Shown: in pieces, positions 1-36,052 of the stretch
How the letters are laid out: every line of letters begins with the position of its first letter
How positions within the stretch are numbered: the first letter of the stretch is position 1
DNA from: Acidobacteriota bacterium
Lineage (GTDB): Bacteria > Acidobacteriota > Vicinamibacteria > Vicinamibacterales > UBA8438
Assembly: GCA_009861545.1 (NCBI GenBank)
Contig: VXME01000014.1
Coordinates: forward strand, 1 to 36,052
DNA: 36,052 nt
Reading direction: 5' to 3'
Made by a program: the position numbers and the translations under genes
The notes under the pieces: generated by a model
What the model was told of the DNA's origin: nothing
The model's input: the letters and a program-made list of their open reading frames with translations, nothing else
The model's database searches: none

Positions 1-46
1 CCCACGGGAAGACCGCAGCACCCCCGCGGGCGGGAGGCTCCTTCGA

Positions 47-58
47 CCCCCCCCCCCC
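47..58. repeat. Poly-C homopolymer tract of 12 bases
   Basis: Twelve consecutive C residues lie just before the integrase 3' end. Nothing else is recognisable in bases 1-99. Such a tract is prone to slippage during replication or sequencing, so its exact length is uncertain. Confidence 0.8.
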
Positions 59-99
59 ACCCCGCTTGGCGACACGACCAGGGGAGCCCCCAACAACCG

Positions 100-1257
100 T
101 TACCGCGTCGCCGCCGGCCCGGTCACGAACGCCGCCCAGCGCTCCATCAGCACCCGACGCTGCTCGAACAGATCGCTGCGCGCGTAACTCCGCTCGACAG
201 CCCCGCCCACCACGTGCGCAAGGGCCAGCTCCGCCACGTCCCGCGTCGCACCGGAACGCTCCGCCGCCCACGTCCGGAAGCTCGACCGGAAACCGTGAAC
301 GTCCGCATCCGTACCCGTCGCTCGCCGCAGCGCAATGACCAAGGTGCCGCCGTTGAGCGGACGCCCGCCCACACCAGGGAAGATCAACGAGTCGGCCGCG
401 CCGTCGGAATGCGCCCGCATGCCCTCCAGCACCGCCACAGCCGCAGCCGACAACGGCACCCGATGTTCCGACCCCGCCTTCATCCGCGAGGCCGGTACGC
501 GCCACTCCCGCACCTCGAGGTCGACCTCGCCCCACGTCGCCCCGCGGGCCTCGCCCGACCGCACCGCCGTCAGCGCCGTGAAACGAATCGCCGCCTTGGC
601 GGCCGGACCCGCCCCCGACGCCTCGACCGCCACCAGCGCCGCGGGAACGTCCGCGTACGGCAACGCCCGCCGATGCGCCCGCGCCTTCGGGCTCTTCGGC
701 AACGCCGCGTCGATCACTTCGCCCGCCGCGTTCACGTCGACATGGCCGAGAGCTTGCGCCGCCGCGAGCACGCCACGGACCCAACCGCGCAAGAGCTTGC
801 CCGTCGCCGGCTTGTCGCGGTACACCGGCCCGAGCACCGAGAGCACCGCCGCCCGGTCGATCTGGTCGACGGGCCGGCCCATCAGACGCGCCGCGTACCG
901 CGCCAGGGTCCGCCGCCGCGTCTCCCGGGTCTGGCCGCGCCACTGGCCCCCGCGCTCGACCTTGGCCGACACGTCCGCGAACGTCGGCACGGTCGACGCG
1001 CGCCCGGACGGGTCCCCGCCCCGCTTCGCCGTCAGGCGGTTGTCGTGCGCCCGCTCCCGAGCCTCCGACAGCGTGACGGCCGGGTACGTGCCGATGCTGA
1101 TGTCGCGCCGCGTCCCCTGGACGTGAAGCCGTTGCACCCAGCGCTTGTTGACCCGGCCCGTCCGGCCCTTGGCCACGACCAGGTACACCGTGTCGCCTGC
1201 CCGGTACCGGCCCGGCTTCCGCAGCGTCTCGGCCCGTCTGGCGGTCAGTCTCTCCAT
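100..1257 (-). CDS. Tyrosine-type site-specific recombinase/integrase
   Basis: This 385-aa protein is a phage/island-type tyrosine recombinase, which would cut and rejoin DNA at attachment sites. The N-terminal ~90 residues resemble the DUF4102-type arm-binding domain of P4-like integrases (a Y-L-V-V stretch followed by DISIGTYPAVTLSEAR). The catalytic domain follows, with the first Arg in LTAVRSGEARGATW, an H-x-x-R in VHGFRSSFRTWA, a late His in LALAHVVGG, and the nucleophile Tyr in ERSYARSD. The ATG at 1257 is preferred over an upstream in-frame codon because an AAGGAGG ribosome-binding site sits 6 bases before it and the protein then starts MERLTARR. No complete mobile element can be bounded, and any partner genes may lie left of the window. 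The family call is firm; specificity and target are unknown. Confidence 0.93.
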   Translation of the reverse strand: MERLTARRAETLRKPGRYRAGDTVYLVVAKGRTGRVNKRWVQRLHVQGTRRDISIGTYPAVTLSEARERAHDNRLTAKRGGDPSGRASTVPTFADVSAKVERGGQWRGQTRETRRRTLARYAARLMGRPVDQIDRAAVLSVLGPVYRDKPATGKLLRGWVRGVLAAAQALGHVDVNAAGEVIDAALPKSPKARAHRRALPYADVPAALVAVEASGAGPAAKAAIRFTALTAVRSGEARGATWGEVDLEVREWRVPASRMKAGSEHRVPLSAAAVAVLEGMRAHSDGAADSLIFPGVGGRPLNGGTLVIALRRATGTDADVHGFRSSFRTWAAERSGATRDVAELALAHVVGGAVERSYARSDLFEQRRVLMERWAAFVTGPAATR

Positions 1258-1315
1258 TGACCCGCCTCCTTGGACCGAAATGGTACACCCACGGTACGAC
1301 CACAATCAAGGCTCG

Positions 1316-1422
1316 GATTCGGGCGGATCGATCCGGACCGGCATGGACCCCGGAGGCTGGCTATTCCCTGAAATTACGCAGGAAAACCCACATGTTTCTA
1401 CAGATTCGGACTGATACGGACC
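1316..1422. repeat. Pair of imperfect direct repeats upstream of the integrase
   Basis: GATTCGG-type sequences occur at 1316-1339 and 1403-1422. Both begin GATTCGG, contain a GAT core and end CGGACC, with a four-base length difference. They lie between the integrase start and the stop codon of the PQQ dehydrogenase gene. They could be integrase arm-binding or attachment sites. This is an inference from position only. Confidence 0.3.
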
Positions 1423-1432
1423 AGAGACAGCG

Positions 1433-3235
1433 TTAAGGCAGCGCGAACACGAAGAGCGTGCTCCCCACGCTCGGTCGCAGCTCCGGCGTCAGCCGACGGT
1501 TGGTGCCGCCGCCGGCGCCGGTATTGACCGCCACGTACTGGCGCCCGTCGACCGCGTAGGCGATTGGGAATCCGACCACCGGCGAGCCCAAATTGATCTC
1601 CCAGAGCACCGCGCCGGTCTCCTGGTCGAGCGCCTTGAACCGGCCGTTGACGTCGCCCGCGAAGATCAACCCGCCGCCGGTGGCCATCAGCGGCATCGTG
1701 GCCGCCCGCTGCTCGTGCACCCAGGCCGTCTCGCCCGTCTCCGCCGAGACCGCGTGGATCGTGCCCAGGTAGTCGGTCCCGGGAGTCAACTGGTGCCGCG
1801 CGGCGAGCGCGTAGATCTCCAGCCCGCCCTGGCCGCCGGCGGTCAGCGCCCGCGCCCGCTCGCTGCGTACGTTGTCGGTGGCCAGCATCCGCGCGCAGGT
1901 GTTGCGCAGCGGCATGTACATGGTGTTCGTCAACGGGCTGTAGGCGCCGGCCTCCCAGTCCTTGCCGCCCGCCCAGGTGGGGCAGGCCAGCACTTCCTGC
2001 CCGAGCGCGGTGAAGGTGACCTCGGCGTTCTCGGTCACCGCGCCGGTCGCGCCGTCGATGTCGCTGATCACGTTCTGCGCGACGGTGGGCCGCGCCCACA
2101 GGAACTCGCCCGTCTCCCGGTCCAGGGTATAGACGAGGCCGGTCTTGCCCGGCACCCCGGTCACCACCTTGCGGACCTCGCCCGGCTGGATGCGCGGGTT
2201 GATCCAGCTCACCGCGTCGGCATCCGGTGCGACCGCCGTATCGACGAGCAGGCGCTCGAAGGGGTGGTCCAGGTCCCAATGGTCGTTCAGATGCTGGTAG
2301 AACCAGCGGATCTCGCCGGTCTCGACGTCGAGAGCCAGCGTCGAGTTGTGGTAGAGGTGCTTGTTCTCCACCCCGCCGAGCAGGAACTTGGGCGCCGGCG
2401 AGGTGACGGAGGTGCCCTGGTAGATCAGGCGCAACTCGGGATCGTAGCTGGCGGGCATCCAGGAGCCGACGTGCACGCGCTCCGCGTAGGGCACGCCGCC
2501 CCAGGTCTCGTCCCCCGGCTCGCCCGGGGCCGGCACGGTCCGCCGCCGCCACAGCTCCTCGCCGGTGAGCGCGTCGTGCGCCACCACCACGCACGACTCC
2601 GGCCCGCCTCGCGGCCGGCAGCTCCGCCCGGAGATGACCCGGCCGTCGGCGATGATCGGACCCGAGCTGTGTCCCGCCGGTATCTCCCGGTAGTCGAAGA
2701 TCCGCGTCTCCCACGCGATCTCGCCGGTCGTCGCGTCGAGCGCGTAGGCGTAGTCGTCGTCGCTGACGTTGATGATGAAACGGTCGTAGATGGCGATGTT
2801 CCGCATGCTGCGGGCGTTGCCGCCGACGTACTCGTAGACGTCCTCCGGCAGATCCCGGCGATACTCCCAGACCAGATCGCCGGTCGCCGCGTCGATGGCC
2901 TGGATGACATCGCTGCCGTTCGGCATGTAGAGCACGCCGTCGTAGGCCAGCGGCGTCACCTCCTGCGTGCCGGCCATCAGGGCCCGCGACCAGGCGAGCC
3001 GGATCTCGCCGACGTTCTCGCGCGTCACCTGATCCAGCGGGCTGTAGCCCCACCCGTCGAGGGTGCGGCGCCACATCGGCCAGTCCCCGGGATCGGGATC
3101 CTGCAGCATGGCGTCCGTGACCGGCACGAAGTCGTCGTCGGACTGCGCGTCGGCCGGCTGCGGAACGGCCGCAAGCACCACGGCCGCGACGAAGGCCACC
3201 GGCATGAACGGTGCGACGGATCGAGATCGAGACAT
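1433..3235 (-). CDS. PQQ-dependent alcohol dehydrogenase-like quinoprotein, secreted
   Basis: This 600-aa protein is of the membrane-associated or periplasmic PQQ beta-propeller dehydrogenase family, which oxidises alcohols or related substrates and passes electrons to a cytochrome. An N-terminal signal peptide is visible (hydrophobic run about residues 10-25, AVPQPADAQ cleavage region). Tryptophan-docking propeller repeats of the type ALDxxTGExxW recur at least four times, and NDHWDLDHP resembles the active-site region of the family. A Cys-x8-Cys pair (SCRPRGGPESC) occurs where methanol/ethanol dehydrogenases often carry a disulfide. No CxxCH haem motif is present, so this is not the quinohaemoprotein type. 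Start at 3235 rather than further upstream: it follows GGGAG and gives a clean signal peptide, and a TATAAT lies about 55 bases upstream. Substrate unknown. Confidence 0.9.
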   Translation of the reverse strand: MSRSRSVAPFMPVAFVAAVVLAAVPQPADAQSDDDFVPVTDAMLQDPDPGDWPMWRRTLDGWGYSPLDQVTRENVGEIRLAWSRALMAGTQEVTPLAYDGVLYMPNGSDVIQAIDAATGDLVWEYRRDLPEDVYEYVGGNARSMRNIAIYDRFIINVSDDDYAYALDATTGEIAWETRIFDYREIPAGHSSGPIIADGRVISGRSCRPRGGPESCVVVAHDALTGEELWRRRTVPAPGEPGDETWGGVPYAERVHVGSWMPASYDPELRLIYQGTSVTSPAPKFLLGGVENKHLYHNSTLALDVETGEIRWFYQHLNDHWDLDHPFERLLVDTAVAPDADAVSWINPRIQPGEVRKVVTGVPGKTGLVYTLDRETGEFLWARPTVAQNVISDIDGATGAVTENAEVTFTALGQEVLACPTWAGGKDWEAGAYSPLTNTMYMPLRNTCARMLATDNVRSERARALTAGGQGGLEIYALAARHQLTPGTDYLGTIHAVSAETGETAWVHEQRAATMPLMATGGGLIFAGDVNGRFKALDQETGAVLWEINLGSPVVGFPIAYAVDGRQYVAVNTGAGGGTNRRLTPELRPSVGSTLFVFALP

Positions 3236-3289
3236 CTGGAAACTCCCGCGAACGGAGGCTGAAGACAGGCGTTCGACAGCGGAAGGAGA

Positions 3290-3295
3290 ATTATA
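3290..3295 (-). promoter_or_regulatory. Consensus -10 box for the PQQ dehydrogenase gene
   Basis: A perfect TATAAT on the minus strand lies 55 bases upstream of the chosen start at 3235. No good -35 hexamer is visible at the usual distance (TGCGGC at best). It supports the downstream start codon choice. Confidence 0.45.
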
Positions 3296-3367
3296 GGCCC
3301 CGCGGCCGAGGAGCCGCAGGGTCACGACCGAATCCGCCTGTGTGCCGCGATTGAAGCGTGAGAGCGG

Positions 3368-4741
3368 CTACAGGCCGCGCTGCAGGTAGGGCAGGAACGC
3401 CGTCGCCAGCCCGAGGATGGCGAAGAAGCCGAACACGTCGGTCATGGTGGTGATGAACACCGCCGACGCGAGGGCCGGGTCGATCTTCAACGCCCGCAGC
3501 GCGATCGGGATCAGCGTCGCGGCGATGGCCGCCACGAGCAGGTTGATCACCATCGCCAGAGCCAGGATGGCGCCCAGGTACGGGTTGCCGAAAACGCCCC
3601 AGGCCACGCCGGCGCCCGCCCCTCCGAGCACGATGCCGTTGGCGACGCCGACCAGCGCCTCCTTGCCGAGCACGCGCCGCGAGTTGCTCCAGGTCAGCTC
3701 GCCGAGAGCGATGCCGCGCACGATCACCGTCAGCGTCTGCGTCGCCGCGTTGCCGCCCATGCTCGCCACCACGGTCATGAGCGCCGCGAGGGCGATGACC
3801 TGCTCCACCGTCCCCTGGAACTCGCGCACCACGAGCGCGGCCAGGGTCGCCGCCACGAGGTTCACGCCCAGCCACGGCAGCCGCTTGCGCCACGCCTCCC
3901 AGGGCGAGGTGAAGACGTGCTCGTCGGCCGGCACGCCGGCCAGACGCAGGATGTCCTCGGTCGCCTCGTCCTTGATGACGTCGATGACGTCGTCCACGGT
4001 GATGATGCCGACCAGCTTGTTCTCGTCGTCGACGACCGGTATCGCGAGCAGATTGTAGTTGGCGACCTCCTGCGCGACCTCCTCCTGATCGGTGTCGACG
4101 CGAGCCTTGATGAGCTCCGAGGTCATGATCCGCTTGAGCGGCGTCTCCGGCGACACCAGGAGCAGGCGGCGCAGCGACACCACCCCGACCAGGTGGCGCC
4201 GCTCGTCGACGACGTAGAGGTAGAAGACCATCTCCACCTCGCGCGAGCGCTGCAGCGCCTCGATGGCCTCGCCCGCCGTCAGGTCCTCCGCGAGGGCGAA
4301 GACCTCCGGGTTCATGATGCGGCCCGCGGTCTGGTCGCCGTACGCCAGCAGGTGCTGTACGTCGCCGGAGTCCTTGCGGCGCATCCGCGCGAGCACCTCG
4401 GCCGACACATCGTCCGGGAGCCGGTCGATCAGCGCCGCCGCGTCGTCGGTCTGCAACTCCAGGAACAGCTTCGCCAGCTCGTCGGGAGGCCGCTTCGCCA
4501 GGAGCGCGTCGCCGATCTCGGCGTCGAGCTCGCTGAGCGCCTCCATCGCAAGACGACTGTTCTGCGCAACGAGGGTGTTGAACGTCGAAAGCCGCCCGGC
4601 GTCCGAGAGCCCGCTCAGGACCTCGGCGAGGTCGGCCGGATGCTGCTTCTGGAGGAGGTTGACGAGGTTAGCGGTCGCACCAATCCGCTGCAGTCGCTTG
4701 ACTGAATCGAGCACGACGTCGATTCGGCGGAGAGGCGGCAT
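3368..4741 (-). CDS. mgtE: Magnesium transporter MgtE
   Basis: This 457-aa inner-membrane Mg2+ channel has the usual length of MgtE. Domain order: N-terminal superhelical MgtE-N domain (about residues 20-125, with HPADLAEVLSGL), a pair of CBS domains (about 130-255, including VVDERRHLVGVVSLRRLL and VVDDENKLVGIITVDDVID), and five transmembrane helices in the last 180 residues (EAWRKRLPWLGVN leading in). The helix after the first membrane segment carries the family's ASMGGNAATQ motif in the pore region. In the family, Mg2+ binding to the cytosolic domains closes the channel. No strong ribosome-binding site is seen, but the start gives the standard N-terminus. The gene is followed on the same strand by the PQQ gene after about 130 bases. 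Confidence 0.96.
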   Translation of the reverse strand: MPPLRRIDVVLDSVKRLQRIGATANLVNLLQKQHPADLAEVLSGLSDAGRLSTFNTLVAQNSRLAMEALSELDAEIGDALLAKRPPDELAKLFLELQTDDAAALIDRLPDDVSAEVLARMRRKDSGDVQHLLAYGDQTAGRIMNPEVFALAEDLTAGEAIEALQRSREVEMVFYLYVVDERRHLVGVVSLRRLLLVSPETPLKRIMTSELIKARVDTDQEEVAQEVANYNLLAIPVVDDENKLVGIITVDDVIDVIKDEATEDILRLAGVPADEHVFTSPWEAWRKRLPWLGVNLVAATLAALVVREFQGTVEQVIALAALMTVVASMGGNAATQTLTVIVRGIALGELTWSNSRRVLGKEALVGVANGIVLGGAGAGVAWGVFGNPYLGAILALAMVINLLVAAIAATLIPIALRALKIDPALASAVFITTMTDVFGFFAILGLATAFLPYLQRGL

Positions 4742-4863
4742 GGTTCCGAACCGCGAGGTCGCTCGGCCTCGCGCGATGCAGTCCGGTGCTGGGTCGTTGT
4801 CCCACTGGTCCAGACACTGAGCACATCATTGTACCACGTGCGATCCGGCCGCCGGCGCGACGG

Positions 4864-5757
4864 TCATCGTTCGAGGCCCAGCTCCCGCAGCATGCGCTCG
4901 TTCTCCCGCCAGCCGGGGCGCACCCGCACGTGCAGATCCAGATATACGCGCGCCCCGAACGCCCGCTCGAGCTCTTCGCGCGCCCCGACGCCGATGCGCT
5001 TGATGCGCGCCCCGCCGCGGCCGAGCACGATCGGCTTGTGGGTGTCTCGGTCGACCACGATCGAGCAGTACAGACGCAGGACACCCCGCGGATCCGGCTC
5101 CTCGAACCGATCGACGACGACGGCGCTCGAGAACGGCAGCTCGGCCCGCGTCTCGTGCAGCAGCTTCTCGCGCACGGTCTCCGCCACCAGCACGCGCTCC
5201 GGCTGATCGGTCACGAAGTCGTCCGGGAACAGTGGCTCCCCCGGCGGCAGGCGCTCCCAGATCTCCCCTTCCAGCGCGGACACGCCGTCGCCGGTCAACG
5301 CCGAGATCGGCACGAGACCCGCGAAGTCCCGCTGCTGCCGGTACCAGTCCATCAGGGGCAGCAGCCGGCGCTTCGCCAGCAGGTCGATCTTGTTCAGGGC
5401 CAGAATGACCGGCGCGGTCGCCCGGTCGAGCAGATCCAGCACGAAGCGATCGCCCCTGCCCGTCCGCAGGGTCGCGTCCAGCACGACGACCAGCACGTCC
5501 ACCTGCGTGATGGTCTCGACCGCGTGGTCCACCATCCGGACATTCATCCGGTGCATCGGACGGTGGATGCCCGGCGTGTCGACGAAGACGATCTGGCCGG
5601 GGCGCGCCGCCGTACCCTGCTTCACGCCGAGGATTCGGGTGCGGGTCGTCTGGGGCTTGTCGGAGACGATCGCCACCTTCGTCCCGACGATCCGGTTGAG
5701 CAGGGTGGACTTGCCGGCGTTGGGCCGGCCGATGAGCGAGGCGTAGCCCGCCTTCAC
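4864..5757 (-). CDS. era: GTPase Era
   Basis: This 297-aa essential GTPase binds the 3' end of 16S rRNA and assists 30S maturation. Visible G-motifs: GRPNAGKST (G1, with Ala where Val is more common), DTPGIH (G3) and NKID (G4). A C-terminal KH domain with an LGRGGARIKRIG loop (GxxG type) follows. The GTG at 5757 is the start because its GTGA overlaps the corC stop codon by four bases and the following residues (KAGYASLIGRPN) match the family's N-terminus. A much longer open frame extends upstream but is a shadow of corC. Last gene of the phoH-ybeY-corC-era string, probably translationally coupled to corC. Confidence 0.97.
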   Translation of the reverse strand: MKAGYASLIGRPNAGKSTLLNRIVGTKVAIVSDKPQTTRTRILGVKQGTAARPGQIVFVDTPGIHRPMHRMNVRMVDHAVETITQVDVLVVVLDATLRTGRGDRFVLDLLDRATAPVILALNKIDLLAKRRLLPLMDWYRQQRDFAGLVPISALTGDGVSALEGEIWERLPPGEPLFPDDFVTDQPERVLVAETVREKLLHETRAELPFSSAVVVDRFEEPDPRGVLRLYCSIVVDRDTHKPIVLGRGGARIKRIGVGAREELERAFGARVYLDLHVRVRPGWRENERMLRELGLER

Positions 5758-6998
5758 GCCGGGCTCTCCAGCGCTGCCGCGGAGGTGCGCCGGAGCCGGA
5801 CGCGATGCAGCCGGCGGCGCTCCGCCTCGAGCACGTCGACGCTCAGCCCGTCCACCTCGAACGATTCGCCCTCCTGGGGCACGCGGCCGAGCCGGGCCAG
5901 CAGATAGCCGGCCACCGTCTCGAACCCCTGCGGTTCGATGATCACGTCGAGACGCTTGCTCAGATCGTCGACGCTGACCCGGCCGGTGAAGACGAAGCTG
6001 CCCGAGCCCTCGTCCACGATCGGATCCGCCTCGACGTCGTACTCGTCGCGGATCTCCCCGACGATCTCCTCGATCACGTCCTCGATGGTGACCAGCCCGG
6101 CCGTCCCCCCGTACTCGTCGTGCACGATGGCGCTCTGCACCCGCGCCTGCTGCAGCTCCTTGAGCAGATCGGCGACCCGCTTGGTCTCCGGCACGGTGTG
6201 CGCCGGCCGCAGCAGCCGGGCCACGACCCGCTCGTCGCCCGGCGTGTCGGACAGGGTGACGAGGTCCTTGACGAAGACGAACCCGAGGACCGTGTCCAGG
6301 CTGTGCTCGAAAACCGGCAGCCGGGAGTACTGCTCCTCGGTGAACAGCGCGCGCAGCTCGTCGAGCGTCGCATCGGCCTTGACGGCCACGATGTCCGGCC
6401 GCGGCGTCATCACCTCGCGCACGAGGGTCTCGCCGAACTCGACGACCGATTGCAGCAACCGCCGTTCCTCCTGCTCCTCCAGCTCGGCCCGGCCGTCCGC
6501 GCTCGTGCGATCGTCCCGCCCCTTTGTGGGGCCGCCGCCGGCCATCGCCGCCGCGCCGACCCGGCGGCTCGCCCGCCTCAGCAGCCGTATCAGCGGACGA
6601 GTCAACGGCTGCAGCACGGCCACCGGTACCCGGAGGGACGGCAACAGCGCCTCGAGCACGCGTTCCGGATCGCGGCGGACGATGACCACCGGCAGCACGT
6701 AGCCGCACACGAGCACGAACGCAACGAGTCCCGCCGCCATGAGCGCCACCGCGGTCGAGTCCCGCGCGTCGAGCGCGGCCATCGACAGCACGGTCACCGC
6801 GACGACGAGCACGCCCTGCAGCACACGCACGGGCACGAACAGCCGCAGCGGATCGTCCAGGTACCCGAGCCGTTCGAGCCGGCCTCGCCGCTCCGCTCCC
6901 AGGCGCAGCGACAGGCGCATCAGCGTGGTGAAGGCGGCCTCGACCGTCCCGACGTAGACCGTCGCGCAGGCGAGCAGGAACAGCGCCAGCGGGATCAC
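5754..6998 (-). CDS. CorC/HlyC-family CNNM transporter-like protein with CBS pair
   Basis: This 414-aa membrane protein has an N-terminal DUF21/CNNM-type transmembrane region (three to four helices within residues 1-145), a CBS pair (about 195-320, starting VREVMTPRPDIVAV and including IVHDEYGGTAGLVT) and a C-terminal CorC/HlyC domain (about 330-410). The family is linked to Mg2+/Co2+ efflux or tolerance. The family is often annotated hemolysin, but nothing here indicates a toxin. The GTG at 6998 overlaps the ybeY stop codon (GTGA) and starts directly at the first hydrophobic helix. The longer upstream frame overlaps ybeY and is not used. Translational coupling on both sides is likely. Confidence 0.93.
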   Translation of the reverse strand: MIPLALFLLACATVYVGTVEAAFTTLMRLSLRLGAERRGRLERLGYLDDPLRLFVPVRVLQGVLVVAVTVLSMAALDARDSTAVALMAAGLVAFVLVCGYVLPVVIVRRDPERVLEALLPSLRVPVAVLQPLTRPLIRLLRRASRRVGAAAMAGGGPTKGRDDRTSADGRAELEEQEERRLLQSVVEFGETLVREVMTPRPDIVAVKADATLDELRALFTEEQYSRLPVFEHSLDTVLGFVFVKDLVTLSDTPGDERVVARLLRPAHTVPETKRVADLLKELQQARVQSAIVHDEYGGTAGLVTIEDVIEEIVGEIRDEYDVEADPIVDEGSGSFVFTGRVSVDDLSKRLDVIIEPQGFETVAGYLLARLGRVPQEGESFEVDGLSVDVLEAERRRLHRVRLRRTSAAALESPA

Positions 6999-7567
6999 GC
7001 GAGCCCTCCCGCACGGCGCAGGCGCCGCTCCAGGCGTTCCATCTGTCCCGTGTCGCGCTCGTGGTCGTAACCGAGCAGATGGAGAAGGCCGTGCAGGGCC
7101 AGACAGCGCAGCTCGGCGCCGAACCGGTGTCCCGCGGCGCGCGCCTGCCGGCGGGCCACGCCGGTCGCGATGACGATGTCGCCCAGATGCCGCGCCCCGC
7201 CGCCGACGGGCTCCGAAGACTCCACCTCGGCCGCGGCCGAACCGTCCGGCCCCTCCCCGGCGTCCGCCGCGCGTTCGGCCGCCTCGATGCCGGCGTCCGG
7301 CGCCGTCTCGTCGGTGACGGGAAAGGAGAGCACGTCGGTTACCCGGTCCACCCCGCGGTACCGCCGGTTGAGATCCCGCATCTTGCGATCGCAGACCAGC
7401 GCGATCACCACCTCCCCGTCGGCCGCCGCCGGCGCCACGTCGGTCAGCCACCTGCGCAGGCGGTCCGCACGCCGCACGCGACCGCGCCCATCGGTCACCA
7501 CCACGCGCAGATGACGGCGCGGGGACCGGTCAGGGTCGGGTTCGGAATCCGGATCGTCGATGCTCAT
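6995..7567 (-). CDS. ybeY: Endoribonuclease YbeY
   Basis: This 190-aa metal-dependent endoribonuclease acts in 16S rRNA 3'-end processing and ribosome quality control. The zinc-binding motif H-x3-H-x5-H is present as HGLLHLLGYDHERD, and the DVLSFP and LGDIVIATG signatures flank the core. Between DVLSFP and LGDI there are about 43 residues rich in Asp, Glu, Ala and Gly, roughly 30 more than in Escherichia coli YbeY. This looks like a lineage-specific surface loop. The ATG overlaps the phoH stop codon (ATGA). Confidence 0.95.
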   Translation of the reverse strand: MSIDDPDSEPDPDRSPRRHLRVVVTDGRGRVRRADRLRRWLTDVAPAAADGEVVIALVCDRKMRDLNRRYRGVDRVTDVLSFPVTDETAPDAGIEAAERAADAGEGPDGSAAAEVESSEPVGGGARHLGDIVIATGVARRQARAAGHRFGAELRCLALHGLLHLLGYDHERDTGQMERLERRLRRAGGLA

Positions 7568-8532
7568 GGAGATTCGGGGGAATCGCCGGCCGGGGCCGGA
7601 ACGTACCGCTCGTAGGCCTTCACGATACGCTGCACGAGCGGATGCCTCACGACGTCGCGATCGGTGAAGTGCACGATCGACACCCCCTCGACGCCGTGCA
7701 GCACTCTCAACGCCTGCACCACGCCCGACGTCTGTCCGGCAGGGAGGTCGATCTGGGTGATGTCGCCCGTGACGACCGCCTTCGAGCCGAAGCCGAGGCG
7801 GGTCAGGAACATCTTCATCTGCTCGGTCGTGGTGTTCTGCGCCTCGTCCAGGATCACGAACGCGTCGTTCAGGGTCCGCCCGCGCATGAAGGCGATGGGC
7901 GCGATCTCGATGACGCCGCGATCGATCAGGCGCCCCACCTTGTCGCTGTGAAGCATGTCGTACAGGGCATCGTACAGCGGGCGCAGATAGGGGTTCACCT
8001 TCTCCTGCACGTCCCCGGGCAGGAAGCCGAGCTTCTCGCCCGCCTCCACGGCGGGCCGGGCCAGGATGATGCGGCTGACTCGCTTGGACGTCAAGTAGGC
8101 CACCGCCTGCGCCATCGCCAGGTAGGTCTTCCCCGTGCCCGCCGGCCCGATGCCGAAGACCACGTCGTGGCGCTCGATGGCGTCGAGATAGCGGCGCTGG
8201 CCGAGCGTCTTCGGCGTCACCTGCCGGGTGCTCGAAGCCCGCAGAGGCGCCTTGAGGAAGAAATCGCGCAGGTCGATCTGCGCGTCCTCGCTCACCATCT
8301 CGGAGGCCCGCCGCACGTCCTCGCGCGAGAAGCGGTAGCCCTCGCGCAGCAGTCCCGTCAACTGGCCGATGACACGCTCGGTCTTCGCCATTCCGGCGGC
8401 ATCGCCGGTGACCAGCAACTCGTTGCCGCCCGTCCGGATCTGCACGTCGAACTGCTGCTCGATCTGCTTGAGGTTCTCGTCGCGCGAGCCGAACAGGGTC
8501 TCGATCCCTTCGTCGGGAACGGTGATCTTCAC
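7564..8532 (-). CDS. phoH: PhoH-like ATPase
   Basis: This 322-aa cytoplasmic P-loop ATPase of the PhoH/YbeZ family commonly partners YbeY in rRNA metabolism. Walker A is GPAGTGKTYLAMA and Walker B is FVILDEAQNTT. A KH-like N-terminal region (about residues 1-75, VPDEGIETLFGSRDENL) precedes the ATPase. The GTG at 8532 gives the usual N-terminus (KITVPDEG). No strong ribosome-binding site is seen, and the long open frame upstream overlaps aspS, so it is a shadow. First gene of the four-gene coupled string phoH-ybeY-corC-era. Confidence 0.94.
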   Translation of the reverse strand: MKITVPDEGIETLFGSRDENLKQIEQQFDVQIRTGGNELLVTGDAAGMAKTERVIGQLTGLLREGYRFSREDVRRASEMVSEDAQIDLRDFFLKAPLRASSTRQVTPKTLGQRRYLDAIERHDVVFGIGPAGTGKTYLAMAQAVAYLTSKRVSRIILARPAVEAGEKLGFLPGDVQEKVNPYLRPLYDALYDMLHSDKVGRLIDRGVIEIAPIAFMRGRTLNDAFVILDEAQNTTTEQMKMFLTRLGFGSKAVVTGDITQIDLPAGQTSGVVQALRVLHGVEGVSIVHFTDRDVVRHPLVQRIVKAYERYVPAPAGDSPESP

Positions 8533-8720
8533 GAGAGAGGGTGTAACGATCGGAGTTCCCCTAGTCCGCGGCGGAACTCCGCGTGACACCGTAACGGGTG
8601 AGAAGGCTGTGCGGCAAGGCTGTTCAATCGATACCACGGCCCGCGACCGGAGGTCAAGGCGCCTTGCGGACGGGTTGGAGTCTCGCTGCCGCGAAACTCG
8701 GACGCCCTTGCCGCAGACGC

Positions 8721-10493
<1,773 letters not shown>

Positions 10494-10640
10494 GGTCTTC
10501 TCTTGCCCGCTGCGCCGTCCCGCTGCCGACGACGGGATGCGTCTGCCTCGTTCTTCGTCTCACATTGCGGCGCCGACGGCGAACCGGCAGCCGCCGATCT
10601 CGCTCTCCATCGGATGTTATCGGCCGGCCGCAGCCGCGCA

Positions 10641-11879
10641 TCACTCGGACATGCGCTGCACGACCTCGGCGCGCGCCACGGCCGCCTGCTCGCCGGATTG
10701 CATGTCCTTGACGGTGACCTCGCCGCGCGCGATCTCGTCGTCGCCCAGGATGAGCACCCGGCGCGCCCCGGACCGGTCCGCCCGCTTCATCTGCGCGCGC
10801 AACGAGCGGGCGTCGTAGTCGACCAGCGTGGCCACGCCGGCGTGGCGCAGGTCGCGGGCCAGCACGTGGGCGGCCGGCCGCGCCGCCTCGCCCAACGCCA
10901 CCACGAAGGCGTCGGGCGCGGACGCGCCGGGCCCTTCCGGCATGGCCAGCACCAGCCGCTCCATGCCGGCGGCGAACCCTATGCCGGCCCGGTCGGGCCC
11001 GCCGAGCTGGCGCACCAACCCGTCGTAGCGCCCGCCGCCGAGCAGCGCGTTCTGCGCGCCGAGGCCGGAGCCCAGCACCTCGAACGTCGTCCGCGCGTAG
11101 TAGTCGAGCCCCCGCACCAGCCGGTGCGAGACGCGGTAATCCAGCTCCAGCGCCGTCAACTGGGCGGTGACCTTGCGGAAGTGCTCGTCGCACCCATCGC
11201 ACAGATAGTCCGTCGAGTGCGGCAGGTCATCGACGATCGGCTGACAGGCCGGCACCTTGCAGTCGAAGATGCGCAACGGGTTCGTGTCCGCGCGCCGCCG
11301 GCAGTCGCCGCAGAGCTTCGACTTCCGCCCCCCGAGCGCCCCCAGCAGCGCCCCGCCGAAATCCGGCCGGCACTCGCGGCAGCCGACCGAGTTGACGACC
11401 AGCTCCGCGTCCTCGATGCCGAGGGCACGGACGAGGGCCGCCGCCATCTCGATGACCTCGGCGTCCAGCGTTGCGTCCGAGACCCCGAAGACCTCGACGT
11501 CGAGCTGGTGAAACTGCCGGTAGCGCCCCTTCTGCGGTCGCTCGTAGCGGAACATCGGCCCGAAGCCGAACAGCTTGACGGTGGGCAGCGCCTGCTCGAG
11601 CGCATGCTCGACGTAGGCCCGCACCATGCTCGGCGTGGCCTCGGGCCGCAGCGTGACCCGCTCGCCTCCCTTGTCCTCGAAGGCGTACATCTCCTTCTGG
11701 ACGATGTCGGTGGTCTCCCCCGTTCCCTTCGCGAACAGCTCTTCGCGCTCGATGACCGGGGTGCGGATCTCGCGGTAGCCGTAGCGCGCGCACACGTCGC
11801 GGATCACCTTCTCGGCGTGCTGCCAGCGCTCGATCTCGCCCGGCAGGATGTCGTGCGTGCCTCGGATGGCCGGAATCAT
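10641..11879 (-). CDS. hisS: Histidyl-tRNA synthetase
   Basis: This 412-aa class II synthetase charges tRNA-His. It starts MIPAIRGTHDILPGE, the usual family N-terminus. The long open frame before that is non-coding shadow. Motif 2 (FRYERPQKGRYRQFHQ), the histidine-binding LVRGLDYYARTTFEV loop and motif 3 (GFAAGMERL) are all present. The insertion domain is cysteine-rich (CRECRP, LCGDC, CKVPAC and LCDGC), as in the subset of bacterial HisRS with paired cysteines. A C-terminal anticodon-binding domain ends the protein. A TATAAT lies about 115 bases upstream. aspS follows after 147 bases. Confidence 0.97.
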   Translation of the reverse strand: MIPAIRGTHDILPGEIERWQHAEKVIRDVCARYGYREIRTPVIEREELFAKGTGETTDIVQKEMYAFEDKGGERVTLRPEATPSMVRAYVEHALEQALPTVKLFGFGPMFRYERPQKGRYRQFHQLDVEVFGVSDATLDAEVIEMAAALVRALGIEDAELVVNSVGCRECRPDFGGALLGALGGRKSKLCGDCRRRADTNPLRIFDCKVPACQPIVDDLPHSTDYLCDGCDEHFRKVTAQLTALELDYRVSHRLVRGLDYYARTTFEVLGSGLGAQNALLGGGRYDGLVRQLGGPDRAGIGFAAGMERLVLAMPEGPGASAPDAFVVALGEAARPAAHVLARDLRHAGVATLVDYDARSLRAQMKRADRSGARRVLILGDDEIARGEVTVKDMQSGEQAAVARAEVVQRMSE

Positions 11880-11993
11880 GGAACCTGGACCGCTGCAATC
11901 ATCGGATGCGGACGGGACACGCGCGGAGCGTGGATGCCACGCGCGAATACTTCGGAGCCACGCGCGGCGCCGGAGGATGGCCGTCTCGCAAGG

Positions 11994-11999
11994 ATTATA
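11994..11999 (-). promoter_or_regulatory. Consensus -10 box for hisS
   Basis: A perfect TATAAT on the minus strand lies in the 244-base divergent region between hisS and moaA. The matching -35 region is weak (CCTGTC at a 17-base spacing). Confidence 0.45.
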
Positions 12000-12123
12000 G
12001 CCCGCTCCGAGCGTTCGACAGGTCGCGCGCCGGGCCCTGCGGAGCAACCCGGGAGCGGTTCGTGCGGCGGCGGCGGCGCTTCCGGCCCGCGCGCGCCCGC
12101 GGGGATGCGATAATGAAGGGCCG

Positions 12124-13146
12124 ATGGCCACCCGCGACCGGTTCGATCGTCCGTTGCGCAGCCTGCGGATCTCCGTCACCGACCGCTGCAACCTGCGTTG
12201 CGAGTACTGCATGCCGGAGGAGGAGTACGTCTGGCTCCCGCGCGGGGACATCCTGACCTTCGAGGAGATCGGCGCGCTCGTCGACGCCTTCACGGACGCC
12301 GGCGCCGACCGCGTCCGCCTGACCGGCGGGGAGCCGCTGTTACGCAAGGACCTGCCTGACCTGATTCAGCGGCTGGCGCGGAAACCCGCCATCCGCGATC
12401 TCGCGCTCACCACCAACGGCATGCTGCTCGCCGACCAGGCGGCCGGCCTCCGCGAAGCAGGCCTTCATCGGCTCACGGTCAGCCTGGACACGTTGCGCGC
12501 CGACCGCTTTCGCGAGCTGACCCGCTTCGACGGCGTCGCCGCCGTGCAGCGCGGCCTGGAAGCGGCGCGGGAGGCGGGCTTCACGGACCTGAAGATCGAC
12601 ACCGTGGTCATCCGCGGCGTCAACGACGACGAGCTGGTCGATCTGCTCGCCTACGGCCGGCGGGCGGGCGCGGAAGTGCGGTTCATCGAGTACATGGACG
12701 TCGGCGGGGCCACCCGCTGGTCCGTGCGGGACGTGCTCTCGCGGGCCGAGATGCTGCGGACGATCGCGGACGCGCTCGGACCGGTAACGGCCATCGAGGA
12801 GGTATCGTCCGCTCCGGCCGACCGCTTCCGGCTGCCCGACGGCCAGACATTCGGCATCATCTCGTCGACCACCGAGCCGTTCTGCCGATCCTGCGACCGC
12901 AGCCGACTGACCGCCGACGGTCTCTGGTACCGCTGCCTCTACGCGCGCGAAGGCACCGACCTGCGCGGTCCGCTGCGGGCCGGGATGTCACGCGCGGAAC
13001 TGAGCACGCTGATCGACGAAATCTGGGCCGCCCGCACCGACCGCGGGGCCGAGGTCCGGCTCGCCGCCGGCGACCGCCAGCCGCTGATCCCGATCGAGAC
13101 GCTGCAGAAGGAACCGCACCTGGAGATGCACACGCGGGGCGGGTAG
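12124..13146 (+). CDS. moaA: GTP 3',8-cyclase MoaA (molybdenum cofactor)
   Basis: This 340-aa radical SAM enzyme catalyses the first step of molybdopterin synthesis with MoaC. The N-terminal SAM cluster motif is C-x3-C-x2-C (CNLRCEYC), and the second cluster's three cysteines are in CRSCDRSRLTADGLWYRC near the C-terminus. The protein ends in Gly-Gly, the conserved MoaA tail needed for activity. LTGGEPLLRKD and LTTNGMLL are standard radical SAM strand motifs. An AAGGG sits a few bases before the ATG. No other moa gene is in the window, so the pathway genes are dispersed. It is convergent with hsdM, with 55 bases between them. Confidence 0.97.
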   Translation: MATRDRFDRPLRSLRISVTDRCNLRCEYCMPEEEYVWLPRGDILTFEEIGALVDAFTDAGADRVRLTGGEPLLRKDLPDLIQRLARKPAIRDLALTTNGMLLADQAAGLREAGLHRLTVSLDTLRADRFRELTRFDGVAAVQRGLEAAREAGFTDLKIDTVVIRGVNDDELVDLLAYGRRAGAEVRFIEYMDVGGATRWSVRDVLSRAEMLRTIADALGPVTAIEEVSSAPADRFRLPDGQTFGIISSTTEPFCRSCDRSRLTADGLWYRCLYAREGTDLRGPLRAGMSRAELSTLIDEIWAARTDRGAEVRLAAGDRQPLIPIETLQKEPHLEMHTRGG

Positions 13147-13201
13147 TACAGCGGTTCTGCACGAGCGACCCAGGGAAGCACGACCCAACCCGAAACGCAG
13201 G

Positions 13202-14716
13202 TCAATCGACCTGCCCGGCGCGTTCCTCCAGGTCAGCCAGGATTTCCTCCATCTGGCCGAGCGCGGAACGCAGATCGTCGGCGATCTCGCGGGCCAGCAC
13301 GTGCGGTTCGGGCAGGTCGGCGGCATCCTCCAGACTCTCGTCGCGCAGCCAGAACAGGTCGAGGCTCACCTTGTCGCGGTTGACGATCTCGTCGTAGGCA
13401 AAGGGCCGCCAGCGACCCTCCGGGCTCTGTTCCGACCAAGTCGCCTTCCGCGTGTGGCGGGCGCCCGGGCGGTAGCACGCGACGAACTCGTCGAGATCCG
13501 CGCGGGTCATGCGGCGGGTCTTCAGCGTGAAGTGCTTGTTCGTGCGCAGGTCGTAGACCCATACCGTCCGGGTCCAGGGCTCCTTCGCGCCCGGCTTCCG
13601 GTCGAAGAAGAGCACGTTGGCCTTGACGCCCTGTGCGTAGAAGATGCCCGTCGGCAAGCGCAGCAGGGTGTGCACCTCGCACTCGCGCAGCAAGTTGCGG
13701 CGCACGGTCTCGCCGGCGCCGCCTTCGAACAGCACGTTGTCCGGCACGACCACCGCAGCCCGGCCGTGGATCGTCAGCAGCGACTTGACGTGCTGCACGA
13801 AGTTGAGCTGCTTGTTCGAGGTGGTGGTCCAGAAGTCCGGACGGTTGTAGGTGAGCGACTGCCGGCCGGTCTCCCCCTCCGCGTTCACGACCGTGATCGA
13901 CGACTTCTTGCCGAAGGGCGGGTTGGTGATGACGACGTCCGCCAGCGCGGCCGGCGCGTCGCGCAGCGCGTCGTCGGTCGTGATCGGGGGCTCGCGCCGG
14001 TCGCCGCCGTCGGGGCCGATGCCGTGCAGGTAGAGGTTCATGCCGCACAGCCGCGCGACGTTGGGGACCAACTCCACGCCGCGCAGCGCTTCGAAGCGGA
14101 GATGCCGCTTCTGGTCGCGGTCCAGGTCGCCGCTGCCCTTGAGATACTCGTGGGCAGCGAGCAGGAAGCCGCCCGTCCCGCAAGCCGGATCGACGACGAG
14201 CTCGCCGGGCCGGGGATTCACGCACTCGACCATCGCCTGGATGACCGCGCGCGGCGTGAAGTACTGCCCAGCGCCCCCCTTGACGTCCTGAGCGTTCTTC
14301 TCCAGCAGGCCCTCGTAGGCGTCCCCCTTCACGTCAGCGGCCATCGCCGACCAGTCCTCGCGATCGATCAGCTCGACGATAAGGCGGCGCAGCTTGGCCG
14401 GATCCTGGATCCGGTTCTGCGCCTTCTCGAAGATCAGCCCGAGCATCCCACCGCGCGTGCCGAGGGCGCGCAACGTTTCGCGGTAGTGTCGATCCAGCTC
14501 GGCCCCCTCCATCGTCGGTGAGGCGAGGTTCTCCCAGCGGTAGCCGGCCGGGATCGGCTGTCCGTCGCCGGTGAGCCGCTCGCGCTCATCGGCCATCTTT
14601 AGGAAGAGCAGAAAGGTGAGCTGCTCCAGGTAGTCCTGGTAGGAGAGCCCGTCGTCGCGCAGGACGTTGCAGTACGACCAGAGCTTCTGGACGATGCGAT
14701 TGGCGGCGTCGCTCAT
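13202..14716 (-). CDS. hsdM: Type I restriction-modification system, methyltransferase subunit HsdM
   Basis: This 504-aa N6-adenine methyltransferase subunit would modify host DNA as part of an HsdM2-HsdS complex. The N-terminal HsdM domain (IVQKLWSYCNVLRDDGLSY) is followed by motif I for SAM binding (VDPACGTGGFLLAA) and catalytic motif IV NPPF (DVVITNPPFGKKS). Length is normal and the frame is intact. It is separated from its hsdS and hsdR partners by about 6.1 kb of oppositely oriented genes, which is unusual for a type I operon. The start region is only 37 bases from the divergent hicA start, so both must share a very short promoter region. Confidence 0.96.
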   Translation of the reverse strand: MSDAANRIVQKLWSYCNVLRDDGLSYQDYLEQLTFLLFLKMADERERLTGDGQPIPAGYRWENLASPTMEGAELDRHYRETLRALGTRGGMLGLIFEKAQNRIQDPAKLRRLIVELIDREDWSAMAADVKGDAYEGLLEKNAQDVKGGAGQYFTPRAVIQAMVECVNPRPGELVVDPACGTGGFLLAAHEYLKGSGDLDRDQKRHLRFEALRGVELVPNVARLCGMNLYLHGIGPDGGDRREPPITTDDALRDAPAALADVVITNPPFGKKSSITVVNAEGETGRQSLTYNRPDFWTTTSNKQLNFVQHVKSLLTIHGRAAVVVPDNVLFEGGAGETVRRNLLRECEVHTLLRLPTGIFYAQGVKANVLFFDRKPGAKEPWTRTVWVYDLRTNKHFTLKTRRMTRADLDEFVACYRPGARHTRKATWSEQSPEGRWRPFAYDEIVNRDKVSLDLFWLRDESLEDAADLPEPHVLAREIADDLRSALGQMEEILADLEERAGQVD

Positions 14717-14737
14717 GAGGAGGGCGCAGTATCGGTA

Positions 14738-14747
14738 ATGATATCAT
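14738..14747. promoter_or_regulatory. Palindrome in the hsdM/hicA divergent region
   Basis: ATGATATCAT is a perfect 10-base palindrome in the only AT-rich stretch of the 37-base divergent region, immediately before the hicA start. It could be an operator for HicB or part of a promoter. No complete promoter is evident. Confidence 0.35.
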
Positions 14748-14753
14748 GCAGGG

Positions 14754-15005
14754 GTGGCGCGGGTCGCCGACATCATCCGCAAGGCGCGAGAGAATCCTGC
14801 GACCGTGCGCTTCCGGGATCTCGTCAGGGCGTGCGACGCGTATTTCGGATCGCCGCGGCAGACCGGCACGAGCCATCGCGTGTATCGCACGCCGTGGCCC
14901 GGCGACCCCCGAGTGAACATCCAGGACGACCACGGGATGGCGAAGCCGTATCAGGTGCGTCAGGTTCTCCACGCGATCGAGAAGCTGGAGGCGCAGCATG
15001 ACTGA
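14754..15005 (+). CDS. hicA: HicA-family mRNA interferase toxin
   Basis: This 83-aa protein of the HicA fold would cleave mRNA when not bound by HicB. The catalytic histidine is in GTSHRVYRTP, where the family has G-S-H. The C-terminal KPYQVRQVLHAIEKLE helix is typical. The start is GTG at 14754; an ATG eight bases earlier is out of frame. The ribosome-binding site is weak (GCAGGG), which would keep toxin synthesis low. It overlaps the downstream hicB by eight bases, so the two are translationally coupled. Confidence 0.85.
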   Translation: MARVADIIRKARENPATVRFRDLVRACDAYFGSPRQTGTSHRVYRTPWPGDPRVNIQDDHGMAKPYQVRQVLHAIEKLEAQHD

Positions 15006-15318
15006 TCACTACACGTACCGCGTGACCTGGTCGCCGGAGGAGGGCGAGTACGCGGGCCTCTGCGCGGAATTTCCGTCACTCAGTTGGCTGGCCCCCACGG
15101 CCGAGGAAGCGTTCTCCGGAATTCGCGCGCTCGTGCACGAGGTCCTTGCAGACATGCACGCCAACGCGGAGACCCCGCCGGGGCCGCTCGCCGATCGCGC
15201 CTACAGCGGGCGGTTCCTGGTTCGCGTTCCACCTGAAACCCACCGGGCACTCGTGCTGCGAGCGGCCGAGGAAGGCGTGAGCCTCAACCGGCTGGTGAGC
15301 GCGCGCCTGGCGGATTGA
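14998..15318 (+). CDS. hicB: HicB-family antitoxin
   Basis: This 106-aa partner of the preceding toxin has an N-terminal partially degraded RNase H-like domain (YRVTWSPEEGEYAGLCAEFP, then LSWLAPTAEEAFSGI). Its C-terminal ribbon-helix-helix DNA-binding segment (GRFLVRVPPETHRALVLRAA to the end) would autoregulate the pair and could bind the palindrome upstream of hicA. The ATG is inside the end of hicA (8-base overlap). Length and domain order are normal. Confidence 0.88.
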   Translation: MTDHYTYRVTWSPEEGEYAGLCAEFPSLSWLAPTAEEAFSGIRALVHEVLADMHANAETPPGPLADRAYSGRFLVRVPPETHRALVLRAAEEGVSLNRLVSARLAD

Positions 15319-15364
15319 CGGCCTACCGTTCCGTCATGCGAGAGGACGCCTGGCATGGCGCGTA

Positions 15365-15439
15365 ATCGAGCCCGCGGGGAACCGGTCTGGCGCTGACCCT
15401 TGACCAGGCGGCGGCGTCCGCCGCGAGGACTATCACTGA
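15365..15439 (+). pseudogene. Decayed 3' end of a HigB-type toxin gene
   Basis: The last codons before a TGA at 15437-15439 read V-R-R-E-D-Y-H, the usual HigB/RelE C-terminus (V-x-x-x-D-Y-H). Just upstream, in another frame, L-A-L-T-L-D-Q resembles the preceding beta-strand. No open frame of toxin length is present in bases 15319-15439, so a frameshift and loss of the 5' part are inferred. The position, 12 bases before higA, is where higB is normally found. Confidence 0.45.
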
Positions 15440-15451
15440 CAAGACTTGCGC

Positions 15452-15820
15452 ATGTCGAAGAACACGACCGACGAGATTCCGGCAACCGGCATGCCGTCAC
15501 GCCGCCGCCCGACGCATCCCGGCGTCGTCCTGTTCGAGCTGTTTCTGCGAGAGATCCCGATGAGTCAGGCCGAGGCGGCGCGGCGAATGAACATGCCGGT
15601 CACGCGCGTCAACGAGCTCGTTCGCCGCCGGCGCGGCGTTACGGCCCGATCGGCACTTCGGCTCGGGGGGCTGCTGGGCACGACGCCCATGTTCTGGATG
15701 AACCTCCAGGCCAACTGGGACCTCTGGCACGCGCAGCAGGAAGAACGACAACCGCGCCGCAGGCCTTCGGTCCCGCCACGGGACGGCGATCGTGCCCCCG
15801 GCCTCCCTGACCGTCCGTGA
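15452..15820 (+). CDS. higA: HigA-family antitoxin, XRE-type HTH (orphan)
   Basis: This 122-aa DNA-binding antitoxin has the family signature HPGVVLFELFL followed by an XRE helix-turn-helix (MSQAEAARRMNMPVTRVNEL) and the C-terminal MFWMNLQANWDLWHA segment. The ATG at 15452 is preferred over a TTG six bases upstream. No intact toxin partner is adjacent; only a short HigB-like tail lies immediately upstream. The C-terminus is about 20 residues longer than usual and Arg/Pro-rich. An orphan antitoxin of this kind can still act as a repressor or protect against a related toxin. Confidence 0.88.
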   Translation: MSKNTTDEIPATGMPSRRRPTHPGVVLFELFLREIPMSQAEAARRMNMPVTRVNELVRRRRGVTARSALRLGGLLGTTPMFWMNLQANWDLWHAQQEERQPRRRPSVPPRDGDRAPGLPDRP

Positions 15821-15994
15821 CGGGCGGCTGATGCCGCCGCGTCAGGCGCCCGCCCGCGCGGCAAGCGCACACCATCGACATCAACTGCTCGCCGAACGAA
15901 GCCGAAGATGCCGGGGCGCGCATGACCTTGATGACGGGCCGTCGACGTCAGGGGCCCGCCCGTGCGGATCACGTGCAGCGGGCGCACGGGCGAG

Positions 15995-16024
15995 TTGACA
16001 TTGTTAGCGATGTTGGCATAGATT
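15995..16024 (+). promoter_or_regulatory. Sigma70-type promoter before the four-gene QueC-like operon
   Basis: A perfect TTGACA (15995-16000) is separated by 18 bases from TAGATT (16019-16024). The local sequence is AT-richer than its surroundings. It lies 22 bases upstream of the TTG start of the first gene and would drive the run from 16047 to 19781. Confidence 0.55.
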
Positions 16025-16046
16025 CCTGACAACAAAGGCGGGCAGC

Positions 16047-16619
16047 TTGAGCGACGGACCCCACAGGAGCCTGAACATGCGGCGCCGCTGGAAGCGGCTC
16101 GCGGAGCGCGCAGCCAACATCGCGTTCGACGACAGGGAGACCAGCGACGCATTGGCCGCGGCACTCCAGGGCGACTGGGACGTCGAAGTTCCCGAGAACT
16201 TCGTCGGGCACGTTCGCGATGCCCTCGACGATCACCAAGGCGATCTCTTCGGCACGTCGGTGACCGAGAAGCTCGAAGCACTCCGAGGTGAAGCCGCGGG
16301 TCGTCCGCTGGCCGGCGCGGTCCTGGACTGCGCGACGCAGGCGGCGGCCCAAGGGCGCCGAGGCGAAGAAGCACTTGCGAAGGCAGCCGCCGACGCGCTT
16401 CTGGAGCGCGCCGCGAGCGGCCGGCGCCAAGTAGAGGAGCATTGGCTGCGGGCATCCCGGGCTCGGAACGCCAAGGGCGTGAGAAACCGCATCGACGACG
16501 CCATTGCGGCATCCGACATGAATGACATAGCGCGGCGTTGCATTGGACGCGCCGACCGAGGGGCGTCGCAGACGCCACGCAGGAAGACTGGAATCAACGA
16601 CGGTGTGTCGTTGTCGTGA
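16047..16619 (+). CDS. Uncharacterised 190-aa protein upstream of the QueC-like gene
   Basis: I do not recognise this protein. The sequence is predicted to be mainly helical and charged, with an Arg-rich N-terminus (SLNMRRRWKRLAERA) and a long Ala/Arg/Glu-rich central part. It has no membrane segment, no signal peptide and no catalytic motif that I can see. The start is TTG at 16047 with AAAGG eight bases upstream; an ATG at 16077 is the alternative. The stop codon is 13 bases before the QueC-like gene, so the two are probably co-transcribed. Possible roles are a partner, substrate or regulator of the QueC-like enzyme (inference from position alone). Its Met-Ser-Asp-Gly N-terminus does not expose a glycine at position 2, unlike the protein partner of QueC-like enzymes in Qat systems as I recall them. 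Confidence 0.7.
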   Translation: MSDGPHRSLNMRRRWKRLAERAANIAFDDRETSDALAAALQGDWDVEVPENFVGHVRDALDDHQGDLFGTSVTEKLEALRGEAAGRPLAGAVLDCATQAAAQGRRGEEALAKAAADALLERAASGRRQVEEHWLRASRARNAKGVRNRIDDAIAASDMNDIARRCIGRADRGASQTPRRKTGINDGVSLS

Positions 16620-16632
16620 AATTGAGTACCCC

Positions 16633-18006
16633 ATGACCTCTCTCGTTCCCGAACGCCGCGTCGACGTTGTGGAGGAAGGAAGATCCGCCGGAAGAAGTCG
16701 GATCCGGTGCGGGATTGACGAACACCTGCAGTTCGACACTGAAGGCATCGAGACGTACTGCCTGGCCGGCTGGAACGCAACGGTATACGACGCGTTCGTC
16801 GTCGGCGCCGCCGTTCAGTTCTGCGACCATACGACGCGGCGCCCATCGGCCGGCTGGCGTCGTGACATTGCGCTCCGCGTTCCCGTTCATGATCCCCACC
16901 ACTGGCGGTCCACGGCGGTTTCCGAGGCGCTGCATGATGCGTTGTCGTTCCTGACCGGTGATCGGTGGCGTATCGATTTCGTTCGGCGAACAAAACACTT
17001 TGTGCCCGAGCGGCAGCAGCGCTTCGACCTCCCGCGTTCCTGTGTCGTGATGCCGTTCAGCGACGGTCTCGACTCGTACCTGATGGCGGGCCTGCTTCAG
17101 CGGGAGCATGGTGACGCGTTGGTCCGGGTCCGACTCGGAGCAAAGGCTTCCCGAGGGAAACGAGCCCGAACCTCACCGCCTCGCGCCTTCGCCTCGATGC
17201 CGTGGCGGGTGTCGTGCGGCAGGTCTGGATCGGTTGAAACGAGTGCCCGGTCACGCGGGTTCCGATTCGCACTGCTCAGCGGCATCGCCGCGTTTCTCTG
17301 CAAGAGCCGAAGAATCGTTCTGCCGGAGAGCGGCCAGGGCGCCCTGGGGCCGTCGCTGATTCCGGTTGGCCAAGCTCATGCAGACGTCCGGAATCACCCG
17401 CTGTTTATGACCAGGATGGAGCGTCTCGTACGGGCGTTGTTCGGTCACGAGGTTCACTACGAGTTTCCGCAGCTCTGGCGAACGAAGGGTCAGACCCTGG
17501 CGGCGTTCATCGAGTCGCGCCCCGACGATGCGGACTGGCTGGGCACGCGCTCATGCTGGCAAGGTGCACGACAGGTGTCGGTCTCCGGCAGTCTCCGCCA
17601 ATGCGGGATCTGCGCTGCATGCCTACTCCGACGCATGAGCGTACACGCAGCAGGGGGACGCGAGGATCCGGCAATCTACGTGTGGGAACGCCTGGGCGCC
17701 ACTCGTTTCGAGGACGGCGCCGCCGAGGCATTTACGAATCGAAGGCCCAAGGGGGCGCTTCACGAGTACGCGATTGCTGGCGTCCTGCATCTCGACCATC
17801 TGGCCAACCTGCATCGGGCACCGGCAGGCGCGGCCGTCATCGCGAGGCAGGCCTTCCTCCTGAGCAGGCCGCTCGGCCTGGACGAGCAGCAAACGAAGAA
17901 GAGGCTCACGGACATGCTCTGGCAACATGAGGACGAATGGTGCGGCTTCGTCGATTCGTTGGGGCCGCGTTCGTTCGTCGCGCAGTGGACTGCGCAAGGA
18001 CAGTGA
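16633..18006 (+). CDS. QueC-like PP-loop ATPase (7-cyano-7-deazaguanine synthase homologue) of defence-island type
   Basis: This 457-aa protein has a PP-loop S143-D-G-L-D-S148 in VVMPFSDGLDSYLMAGLL, corresponding to SGGxDS of QueC. A zinc site has C324-x2-C327-x2-C330 (CGICAAC), with a candidate fourth ligand C308. True QueC enzymes make preQ0 and are about 230 aa. This one has an extra N-terminal domain of about 130 residues and a longer C-terminus, like the QueC homologues found in phage-defence systems (QatC, Cap9 of type IV CBASS). The motif SRGFRFALLSGIAAFL follows the PP-loop domain. No other queuosine gene (queD, queE, folE) is nearby, arguing against a tRNA-modification role. The ATG at 16633 is preferred over an upstream TTG. 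One base separates its stop from the XRE-ImmA gene. Confidence 0.82.
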   Translation: MTSLVPERRVDVVEEGRSAGRSRIRCGIDEHLQFDTEGIETYCLAGWNATVYDAFVVGAAVQFCDHTTRRPSAGWRRDIALRVPVHDPHHWRSTAVSEALHDALSFLTGDRWRIDFVRRTKHFVPERQQRFDLPRSCVVMPFSDGLDSYLMAGLLQREHGDALVRVRLGAKASRGKRARTSPPRAFASMPWRVSCGRSGSVETSARSRGFRFALLSGIAAFLCKSRRIVLPESGQGALGPSLIPVGQAHADVRNHPLFMTRMERLVRALFGHEVHYEFPQLWRTKGQTLAAFIESRPDDADWLGTRSCWQGARQVSVSGSLRQCGICAACLLRRMSVHAAGGREDPAIYVWERLGATRFEDGAAEAFTNRRPKGALHEYAIAGVLHLDHLANLHRAPAGAAVIARQAFLLSRPLGLDEQQTKKRLTDMLWQHEDEWCGFVDSLGPRSFVAQWTAQGQ

Positions 18007-18007
18007 C

Positions 18008-19180
18008 ATGGCGCCGGACAGTATCGATGCGATCGACGTCGGCGCCCGCCTGCGGGGGGCGCGTGAAGCGGCGGGGCTGACGCAGACCGACGCCGCGGCC
18101 GACCTCCGCGTCGCGCGGACGACCTTGGTCGCCATGGAGCAGGGCCGCCGCCGCGTGCGGACCGAGGAGCTCCAACATCTGGCGCGTCTCTACGGCACGT
18201 CGGTCAATGCCGTACTGCGTCGCGAAGCGGTGCACGTCGATCTCGTGCCGCGTTTTCGCAAGCTCTCGAGCGCCAACGACGAGTCGGCGGAGCGGGCGGC
18301 ACGCCTGTTGACGGACCTCGTGCGCGCCGAAGTCGAGCTCGAGAACCTGCTCGGCGTCACGCGCACGCGGAACTATCCGCCGGCGAGACCGTTGCTGCCC
18401 GGCGACGTGCGCCTGCAGGCCGAGAACGACGCCACCGAACTCCGGCACTGGCTCGGATTGGGGCTGGCCCCGGTCCGCGACGTCATGAGCCTCCTGGAAC
18501 TCGACCTCGGCGTGCGCCTCTACGTCCGGCCTCTCGACAGCCGGGTGTCCGGGCTGTTCGCATACGACGACGGCGTGGGCGCGTGCATCCTGCTGAACGC
18601 CAAGCATCCGCGGGAACGGCAGGCCCAGACCGGCGTTCACGAACTCGGACACCTGACGTCCCGGCGGCAGACGCCGGACGTTTGTCGTTTCGACCGGCAG
18701 GACGATTCGCGCGAGGAACGCTACGCCAACGCGTTCGGGCGCGGATTCCTGACGCCCGCGCGAACCGTGACGGCCAAGTTCCAGGACCTGACCGCGGGCG
18801 CACCCCGCTTCACGCGACGCCACGTCATCCTGCTGGCGCACGCGTTCGGGGTGTCACGTGAGGCGATAGTCCGCCGCCTGGAGGAACTCTACCTCGTCAA
18901 GCGGGGTACCTGGGACTGGTTCGAGGCCAATGGCGGCATCACCGACGGGCAAGCGCGTGAAGTTCTCGGTGAATCGGCGGCCCAGGGCAACCGCGACGCC
19001 GGGCGGCCCGTGACCTTTCGCCTCGGACTGCTCGCCGCCGAGGCTCACCGGCAGGAGCTGCTGAGCGAAGGGCAGCTCGCGCGGTTGCTCCGCCTAGATC
19101 GCGTCGAGTTGCGCGAGGTGCTGGACGCCGCGAACGTTGACGGAAACGACACGGATGACCTTCCAAAGCTGCCTGGATAA
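18008..19180 (+). CDS. XRE-family HTH regulator fused to ImmA/IrrE metalloprotease
   Basis: This 390-aa protein has an N-terminal XRE helix-turn-helix (about residues 8-65, with LTQTDAAADLRVARTTLVAM) and a C-terminal ImmA/IrrE-type zinc metalloprotease domain. The catalytic H211-E-L-G-H215 is present, and E-x-x-A-N-x-F (EERYANAFG) follows at the place of the third zinc ligand. Proteins of this type bind DNA and, in characterised relatives, cleave a repressor after a stress signal. Start at 18008 because it lies one base after the previous stop codon and gives the HTH directly. An additional ~120 residues after the protease domain form a helical tail. It overlaps the start of the PIN-domain gene by 26 bases. 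It is the likely regulator or antitoxin of that neighbour (inference). Confidence 0.88.
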   Translation: MAPDSIDAIDVGARLRGAREAAGLTQTDAAADLRVARTTLVAMEQGRRRVRTEELQHLARLYGTSVNAVLRREAVHVDLVPRFRKLSSANDESAERAARLLTDLVRAEVELENLLGVTRTRNYPPARPLLPGDVRLQAENDATELRHWLGLGLAPVRDVMSLLELDLGVRLYVRPLDSRVSGLFAYDDGVGACILLNAKHPRERQAQTGVHELGHLTSRRQTPDVCRFDRQDDSREERYANAFGRGFLTPARTVTAKFQDLTAGAPRFTRRHVILLAHAFGVSREAIVRRLEELYLVKRGTWDWFEANGGITDGQAREVLGESAAQGNRDAGRPVTFRLGLLAAEAHRQELLSEGQLARLLRLDRVELREVLDAANVDGNDTDDLPKLPG

Positions 19181-19781
19181 TCGCACGGCCCCAGTCGTCG
19201 CCGATACGAGCGTCGTCATCAACCTGAACGCTACCGGTTGCGCGGAAACGATACTGCGCGCCCTGCCCAACCGCTGTGTCGTCGTGGAGCAGGTCTCGCT
19301 GGAGCTTCAAGTCGGTCGCCGGACCGGCCGCCCGGATGCTGACGCCCTTGCGGTGCTGATCCGCGAGAGCCTCATCGAGCATGCCCAACTCGAAGACGTG
19401 GGTCTGGTCCATTTCACCGACCTCGTCACCGGATCTGCAGCCGAGACCCTCGATGACGGCGAAGCAGCAACCATCGCCTGCGCCATCGAACGGGGCGCTG
19501 TCGCCCTCGTCGACGAGCGCAAAGCCAATCGGATCTGCACGGAACGCTTCCCAGGCCTCGGCATCGGGTGTACGGTAGACGTGCTCGCTCAGCGACACGT
19601 TCGGGGCGCGCTCGGCGGCGGTCTCGCCGATGCCGTGTTCAGCGCTCTGGATCGTGGTCGCATGCGGGTGCCCGACCACCATGGGCAGTGGGTCCTGGGT
19701 CTCATCGGCAAGGAACGGGCTGCAGGATGCCGTTCACTGCCGAAGCGGTTTCGTGTGAACAGTCCGCCGAATCCAAAATGA
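19155..19781 (+). CDS. PIN-domain ribonuclease-like protein
   Basis: This 208-aa PIN-fold protein would be a metal-dependent RNase. Acidic active-site residues are visible: Asp in VVADTSVVIN, Asp/Glu in LDDGEAATIACA, and Asp in ALVDERKANR. The arrangement resembles COG2405-type PIN proteins rather than the shorter VapC. The C-terminal 60 residues (RGALGGGLADAVFSALDRGR onwards) are a helical extension. The ATG at 19155 lies inside the end of the XRE-ImmA gene; a TTG at 19137 is an alternative. Pairs of XRE-ImmA with PIN proteins are known as putative toxin-antitoxin modules. Here the pair is the downstream half of a four-gene run that begins at 16047. Confidence 0.8.
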   Translation: MTFQSCLDNRTAPVVADTSVVINLNATGCAETILRALPNRCVVVEQVSLELQVGRRTGRPDADALAVLIRESLIEHAQLEDVGLVHFTDLVTGSAAETLDDGEAATIACAIERGAVALVDERKANRICTERFPGLGIGCTVDVLAQRHVRGALGGGLADAVFSALDRGRMRVPDHHGQWVLGLIGKERAAGCRSLPKRFRVNSPPNPK

Positions 19782-20013
19782 TCTACCGTCCGCACGAAGA
19801 GTTGTACCTGAAGGCCTTACGTCGTCGGAGCCAGAGAGCCGCTCCGGGCTTGGAACACCACCTTTCCGTCGTTCGCCTTCAGAACGTCCAGCAACCGGGT
19901 TGACCGCGGTTTCTCTCTGCAAGCGAGAGAGGCACAAACGGGGACTCCAGCTACAATGACTTCCTGAAAGTGGATGCGATTGACCAGCAGAGAGGATTGA
20001 GGAGCAAAGACAC

Positions 20014-20807
20014 ATGTCAACGAGGGACGCCGTCCGGAGGGTGCAACGTCACCGAGAAGCCAAAGAGCACTTGGCTGAGATCTACAACAGACGGGAGAGG
20101 GTCATCGTGATCCACTATTCGTGCGAGAGTTTCTACGACCGTCGGGTAGAAACCTCGCCGAGAATTACATCTATAGCAGTCCGCAACCTGGCGACCGCCC
20201 AAACAGAGTCTTTCTCGATTCATCAACTTGCTGAACGCGAGGGGAAACTCTATGACATGAAGGCCCACTACGACGAACTTGAGAGAACGAGATACTGAAG
20301 GAGTTCTTCGAGTACGCGAAGGGCCGTCTCGACTATACTTGGCTACATTGGAACATGCGCGACAGCAACTATGGGTTTGCCGCGCTGGAGCATCGGTTCC
20401 AAGTGCACGGTGGACAACCTGCCGAAATCCCGGACGTGTGCCGGCGCGATCTGTCGCGGTTGCTGTTGGAACTCTACGGTGTCAACTATATCGGCCATCC
20501 ACGACTTGAGAGCCTTGTCAGGAAGAACGACATTACTGACCGTGATTTTCTTAACGGCGAAAGCGAGGCGAAGGCATTCATAGACGGTCGGTACGTGGAC
20601 CTGCATCGCTCGACGCTCCGCAAGGTCGACATCATATCTGATATAGCCAATCGGGCGGCAGACGGTACGCTCAAGACCGACGCGAGTCCGACTGAAGTCT
20701 GCGGCAGCTATCTTGCATTCGCCGTAGCGAAGGCCAAGGAGCACTGGGTGATCTCGCTGCTAGGCATTCTCGGGGCAATCGCGAGTGTCGTGAGTTTTTT
20801 TCGGTAG
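20014..20807 (+). pseudogene. Frameshifted gene for a ~263-aa protein with a C-terminal membrane segment
   Basis: Two consecutive open frames (20014-20298 and the one ending at 20807) belong to one protein. The first half ends ...HYDELE, and the second half resumes as NEILKEFFEYAKGRLDYTWL in another frame. The junction is GAGAGA at 20281-20286; removing one GA dinucleotide restores a continuous 263-aa frame. The family is unknown to me. Visible features are a conserved-looking N-terminal segment (IVIHYSCESFYDRRVETSP), a central WLHWNMRDSNYGFAALEHRF, and a C-terminal hydrophobic helix (WVISLLGILGAIASVVSFF) ending the protein. A GAGGAG ribosome-binding site precedes the start. The shift may be decay, phase variation at a GA repeat, or an assembly error. 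Confidence 0.7.
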
Positions 20808-20822
20808 TCCTGCGGAACATGT

Positions 20823-22279
20823 TCAAGCATCATTCGGATTTGCGAGCACGCCGCCGAAGGCGCCGTCAAGCACGGCCTGATGTAGTGCCGCTGTGCGAGT
20901 CTTGGTCCCAGCTATTTCGGCAACCATGGCCCGTTCGCTGTGAAACACCTTTTCAACCATATTCCTTATGCGAACCTGTTCCGCCAAAGGCGGCACCTGC
21001 AACACACATGCCGCCACATCCACTTGGTTGACCTTGTATATTCCCGCCGTTGTCTTGGCCTTGCGTTCAATCTGATCACGAGTATCCCGAGAATTCCACA
21101 GCGCCACAAAGAACCGCCGATCTATTCTGTCGCAAAGACGCACGCGAATCAAGGTGTCGGGAAACGCAACGAAATCAGGATGGTCGGACACAATTGCTCC
21201 CAGTCCGACCAAATGGATGGAACCGTTTCCACGCGACACAAGAATGTCGTTCTGACGAACAAGAAATGGCTCGGCTTCCGACGCACTCCAAGCACCAATC
21301 TTGAACTCGCTTAGATCTACGAGGCCGTTCCGTAGCGATGTCAACCGAAGGACCGGAATGCCGTGTTCCGCAGTCTTGACCGACCGCCCATTCACGAGCC
21401 GTTCGGACAGGATCTGATCGACCGTTGCCCAGCACCACCCTTCCGCGAGCGATGGCAGCGTGGCAGTGTCCGGTTCGGCCGGCTCCTTGTACCTCGCCTT
21501 CCATTTGTCGGTTGTCGGCACCTTCCCCGCCGCCTTCATCCTCGCCAGCTCGCCGTCCTCCCACCGCCGACGTCGTTCAGCAAGAATCCGCTCCAGGAGG
21601 ACGGAAGCAGGCTCGTAGTCGCGACCTTCAGCGCGGGCGAGTTCGGCCTCGGTCGGCACGAGTCGCCCCTCGACGGCGGCCTTCAAGATCGACGCGCGGT
21701 ACCGCTTCAGGTTCCGCCGCACTCGCTCCAGCGTTGCGGTGACGTCATCGAGACGCGTAAAGTACGAGTCGATGGTCTCGGCGAGTCGCTTCTGATCGTG
21801 TGGTGGAGGAACGGGCAGCGTCTGCGCTTCGAGGAATTGCTCCGGGACGCGCAACTGGCCGGCCGTGCCCTTCATCTTCGATCGCGCGGCAGCGCGAAAG
21901 TCGTCCCGGAGCAGGTAGTACGCCAACAGGTCGGGCCGAATGGCGGCGGACGGGCGGAGCACGTGGAACTCCGTGGAGCCGGCGCCGACGCCGTTGTGGA
22001 GACCCTTGCTACCGCCAGCTTGCCGTTCTCCATGCAGGGCGTGATCTTCGCGAAGAGGACGTCACCTTCCTGGAATCGCTTGTAGCCCTTCCTGACCTCA
22101 CGCCACGGCCGGGTTTCACTCGTGTCGATGCCCTCCGCCATCACCTGGACAGCGGCCATCGGAACGAACGAAACGGGAGTGTCGTCGTCGGGCGGGACCT
22201 CCGGGTTGGGAGGGTTGATCTCCACGACTTCGGACAGTCGCGCTTCGGTCCAGCCCGGCGGCAGGCGCTTCCTGCTCAC
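20823..22279 (-). pseudogene. hsdS: Type I restriction-modification specificity subunit HsdS, frameshifted
   Basis: HsdS determines the recognition sequence through two target-recognition domains. The first open frame (from 22279) starts MSRKRLPPGWTEARLSEVVEI and runs to ENGKLAVA. The correct frame then continues as HNGVGAGSTEFHVLRP to the end at 20823. One base is missing near 22003-22007, in a short C run (G run on the coding strand), so the intact protein would be about 485 aa. The conserved central region RAEGRDYEPASVLLERILAE and a second recognition domain (GWCWATVDQIL...) are complete. Its GTG start overlaps the hsdR stop codon (GTGA), showing it belongs to the same operon. Without full-length HsdS neither modification nor restriction by this complex is expected, unless the shift is an assembly error. 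Confidence 0.85.
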
Positions 22280-25144
22280 GCCGCCAGTACCCCGTTCAGC
22301 TCATCCAGCAGCGGTGCGAGCCCGTCGCCGAAGATCCGCGTCGCGCGACCGAGGCCGCCCTCTTCCGCGAACGGCGCGTAGTCGAGATCCTCCACCGTCA
22401 TCTCCACGCTGGCCGCGATGTGGTCGCGGATCATCTCCAGCCAGCGAACCTGCTCGGTCGTGAAGTCGCGGCCTGCGGTGCGCTGCCGTGCGAGCCACTG
22501 GTCGAAACGTCCCCGCACGCGCTCGCCGAACGGCGCCAGCTCGTCGTCCCGGTCCATCGCGAAGCGCACCAGAGAGACGAGATCGGTGAGCAGCCGCTGC
22601 GCCGACGCGCCCCGGACCCGGTCCCTGTCCAGCGTCTCGTAGGCGCGCCAGAGCTTCTCGGGCGTTCCAGGCGCGGGGCGGCGCCTTGATTTCGTCGGCC
22701 AGCGTCTTGAGGTCGCTGAAGCGGAGACGCTTCGCATACGGCATCCCGTAGAAGCACTGGAGGGCGTCGATCTCGTCCTTGTTGTCCGCGATGAACCGCT
22801 CGAACGAGTCGACCAGCGACTTCGCCTTCTGCTTCGCCTCCTCGCTCGCCCCCGCCTCGATCAACTCGTCCACGGTGATGTCGTCGATGAGCTGCTCCAG
22901 CTTACGCTTGATGTCCTGCAGAAGGTGGCGGAGCTTGGGTCTGGTGGAGATCGGCGCGGCGGCCTGCTTGAGGAGCGTCGTCGCGGCCTGCTGCACTTGT
23001 TGATCGGTCGGCTCGTCACCGGCGGGCACATCGAACATCGAACGCGCCTTCGTGACCTGACGATCCGGATCGAGCCCGTCGACGATGGCGTGGCTGATGG
23101 CCCCAATGCTGGCGCCGCCGGACACTTCGGCGATGCGCTCGCGCTCCTCCGGCCCACACTGTCGATCGAGCCGCGCGAGCCGGCCAGCGAGCGACGACAG
23201 CATGGCCGGATCGGTCCCGCCCATGGCGACGTGCTCGAGCAGGGCCTTGAAGGAGACGGCCTTCTTCCGCTCCAGCGGCTGGGTGTCGGCGAGCGGGACG
23301 TCGGACACCCCGACGCAGTCGACGATGACGAAGTGCGTCTTGGCCCGGGCGTCGGGCGTCACCGCCTGCAGCTCGCGCGCGTCGATGACGCGAACGCCGC
23401 GGCCCTTCATCTGCTCGAAGAGCACGCGGCTCTTGACCGCCCGCATGAACATGACGATCTCGATCGGCCTGATGTCGGCGCCGGTGCTGATCATGTCCAC
23501 CGTGACGGCGATGCGCGGCTCGAAGCTGTTGCGGAACGCCTGGATCAGGTCGCGCGGCTTGGCGGCGGTCACCTTGTAGGTGATCTTCTGGCAGAAATCG
23601 TTTCCGCGGCCGAACTCGTCGCGGACGATCTCGACGATGTCCTCGGCGTGGCTGTCGTCCTTGGCGAAGACGAGCGTCTTCGGCACCTCCGTCCGGCCGG
23701 GGAAGATGTCGGTGAAGAGACGGTCGCGGAACGCGCGGACGATGGTGCGGATCTGGTCGCGCGCGACCACGCGGCGGTCGAGCTCGGCGGCGTCGTAGGT
23801 GATGTCCTCGTCAGGCCGCTCCCACCGCCGCTGACGTGTCTGGCGGTCGCGGTACTCGACCATCGTGTCGGGCGCCGCCTCGATGGTGGCGCCCTGCCCG
23901 GTGATCCGAGTGCGGATGTCGTAGACCTCGAAGTCGACGTTGACGCCGTCGGCCACCGCGCGCTCGTGGTCGTACTCCATGACCAGGTTCTTGTTGAAGA
24001 ACCCGAAGGTTTGCTTGGCCGGCGTCGCGGTGAGGCCGACGAGGAAGGCGTCGAAGTACTCCAGCACCTGCCGCCACACGGTGTAGATGGAGCGGTGGCA
24101 TTCGTCAATGACGATGACGTCGAAGTACTCCGGCGGGTAGGCCGGGTTGTAGACGACCGGCAGCGGTTCACCGAGCGCGCCGGCGCCCGGTTCGAACTGC
24201 GACGCCGCTTCGTCCTCCGCCGCGAAATCGGGCTCTCCCTTGAGCATCGAGTAGAGACGCTGGATCGTGGTGATGACCACCTTGCTGGCCGCGCCGATGG
24301 TGTTCGACGTCAGGCGCTGGACGGTGTAAAGCTCGGTGAACTTCCGGTGATCGTCCGGCGTGCGGAAGCCCTGGAACTCCTTCTCCGCCTGCTCGCCGAG
24401 GTTGCTCCTGTCGACGAGGAACAGCACTCGCCGCGCGCCGGCGTAGCGGATGAGCCGGTAGACGGACGTGATGGCGAAGATCGTCTTGCCGGACCCGGTC
24501 GCCATCTGGACCAGCGACCGCGGATGGTTGCGCTTGAGTGACCATTCGACGTTTCCCACGGCCTCGACCTGGACCGGATAGAGGAAGTCCTGCTCCAGCT
24601 CCGGCAACGTCTGAATACGGCCGCGCAACGACGACGGACACGTCTCGTCGGCCGCTGTGTGGAGGCCTCCACCTTCAATGTGAAGGCGTCTTACCCAGGC
24701 GTCGAGGGTCTCCGCCCGAACCCATTCCGCCAGTGTTTCCGGCCGGTGAATGTGCGGCAGGTGCGAGATGCGACGGCTCTTCGGATCCGGGTCCAGACCG
24801 TTGATGAATCTCGTGTCGACGCCGGTGCTGACGTACAGGAACGGGAGCGGTCTGACCGGCGGATTCAGCACCGCCGGCAGCCCCGTCGCATACTTGTCGG
24901 CCTGCAACTCGACGCTGGACAGGGTGTATCCGACCGGCTTCGCTTCGAGCACGCCGACGGCCTGCCCGTCGACGAACAGCATGTAGTCGGCGAATCCGTG
25001 GCTCGGCGCCATCTTGAACTCGCGCACGGCGACCCCGAGCCCGGCCGCTAGGTTCATCCCGTCGCGGTCCTGGACAATCCAGCCCGCGTCGGCAAGGGCC
25101 GTGTCGATTTCCTCGCGGGCCTGTTGTTCCGGCGTCAGCGGCAT
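22276..25144 (-). pseudogene. hsdR: Type I restriction enzyme subunit HsdR, frameshifted near the C-terminus
   Basis: HsdR is the DNA translocase/endonuclease subunit. Visible in the first ~820 residues: the PD-(D/E)xK nuclease (FADYMLFVDGQAVGVLEAKP), Walker A (MATGSGKTIFAIT), the DECH helicase motif (VIVIDECHRSIYTVW), and GLTATP. The frame breaks near 22665, where an extra base in an AA pair turns A-W-T-P-E-K-L-W into a different frame. The correct C-terminal ~135 residues (TPEKLWRAYETLDRDRVRG to DELNGVLAA) continue in the other frame and end at a TGA that overlaps the hsdS start by four bases. The restored length would be about 955 aa. The truncation removes the C-terminal region that in relatives contacts the HsdM/HsdS core. 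Confidence 0.88.
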
Positions 25145-25241
25145 TGCTTAGCGGTCGGGATTCCAGTGCGCCTTGTGGCCGTAGTTCCGGCTGGGATCCG
25201 TGACCGCAGGCCCCTGGCAGACCGTTGCTCCGGCGTCAGCT

Positions 25242-25790
25242 TCATGTTTCATCTGCCTCGGCTACTTCCGAGTCCTCGCCACGCACGATGGCATACAGCA
25301 ACTGGTCCTGCACGACCCCGTCCTTGACGGCGCTGCGGCGCATGCGGCCTTCCAGCCGATAGCCGGCCTTCTCCAGCACGCGACAGGACGCGGCGTTTGC
25401 GGCCAAGGGAACGGCAAACAGCCGCTCCAGCTCGTAGGCGACGAAGGCATGCCGGGTGAAGCCCACCAGCGCGCGCGTTGCGATGCCGCGGCCCCAGTAT
25501 GTCTCGCCGAGCCAGTAGCCAATCTCGGCCGAGCATCGCTCCACGTCCTCACCGAGCACCACCCCGATGGAACCGACCGGCCGGTCATCGACTGTAATGG
25601 CGAACGCCGTCTCGGGATCCGCACCACTGGCGAACGCGATGAACCCGCGCGCATCGTCGACCGCGTAGGGGTGGGGAAAGCGATCCCGCAACTGCAACCA
25701 CACGTTGCGGTTGTTGGCGTGCCGGGCCAGTTCGGCGGCGTCCGGCTCACGGAACGACCGCACCCCGCAGGATCCAAGGTCGAGTTGCAT
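25242..25790 (-). CDS. GNAT-family N-acetyltransferase (RimJ/RimL-like)
   Basis: This 182-aa cytosolic protein of the acetyltransferase_3 (RimJ/RimL) type transfers acetyl from acetyl-CoA to an amine. The acetyl-CoA pyrophosphate loop is YWGRGIATRAL, preceded by EIGYWLGE and followed by NAASCRVLEKAGYRLEG, all family hallmarks. The ATG at 25790 is chosen; an upstream TTG would add five residues. It lies 28 bases downstream of the VapC-type gene and 97 bases upstream of hsdR on the same strand. Its substrate is unknown. It may be a ribosomal-protein or small-molecule acetyltransferase. A TA-type GNAT toxin is unlikely because no ribbon-helix-helix partner is adjacent. Confidence 0.9.
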   Translation of the reverse strand: MQLDLGSCGVRSFREPDAAELARHANNRNVWLQLRDRFPHPYAVDDARGFIAFASGADPETAFAITVDDRPVGSIGVVLGEDVERCSAEIGYWLGETYWGRGIATRALVGFTRHAFVAYELERLFAVPLAANAASCRVLEKAGYRLEGRMRRSAVKDGVVQDQLLYAIVRGEDSEVAEADET

Positions 25791-25818
25791 CTGCAGCACC
25801 GGCAATGGGAACGTCGGC

Positions 25819-26214
25819 CTAAAGACTGACCGTCAGCGGGTGTCCGACGAGTAGACGATCGACCGTCAGAAGCTTCAAGCCCTCCTGCTGAGCCTGAACC
25901 AGCAGAAGCTCGTCGAACGGGTCGCGGTGAGCGATGGGCACGTCCAGCGTCCTGGCGGCATGGAGCGTCGTCAGCGGCAGGAACGTCACGTCCTGCCGTT
26001 CCAGCGCAGCAACTACATCATCCGGGTCGAAACTGCTCTTCCGTGCCCCCGATCGGTAACGGGCCTGGAACTTCAGGCGCATCTCCCAGATCGACACGGC
26101 GCTGACCAGGATGCGCGCGGCGCGATCGTCGAGGAACCGACGCTCGGCGTCGGAGAAACCCCGCGCCGCCGCCATGAACCGGTAGAGATAGAACGTGTCC
26201 AGAAGGACGTTCAC
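25819..26214 (-). CDS. VapC-type PIN-domain toxin
   Basis: This 131-aa PIN-domain RNase has acidic residues at Asp6 in LLDTFYLY, Glu43 in SIWEMRLKF and Asp97 in AHRDPFDELLL, and ends in a typical LLTVDRLL segment. The family cleaves tRNA or rRNA when freed from antitoxin. The start is GTG at 26214, which fits the short 12-base gap to the antitoxin gene upstream. The toxin-antitoxin pair is the first unit of a minus-strand run that continues to GNAT, hsdR and hsdS. Confidence 0.9.
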   Translation of the reverse strand: MNVLLDTFYLYRFMAAARGFSDAERRFLDDRAARILVSAVSIWEMRLKFQARYRSGARKSSFDPDDVVAALERQDVTFLPLTTLHAARTLDVPIAHRDPFDELLLVQAQQEGLKLLTVDRLLVGHPLTVSL

Positions 26215-26226
26215 CGCCTCGCACGC

Positions 26227-26499
26227 CTACTCGTCTTCAAGCCCCAGCACCTGACGGCTGAACGCCGGGTCCTCGAAGGCTGCCCTCCATTCCGCCACCT
26301 CTTCCTCCGGGGCGTCCTCGATCCCGAGCCGCCGGCGCGTCTCCTCCAGCTTGTCGAAGTCGATGCCGCCTCGCCGGCGACAGCGGACCAGCTCCACGGC
26401 GGGCACACCGTGCCTGGTGATCACGACACGCTCGCCTTTCTCGGCGGCCGCGATGAGCTCCGAGAGTCGAGCCTTGGCTTCACGCACCGCAAGTTCCAT
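26227..26499 (-). CDS. Phd/YefM-type antitoxin of the VapC pair
   Basis: This 90-aa antitoxin has the Phd fold at its N-terminus (MELAVREAKARLSELIAAAE, then GERVVITRHGVPAVELV) for DNA binding. A flexible acidic C-terminus (GIEDAPEEEVAEWRAAFEDP) would wrap the toxin. GAGGAGA lies seven bases before the ATG. It is directly upstream of the PIN toxin on the same strand, the usual antitoxin-first order. Confidence 0.9.
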   Translation of the reverse strand: MELAVREAKARLSELIAAAEKGERVVITRHGVPAVELVRCRRRGGIDFDKLEETRRRLGIEDAPEEEVAEWRAAFEDPAFSRQVLGLEDE

Positions 26500-26695
26500 G
26501 AACCGTCTCCTCAGCCACCTGCGTATCGATCCACCCGTAGCCGCGTTCCAGCCACAAGAGAGACTACACCGTGACTACGCCTCGCGTCATTCGCGACCGG
26601 CCGTCGCCGCCGCGCGCGGTCGGGCGGCCGGCCCCCGGAAGTGGGCGCGGTCGACGGCAAACGTCGGCGACACTGCGTTGCCGCCTGCCGCAGCA

Positions 26696-29467
26696 CTACC
26701 CACCCCAACCGTAGTTGACGCGCGCGTAATAGTACCCGCCGCTCAGTCCCCACGGCGTGAACTGGCTGTAGGGCAGGCCGAACCGCGCGGCGAAGAGGTC
26801 CATCCGGTCCGAGAAGGTGTTGAACACGTTCTGGCCGCCGACGGCCAACGTGACGTCGGGGGCAAGCGCGACGCTGGCCTCCAGGTCGAGGATGAAGCGG
26901 CCGGCGAGCACCTGCGCGTCGGCGCCGCGCGCGGAGCGCGCGTCGAGGTGGTCGACCCACGATCCGAAGTAGTGCAGGCGGCCGAGCAGGCCGACCCGCC
27001 CGGCGCGCTGGTTGACGGCGACGTTCCAGCGCGTCTCCGGCACGCCCCGTTCCAGGGCGAGCACGTCGCCGGGGCTGAGCAGGTCCGATTCTTCCGTCAC
27101 CGCCGTGTCGGTGCGGTTCATGGCCAGGCTGAAGACCGTGTCACCTCCCAGTCCGAGGGGCGCCCAGGTCGAAACGACGTCGATCCCCCGCGTCCGGGTC
27201 GAGAAGTCGTTGATGAAGAACCGGAAGAAGGCCAGCGTGCGCGCCGACGTGATGCCTTCCGACAGGAGCAATGCGCGCTCGTCCGCCCCGAGCGTGAAGT
27301 TTTGGGACAGGGCAAGGCGGTTCGAGACGTCGACGTGGAAGTAGTCGGCGGTGAGCGTGAACGCGCCGGTGTCGACCACCAGCCCGGCCGTCGCATTGGT
27401 CGAGGTTTCGGGATCGAGCGGCCGGCCGCCCCGGAGCTGCGCGGCCCGGTAGGTGGACGGCACGGTGGCGCTGTCGACCAGGTCCAGCGTCCTGGGGTTG
27501 ATGGTCGACTGCACGTTGAACGTGTTCTGCTGGCCGGGCGTGGGGGCGCGGAACCCCGTGCTGACGCCGCCGCGCACGGAGACGGCGTCGCCCAGCCCAT
27601 AGCGCGCGGACAGCTTGCCGTTCGCCGTCGCGCCGAAGACGTCGAAGCGTTCGACGCGCAAGGCGCCGCCGACGGTCCAGCGGTCGTCGGGATTGCCCAG
27701 CTCCACGTCCCCGTAGAGGGCGACGTTGGCGCGGGTCCACGTCCCGGCCGTGTAGTCGGGAAACCCCGCGAAGCCGTTGGAGCCGGAGACGAAGCCCTGC
27801 GCCGCGAAGGGACCGACCTCCCACGACGGCCGCTCGCCAGCGCGGATGGTGAAGCGCTCGTCGCGCCACTCGGCGCCGCCGGCCAGGTGAATCAGGTCGG
27901 TGGCGGCGTAGGAGACGTCGAAATTGAGGTTGACCTCCGCCTGCCGGTAGAGGCCCGGATCGAAGTTGCGCGGGGTGTCGGGACCGAGCGACGCGTTGAC
28001 CGTGTTGAAGAGGAAGAAGTCGGCCTGGTGGGCGCCGTAGCTCGCGCTGGCGTCCCAGATCAGGCCGTTGGCGGCGGCGCGGCGCAGGCCGGCGACCGCC
28101 GACAGGTCGGTGATCACGCCGCTGTAGGACGGGGTGAACCCGCCCGGGGCGATCTCCTGAAACGAGAAGCAGTTCGGGTCGGCGAACACCCGCGCCAGGG
28201 CCATCTGATCAGGCCGGTTGTCGGTGATCCTCACGGTGGGACAGCCCGCCGAGCCGTCCCGGACGCCGTCGCGCGCATCGAGCACGTCCCCGACGAGCAG
28301 CGTCTGGCCGCCGTCGAGACTGAAGATGTTGGCCCGCGTATTCGGGTTCCGGAAGTAGAACCCCTGCGCCGACGTCTTGTTCGCGTAGTTGGCGTGGCCG
28401 TAGAGCTGCAGGCCGTTGGCGTTGAGGTGGCCGAAGTTGCCGAACAACTTGAGGTCGTCCTCGCTCGTGGTGTTGCCCCAGGGCTGCGCCGGGTCGGCCA
28501 CCGCGGTGTTGCCGGCCGCGATCAGCGCCGCCGCATCGGCGCGCTGCACGCTGCGGTCGGTCGGACCGGCGTTGCCGTACTCCAGGCTGAGGTTGGCGAA
28601 GCCGTTGTCGCCCAGCGGCAGTCCGACGTTGCCGGCGACGTTGTAGGCATCGCCGTCGCCCGCGCGATAGGTCCCGGTGCTGAACTCCAGGCTGCCGCCC
28701 TCGCGGGCGTCCTTGAGCAGAAAATTGAGCACGCCGGCGATGGCGTCGGAGCCGTACTGCGCCGAGGCGCCGTCGCGCAGCACCTCGACCTGCCGCAGGG
28801 CGATCGCCGGAATCGTCGAGATGTCCGGCCCCTGCGTGCCGTCCGTCACGCCGCCGAACCAGACCAGGATCGCCGAGCGGTGGCGGCGCTTGCCGTTGAC
28901 CAGCACCAGCGTGTGGTCGTGGGCGAGGTTGCGCAGGCTGGCCGGCCGCACGAGCGATGCCGCGCCGCTGATCGGGTGCGTGGCGACGTTGAAGGAGGGA
29001 ACCAGGTTCCGCAACTGGTAGTCGAGTGTGGTGGCGCCCTGGCTCATGACGTCGCGAAAGGGAATGGCGTCGATGGGAACCGGAGATTCGGTCACCGACC
29101 GCGGCTGCGCGCGGCTGCCGACCACGACGACCTGCTCTTGGAGTTGCACCGACAGGACCGTGTCGAGTGTGACCGTTGCCCTTGCGCCGAGCGCCACGCC
29201 GCGGCGCACGTCCGTCTGGAAGCCGGGCAGCGTGAAGGTGATGTCGTACACTCCCGCCGGGAGTCCGGTGATCGCGAACGCGCCGGTTCCATCGGTGACC
29301 GCCGTTTCGATCGGGCCGCCTTCCTCGATGCTGCGCGCCTCCACGGTCACGCCGGGCAGCACGAGATCCGTCGTGTCGGTGACGGTGCCCTCGATGACCG
29401 TCTGGGCATGGACGAGCCCCGGCGCCGCGAATCCCACCAGAAGCGTGAGAAGAGTCGTTCTGGACAT
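26696..29467 (-). CDS. TonB-dependent receptor with carboxypeptidase regulatory-like domain
   Basis: This 923-aa outer-membrane receptor imports an unknown large or scarce substrate using TonB energy. A signal peptide (MSRTTLLTLLVGFAAPGLVHA) is followed by a CarboxypepD_reg-like domain (about residues 22-110, EGTVTDTTDLVLPGVTVEAR). The plug domain follows, with LVNGKRRHRSAI and VLRDGASAQYGSDAIAGVLN. A beta-barrel of about 650 residues makes up the rest. The protein ends YYYARVNYGWGG, so the terminal residue is Gly instead of the usual aromatic. The N-terminal regulatory-like domain is typical of receptors in Acidobacteriota and Bacteroidetes. No SusD partner or transport neighbour is present, so the substrate cannot be inferred. 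Confidence 0.95.
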   Translation of the reverse strand: MSRTTLLTLLVGFAAPGLVHAQTVIEGTVTDTTDLVLPGVTVEARSIEEGGPIETAVTDGTGAFAITGLPAGVYDITFTLPGFQTDVRRGVALGARATVTLDTVLSVQLQEQVVVVGSRAQPRSVTESPVPIDAIPFRDVMSQGATTLDYQLRNLVPSFNVATHPISGAASLVRPASLRNLAHDHTLVLVNGKRRHRSAILVWFGGVTDGTQGPDISTIPAIALRQVEVLRDGASAQYGSDAIAGVLNFLLKDAREGGSLEFSTGTYRAGDGDAYNVAGNVGLPLGDNGFANLSLEYGNAGPTDRSVQRADAAALIAAGNTAVADPAQPWGNTTSEDDLKLFGNFGHLNANGLQLYGHANYANKTSAQGFYFRNPNTRANIFSLDGGQTLLVGDVLDARDGVRDGSAGCPTVRITDNRPDQMALARVFADPNCFSFQEIAPGGFTPSYSGVITDLSAVAGLRRAAANGLIWDASASYGAHQADFFLFNTVNASLGPDTPRNFDPGLYRQAEVNLNFDVSYAATDLIHLAGGAEWRDERFTIRAGERPSWEVGPFAAQGFVSGSNGFAGFPDYTAGTWTRANVALYGDVELGNPDDRWTVGGALRVERFDVFGATANGKLSARYGLGDAVSVRGGVSTGFRAPTPGQQNTFNVQSTINPRTLDLVDSATVPSTYRAAQLRGGRPLDPETSTNATAGLVVDTGAFTLTADYFHVDVSNRLALSQNFTLGADERALLLSEGITSARTLAFFRFFINDFSTRTRGIDVVSTWAPLGLGGDTVFSLAMNRTDTAVTEESDLLSPGDVLALERGVPETRWNVAVNQRAGRVGLLGRLHYFGSWVDHLDARSARGADAQVLAGRFILDLEASVALAPDVTLAVGGQNVFNTFSDRMDLFAARFGLPYSQFTPWGLSGGYYYARVNYGWGG

Positions 29468-29546
29468 TCATCAAGACTACGCGAAGTCGTTACCGTTTAC
29501 GGGCAGACGCTATTCTGCCAACCCCGTACGGGACTGTCGGCGTCTT

Positions 29547-30326
29547 TCAACACCGGCGCCGCACGAACGCCAGCCCGGACCAGTCCTCGTCCACGGCGCA
29601 GACCTTGAAGTCGACCAGTCCGGCCGCGAGCCCGACGCGCCGCACGTCCTGCCCCGTGTGATCGGCGGCCAGCGGCGAGGTCTTCTTCGGCCAGACGATC
29701 CACAGCCGTCCATCACCCACGCTCTGCGCCATCCGCTCCATGCCGCGCTCGAGCTCCCGCCGCGAGCGTGTGAACCAGAGGGTAACGTCGCGCGCGCCGC
29801 GGTTCGTCCTGCGAAGCAGCACGTCGGGCGGCAGAGGCTCGAGGATCGCCGCGAAGCCGTCCGGCGGTTTCACCAGCACTACGCGCATCCCCGGCTTGAC
29901 GCCGAGCTTGCGGGGCAGCGGCGTGCCCGAATAGCCGGCGGTGGCCGACGGCGCAGGGGCGACGCCGCTCGGCGGCATCGCGAGCGCGCTGGCCAGAGCG
30001 GTGACGACGTCCTCGGGCCCGGCGTGCATGGTTTCGAGCGGCAACGCCTTGAGCCGCGTGAACACGGTCCGGTCGGACGCGACGAAGACGATCGGAATCC
30101 GCCGCGTCGCCACACGCTGGCGCAAAGCCAGGGCGATGTCCCGTCCACGCGCCGGCGCCCAGTCGAGACCGATCACGACCGCGCACGGCGGTTGCCGGGC
30201 GATACGCTTCAGGTCCTCCGGCCCGGCGACCGGCTGCCGGTCGATTGCGTACCCGGCGGCCTCCAGGCGTGAAATCCACGTTGCCGACGACGACACCCCG
30301 ATGATCCTCACCGTTCCGCGCGGCAT
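29547..30326 (-). CDS. DUF3052-domain protein with receiver-like N-terminus
   Basis: This 259-aa protein has two parts. Residues 1-110 resemble a response-regulator receiver fold (VRIIGVSSSATW at the start, CAVVIGLDWAPARGRDIALA with an Asp near the phospho-acceptor place, IPIVFVASD). Key residues are incomplete, so it may be a pseudo-receiver. The C-terminal part from about residue 126 (GYSGTPLPRKLGVKPGMRVV, LWIVWPKKTSPLAADHTG, GLVDFKVCAVDEDWSGLAFV) is a DUF3052 domain of unknown function. The ATG at 30326 is preferred to an ATG 63 bases upstream because it lies directly before the receiver-like fold. The fused combination is not one I have seen described. Confidence 0.7.
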   Translation of the reverse strand: MPRGTVRIIGVSSSATWISRLEAAGYAIDRQPVAGPEDLKRIARQPPCAVVIGLDWAPARGRDIALALRQRVATRRIPIVFVASDRTVFTRLKALPLETMHAGPEDVVTALASALAMPPSGVAPAPSATAGYSGTPLPRKLGVKPGMRVVLVKPPDGFAAILEPLPPDVLLRRTNRGARDVTLWFTRSRRELERGMERMAQSVGDGRLWIVWPKKTSPLAADHTGQDVRRVGLAAGLVDFKVCAVDEDWSGLAFVRRRC

Positions 30327-30410
30327 GCCGTAGTCTAGGAGCTTGCGCCGCAGAACGCAGCGAAGCGGAGTGCTGCAGCGCAACGTCATGGGACGGACGG
30401 GATGGGCCGA

Positions 30411-30434
30411 AAACGCCGAGACTGCGAGGCGTTT
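30411..30434. repeat. Inverted repeat upstream of parD
   Basis: AAACGCC and GGCGTTT form 7-base perfect arms with a 10-base loop. It lies in the divergent region between the DUF3052 gene and parD, so an operator is more likely than a terminator. Confidence 0.35.
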
Positions 30435-30482
30435 CGGGGCGCTAGCGGCTACCCTACTGCGAAACCGATCCTCCCCGGAGGA

Positions 30483-30501
30483 TATAATCCGATTTTATCG
30501 G
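30483..30501 (+). promoter_or_regulatory. -10 box and overlapping operator-like inverted repeat for parDE
   Basis: TATAAT (30483-30488) is a perfect -10 hexamer and is directly followed by CCGAT-TTT-ATCGG (30489-30501), an inverted repeat suited to ribbon-helix-helix autoregulation. The -35 match is poor, so the promoter may depend on an activator or be weak. The parD ribosome-binding site GGAGG and ATG (30522) follow. Confidence 0.55.
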
Positions 30502-30521
30502 ACCGACCGTCGGAGGCCTGA

Positions 30522-30776
30522 ATGGCGCTGGTCAAGAAGAGCATCACCATAACCGACCGTCAGGAGCAGTGGATCAGGGCGCAGGTCGCAAGCGGCGACT
30601 ACGGCAGCGACAGCGAGTACTTCCGCACCTTGATCCGCCAGGACCAGGCACGAAACGCCACCTTCCGAGCCTTGCAGGAGGCTGTTCAGGAAGGTGTGGA
30701 AAGCGGCGTCAGCGACAGGACGGTGAAGGAGATCTGGGCGGAGGCGGAGCAGCGCTACGAAACCGGGCATGGCTGA
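30522..30776 (+). CDS. parD: ParD-family antitoxin
   Basis: This 84-aa ribbon-helix-helix antitoxin has the family N-terminus (KKSITITDRQEQWIRAQVAS, then GDYGSDSEYFRTLIRQDQ). The C-terminus is acidic and would bind ParE. GGAGG lies six bases before the ATG. It overlaps parE by eight bases and probably represses its own promoter at the adjacent inverted repeat. Confidence 0.92.
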   Translation: MALVKKSITITDRQEQWIRAQVASGDYGSDSEYFRTLIRQDQARNATFRALQEAVQEGVESGVSDRTVKEIWAEAEQRYETGHG

Positions 30777-31065
30777 CTTCCGTCTGTCGACCCGCGCCGC
30801 GACCGACCTTGGGGGCATCGCCCGCTATACCATCGAGACATTCGGCGTCGAGCAGGCACGCCGATATCGTGACGATCTGGAAGCCTGCTTCCGGACGCTG
30901 GCGGACAATCCACGATTGGGCAGAAGCGCAGAACGGCTTCGACCCGGTCTTCGACGCTTCGAGCATCGCTCGCACGCCGTGTTCTACATGCAGAACGAAG
31001 ACGGAATCCTGATCGTCCGAATCCTGCACGCCAGGATGGAGCCCTCGCGCGGTGTTCGCCCGTGA
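30769..31065 (+). CDS. parE: ParE-family toxin
   Basis: This 98-aa RelE/ParE-fold toxin has the pattern FRLSTRAATDLGGIARYTIE, then GVEQARRYRDDLEACFRTLA, PRLGRSAE, and FYMQNEDGILIVRILHARM. ParE toxins usually poison DNA gyrase. Its ATG is inside parD. Its stop codon TGA shares a base with the ATG of the acyl-CoA synthetase gene (TGATG), so the metabolic gene may be translationally coupled to the toxin. Confidence 0.92.
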   Translation: MADFRLSTRAATDLGGIARYTIETFGVEQARRYRDDLEACFRTLADNPRLGRSAERLRPGLRRFEHRSHAVFYMQNEDGILIVRILHARMEPSRGVRP

Positions 31066-33224
31066 TGCGCAGGATGGAACCGACTGCCACGAGGCCCCCG
31101 TCCGAATCCCTCGACGCGCTGCTGCGCCCCGCGTCGGTCGCCGTGATCGGCGCCTCGAACGACCCGACGCGCATCGGGGGACGCCCCATTCGATACCTGC
31201 GCGCCGCGGGTTACGCCGGCCGGGTCTACCCCGTCAATCCCCGGCACAGGGACGTGCAGGGACTCGCGGCGTTTCCGCACATCTCCGACGTGCCGGAAGC
31301 GGTCGACCTGGCGATCGTCGCAGTACCTGCCCCGAGCGTGGGGGATACGGTCGAAGCGTGCGCGGCGCGCGGCGTGCGGGTTGCGGTCATCTACAGCGCC
31401 GGCTTCGCGGAGATGGGCGCCGAGGGACAGCGCCAACAGCGACGCCTCGGCGCCATCGCCGCCGAAACCGGCATCCGCATCGTCGGTCCCAACTGCCTCG
31501 GCGTCTACAACTCGGAGCTCGGGTTCTTCGCCACGTTCAGCACGACGCTCGAGGACGGCTTCCCCGCGCCGGGCGGCGTCGCGCTCGTCAGCCAGAGCGG
31601 GGCCTACGGCAGCCACCTGTCGCTGCTCGCCCGCAAACGCAACATCGACATCCGCTACTGGGTGACGACCGGCAACGAGGCGGATGTCTCGGTGCCAGAG
31701 GTGCTCGGGTGGCTGGCGGAGCAGGACGACGTGTCGGTCATCATGGCCCACGCCGAGGGCATCACGGACCGGGACGCGCTCGTACACGCCCTGGAGACAG
31801 CCCGCGCCCGCCGCAAGCCGGTGGTGTTCCAGAAGGTCGGGGTCACCGACGTGGGTGCGCAGGCCGTCCAATCGCACACGGCGTCGCTCGCCGGCGCGGA
31901 CCCGGTCTACGAGGCGGCGTTCCGGCAGTTCGGCGCCTACCGGGCGCGCGACACGGACGAGATGCTGGACATCGCCTACGCGGCCAGCTTCGGCGTCTTC
32001 CCGGAGAGCCCGCGCGTGGCGCTCGTCTCCATCTCCGGCGGCGTGGGCGTCCAAATGGCGGACGCGGCGGTCGGCTTCGGCCTCGACGTGGCGCCGCTGA
32101 GCCAGTCGGCGCAGCAGCGGCTGAAGGCGGCGCTTCCCTACGCCTCGCCCCGCAACCCGGTCGACATCACCGCGCAGGCCTTCAACCGCGTGGAGCTCAT
32201 CGGCGACAACCTCGGCATCGTGTTCGAGGAGGAGCAGCACGACGCGGTCGTCGCCTTCTTCACCTACGTCGCTGCAGCCGAAGGGATGGTCGAGCCGATC
32301 CGCGACGCGATCCATGCCGCCCGCGAACGGCGGCCCCGCCGCGCGCTGGTGCTCTCCATCGTCGCCCCGCCGGACGTCGTGCGCCAGTACGAGGCGGTCG
32401 GCTGCCCCGTGTTCGAGGACCCGACCCGCGCCGTGCGCTCCGTTGCGGCGCTCCACCGGTTCCGCCGGATCTTTGCGGAGGGTGCCGACGAGTCCCCGTC
32501 GGACGGCGCGGGTGGAGCGTCGGACGCCACGACCATCGCGCCGTCGACACGGAGCCTGCCCGAAGGCCCCATTTCGGAACGGGAGGCGAAACGCCTCCTC
32601 TCCGAGGCGGGGGTGCCGGTGGTCGACGAAGAACTCGCACGGACCGTCGACGATGCCTGGCGTGCCGCCGCCGCGTTCGACGGGCCGGTGGCAATCAAGC
32701 TCTGCGCGCCGGGCGTCCTGCACAAGACCGAACTCGGCGGCGTCGTGCTCGACGTGTCGACCGAGACTGAAGCGCGCCGGGCCTTCGAGACGATCACGTC
32801 GCGCGCCCGGGCGGCGGACCCGGCCGTCCGCATCGAGGGTGTGCTGATCGCGCCGATGGTCACGGGCGGCGTCGAGACGATCCTCGGCGTCCGTCACGAC
32901 CCGACGTTCGGACCGGTCGTCATGTTCGGTCTCGGCGGGACGCTCGTGGAGGTGATCGACGACGTCAGTTTCCGCGTAGCGCCGTTCGGAGAGGCTGAAG
33001 CGCGCCGTATGGTCGAGGAGACCCGGGCTGCCAAGGTGCTGCACGGAACGCGCGGCCAAGGCCCCTACGACGTCGCGGCCCTAGCGGCAGCCCTGTCGCG
33101 CCTGTCGATCTTCGCCGCGGAACACGGCGACCGGATCGAAACCGCGGAGATCAACCCGTTCGTGGTGCTCCCCGAAGGTCGCGGCGCCGTGGCGCTCGAC
33201 GCCGTTATCATGACGCGTCCGTAG
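31065..33224 (+). CDS. ADP-forming acyl-CoA synthetase (acetate-CoA ligase family)
   Basis: This 719-aa fusion-type enzyme interconverts acyl-CoA plus ADP and phosphate with acid plus ATP and CoA. Domain order: CoA-binding domain (about residues 10-115, SVAVIGASNDPTRIGGRPIR), succinyl-CoA ligase-like domains (about 130-445) with phospho-histidine H271 in AVQSHTASLAGADPV, and an ATP-grasp domain (about 485-715, ISEREAKRLLSEAGVPVV, GPVAIKLCAPGVLHKTELGG, FGPVVMFGLGGTL). The same fusion architecture occurs in protein acetyltransferase Pat/PatZ, but no GNAT domain is attached here. Start is the ATG that overlaps the parE stop codon; GTG at 31062 and ATG at 31074 are alternatives. The acyl substrate is unknown. 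Confidence 0.92.
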   Translation: MRRMEPTATRPPSESLDALLRPASVAVIGASNDPTRIGGRPIRYLRAAGYAGRVYPVNPRHRDVQGLAAFPHISDVPEAVDLAIVAVPAPSVGDTVEACAARGVRVAVIYSAGFAEMGAEGQRQQRRLGAIAAETGIRIVGPNCLGVYNSELGFFATFSTTLEDGFPAPGGVALVSQSGAYGSHLSLLARKRNIDIRYWVTTGNEADVSVPEVLGWLAEQDDVSVIMAHAEGITDRDALVHALETARARRKPVVFQKVGVTDVGAQAVQSHTASLAGADPVYEAAFRQFGAYRARDTDEMLDIAYAASFGVFPESPRVALVSISGGVGVQMADAAVGFGLDVAPLSQSAQQRLKAALPYASPRNPVDITAQAFNRVELIGDNLGIVFEEEQHDAVVAFFTYVAAAEGMVEPIRDAIHAARERRPRRALVLSIVAPPDVVRQYEAVGCPVFEDPTRAVRSVAALHRFRRIFAEGADESPSDGAGGASDATTIAPSTRSLPEGPISEREAKRLLSEAGVPVVDEELARTVDDAWRAAAAFDGPVAIKLCAPGVLHKTELGGVVLDVSTETEARRAFETITSRARAADPAVRIEGVLIAPMVTGGVETILGVRHDPTFGPVVMFGLGGTLVEVIDDVSFRVAPFGEAEARRMVEETRAAKVLHGTRGQGPYDVAALAAALSRLSIFAAEHGDRIETAEINPFVVLPEGRGAVALDAVIMTRP

Positions 33225-33291
33225 CGGGTCAAATGCGATCCAGGTACTATGGGATGGTAACGGTTCACCTCACGGTGGATGGAGTAGGACG

Positions 33292-34656
33292 TTGAACGGC
33301 GAGAACTGGACGCCACCTGATGACCTCTGGGAGGTCAATCGTGGCCTGCACCTAGACGATCCCCTGGACGGATCCAACGACCGGCGGTGGGTCGACACCG
33401 GAGCGGCGCGGGGCGAGTACAGCCATCGTCCGCTCTATCGCGTGCTGGGCGTGCAGGAAGCGGCTGACGAGCCTCAACCACAATTGCAGGCACCGCCCGA
33501 CCGGGGCTATTACCTGTTCTGTGGACACCGAGGCTGCGGCAAGAGCACGGAGCTGCGGCGCATCCGACAGCACCTCCACCAACAGGATCTTTACTACGTC
33601 GTGTTCGCCGATGCGGCTCGGGACTTGGACCCGAACAACTTGCGTTACCAGGACATTCTCCTGCACCTTGCCGCCAAGCTCACGGGGCAGCTGCAAATGG
33701 ACGAGATCGAGCTGGATCCTGTATACGTGCAGCGACTTGAGCGTTGGTTCGTGGAGCGGGTGGAGGTACAGGAAGAGACCAGAGAGTTCGCCCAACAAGC
33801 CAAGGCCGGTGTGCAAGTCCAGGCGGGCCTTCCTCTCGTCGGGAAGCTGTTCGCCGAGATCAGCAACGCCTTCAAGACGAACTCTTCGTACAAGGAGATC
33901 CTGCGGCAGACTCTGCAAAACCACTTCACCGATTTTGCCGAAGCCTTCAACCATCTGATCGAGGCGGCCGACGAAGCCTTGCAGCAAGCGGGCAACGGCC
34001 GGCGGATCCTGTTCATCATCGACGGCACCGATCGGCTGCGGGAGGACGACGCTCGAGCATTCTTCATCACAGACGTCCATCAGCTTCAGCAAGTGCGTGG
34101 CCTGTTCATCTATTGCGCACCTATTCACCTGATTTATGAAGGCAACACGATCGAGCAGGACTTCAACAGGGTCTTCAAGCTGCCCATGATCAAGATCAAG
34201 AACGCCGACGGCAGCAACAATCGGGCCGGCTACGAAGCAATGCGCGCCATGTTGTATCGCCGCGCTGCGGAGCACTTGTTCGATGACGGTGTAGCCGATG
34301 AACTGATAGCCCACAGCGGCGGCCACCCGCGTGGCCTGTTGCAGCTGTTGCAGCAGGCGTTTCAGTACGCTGAACACGATCGCTTCGACGATGCCTCTGC
34401 GCGGCGCGCCGTGGTCGAAGCAGCCTCCGTGTTTCGACGCATTCTTGCGCCGGACGACTATCAGCTTCTGGCCGAGATCGACTCGATCGACTGGAACATG
34501 GAACAACCAGCAAGCACCGAGCGCACCCGCCGACTTCTTTACGATCTCGCGCTCCTGGAGTACAACGACCACTACTGGCGCAGTCACCCCGCCGTACAAA
34601 CTGCTGCCGCCTACAAGCGCGCAAGACACCTGATCGATGAAGCCAGCGACGGATAG
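33292..34656 (+). CDS. P-loop ATPase of AAA/STAND-like type, paired with a TPR protein
   Basis: This 454-aa ATPase has Walker A GHRGCGKST (residues 78-86, Lys84) and Walker B ILFIIDGTD (Asp244), followed by an Arg-rich sensor-like region (DRLREDDARAFFITDVHQL). The remainder includes LPMIKIKNADGSNNRAGYEA and a helical C-terminus with HSGGHPRGLLQLLQQ, which resembles the lid of ORC/STAND ATPases. No membrane segment or signal peptide is seen. The start is TTG at 33292, preceded by GGAG seven bases upstream. The stop codon overlaps the next gene by 20 bases. I do not recognise a named family. A sensor/switch role with the TPR partner is an inference. Confidence 0.82.
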   Translation: MNGENWTPPDDLWEVNRGLHLDDPLDGSNDRRWVDTGAARGEYSHRPLYRVLGVQEAADEPQPQLQAPPDRGYYLFCGHRGCGKSTELRRIRQHLHQQDLYYVVFADAARDLDPNNLRYQDILLHLAAKLTGQLQMDEIELDPVYVQRLERWFVERVEVQEETREFAQQAKAGVQVQAGLPLVGKLFAEISNAFKTNSSYKEILRQTLQNHFTDFAEAFNHLIEAADEALQQAGNGRRILFIIDGTDRLREDDARAFFITDVHQLQQVRGLFIYCAPIHLIYEGNTIEQDFNRVFKLPMIKIKNADGSNNRAGYEAMRAMLYRRAAEHLFDDGVADELIAHSGGHPRGLLQLLQQAFQYAEHDRFDDASARRAVVEAASVFRRILAPDDYQLLAEIDSIDWNMEQPASTERTRRLLYDLALLEYNDHYWRSHPAVQTAAAYKRARHLIDEASDG

Positions 34657-36052
34657 CTCCCTGCCGCACTGGACCCTCCGCTCGGAGCATTCGGGAGCTT
34701 TCCTGCGCCTACAGCGCCTAGTGACAGGCCGGGCGTCGTTCACACTGTGCTTTCTCACCTACTCGGACAGCGTCTATCGCGACGAAGTCGCCGGTTTTCT
34801 GGAGGGACGGCTGAACGCCCACGTGATGGTTAACATCGATCCCGAGGAACGCATTGGTACGGAGGTTCTCTTCGATCGGCTGAGTGAGGGTCCAGACAGC
34901 GGGTCGGCGCAGCTCACGGGTCTGGAATCCTGGCCCGAGAGTCTCGATGATCTGTTGGGCCGCCTCAATCAACGCAGGGAGGCGCTCGCGGAGAGGTGCC
35001 CACGCCCACTGCTATGTTGGGTGCTGTCCAGCAACTTGGAGAAGGTCGCAAGGCGCGCCGCAGACCTTTGGGATTGGCGGTCCGGAGTGTTCGACTTCAC
35101 GTTGCCGCCAACGGCAGCGGGCACCGACGTGCCTCAGCCTCAGTTCGATGGTCCGGCAGTGCACGCATCCGACCGACAGGTGCGCATCAAGAGACTTCAA
35201 GAGTATCTGGCAACTCGCTCCCTGTTGCGTCCGACTGACGTGGACCTGTTGCTCGATCTGGGCGACCTGCAAGGATCGCTCGGCAACATGACAGAAGCGG
35301 AAGCCGCCTACTCGCGCGCGCGGGAGGCACTCGCGACGCTGGATGACCGCAGACGCCGCGCAATCACAGAGACGAAGGTCGCTGGTATTCTTCAGGCGCG
35401 TGGGAAGCTGGACGACGCCGTTAGAATCCTGACCGAACAACTGCACGTCTTTGAACAACTTGGCGACATCCGCTACCGCGCCCTCACTCATGGCCGAATC
35501 GCCGATATCCTCCAAGTGCGCGGACAACTCGACGAAGCCCTCAGAATCCGAACCGAAGAGGAGTTACCCGCCTACGAACGACTTGGTGACGTCCGCCTGC
35601 GCGCCATCACCCAGGGCCAGATCGCCGACATCCTCTACGTGCGCGGGCAACTCGACGAGGCCTTACGGATCCGAACCGAGGAACAACTGCCCGTCCTTGA
35701 ACAACTCGGCGACATCCGCTCGCGAGCCATCGCCCAGGGCAGAATCGCGGACATCCTCTTCGCGCGAGGAGAACTCGACGAAGCCCTCAGAATCCGAACC
35801 GAAGAACAACTACCCGTCTACGAAAAACTCGGCGATATCCGCTCGCGAGCCATCGCCCAGGGCAGGATCGCCGACATCCTCCAAGTGCGCGGGCAACTCG
35901 ACGAAGCCCTCAGAATCCGAACTGAAGAAGAGCTACCGGTCTACAAACAACTCGGCGACATCCACTCGCTGGCCTTCACCCAGGGCCAAATCGCCGACAT
36001 CCTCCAGGAGCGTGGACAACTCGACGAAGCCCTCAGAATCCGGACCGAAGAA
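34637..36052 (+). CDS. TPR-repeat protein with N-terminal domain, runs off the window
   Basis: This open frame starts at ATG 34637, 20 bases inside the ATPase gene, and continues 472 codons to the end without a stop. Residues 1-180 form an unrecognised domain (RLVTGRASFTLCFLTYSDSV, then LLCWVLSSNLEKVARRAADL, then DWRSGVFDFTL). From about residue 249 the protein is built of TPR-like units of 41 residues with consensus ADILQVRGQLDEALRIRTEE followed by ELPVYEQLGDIRSRAIAQGQ. Six units (the last partial) are visible, and the first is 40 residues. The near-identity of the copies suggests recent tandem duplication. It is co-transcribed with the ATPase. Such arrays usually bind protein partners or act as sensor domains. 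Confidence 0.85.
   Translation, partial: MKPATDSSLPHWTLRSEHSGAFLRLQRLVTGRASFTLCFLTYSDSVYRDEVAGFLEGRLNAHVMVNIDPEERIGTEVLFDRLSEGPDSGSAQLTGLESWPESLDDLLGRLNQRREALAERCPRPLLCWVLSSNLEKVARRAADLWDWRSGVFDFTLPPTAAGTDVPQPQFDGPAVHASDRQVRIKRLQEYLATRSLLRPTDVDLLLDLGDLQGSLGNMTEAEAAYSRAREALATLDDRRRRAITETKVAGILQARGKLDDAVRILTEQLHVFEQLGDIRYRALTHGRIADILQVRGQLDEALRIRTEEELPAYERLGDVRLRAITQGQIADILYVRGQLDEALRIRTEEQLPVLEQLGDIRSRAIAQGRIADILFARGELDEALRIRTEEQLPVYEKLGDIRSRAIAQGRIADILQVRGQLDEALRIRTEEELPVYKQLGDIHSLAFTQGQIADILQERGQLDEALRIRTEE
35381..36052 (+). repeat. Tandem 123-base repeats within the TPR gene
   Basis: The motif gcc-gac-atc-ctc recurs at 35501, 35624, 35747, 35870 and 35993, exactly 123 bases apart, with a diverged first unit at 35381 (120 bases before the next). 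The copies are highly similar at the nucleotide level, including long identical runs around the GACGAAGCCCTCAGAATC core. The array runs to the window edge, so total copy number is unknown and assembly collapse is possible. Confidence 0.9.

Follow-up and report, generated by a model that had tools for sequence, protein, structure and literature searches.

A mobile four-gene cassette is found with little change in distantly related bacteria, most often in the company of genes for phage defence. The copy analyzed here, in a 36,052-nucleotide stretch of Acidobacteriota DNA (contig VXME01000014.1; hereafter the window), encodes a small protein, a divergent QatC-family enzyme, an ImmA-type protease with an XRE domain, and a predicted RNA-cutting, toxin-type PIN-like nuclease. 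We lean toward reading the cassette as a two-layer, often plasmid-borne defence module in which a Qat-like modification pair controls a protease-antitoxin/PIN suicide module; the chemistry, trigger, direction of control and defence outcome are what we infer. Literature searches for QueC with ImmA or PIN, and for QatC with toxin-antitoxin systems, returned no description of such a cassette.

An earlier note, made from the letters of the window, had described four closely spaced genes behind one promoter-like site, and its coordinates and spacings were all confirmed. The four frames lie on the forward strand and are intact with their catalytic residues: gene 1 (16047–16619, 190 residues, TTG start), gene 2 (16633–18006, 457 residues), gene 3 (18008–19180, 390 residues) and gene 4 (19155–19781, 208 residues). 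Genes 1 and 2 are separated by 13 bases and genes 2 and 3 by a single base; genes 3 and 4 overlap by 26 bases, an overlap that, according to annotations and coordinates, is also found in most other cassettes. A single sigma-70-like promoter (15995–16024, forward strand) consists of TTGACA, an 18-nucleotide spacer and TAGATT (10 of 12 matches), and no second promoter-like site was found within 15850–20100, where shuffling predicts 0.3; at other loci, a homologous TTGAC[AT] lies at about −45 to −60. For the TTG start of gene 1 there is support from homologues, which begin at the same residue, with GTG at loci L014 and L015 and ATG at L016 and ten plasmid loci, all sharing the sequence MSDGPH[RK]SL.

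The same gene order is present in two further Acidobacteriota genomes and in 25 alphaproteobacterial plasmid records and is thus not due to chance. Co-occurrence of the gene 2 clade and ImmA was surveyed in 396 genomes of one phylum and in the PLSDB plasmids, where a QatC match had to cover at least 80% of the query and an ImmA match to reach E<1e-20. Gene 2 and ImmA matched one and the same set of 25 plasmid records, as anticipated for the coupled cassette proposed earlier; a QatC of this clade was never seen on a plasmid without ImmA. All four genes stand in order at L015, L016, L028–L037 and L039–L046, and at L038 gene 1 is broken. Pairwise distances among the four genes are correlated with r of 0.91–0.97, a level reached in none of 2000 permutations, and within group 1 (see the gene 1 N-termini below) the correlation is still 0.92–0.95. 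Judging from these sequence comparisons, it is well supported that the four genes are coupled in a conserved unit. Many cassette loci lie among defence genes. The L015 copy is situated between HmaB-like and HmaA-like genes, and that of the window is embedded in a type I restriction-modification locus on the reverse strand, comprising hsdM (13202–14716; PADLOC MTase_I, 2.9e-191), hsdS (20823–22279), which is split over two overlapping frames (20823–21962 and 21872–22279), and hsdR, a ResIII/SNF2 helicase identified by profile matches (22301–25144).

The cassette promoter is covered by a putative operator. In the window, TTGACATTGTTAG (15995–16007, forward strand) spans the −35 box and follows the consensus palindrome TGACA(N)TGTCA. 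The operator is present in all 23 cassette upstream regions: a scan found at most one mismatch to GACANTGTC in 18, and the other five contain GACATGTC, in which the centre base is missing. In the 6.35-Mb genome, TTGACATTGTNAG occurs once, at the cassette promoter/operator site. The operator also precedes related ImmA-PIN pairs without intact genes 1 and 2 (L075, L076 and L077). By inspection, a CTGACA half-site lies just 5′ of the ribosome-binding region (16026–16031, forward strand), and CTGACAT is seen at the equivalent place in many upstream regions. We propose the operator as a candidate binding site for the XRE domain of gene 3.

By the profile searches performed, gene 1 is a new family, matching no Pfam or PADLOC family and no NCBIfam family above its cut-off; relatives were found neither in viral contigs nor in phage records. 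Comparison with nine canonical QatB proteins using hhalign revealed no detectable similarity (probability 0.6), and in place of the MGTS N-terminus of QatB, gene 1 proteins carry MSDGP, MTDGP or MPDG. Because of this lack of similarity, it is by analogy that we consider gene 1 a candidate QatC substrate or partner, the functional counterpart of QatB. Its N-terminus is its best-conserved part, as is likewise the case for known QueC-family protein substrates: the first nine residues have a mean column conservation of 0.83, whereas the remainder averages 0.42 and no other stretch of nine residues exceeds 0.65. The N-termini read MSDGPH[RK]SL in group 1 (for example MSDGPHRSL), MTDGPFRN in group 2 and MPDG in group 3 (L019); the L040 protein begins MRDG, from which Met removal is not expected. 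A C-terminal [DN]-[DQE]-G is also conserved. An AF2 model built with one homologue had a pLDDT of 43, too poor for use. That gene 1 might be a truncated QatB was rejected, as its start and its length are kept across 14 loci, and a start of the L019 gene at MGGS in another frame was dropped, since the operator begins 35 bases before the MPDG start, which opens an intact frame.

Gene 2 had been called QueC-like, a label that can be sharpened to QatC-like, with a PADLOC QatC match of 1.6e-32 versus 0.0016 for Pfam QueC. It matches NCBIfam NF041925 at 2.6e-35, below the equivalog cut-off of that family, as well as the QatC structures 9vlk and 9zee in the PDB, and in the tree its clade forms a long branch (SH-aLRT 99). 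The N- and C-terminal extensions of QatC are present, as are WxR, DxW, RxRxxxF, HP (FP in group 2), P(x)4TK and the zinc cysteines; the motifs WxR, DxW, RxR, P(x)4TK and C..CGxC are shared with QatC (PMC13329287). Gene 2 is, on these features, a deeply divergent QatC and not a queuosine QueC. The queuosine signature YxQxHxxE, VPxRN and YPDC is not found in it, the Asp/Tyr of YPDC alone being shared.

The active site of gene 2 has features of its own. Its PP-loop, SDGLDS (17059–17076, forward strand), conforms to a signature S-[DENK]-G-[LM]-D-S that replaces SGGxDS in all 22 clade members. At the site of the Y-x-D nucleobase-reading motif it has HADV (17377–17388, forward strand), in which Asp251, aligned with the QueC YPDC motif in two separate alignments, is invariant (22/22); the Tyr is kept in most relatives but replaced by His in the window copy, by Leu in L014 and by Pro in L015 and L016. 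The T278/T280 pair of QatC is absent from all 22 clade members, which have the invariant Asp instead, and STR[TH] occupies that site in eight of nine other QatC proteins examined, plus L047 and L048. The group 3 protein (L019) has S-x-S at the Y-x-D site and an SGG PP-loop. No gene 2 relatives were found in the viral contigs searched. Tgt and PTPS are encoded in all three genomes surveyed, and a canonical QueC (L058) in that of the window only, away from the cassette; the cassette carriers G214 and G270 showed no canonical QueC, and they alone gave QueE-like matches, which were partial.

The earlier label for gene 3 holds. Profile matches identify gene 3 as an XRE-ImmA protein, comprising an XRE HTH, an M78 (ImmA/IrrE) protease domain with HELGH at 18638–18652, and a UPF0175-like C-terminal part; HTH and M78 were detected in 14 of 14 ImmA proteins and UPF0175 in 9 of 14. 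Among the listed partners of PIN toxins is UPF0175, and HTH-M78 fusions often have a PIN toxin as neighbour (PMC2701414); in RosmerTA, an anti-phage defence system, the ImmA antitoxin RmrA is paired with RmrT toxins (PMC10440598). As in RosmerTA, an HTH-M78 protein with HExxH here adjoins a toxin-type gene, and we propose gene 3 as an RmrA-like autorepressor and protease-antitoxin. The PIN label of gene 4 rests on its acidic residues D17, E50, D101 and D120, invariant in 12 aligned sequences including stand-alone ImmA-PIN pairs, and on a match (4.6e-11) to PADLOC PDC-S70, which PMC12988326 describes as a PIN nuclease. The window protein has no Pfam match, and PF01850 was matched by 2 of 14 such proteins (best 0.012). 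Modelled alone, the protein gave an unusable fold (pLDDT 33), and a profile comparison with five local VapC/PIN proteins was of no use, since the alignment was poor. At L075 and L076, an internal deletion has removed genes 1 and 2 while operator, ImmA and PIN are retained; ImmA-PIN also occurs without intact genes 1 and 2 at L077 and L078. The one ImmA match in viral contigs is in a phage contig with a whole ImmA and a PIN cut after about residue 54. Retention of the pair in natural deletion derivatives and truncation of the phage PIN are as expected of an antitoxin-toxin pair; they suggest gene 4 as a candidate toxin and support the effector role assigned to the pair before.

The cassette shares features with several known systems. 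Its QatC-family enzyme with both extensions, PP-loop and zinc cysteines, the small gene directly 5′ with a conserved N-terminus and the defence-island setting recall the QatB-QatC core of Qat. However, QatA (KAP ATPase) and QatD (TatD nuclease), both present in the canonical loci L047 and L048, are absent from the window region and the annotated plasmid neighbourhoods, and the cassette has a fixed ImmA-PIN pair, which no canonical Qat locus that was inspected carries. The partner begins M[STP]DG rather than MGTS and lacks a long N-terminal tail, and the enzyme has S[DENK]GxDS and Y-x-D in place of SGGxDS and T-x-T. With type IV CBASS, the cassette shares a QueC-fold enzyme adjoining a protein whose N-terminus is conserved (MGGS in CBASS) and the nucleobase-reading Asp of QueC/Cap9, but its enzyme has 457 residues versus about 185 in Cap9, and neither a CD-NTase nor the TGT-like Cap10 is annotated in the plasmid loci inspected or among the window neighbours identified. 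The view that this is not a standard Qat or CBASS system thus stands. RosmerTA and the HTH-COG2856/PIN candidates of Makarova et al. (2009) likewise combine an HTH-M78 antitoxin with an adjoining nuclease-type toxin on plasmids and phages; the pair here differs in its UPF0175-like part, its PDC-S70-type PIN and its co-inheritance with a preceding QatC-like pair. PDC-S70, a PADLOC candidate from guilt-by-embedding, is listed as a single-gene candidate, whereas here the gene that matches its profile stands fourth in an operon.

In the mechanism we favour, genes 1 and 2 would form a QatBC-like pair, the first layer. Gene 2 would be an ATP-dependent enzyme of the QueC fold that acts on the conserved gene 1 N-terminus, probably once Met removal has laid bare a Ser, Thr or Pro before Asp-Gly. 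A modifier role had been suggested earlier; the analogy to QatBC and Cap9, together with the conserved gene 1 N-terminus, supports modifier and substrate roles for the pair. The donor would most likely be a 7-deazaguanine acid such as CDG, because gene 2 retains the Asp at the site where QueC and Cap9 recognise 7-deazaguanine; CDG supply is uncertain given the QueC and QueE findings in G214 and G270, and the donor need not be CDG in all cassettes given the group 3 active site. In the second layer, gene 3 would repress the operon through its XRE domain and hold the gene 4 protein, perhaps via its UPF0175-like part. Infection, sensed via the gene 1–2 complex, would switch on the M78 protease, the repressor-antitoxin would be inactivated and the operon de-repressed, and the freed PIN nuclease would stop growth before phage release. 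Tentatively, gene 2 might conjugate a 7-deazaguanine-type nucleobase to the gene 1 N-terminus, with the mark or the gene 1–2 complex controlling ImmA and, through it, PIN; if true, conjugation of protein and nucleobase would gate a toxin-antitoxin system.

Two independent modules may instead travel together without signalling: QatBC-like genes that provide defence by themselves, and an ImmA-PIN pair that serves only to retain the plasmid or island and provides a regulated promoter. We consider this rather unlikely, though canonical QatBC gives protection from some phages by itself (PMC13279940), HTH-M78/PIN pairs are long-known toxin-antitoxin candidates (PMC2701414), and the pair, which persists on its own at the four loci above, may only stabilise the plasmid. 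Against independence stand the strict plasmid co-occurrence, the one promoter with tight or overlapping genes, and the presence of ImmA-PIN beside even the divergent L019 QatC. A canonical Qat that lost qatA and qatD and acquired a toxin-antitoxin pair would explain the QatC match and shared motifs while keeping Qat chemistry and a threonine-type active site, but the long separate branch, the Asp in place of T278/T280, a PP-loop that is never SGG in the clade, and a gene 1 without MGTS or detectable QatB similarity make it improbable.

Two further explanations appear very improbable. The NCBI annotation of plasmid gene 2 copies as 7-cyano-7-deazaguanine synthase and the kept YPDC Asp would suit a preQ0-type small-molecule enzyme feeding tRNA or DNA modification beside a toxin-antitoxin pair. 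Yet gene 2 is far closer to QatC, which does not substitute for QueC (PMC13329287), and it always accompanies gene 1 and ImmA-PIN; no queuosine biosynthesis genes, which would have spoken against the coupled-cassette reading, are listed beside it in the annotated loci inspected, and the host has its own QueC. Decay of the window copy within a broken restriction-modification locus might be read from the split hsdS, the His at the Y-x-D Tyr and the TTG start, but the four frames are intact with their catalytic residues, promoter and operator are present, and the 76–95% identical cassette of L014, another Acidobacteria MAG, indicates continued constraint.

How QatC works chemically and by what means QatBC blocks phages are named as open questions in the literature (PMC13279940). 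The gene 2 clade is a naturally occurring variant in which the nucleobase-reading Asp, lost from Qat enzymes, persists and the partner is short and compact, not long-tailed as in Qat. As a candidate effector and a candidate regulator are encoded alongside, substrate, modification and effector become testable in one small construct, for which intact cassettes, such as those from Labrenzia or Methylocystis, and natural deletion derivatives are ready-made comparisons. The cassette is currently hidden by the annotation of its plasmid copies as 7-cyano-7-deazaguanine synthase, hypothetical protein or XRE regulator.

Profile matches place gene 2 of the cassette (16633-18006, +) in the QatC family: it matches QatC in PADLOC (1.6e-32) and, under the equivalog cut-off, in NCBIfam (2.6e-35), the Pfam QueC match is 0.0016 only, and its top solved structures are QatC 9vlk and 9zee. 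In all 22 members of the gene 2 clade, S-[DENK]-G-[LM]-D-S stands in place of SGGxDS, ESGQG replaces ENG, and an Asp, usually within Y-x-D-Y-R-N, is invariant, whereas canonical QatC has STR[TH] at this site. HMMER and hhalign agree in aligning this residue with the Asp of QueC YPDC, which reads 7-deazaguanine in QueC and Cap9 (PMC13279940); because of this correspondence, a CDG-like donor would be the natural inference. In all four Acidobacteriota copies another residue (His, Leu, Pro or Pro) replaces the Tyr of Y-x-D, which the locus L040 also lacks, and the divergent L019 lineage is without the Asp. The window's genome holds another QueC-family gene (contig 95, 4585-5853; PP-loop SAGLDS), which adjoins a QueD-like gene and is separate from the canonical QueC at a further locus.

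Gene 1 (16047-16619, +) had no match above cut-off in family profile searches, and its TTG start is backed by homologues with GTG or ATG at the same residue. Although overall identity to the window protein can be as low as 30%, conservation peaks over the first nine residues. They read MSDGPH[RK]SL at 14 loci (group 1), MTDGPFRN in group 2, which is homologous along the entire length (hhalign probability 97), and MPDG in L019 (group 3), whose resemblance to other gene 1 proteins was found at the N-terminus only; the L040 protein begins M-R-D-G. The C-terminal end is mostly a conserved [DN]-[DQE]-G. This N-terminus parallels the MGTS of QatB, an essential feature in Qat (PMC13279940), and the MGGS protein of type IV CBASS, to whose N-terminal glycine Cap9 attaches 7-deazaguanine (PMC13279940, PMC11996544). 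The parallel suggests that gene 1 encodes a substrate; homology was not found when gene 1 was compared with QatB.

Gene 3 (ImmA; 18008-19180, +) combines an XRE HTH with an M78 protease domain carrying HELGH; in 9 of 14 homologues, the C-terminal part matches UPF0175. UPF0175 (COG2886) is listed among the partners of PIN toxins, next to which HTH-M78 fusions recur (PMC2701414), and RosmerTA defence systems pair ImmA antitoxins with diverse toxins (PMC10440598). Gene 4 (19155-19781, +) is PIN-like by its invariant D17, E50, D101 and D120 and its match to PDC-S70, described as a PIN nuclease (PMC12988326).

The ORF positions, spacing and promoter-like site of the earlier note were confirmed for all four genes. 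Family matches show a type I restriction-modification locus around the cassette, with hsdM (13202-14716, −) on one side and hsdS/hsdR (20823-25144, −) on the other; HicB-type and HigA-type genes lie there too. The hsdS is split across two overlapping frames (20823-22279, −) and may be frameshifted or reflect an assembly error. A small ORF before the HicB-type gene (14998-15318) stands where HicA would (region 14754-15820); the HigA-type antitoxin gene follows (15446-15820), with no HigB seen nearby. An ORF at 12124-13146 (+) matches PADLOC viperin (9.5e-17) but could easily encode a different radical-SAM protein, for example MoaA.

We surveyed a sample of one phylum's genomes and one plasmid database. 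Full cassettes occur in two further Acidobacteriota genomes (L015, L016), and a 3-kb Acidobacteriota contig carries genes 1, 2 and the start of gene 3 (76%, 89% and 95% identity) along with a relic of the window's HigA interrupted by a stop. In L015 (positions 3-19107), the cassette lies between HmaB-like and HmaA-like genes, with an HmaC-like gene also present; here too, the cassette has inserted into a defence locus based on methylation. Flanking genes vary between loci, which indicates that the cassette is mobile as a single four-gene unit. Exactly the same 25 plasmid records, all from Alphaproteobacteria, carry QatC (at least 80% of gene 2 covered) and ImmA (E<1e-20) matches, the lists being matched by eye; near copies (four Labrenzia, three rhizogenes-type) leave roughly 17-18 independent cases. 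Distance matrices of the four genes correlate at r 0.91-0.97 across 16 loci and 0.92-0.95 within group 1.

The palindrome TTGAC[AT]TTGTCAG or a close variant lies near −50, overlapping the −35 box, in 23 of 23 upstream regions inspected (15995-16007 in the window, its single occurrence in that genome), and a CTGACAT half-site lies near the ribosome-binding site in many. It also precedes ImmA in related ImmA-PIN pairs that retain little or no gene 1-2 coding (L075, L076 and, with one mismatch, L077), but is absent from four canonical Qat upstream regions and from before ImmA of phage contig L064 and the distant L078. Given this distribution, the XRE domain of gene 3 likely binds it.

Natural deletions separate the two halves of the cassette. 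In L075 (G184), the operator and 18 gene 1 codons (MSDGPHRSLPLERDYPGC) are fused to what remains of gene 2, its final ~30 codons; ImmA and PIN are both intact. L076 (G235), whose gene 1 relic begins MPDG, has the same kind of deletion in that lineage. The phage contig (IMGVR_UViG_3300014656_000076, 5881-7633) lacks genes 1-2 and encodes a full-length ImmA, 62% identical and retaining HELGH; the PIN frame behind it diverges past ~54 residues. This ImmA is possibly a phage-borne antitoxin. Because the L075 and phage ImmA proteins nest within the cassette clade of the ImmA tree, loss of genes 1-2 was probably secondary in these two. PIN without ImmA was not seen among the loci inspected, which, with the deletions keeping both and the truncated phage PIN, is consistent with ImmA being the antitoxin to a PIN toxin. 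Two further loci keep ImmA and PIN whole beside a gene broken into two frames: gene 1 in Sinorhizobium fredii NXT3 (L038, 7001-7577) and gene 2 in Mesorhizobium huakuii 583 (L045, 6007-7366).

Our open-licence literature search found no paper describing the cassette, and a recent QueC-family survey treats QatC with qatA/qatD, leaving ImmA and toxins unmentioned (PMC13329287). The main rival to a functional link is that genes 1-2 and ImmA-PIN co-travel without signalling. The single promoter, overlapping genes and strict co-occurrence weigh against this, though not decisively, as does L019 (G173, 6454-10396, −). That locus represents a third lineage, strongly diverged but arranged alike: an MPDG protein, a QatC with SGGLDS and an S-x-S site, ImmA (36%) and PIN (34%), behind a perfect operator beginning 35 bases upstream of the MPDG start. 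On these grounds we favour coupling, in which a QatBC-like modification pair would control the ImmA-PIN module. The individual parts are of known kinds; their combination, the gene 1 partner family and this QatC clade appear to be undescribed.

Follow-up and report, generated by a model that had tools for sequence, protein, structure and literature searches.

Background

QatB of the qatABCD system starts with an essential MGTS motif, which a structural study of 2026 (PMC13279940) modelled in the active site of QatC. According to the same study, the Tyr/Asp of QueC are exchanged for two threonines in true QatC, and QatBC alone protects against some phages. Its authors were unable to reconstitute the activity of QatC, and they pose as open questions what is attached to QatB by QatC and how phages are stopped by it. 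The genes qatA and qatD adjoin only about one third of the QatC-cluster genes according to another paper, in which we found no mention of ImmA or PIN (PMC13329287). A related conjugation takes place in type IV CBASS, where Cap9 couples 7-carboxy-7-deazaguanine to the Gly2 residue of the protein it acts with (PMC13279940); Cap9 is reported to have the QueC YPDC signature (PMC13329287).

Other described systems are built around ImmA proteases and PIN nucleases. XRE-COG2856 fusions with PIN or RelE were predicted in 2009 to form a three-component toxin-antitoxin system, and UPF0175 (COG2886) was described as a PIN antitoxin family in the same work (PMC2701414). In RosmerTA, ImmA-protease antitoxins (RmrA) are paired with diverse toxins (RmrT); these pairs were reported as toxin-antitoxin and anti-phage systems, and PIN-like partners were noted (PMC10440598).

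Here we describe a mobile four-gene operon in which parts of both kinds occur together, in the order GenB, QatC-like enzyme, XRE-ImmA, PIN. Judging from its sequences, we regard it as most likely, by a modest balance of the evidence, an anti-phage growth-arrest system.

Layout of the cassette

The window, that is, the whole stretch of 36,052 nucleotides that we analysed, comes from an Acidobacteriota bacterium. A preliminary description of it had pointed to an XRE-ImmA gene and a PIN gene sharing 26 bases, and had read them as a toxin-antitoxin pair. The overlap is present as described (18008-19180 against 19155-19781), and the two genes are the third and fourth of a four-gene cassette that starts at 16047. 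The toxin-antitoxin reading stands as far as a conserved overlapping pair with an intact protease site is concerned; it was incomplete in that the GenB and QatC-like genes had been missed.

All four genes lie on the forward strand. The first one (16047-16619) starts with TTG and encodes an all-helical protein of 190 aa with the N-terminus (M)SDGPHRSL, a candidate counterpart of QatB, for which we coin the name GenB. The second one (16633-18006) encodes a QatC/QueC-like ATP-dependent enzyme with an SDGLDS P-loop and the zinc motif SCW...CGICAACLLRR; its length of 457 aa is counted from the chosen ATG, and further in-frame starts exist upstream. A single base separates its stop codon from the ATG of the third gene (18008-19180), whose product XRE-ImmA (390 aa) consists of an XRE domain (aa 11-67), an M78/ImmA protease domain (aa 166-292) and a UPF0175-like tail (aa 341-383), and is presumed to be repressor and antitoxin at once. 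The fourth gene (19155-19781; ATG start, in-frame TTG at 19137) encodes the PIN-domain protein, a presumed RNase toxin.

Upstream of GenB, the palindrome TGACATTGTTA (15996-16006, forward strand; one mismatch to TGACAnTGTCA) overlaps a TTGACA -35-like box at 15995-16000 and is probably the XRE site for the whole operon. A second operator half-site, TGACA (16027-16031, forward strand), follows 20 bp past the palindrome. The cassette is flanked by hsdM (13202-14716) and by hsdS/hsdR (20823-25144), which all run in the opposite direction.

Conservation and mobility of the four-gene unit

One genome collection was scanned with an alignment of seven relatives, and the window together with the best 80 of 213 relatives gave 81 loci, which are close relatives by construction (56-86% identity). 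Their record titles name at least five phyla; the groups mentioned are Acidobacteria, Alphaproteobacteria, Binatia, Chloroflexota and Gemmatimonadetes, among others. One of the loci, L048, is that of Bradyrhizobium erythrophlei GAS478, a cultured non-pathogen. In this set, based on the best 80 of 213 relatives and the window, GenB, the QatC-like enzyme, XRE-ImmA and PIN were all detected in 72 of 81 loci, three of which have one gene split over two frames (XRE-ImmA in L043, QatC in L062 and L064). Inspection of homologous pairs, which the preliminary description had proposed, rejects the idea that the pair is not conserved: a PIN gene directly follows XRE-ImmA in 78 of the best 80 relatives out of 213. 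As for the two exceptions, L075 stops at a contig edge, and in L051 no more than about 26 residues remain from the start of PIN. Beyond the four genes, no neighbour recurs in more than 8 of the 81 loci (within 6.5 kb, ORFs of at least 110 aa).

The junctions between the genes are conserved as well. An in-frame ATG that gives exactly 26 bases of XRE-ImmA/PIN overlap is found in 61 of 79 PIN genes, and the frame of PIN relative to XRE-ImmA is identical in all 79; the conserved length and frame rule out a chance overlap of unrelated ORFs. Between the QatC-like gene and XRE-ImmA, 48 of 74 loci show a 4-nt overlap. Judged by sequence, the four genes are a single, closely spaced and conserved unit, preceded by one promoter-like site that is itself conserved and contains a palindromic operator.

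GenB was found by profile in 74 of the 81 loci. It co-occurs with QatC in all 74, the same seven loci are without an intact copy of both, and a whole GenB without QatC was met in none of the 81. Among the seven, both QatC and the GenB body are gone in L035, L040 and L102, L042 retains the GenB start, L047 and L101 retain the GenB start and a QatC fragment, and L089 is truncated by its contig. Between operator and XRE-ImmA, the loci L042, L047, L101, L102, L003 and the distant L199 retain a short ORF or a fusion that has the start of GenB (MSDGP, VSDGP or MPDGD); no such remnant was seen at this position in L035, L040 and L198. These leftover ORFs may be either deletion scars or functional leaders. 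The joint loss of the GenB body and QatC, with the pair staying, is compatible alike with coupling of the two halves of the cassette and with their independence.

A search that starts from GenB leads to the same unit. In one class the GenB profile matched 3 of 385 genomes, and in the phylum of the window 3 of 396, with the seed genome counted each time; GenB is rare in these two genome sets. Both new genomes of this reverse test (L189, L190) have GenB, QatC, XRE-ImmA and PIN in that order, and the phylum relatives L192 and L193, already met through XRE-ImmA, have the same order. A divergent GenB locus, L191, shows GenB, QatC and XRE-ImmA before its contig ends.

Relatives of XRE-ImmA are also carried by 73 plasmid records, 30 of them predicted to be conjugative. 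Of the 73 records, 16 show 60-80% identity, and the match spans 80% of the query in 38. The four-gene order was confirmed in the two plasmid loci that we read. The annotation of their genes reads hypothetical protein, 7-cyano-7-deazaguanine synthase, XRE family regulator, and hypothetical or DNA-binding protein, so the unit has no system name there. The annotated synthase in L205 (Methylocystis rosea) is shorter than the QatC-like family. Viral contigs contain relatives of XRE-ImmA at eight loci.

The operator

The palindrome TGACAnTGTCA is found within 120 bp upstream of GenB in 70 of 74 loci (62 exact, eight with one mismatch), where it overlaps a TTGACA -35-like box. In random 120-bp stretches of the same loci it occurred 14 times in 3631 when the operator region was excluded and 28 times in 3692 when it was included; shuffled upstream regions gave 22 in 3700. 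In the window alone, one palindrome match at one mismatch would be unremarkable (mean of 0.34 expected). A TGACA half-site follows 19-21 bp downstream of the palindrome in 52 of the 70 palindrome-bearing loci. At one mismatch the palindrome is absent from L073, L082, L084 and L096, the first of which shows a version without the central base.

All six cassettes that lost intact GenB and QatC retain the palindrome, four of them exactly (L035, L040, L042, L102) and two with one mismatch (L047, L101). It is exact in the distant relatives L171, L191, L197 and L199, and has one mismatch in L193, L198 and L003, two in L200, three in L201 and four in L202. The viral contigs were scanned with a long exact operator pattern, which gave no match. 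Because the palindrome is kept where GenB and QatC are lost, and is exact in four distant loci, the XRE protein is its likely binder. We find strong grounds to suppose that the XRE domain binds the predicted operator and represses its own whole operon.

The arrangement bears on the possibility that two systems merely share a promoter. PIN and XRE-ImmA could be a self-sufficient, RosmerTA-like module and GenB-QatC an independent Qat-like defence, with the pair as an addiction module by which the operon is retained in the genome. XRE-ImmA-PIN pairs without GenB-QatC do exist (L035, L040, L200-L202), so that the two halves are separable; moreover, QatBC is by itself protective against some phages in qatABCD (PMC13279940), and toxin-antitoxin and anti-phage activities are reported for RosmerTA pairs (PMC10440598). 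Against this, a single operator upstream of GenB serves four genes, relatives of the same XRE keep that operator, and gene order and overlaps are nearly fixed. Two independent modules are a possible account of the cassette, which we nevertheless find doubtful.

XRE-ImmA, its tail and the PIN protein

Pfam recognizes an HTH (XRE) domain at aa 11-67 of XRE-ImmA and Peptidase_M78 (ImmA/IrrE) at aa 166-292. The HELGH zinc motif had been called intact in the preliminary description, and so it is: H211, E212 and H215 occur in all 56 aligned relatives, and 55 of these have E237, which is presumably the third zinc ligand. PADLOC matches the protein to RmrA (E 9.3e-22).

An AlphaFold2 model (56 sequences, pLDDT 89.4) resembles the DNA-binding domain of ImmR (7t8i; Z 13.0, rmsd 1.9, 65 aligned), CapP (7t5t; Z 11.6, rmsd 3.5, 165 aligned) and PprI with ssDNA (8sln; Z 11.3, rmsd 3.9, 169 aligned). 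CapP cleaves CapH and thereby regulates CBASS. The ImmR-, CapP- and PprI-like folds of the model support a role as protease-repressor. Since ssDNA activates the PprI protease (PMC10904395), the model also suggests ssDNA as one possible signal for XRE-ImmA.

In the same model the tail consists of three confidently predicted helices (337-348, 354-360 and 365-380). The isolated window tail matches UPF0175 with 26.8 bits, which is below the curated Pfam cut-off of 27.9, and for this reason we call it UPF0175-like only. UPF0175 is matched at E 0.01 or better by 18 of 26 tails, all taken from relatives picked for having PIN next. Compared by hhalign with 25 UPF0175 proteins, the tail gives a probability of 92.8, and the PIN profile compared with 17 UPF0175-adjacent PINs gives 98.8 over 143 columns, the E-values of both applying to a single comparison. 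We also asked how often such a tail accompanies PIN: among 33 XRE-M78 loci, UPF0175 was matched at E 0.05 in 4 of 13 PIN-adjacent proteins and in 2 of 20 others, a weak difference, with L020 and L227 assigned to the PIN group by eye and L217, L221 and L222 matching PIN profiles only at E 3e-4 to 3e-3. The earlier suggestion that the helical tail binds the toxin is favoured by the resemblance of the tail to a PIN-antitoxin family, and is weakened by the score below the Pfam cut-off and by this last comparison.

The PIN protein itself finds no match in Pfam even at E 10, and we rejected its assignment to a Pfam family; PADLOC matches it to PDC-S70 (E 5e-11). All 79 homologues have D17, E50, D101 and E103, and 76 have D120.

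The pair is therefore like RosmerTA in having an ImmA-protease antitoxin-type gene (RmrA by PADLOC) beside a toxin-like gene, where toxicity of PIN is our assumption. It differs from RosmerTA and from the XRE-COG2856/PIN operons of 2009 by its UPF0175-like tail and by the GenB-QatC front half. With PIN/UPF0175 (COG2886) pairs it shares the cognate type of PIN and the tail, as the hhalign probabilities indicate; unlike there, the antitoxin-like segment is here the C-terminus of an XRE-protease protein.

These data allow XRE-ImmA to be taken for a regulator only, a CapH/CapP-like repressor and protease in one chain, and PIN for an effector that GenB-QatC activates and XRE-ImmA does not restrain. 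The strong operator evidence, the CapP- and PprI-like fold and the tail's score below the Pfam cut-off would all suit such a division of roles. Yet the tail is similar to UPF0175 proteins, as PIN is to the PINs encoded next to them, and PIN is kept in six of six cassettes without intact GenB and QatC (L035, L040, L042, L047, L101, L102), so we consider a PIN free of XRE-ImmA control improbable.

The QatC-like enzyme

The window enzyme matches the NCBIfam model of QatC with E 3.2e-35 and 121.8 bits, below the curated cut-off of 280 of that model, and the QatC structures 9vlk and 9zee in the PDB with E 2.6e-19 and 2.3e-15. Compared by hhalign with 30 canonical QueC proteins, the QatC-like family gives a probability of 98.6, and its loop aligns on YPDCR. 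The P-loop residues are present in 74 of 74 family members and the zinc cysteines in 73 of 74.

The loop of the family reads Y[PE]DYRNHP (Y in 66 of 74, D in 74 of 74). In QatC encoded beside MGTS-QatB it is STRT in six of six, and two further QatC-like proteins have STRH and ASRT; the correspondence of the family's Y/D with T278/T280 of QatC is a register from sequence alignment, possibly about three residues off. The window enzyme has HADVRNHP, where His replaces the family Tyr; with His-Ala-Asp-Val instead of the consensus Tyr-[Pro/Glu]-Asp-Tyr, the window copy may differ from its relatives.

The cassette resembles qatABCD in several respects. A QatC homologue with P-loop and zinc motif is present, the order B-C is the same, and the enzyme is preceded by a small, entirely helical protein whose N-terminus is conserved and flexible. 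There are also differences. Firstly, GenB begins with MSDGP and QatB with MGTS, so GenB is without the Gly2 that QatB needs. Secondly, neither the QatA ATPase nor the QatD TatD nuclease is among recurrent neighbours (81 loci, 6.5 kb, ORFs of at least 110 aa); the enzyme is linked to XRE-ImmA and PIN instead. Thirdly, the cassette loop is Y[PE]DYRNHP against STRT in the six comparison QatC proteins. Type IV CBASS is similar in that a QueC-family enzyme is accompanied by a protein whose short N-terminal motif hardly varies, and in that the cassette loop aligns with the QueC YPDC signature. It differs in that the cassette genes include no CD-NTase, and GenB has Ser2 in place of the required Gly2 of the CD-NTase.

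GenB

Ser occupies position 2 in 74 of 75 aligned GenB sequences and Thr in the remaining one, and D3, G4 and P5 are found in all 75; the regular expression that selected the starts required S/T, G and P, and the single sequence it missed (L034) reads SDGPL. In 67 aligned sequences, the mean frequency of the top residue is 0.90 at positions 2-9 and 0.44 at positions 10-170. A start so much more constant than the body is what is expected for an N-terminus that is read by an enzyme. The AlphaFold2 model of GenB has ten helices (pLDDT 89.9, with less certain ends).

Comparison of GenB with six QatB proteins by hhalign detected no homology (probability 0.4, E 0.17). The alignment spans only 15 columns and places DGP..W of GenB on GP..W in the QatB tail, with a similar spacing in four of the six QatB; this correspondence is suggestive, not significant. 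A PADLOC search with 67 GenB sequences gave no match to QatB, and no QatB was among the matches listed by the Foldseek and VIA-align fold searches. We treat GenB as no more than a candidate counterpart of QatB, by sequence as by fold. As far as can be told from the alignments, GenB resembles QatB in position and in its near-fixed start and is unlike it in sequence.

Possible mechanism

From these observations we infer that an XRE-ImmA/PIN switch is coupled to a Qat-like module for N-terminal conjugation. In the resting state, XRE-ImmA would keep its operon repressed through the operator and would hold the PIN nuclease inactive through its UPF0175-like tail, in the manner of a RosmerTA-like antitoxin. 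Judging from its homologues Cap9 and QatC, the QatC-like enzyme would attach 7-deazaguanine, or a related carboxylate, in an ATP-dependent manner to the processed N-terminus of GenB, i.e. to Ser2 after removal of Met. The subsequent steps are speculative. GenB-QatC might be the sensing half, and either its state in infection or ssDNA, as for PprI, might turn on the ImmA protease. The activated protease might then cut the chain it belongs to or a neighbouring one, which would derepress the operon, free the PIN RNase and stop growth.

The most far-reaching reading is that a nucleobase-protein conjugation triggers a toxin-antitoxin switch, in what would be a new class of immune operon: a QueC-family enzyme would conjugate 7-deazaguanine to the N-terminal serine of GenB as a small adaptor, whose state would decide whether the ImmA-antitoxin destroys itself and so frees PIN. 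We offer this trigger as a tentative idea that is more likely wrong than right. The lineage, which aligns with QueC at the Tyr/Asp, also has a short near-invariant, substrate-like N-terminus and a fixed toxin-like partner, and for these reasons may make both the reaction and what follows from it easier to observe.

To our knowledge, no trigger of ImmA/PIN operons has been established so far. If the proposed coupling is true, it would provide a defined input for an ImmA/PIN pair, an operon kind that was predicted as early as 2009 (PMC2701414). The component parts are already known; in the open-licence PMC literature (without supplements) no paper combines QatC with "PIN domain" or ImmA, and the combination is undescribed there under these names, while other gene names would escape such a search. 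The source genome of the window also encodes QueC, a queuosine-precursor transporter and two PTPS (QueD-type) genes.

Genomic surroundings of the cassette

The cassette of GenB (the 190-aa helical protein), QatC-like, XRE-ImmA and PIN genes lies on the forward strand between two reverse-strand genes of Type I restriction-modification, hsdM (13202-14716) and hsdS (20823-21962), with hsdR (22301-25144, also reverse) as the third gene of this type. In the neighbour survey of 81 close XRE-ImmA loci, hsdM-like relatives were also found near the cassette at L034 and L109. Upstream of the restriction-modification genes, a forward-strand gene (12124-13146) encodes MoaA, GTP 3',8-cyclase (NCBIfam, E 1e-104). 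The same gene also matches viperin in PADLOC, more weakly, and this is probably because the two proteins share the radical-SAM fold.

Two forward-strand ORFs in different frames follow the PIN gene (20014-20298 and 20355-20807), and by eye they look like two pieces of a single gene. The second is absent from the recurrent neighbour clusters listed for the 81 loci (ORFs of at least 110 aa within 6.5 kb); the first is shorter than that length limit.

Related and rearranged loci

In a distant clade (L171, L191, L197), the QatC - XRE-ImmA pair is preceded by a gene of about 210 aa, whose product starts with MPDGD, MPDLD or MPTDG. PIN is also present in L171 and L197, while L191 stops at the contig edge. 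The QatC loop of this clade, (N/S)SR(G/S/A), differs both from that of QueC (YPDCR) and from that of canonical QatC (STRT).

In some cassettes that have lost the GenB body and an intact QatC, the GenB start motif is kept in short ORFs or fusions located between the operator palindrome and XRE-ImmA (L042:7892, L102:7879, L047:7769, L101:7483, L003:1348 and L199:4865).

Elsewhere, an XRE-M78 protein is followed by a gene that, judged by eye, is possibly TIR-like (L210) or possibly MazF-like (L223), which suggests that antitoxins of this type exchange their toxin partners.

Contig C95 of the window's own genome has a 484-aa frame with another QueC-like match, the second in this genome (L115 and L207); a PTPS (QueD-type) match lies about 170 bp from it on the opposite strand.
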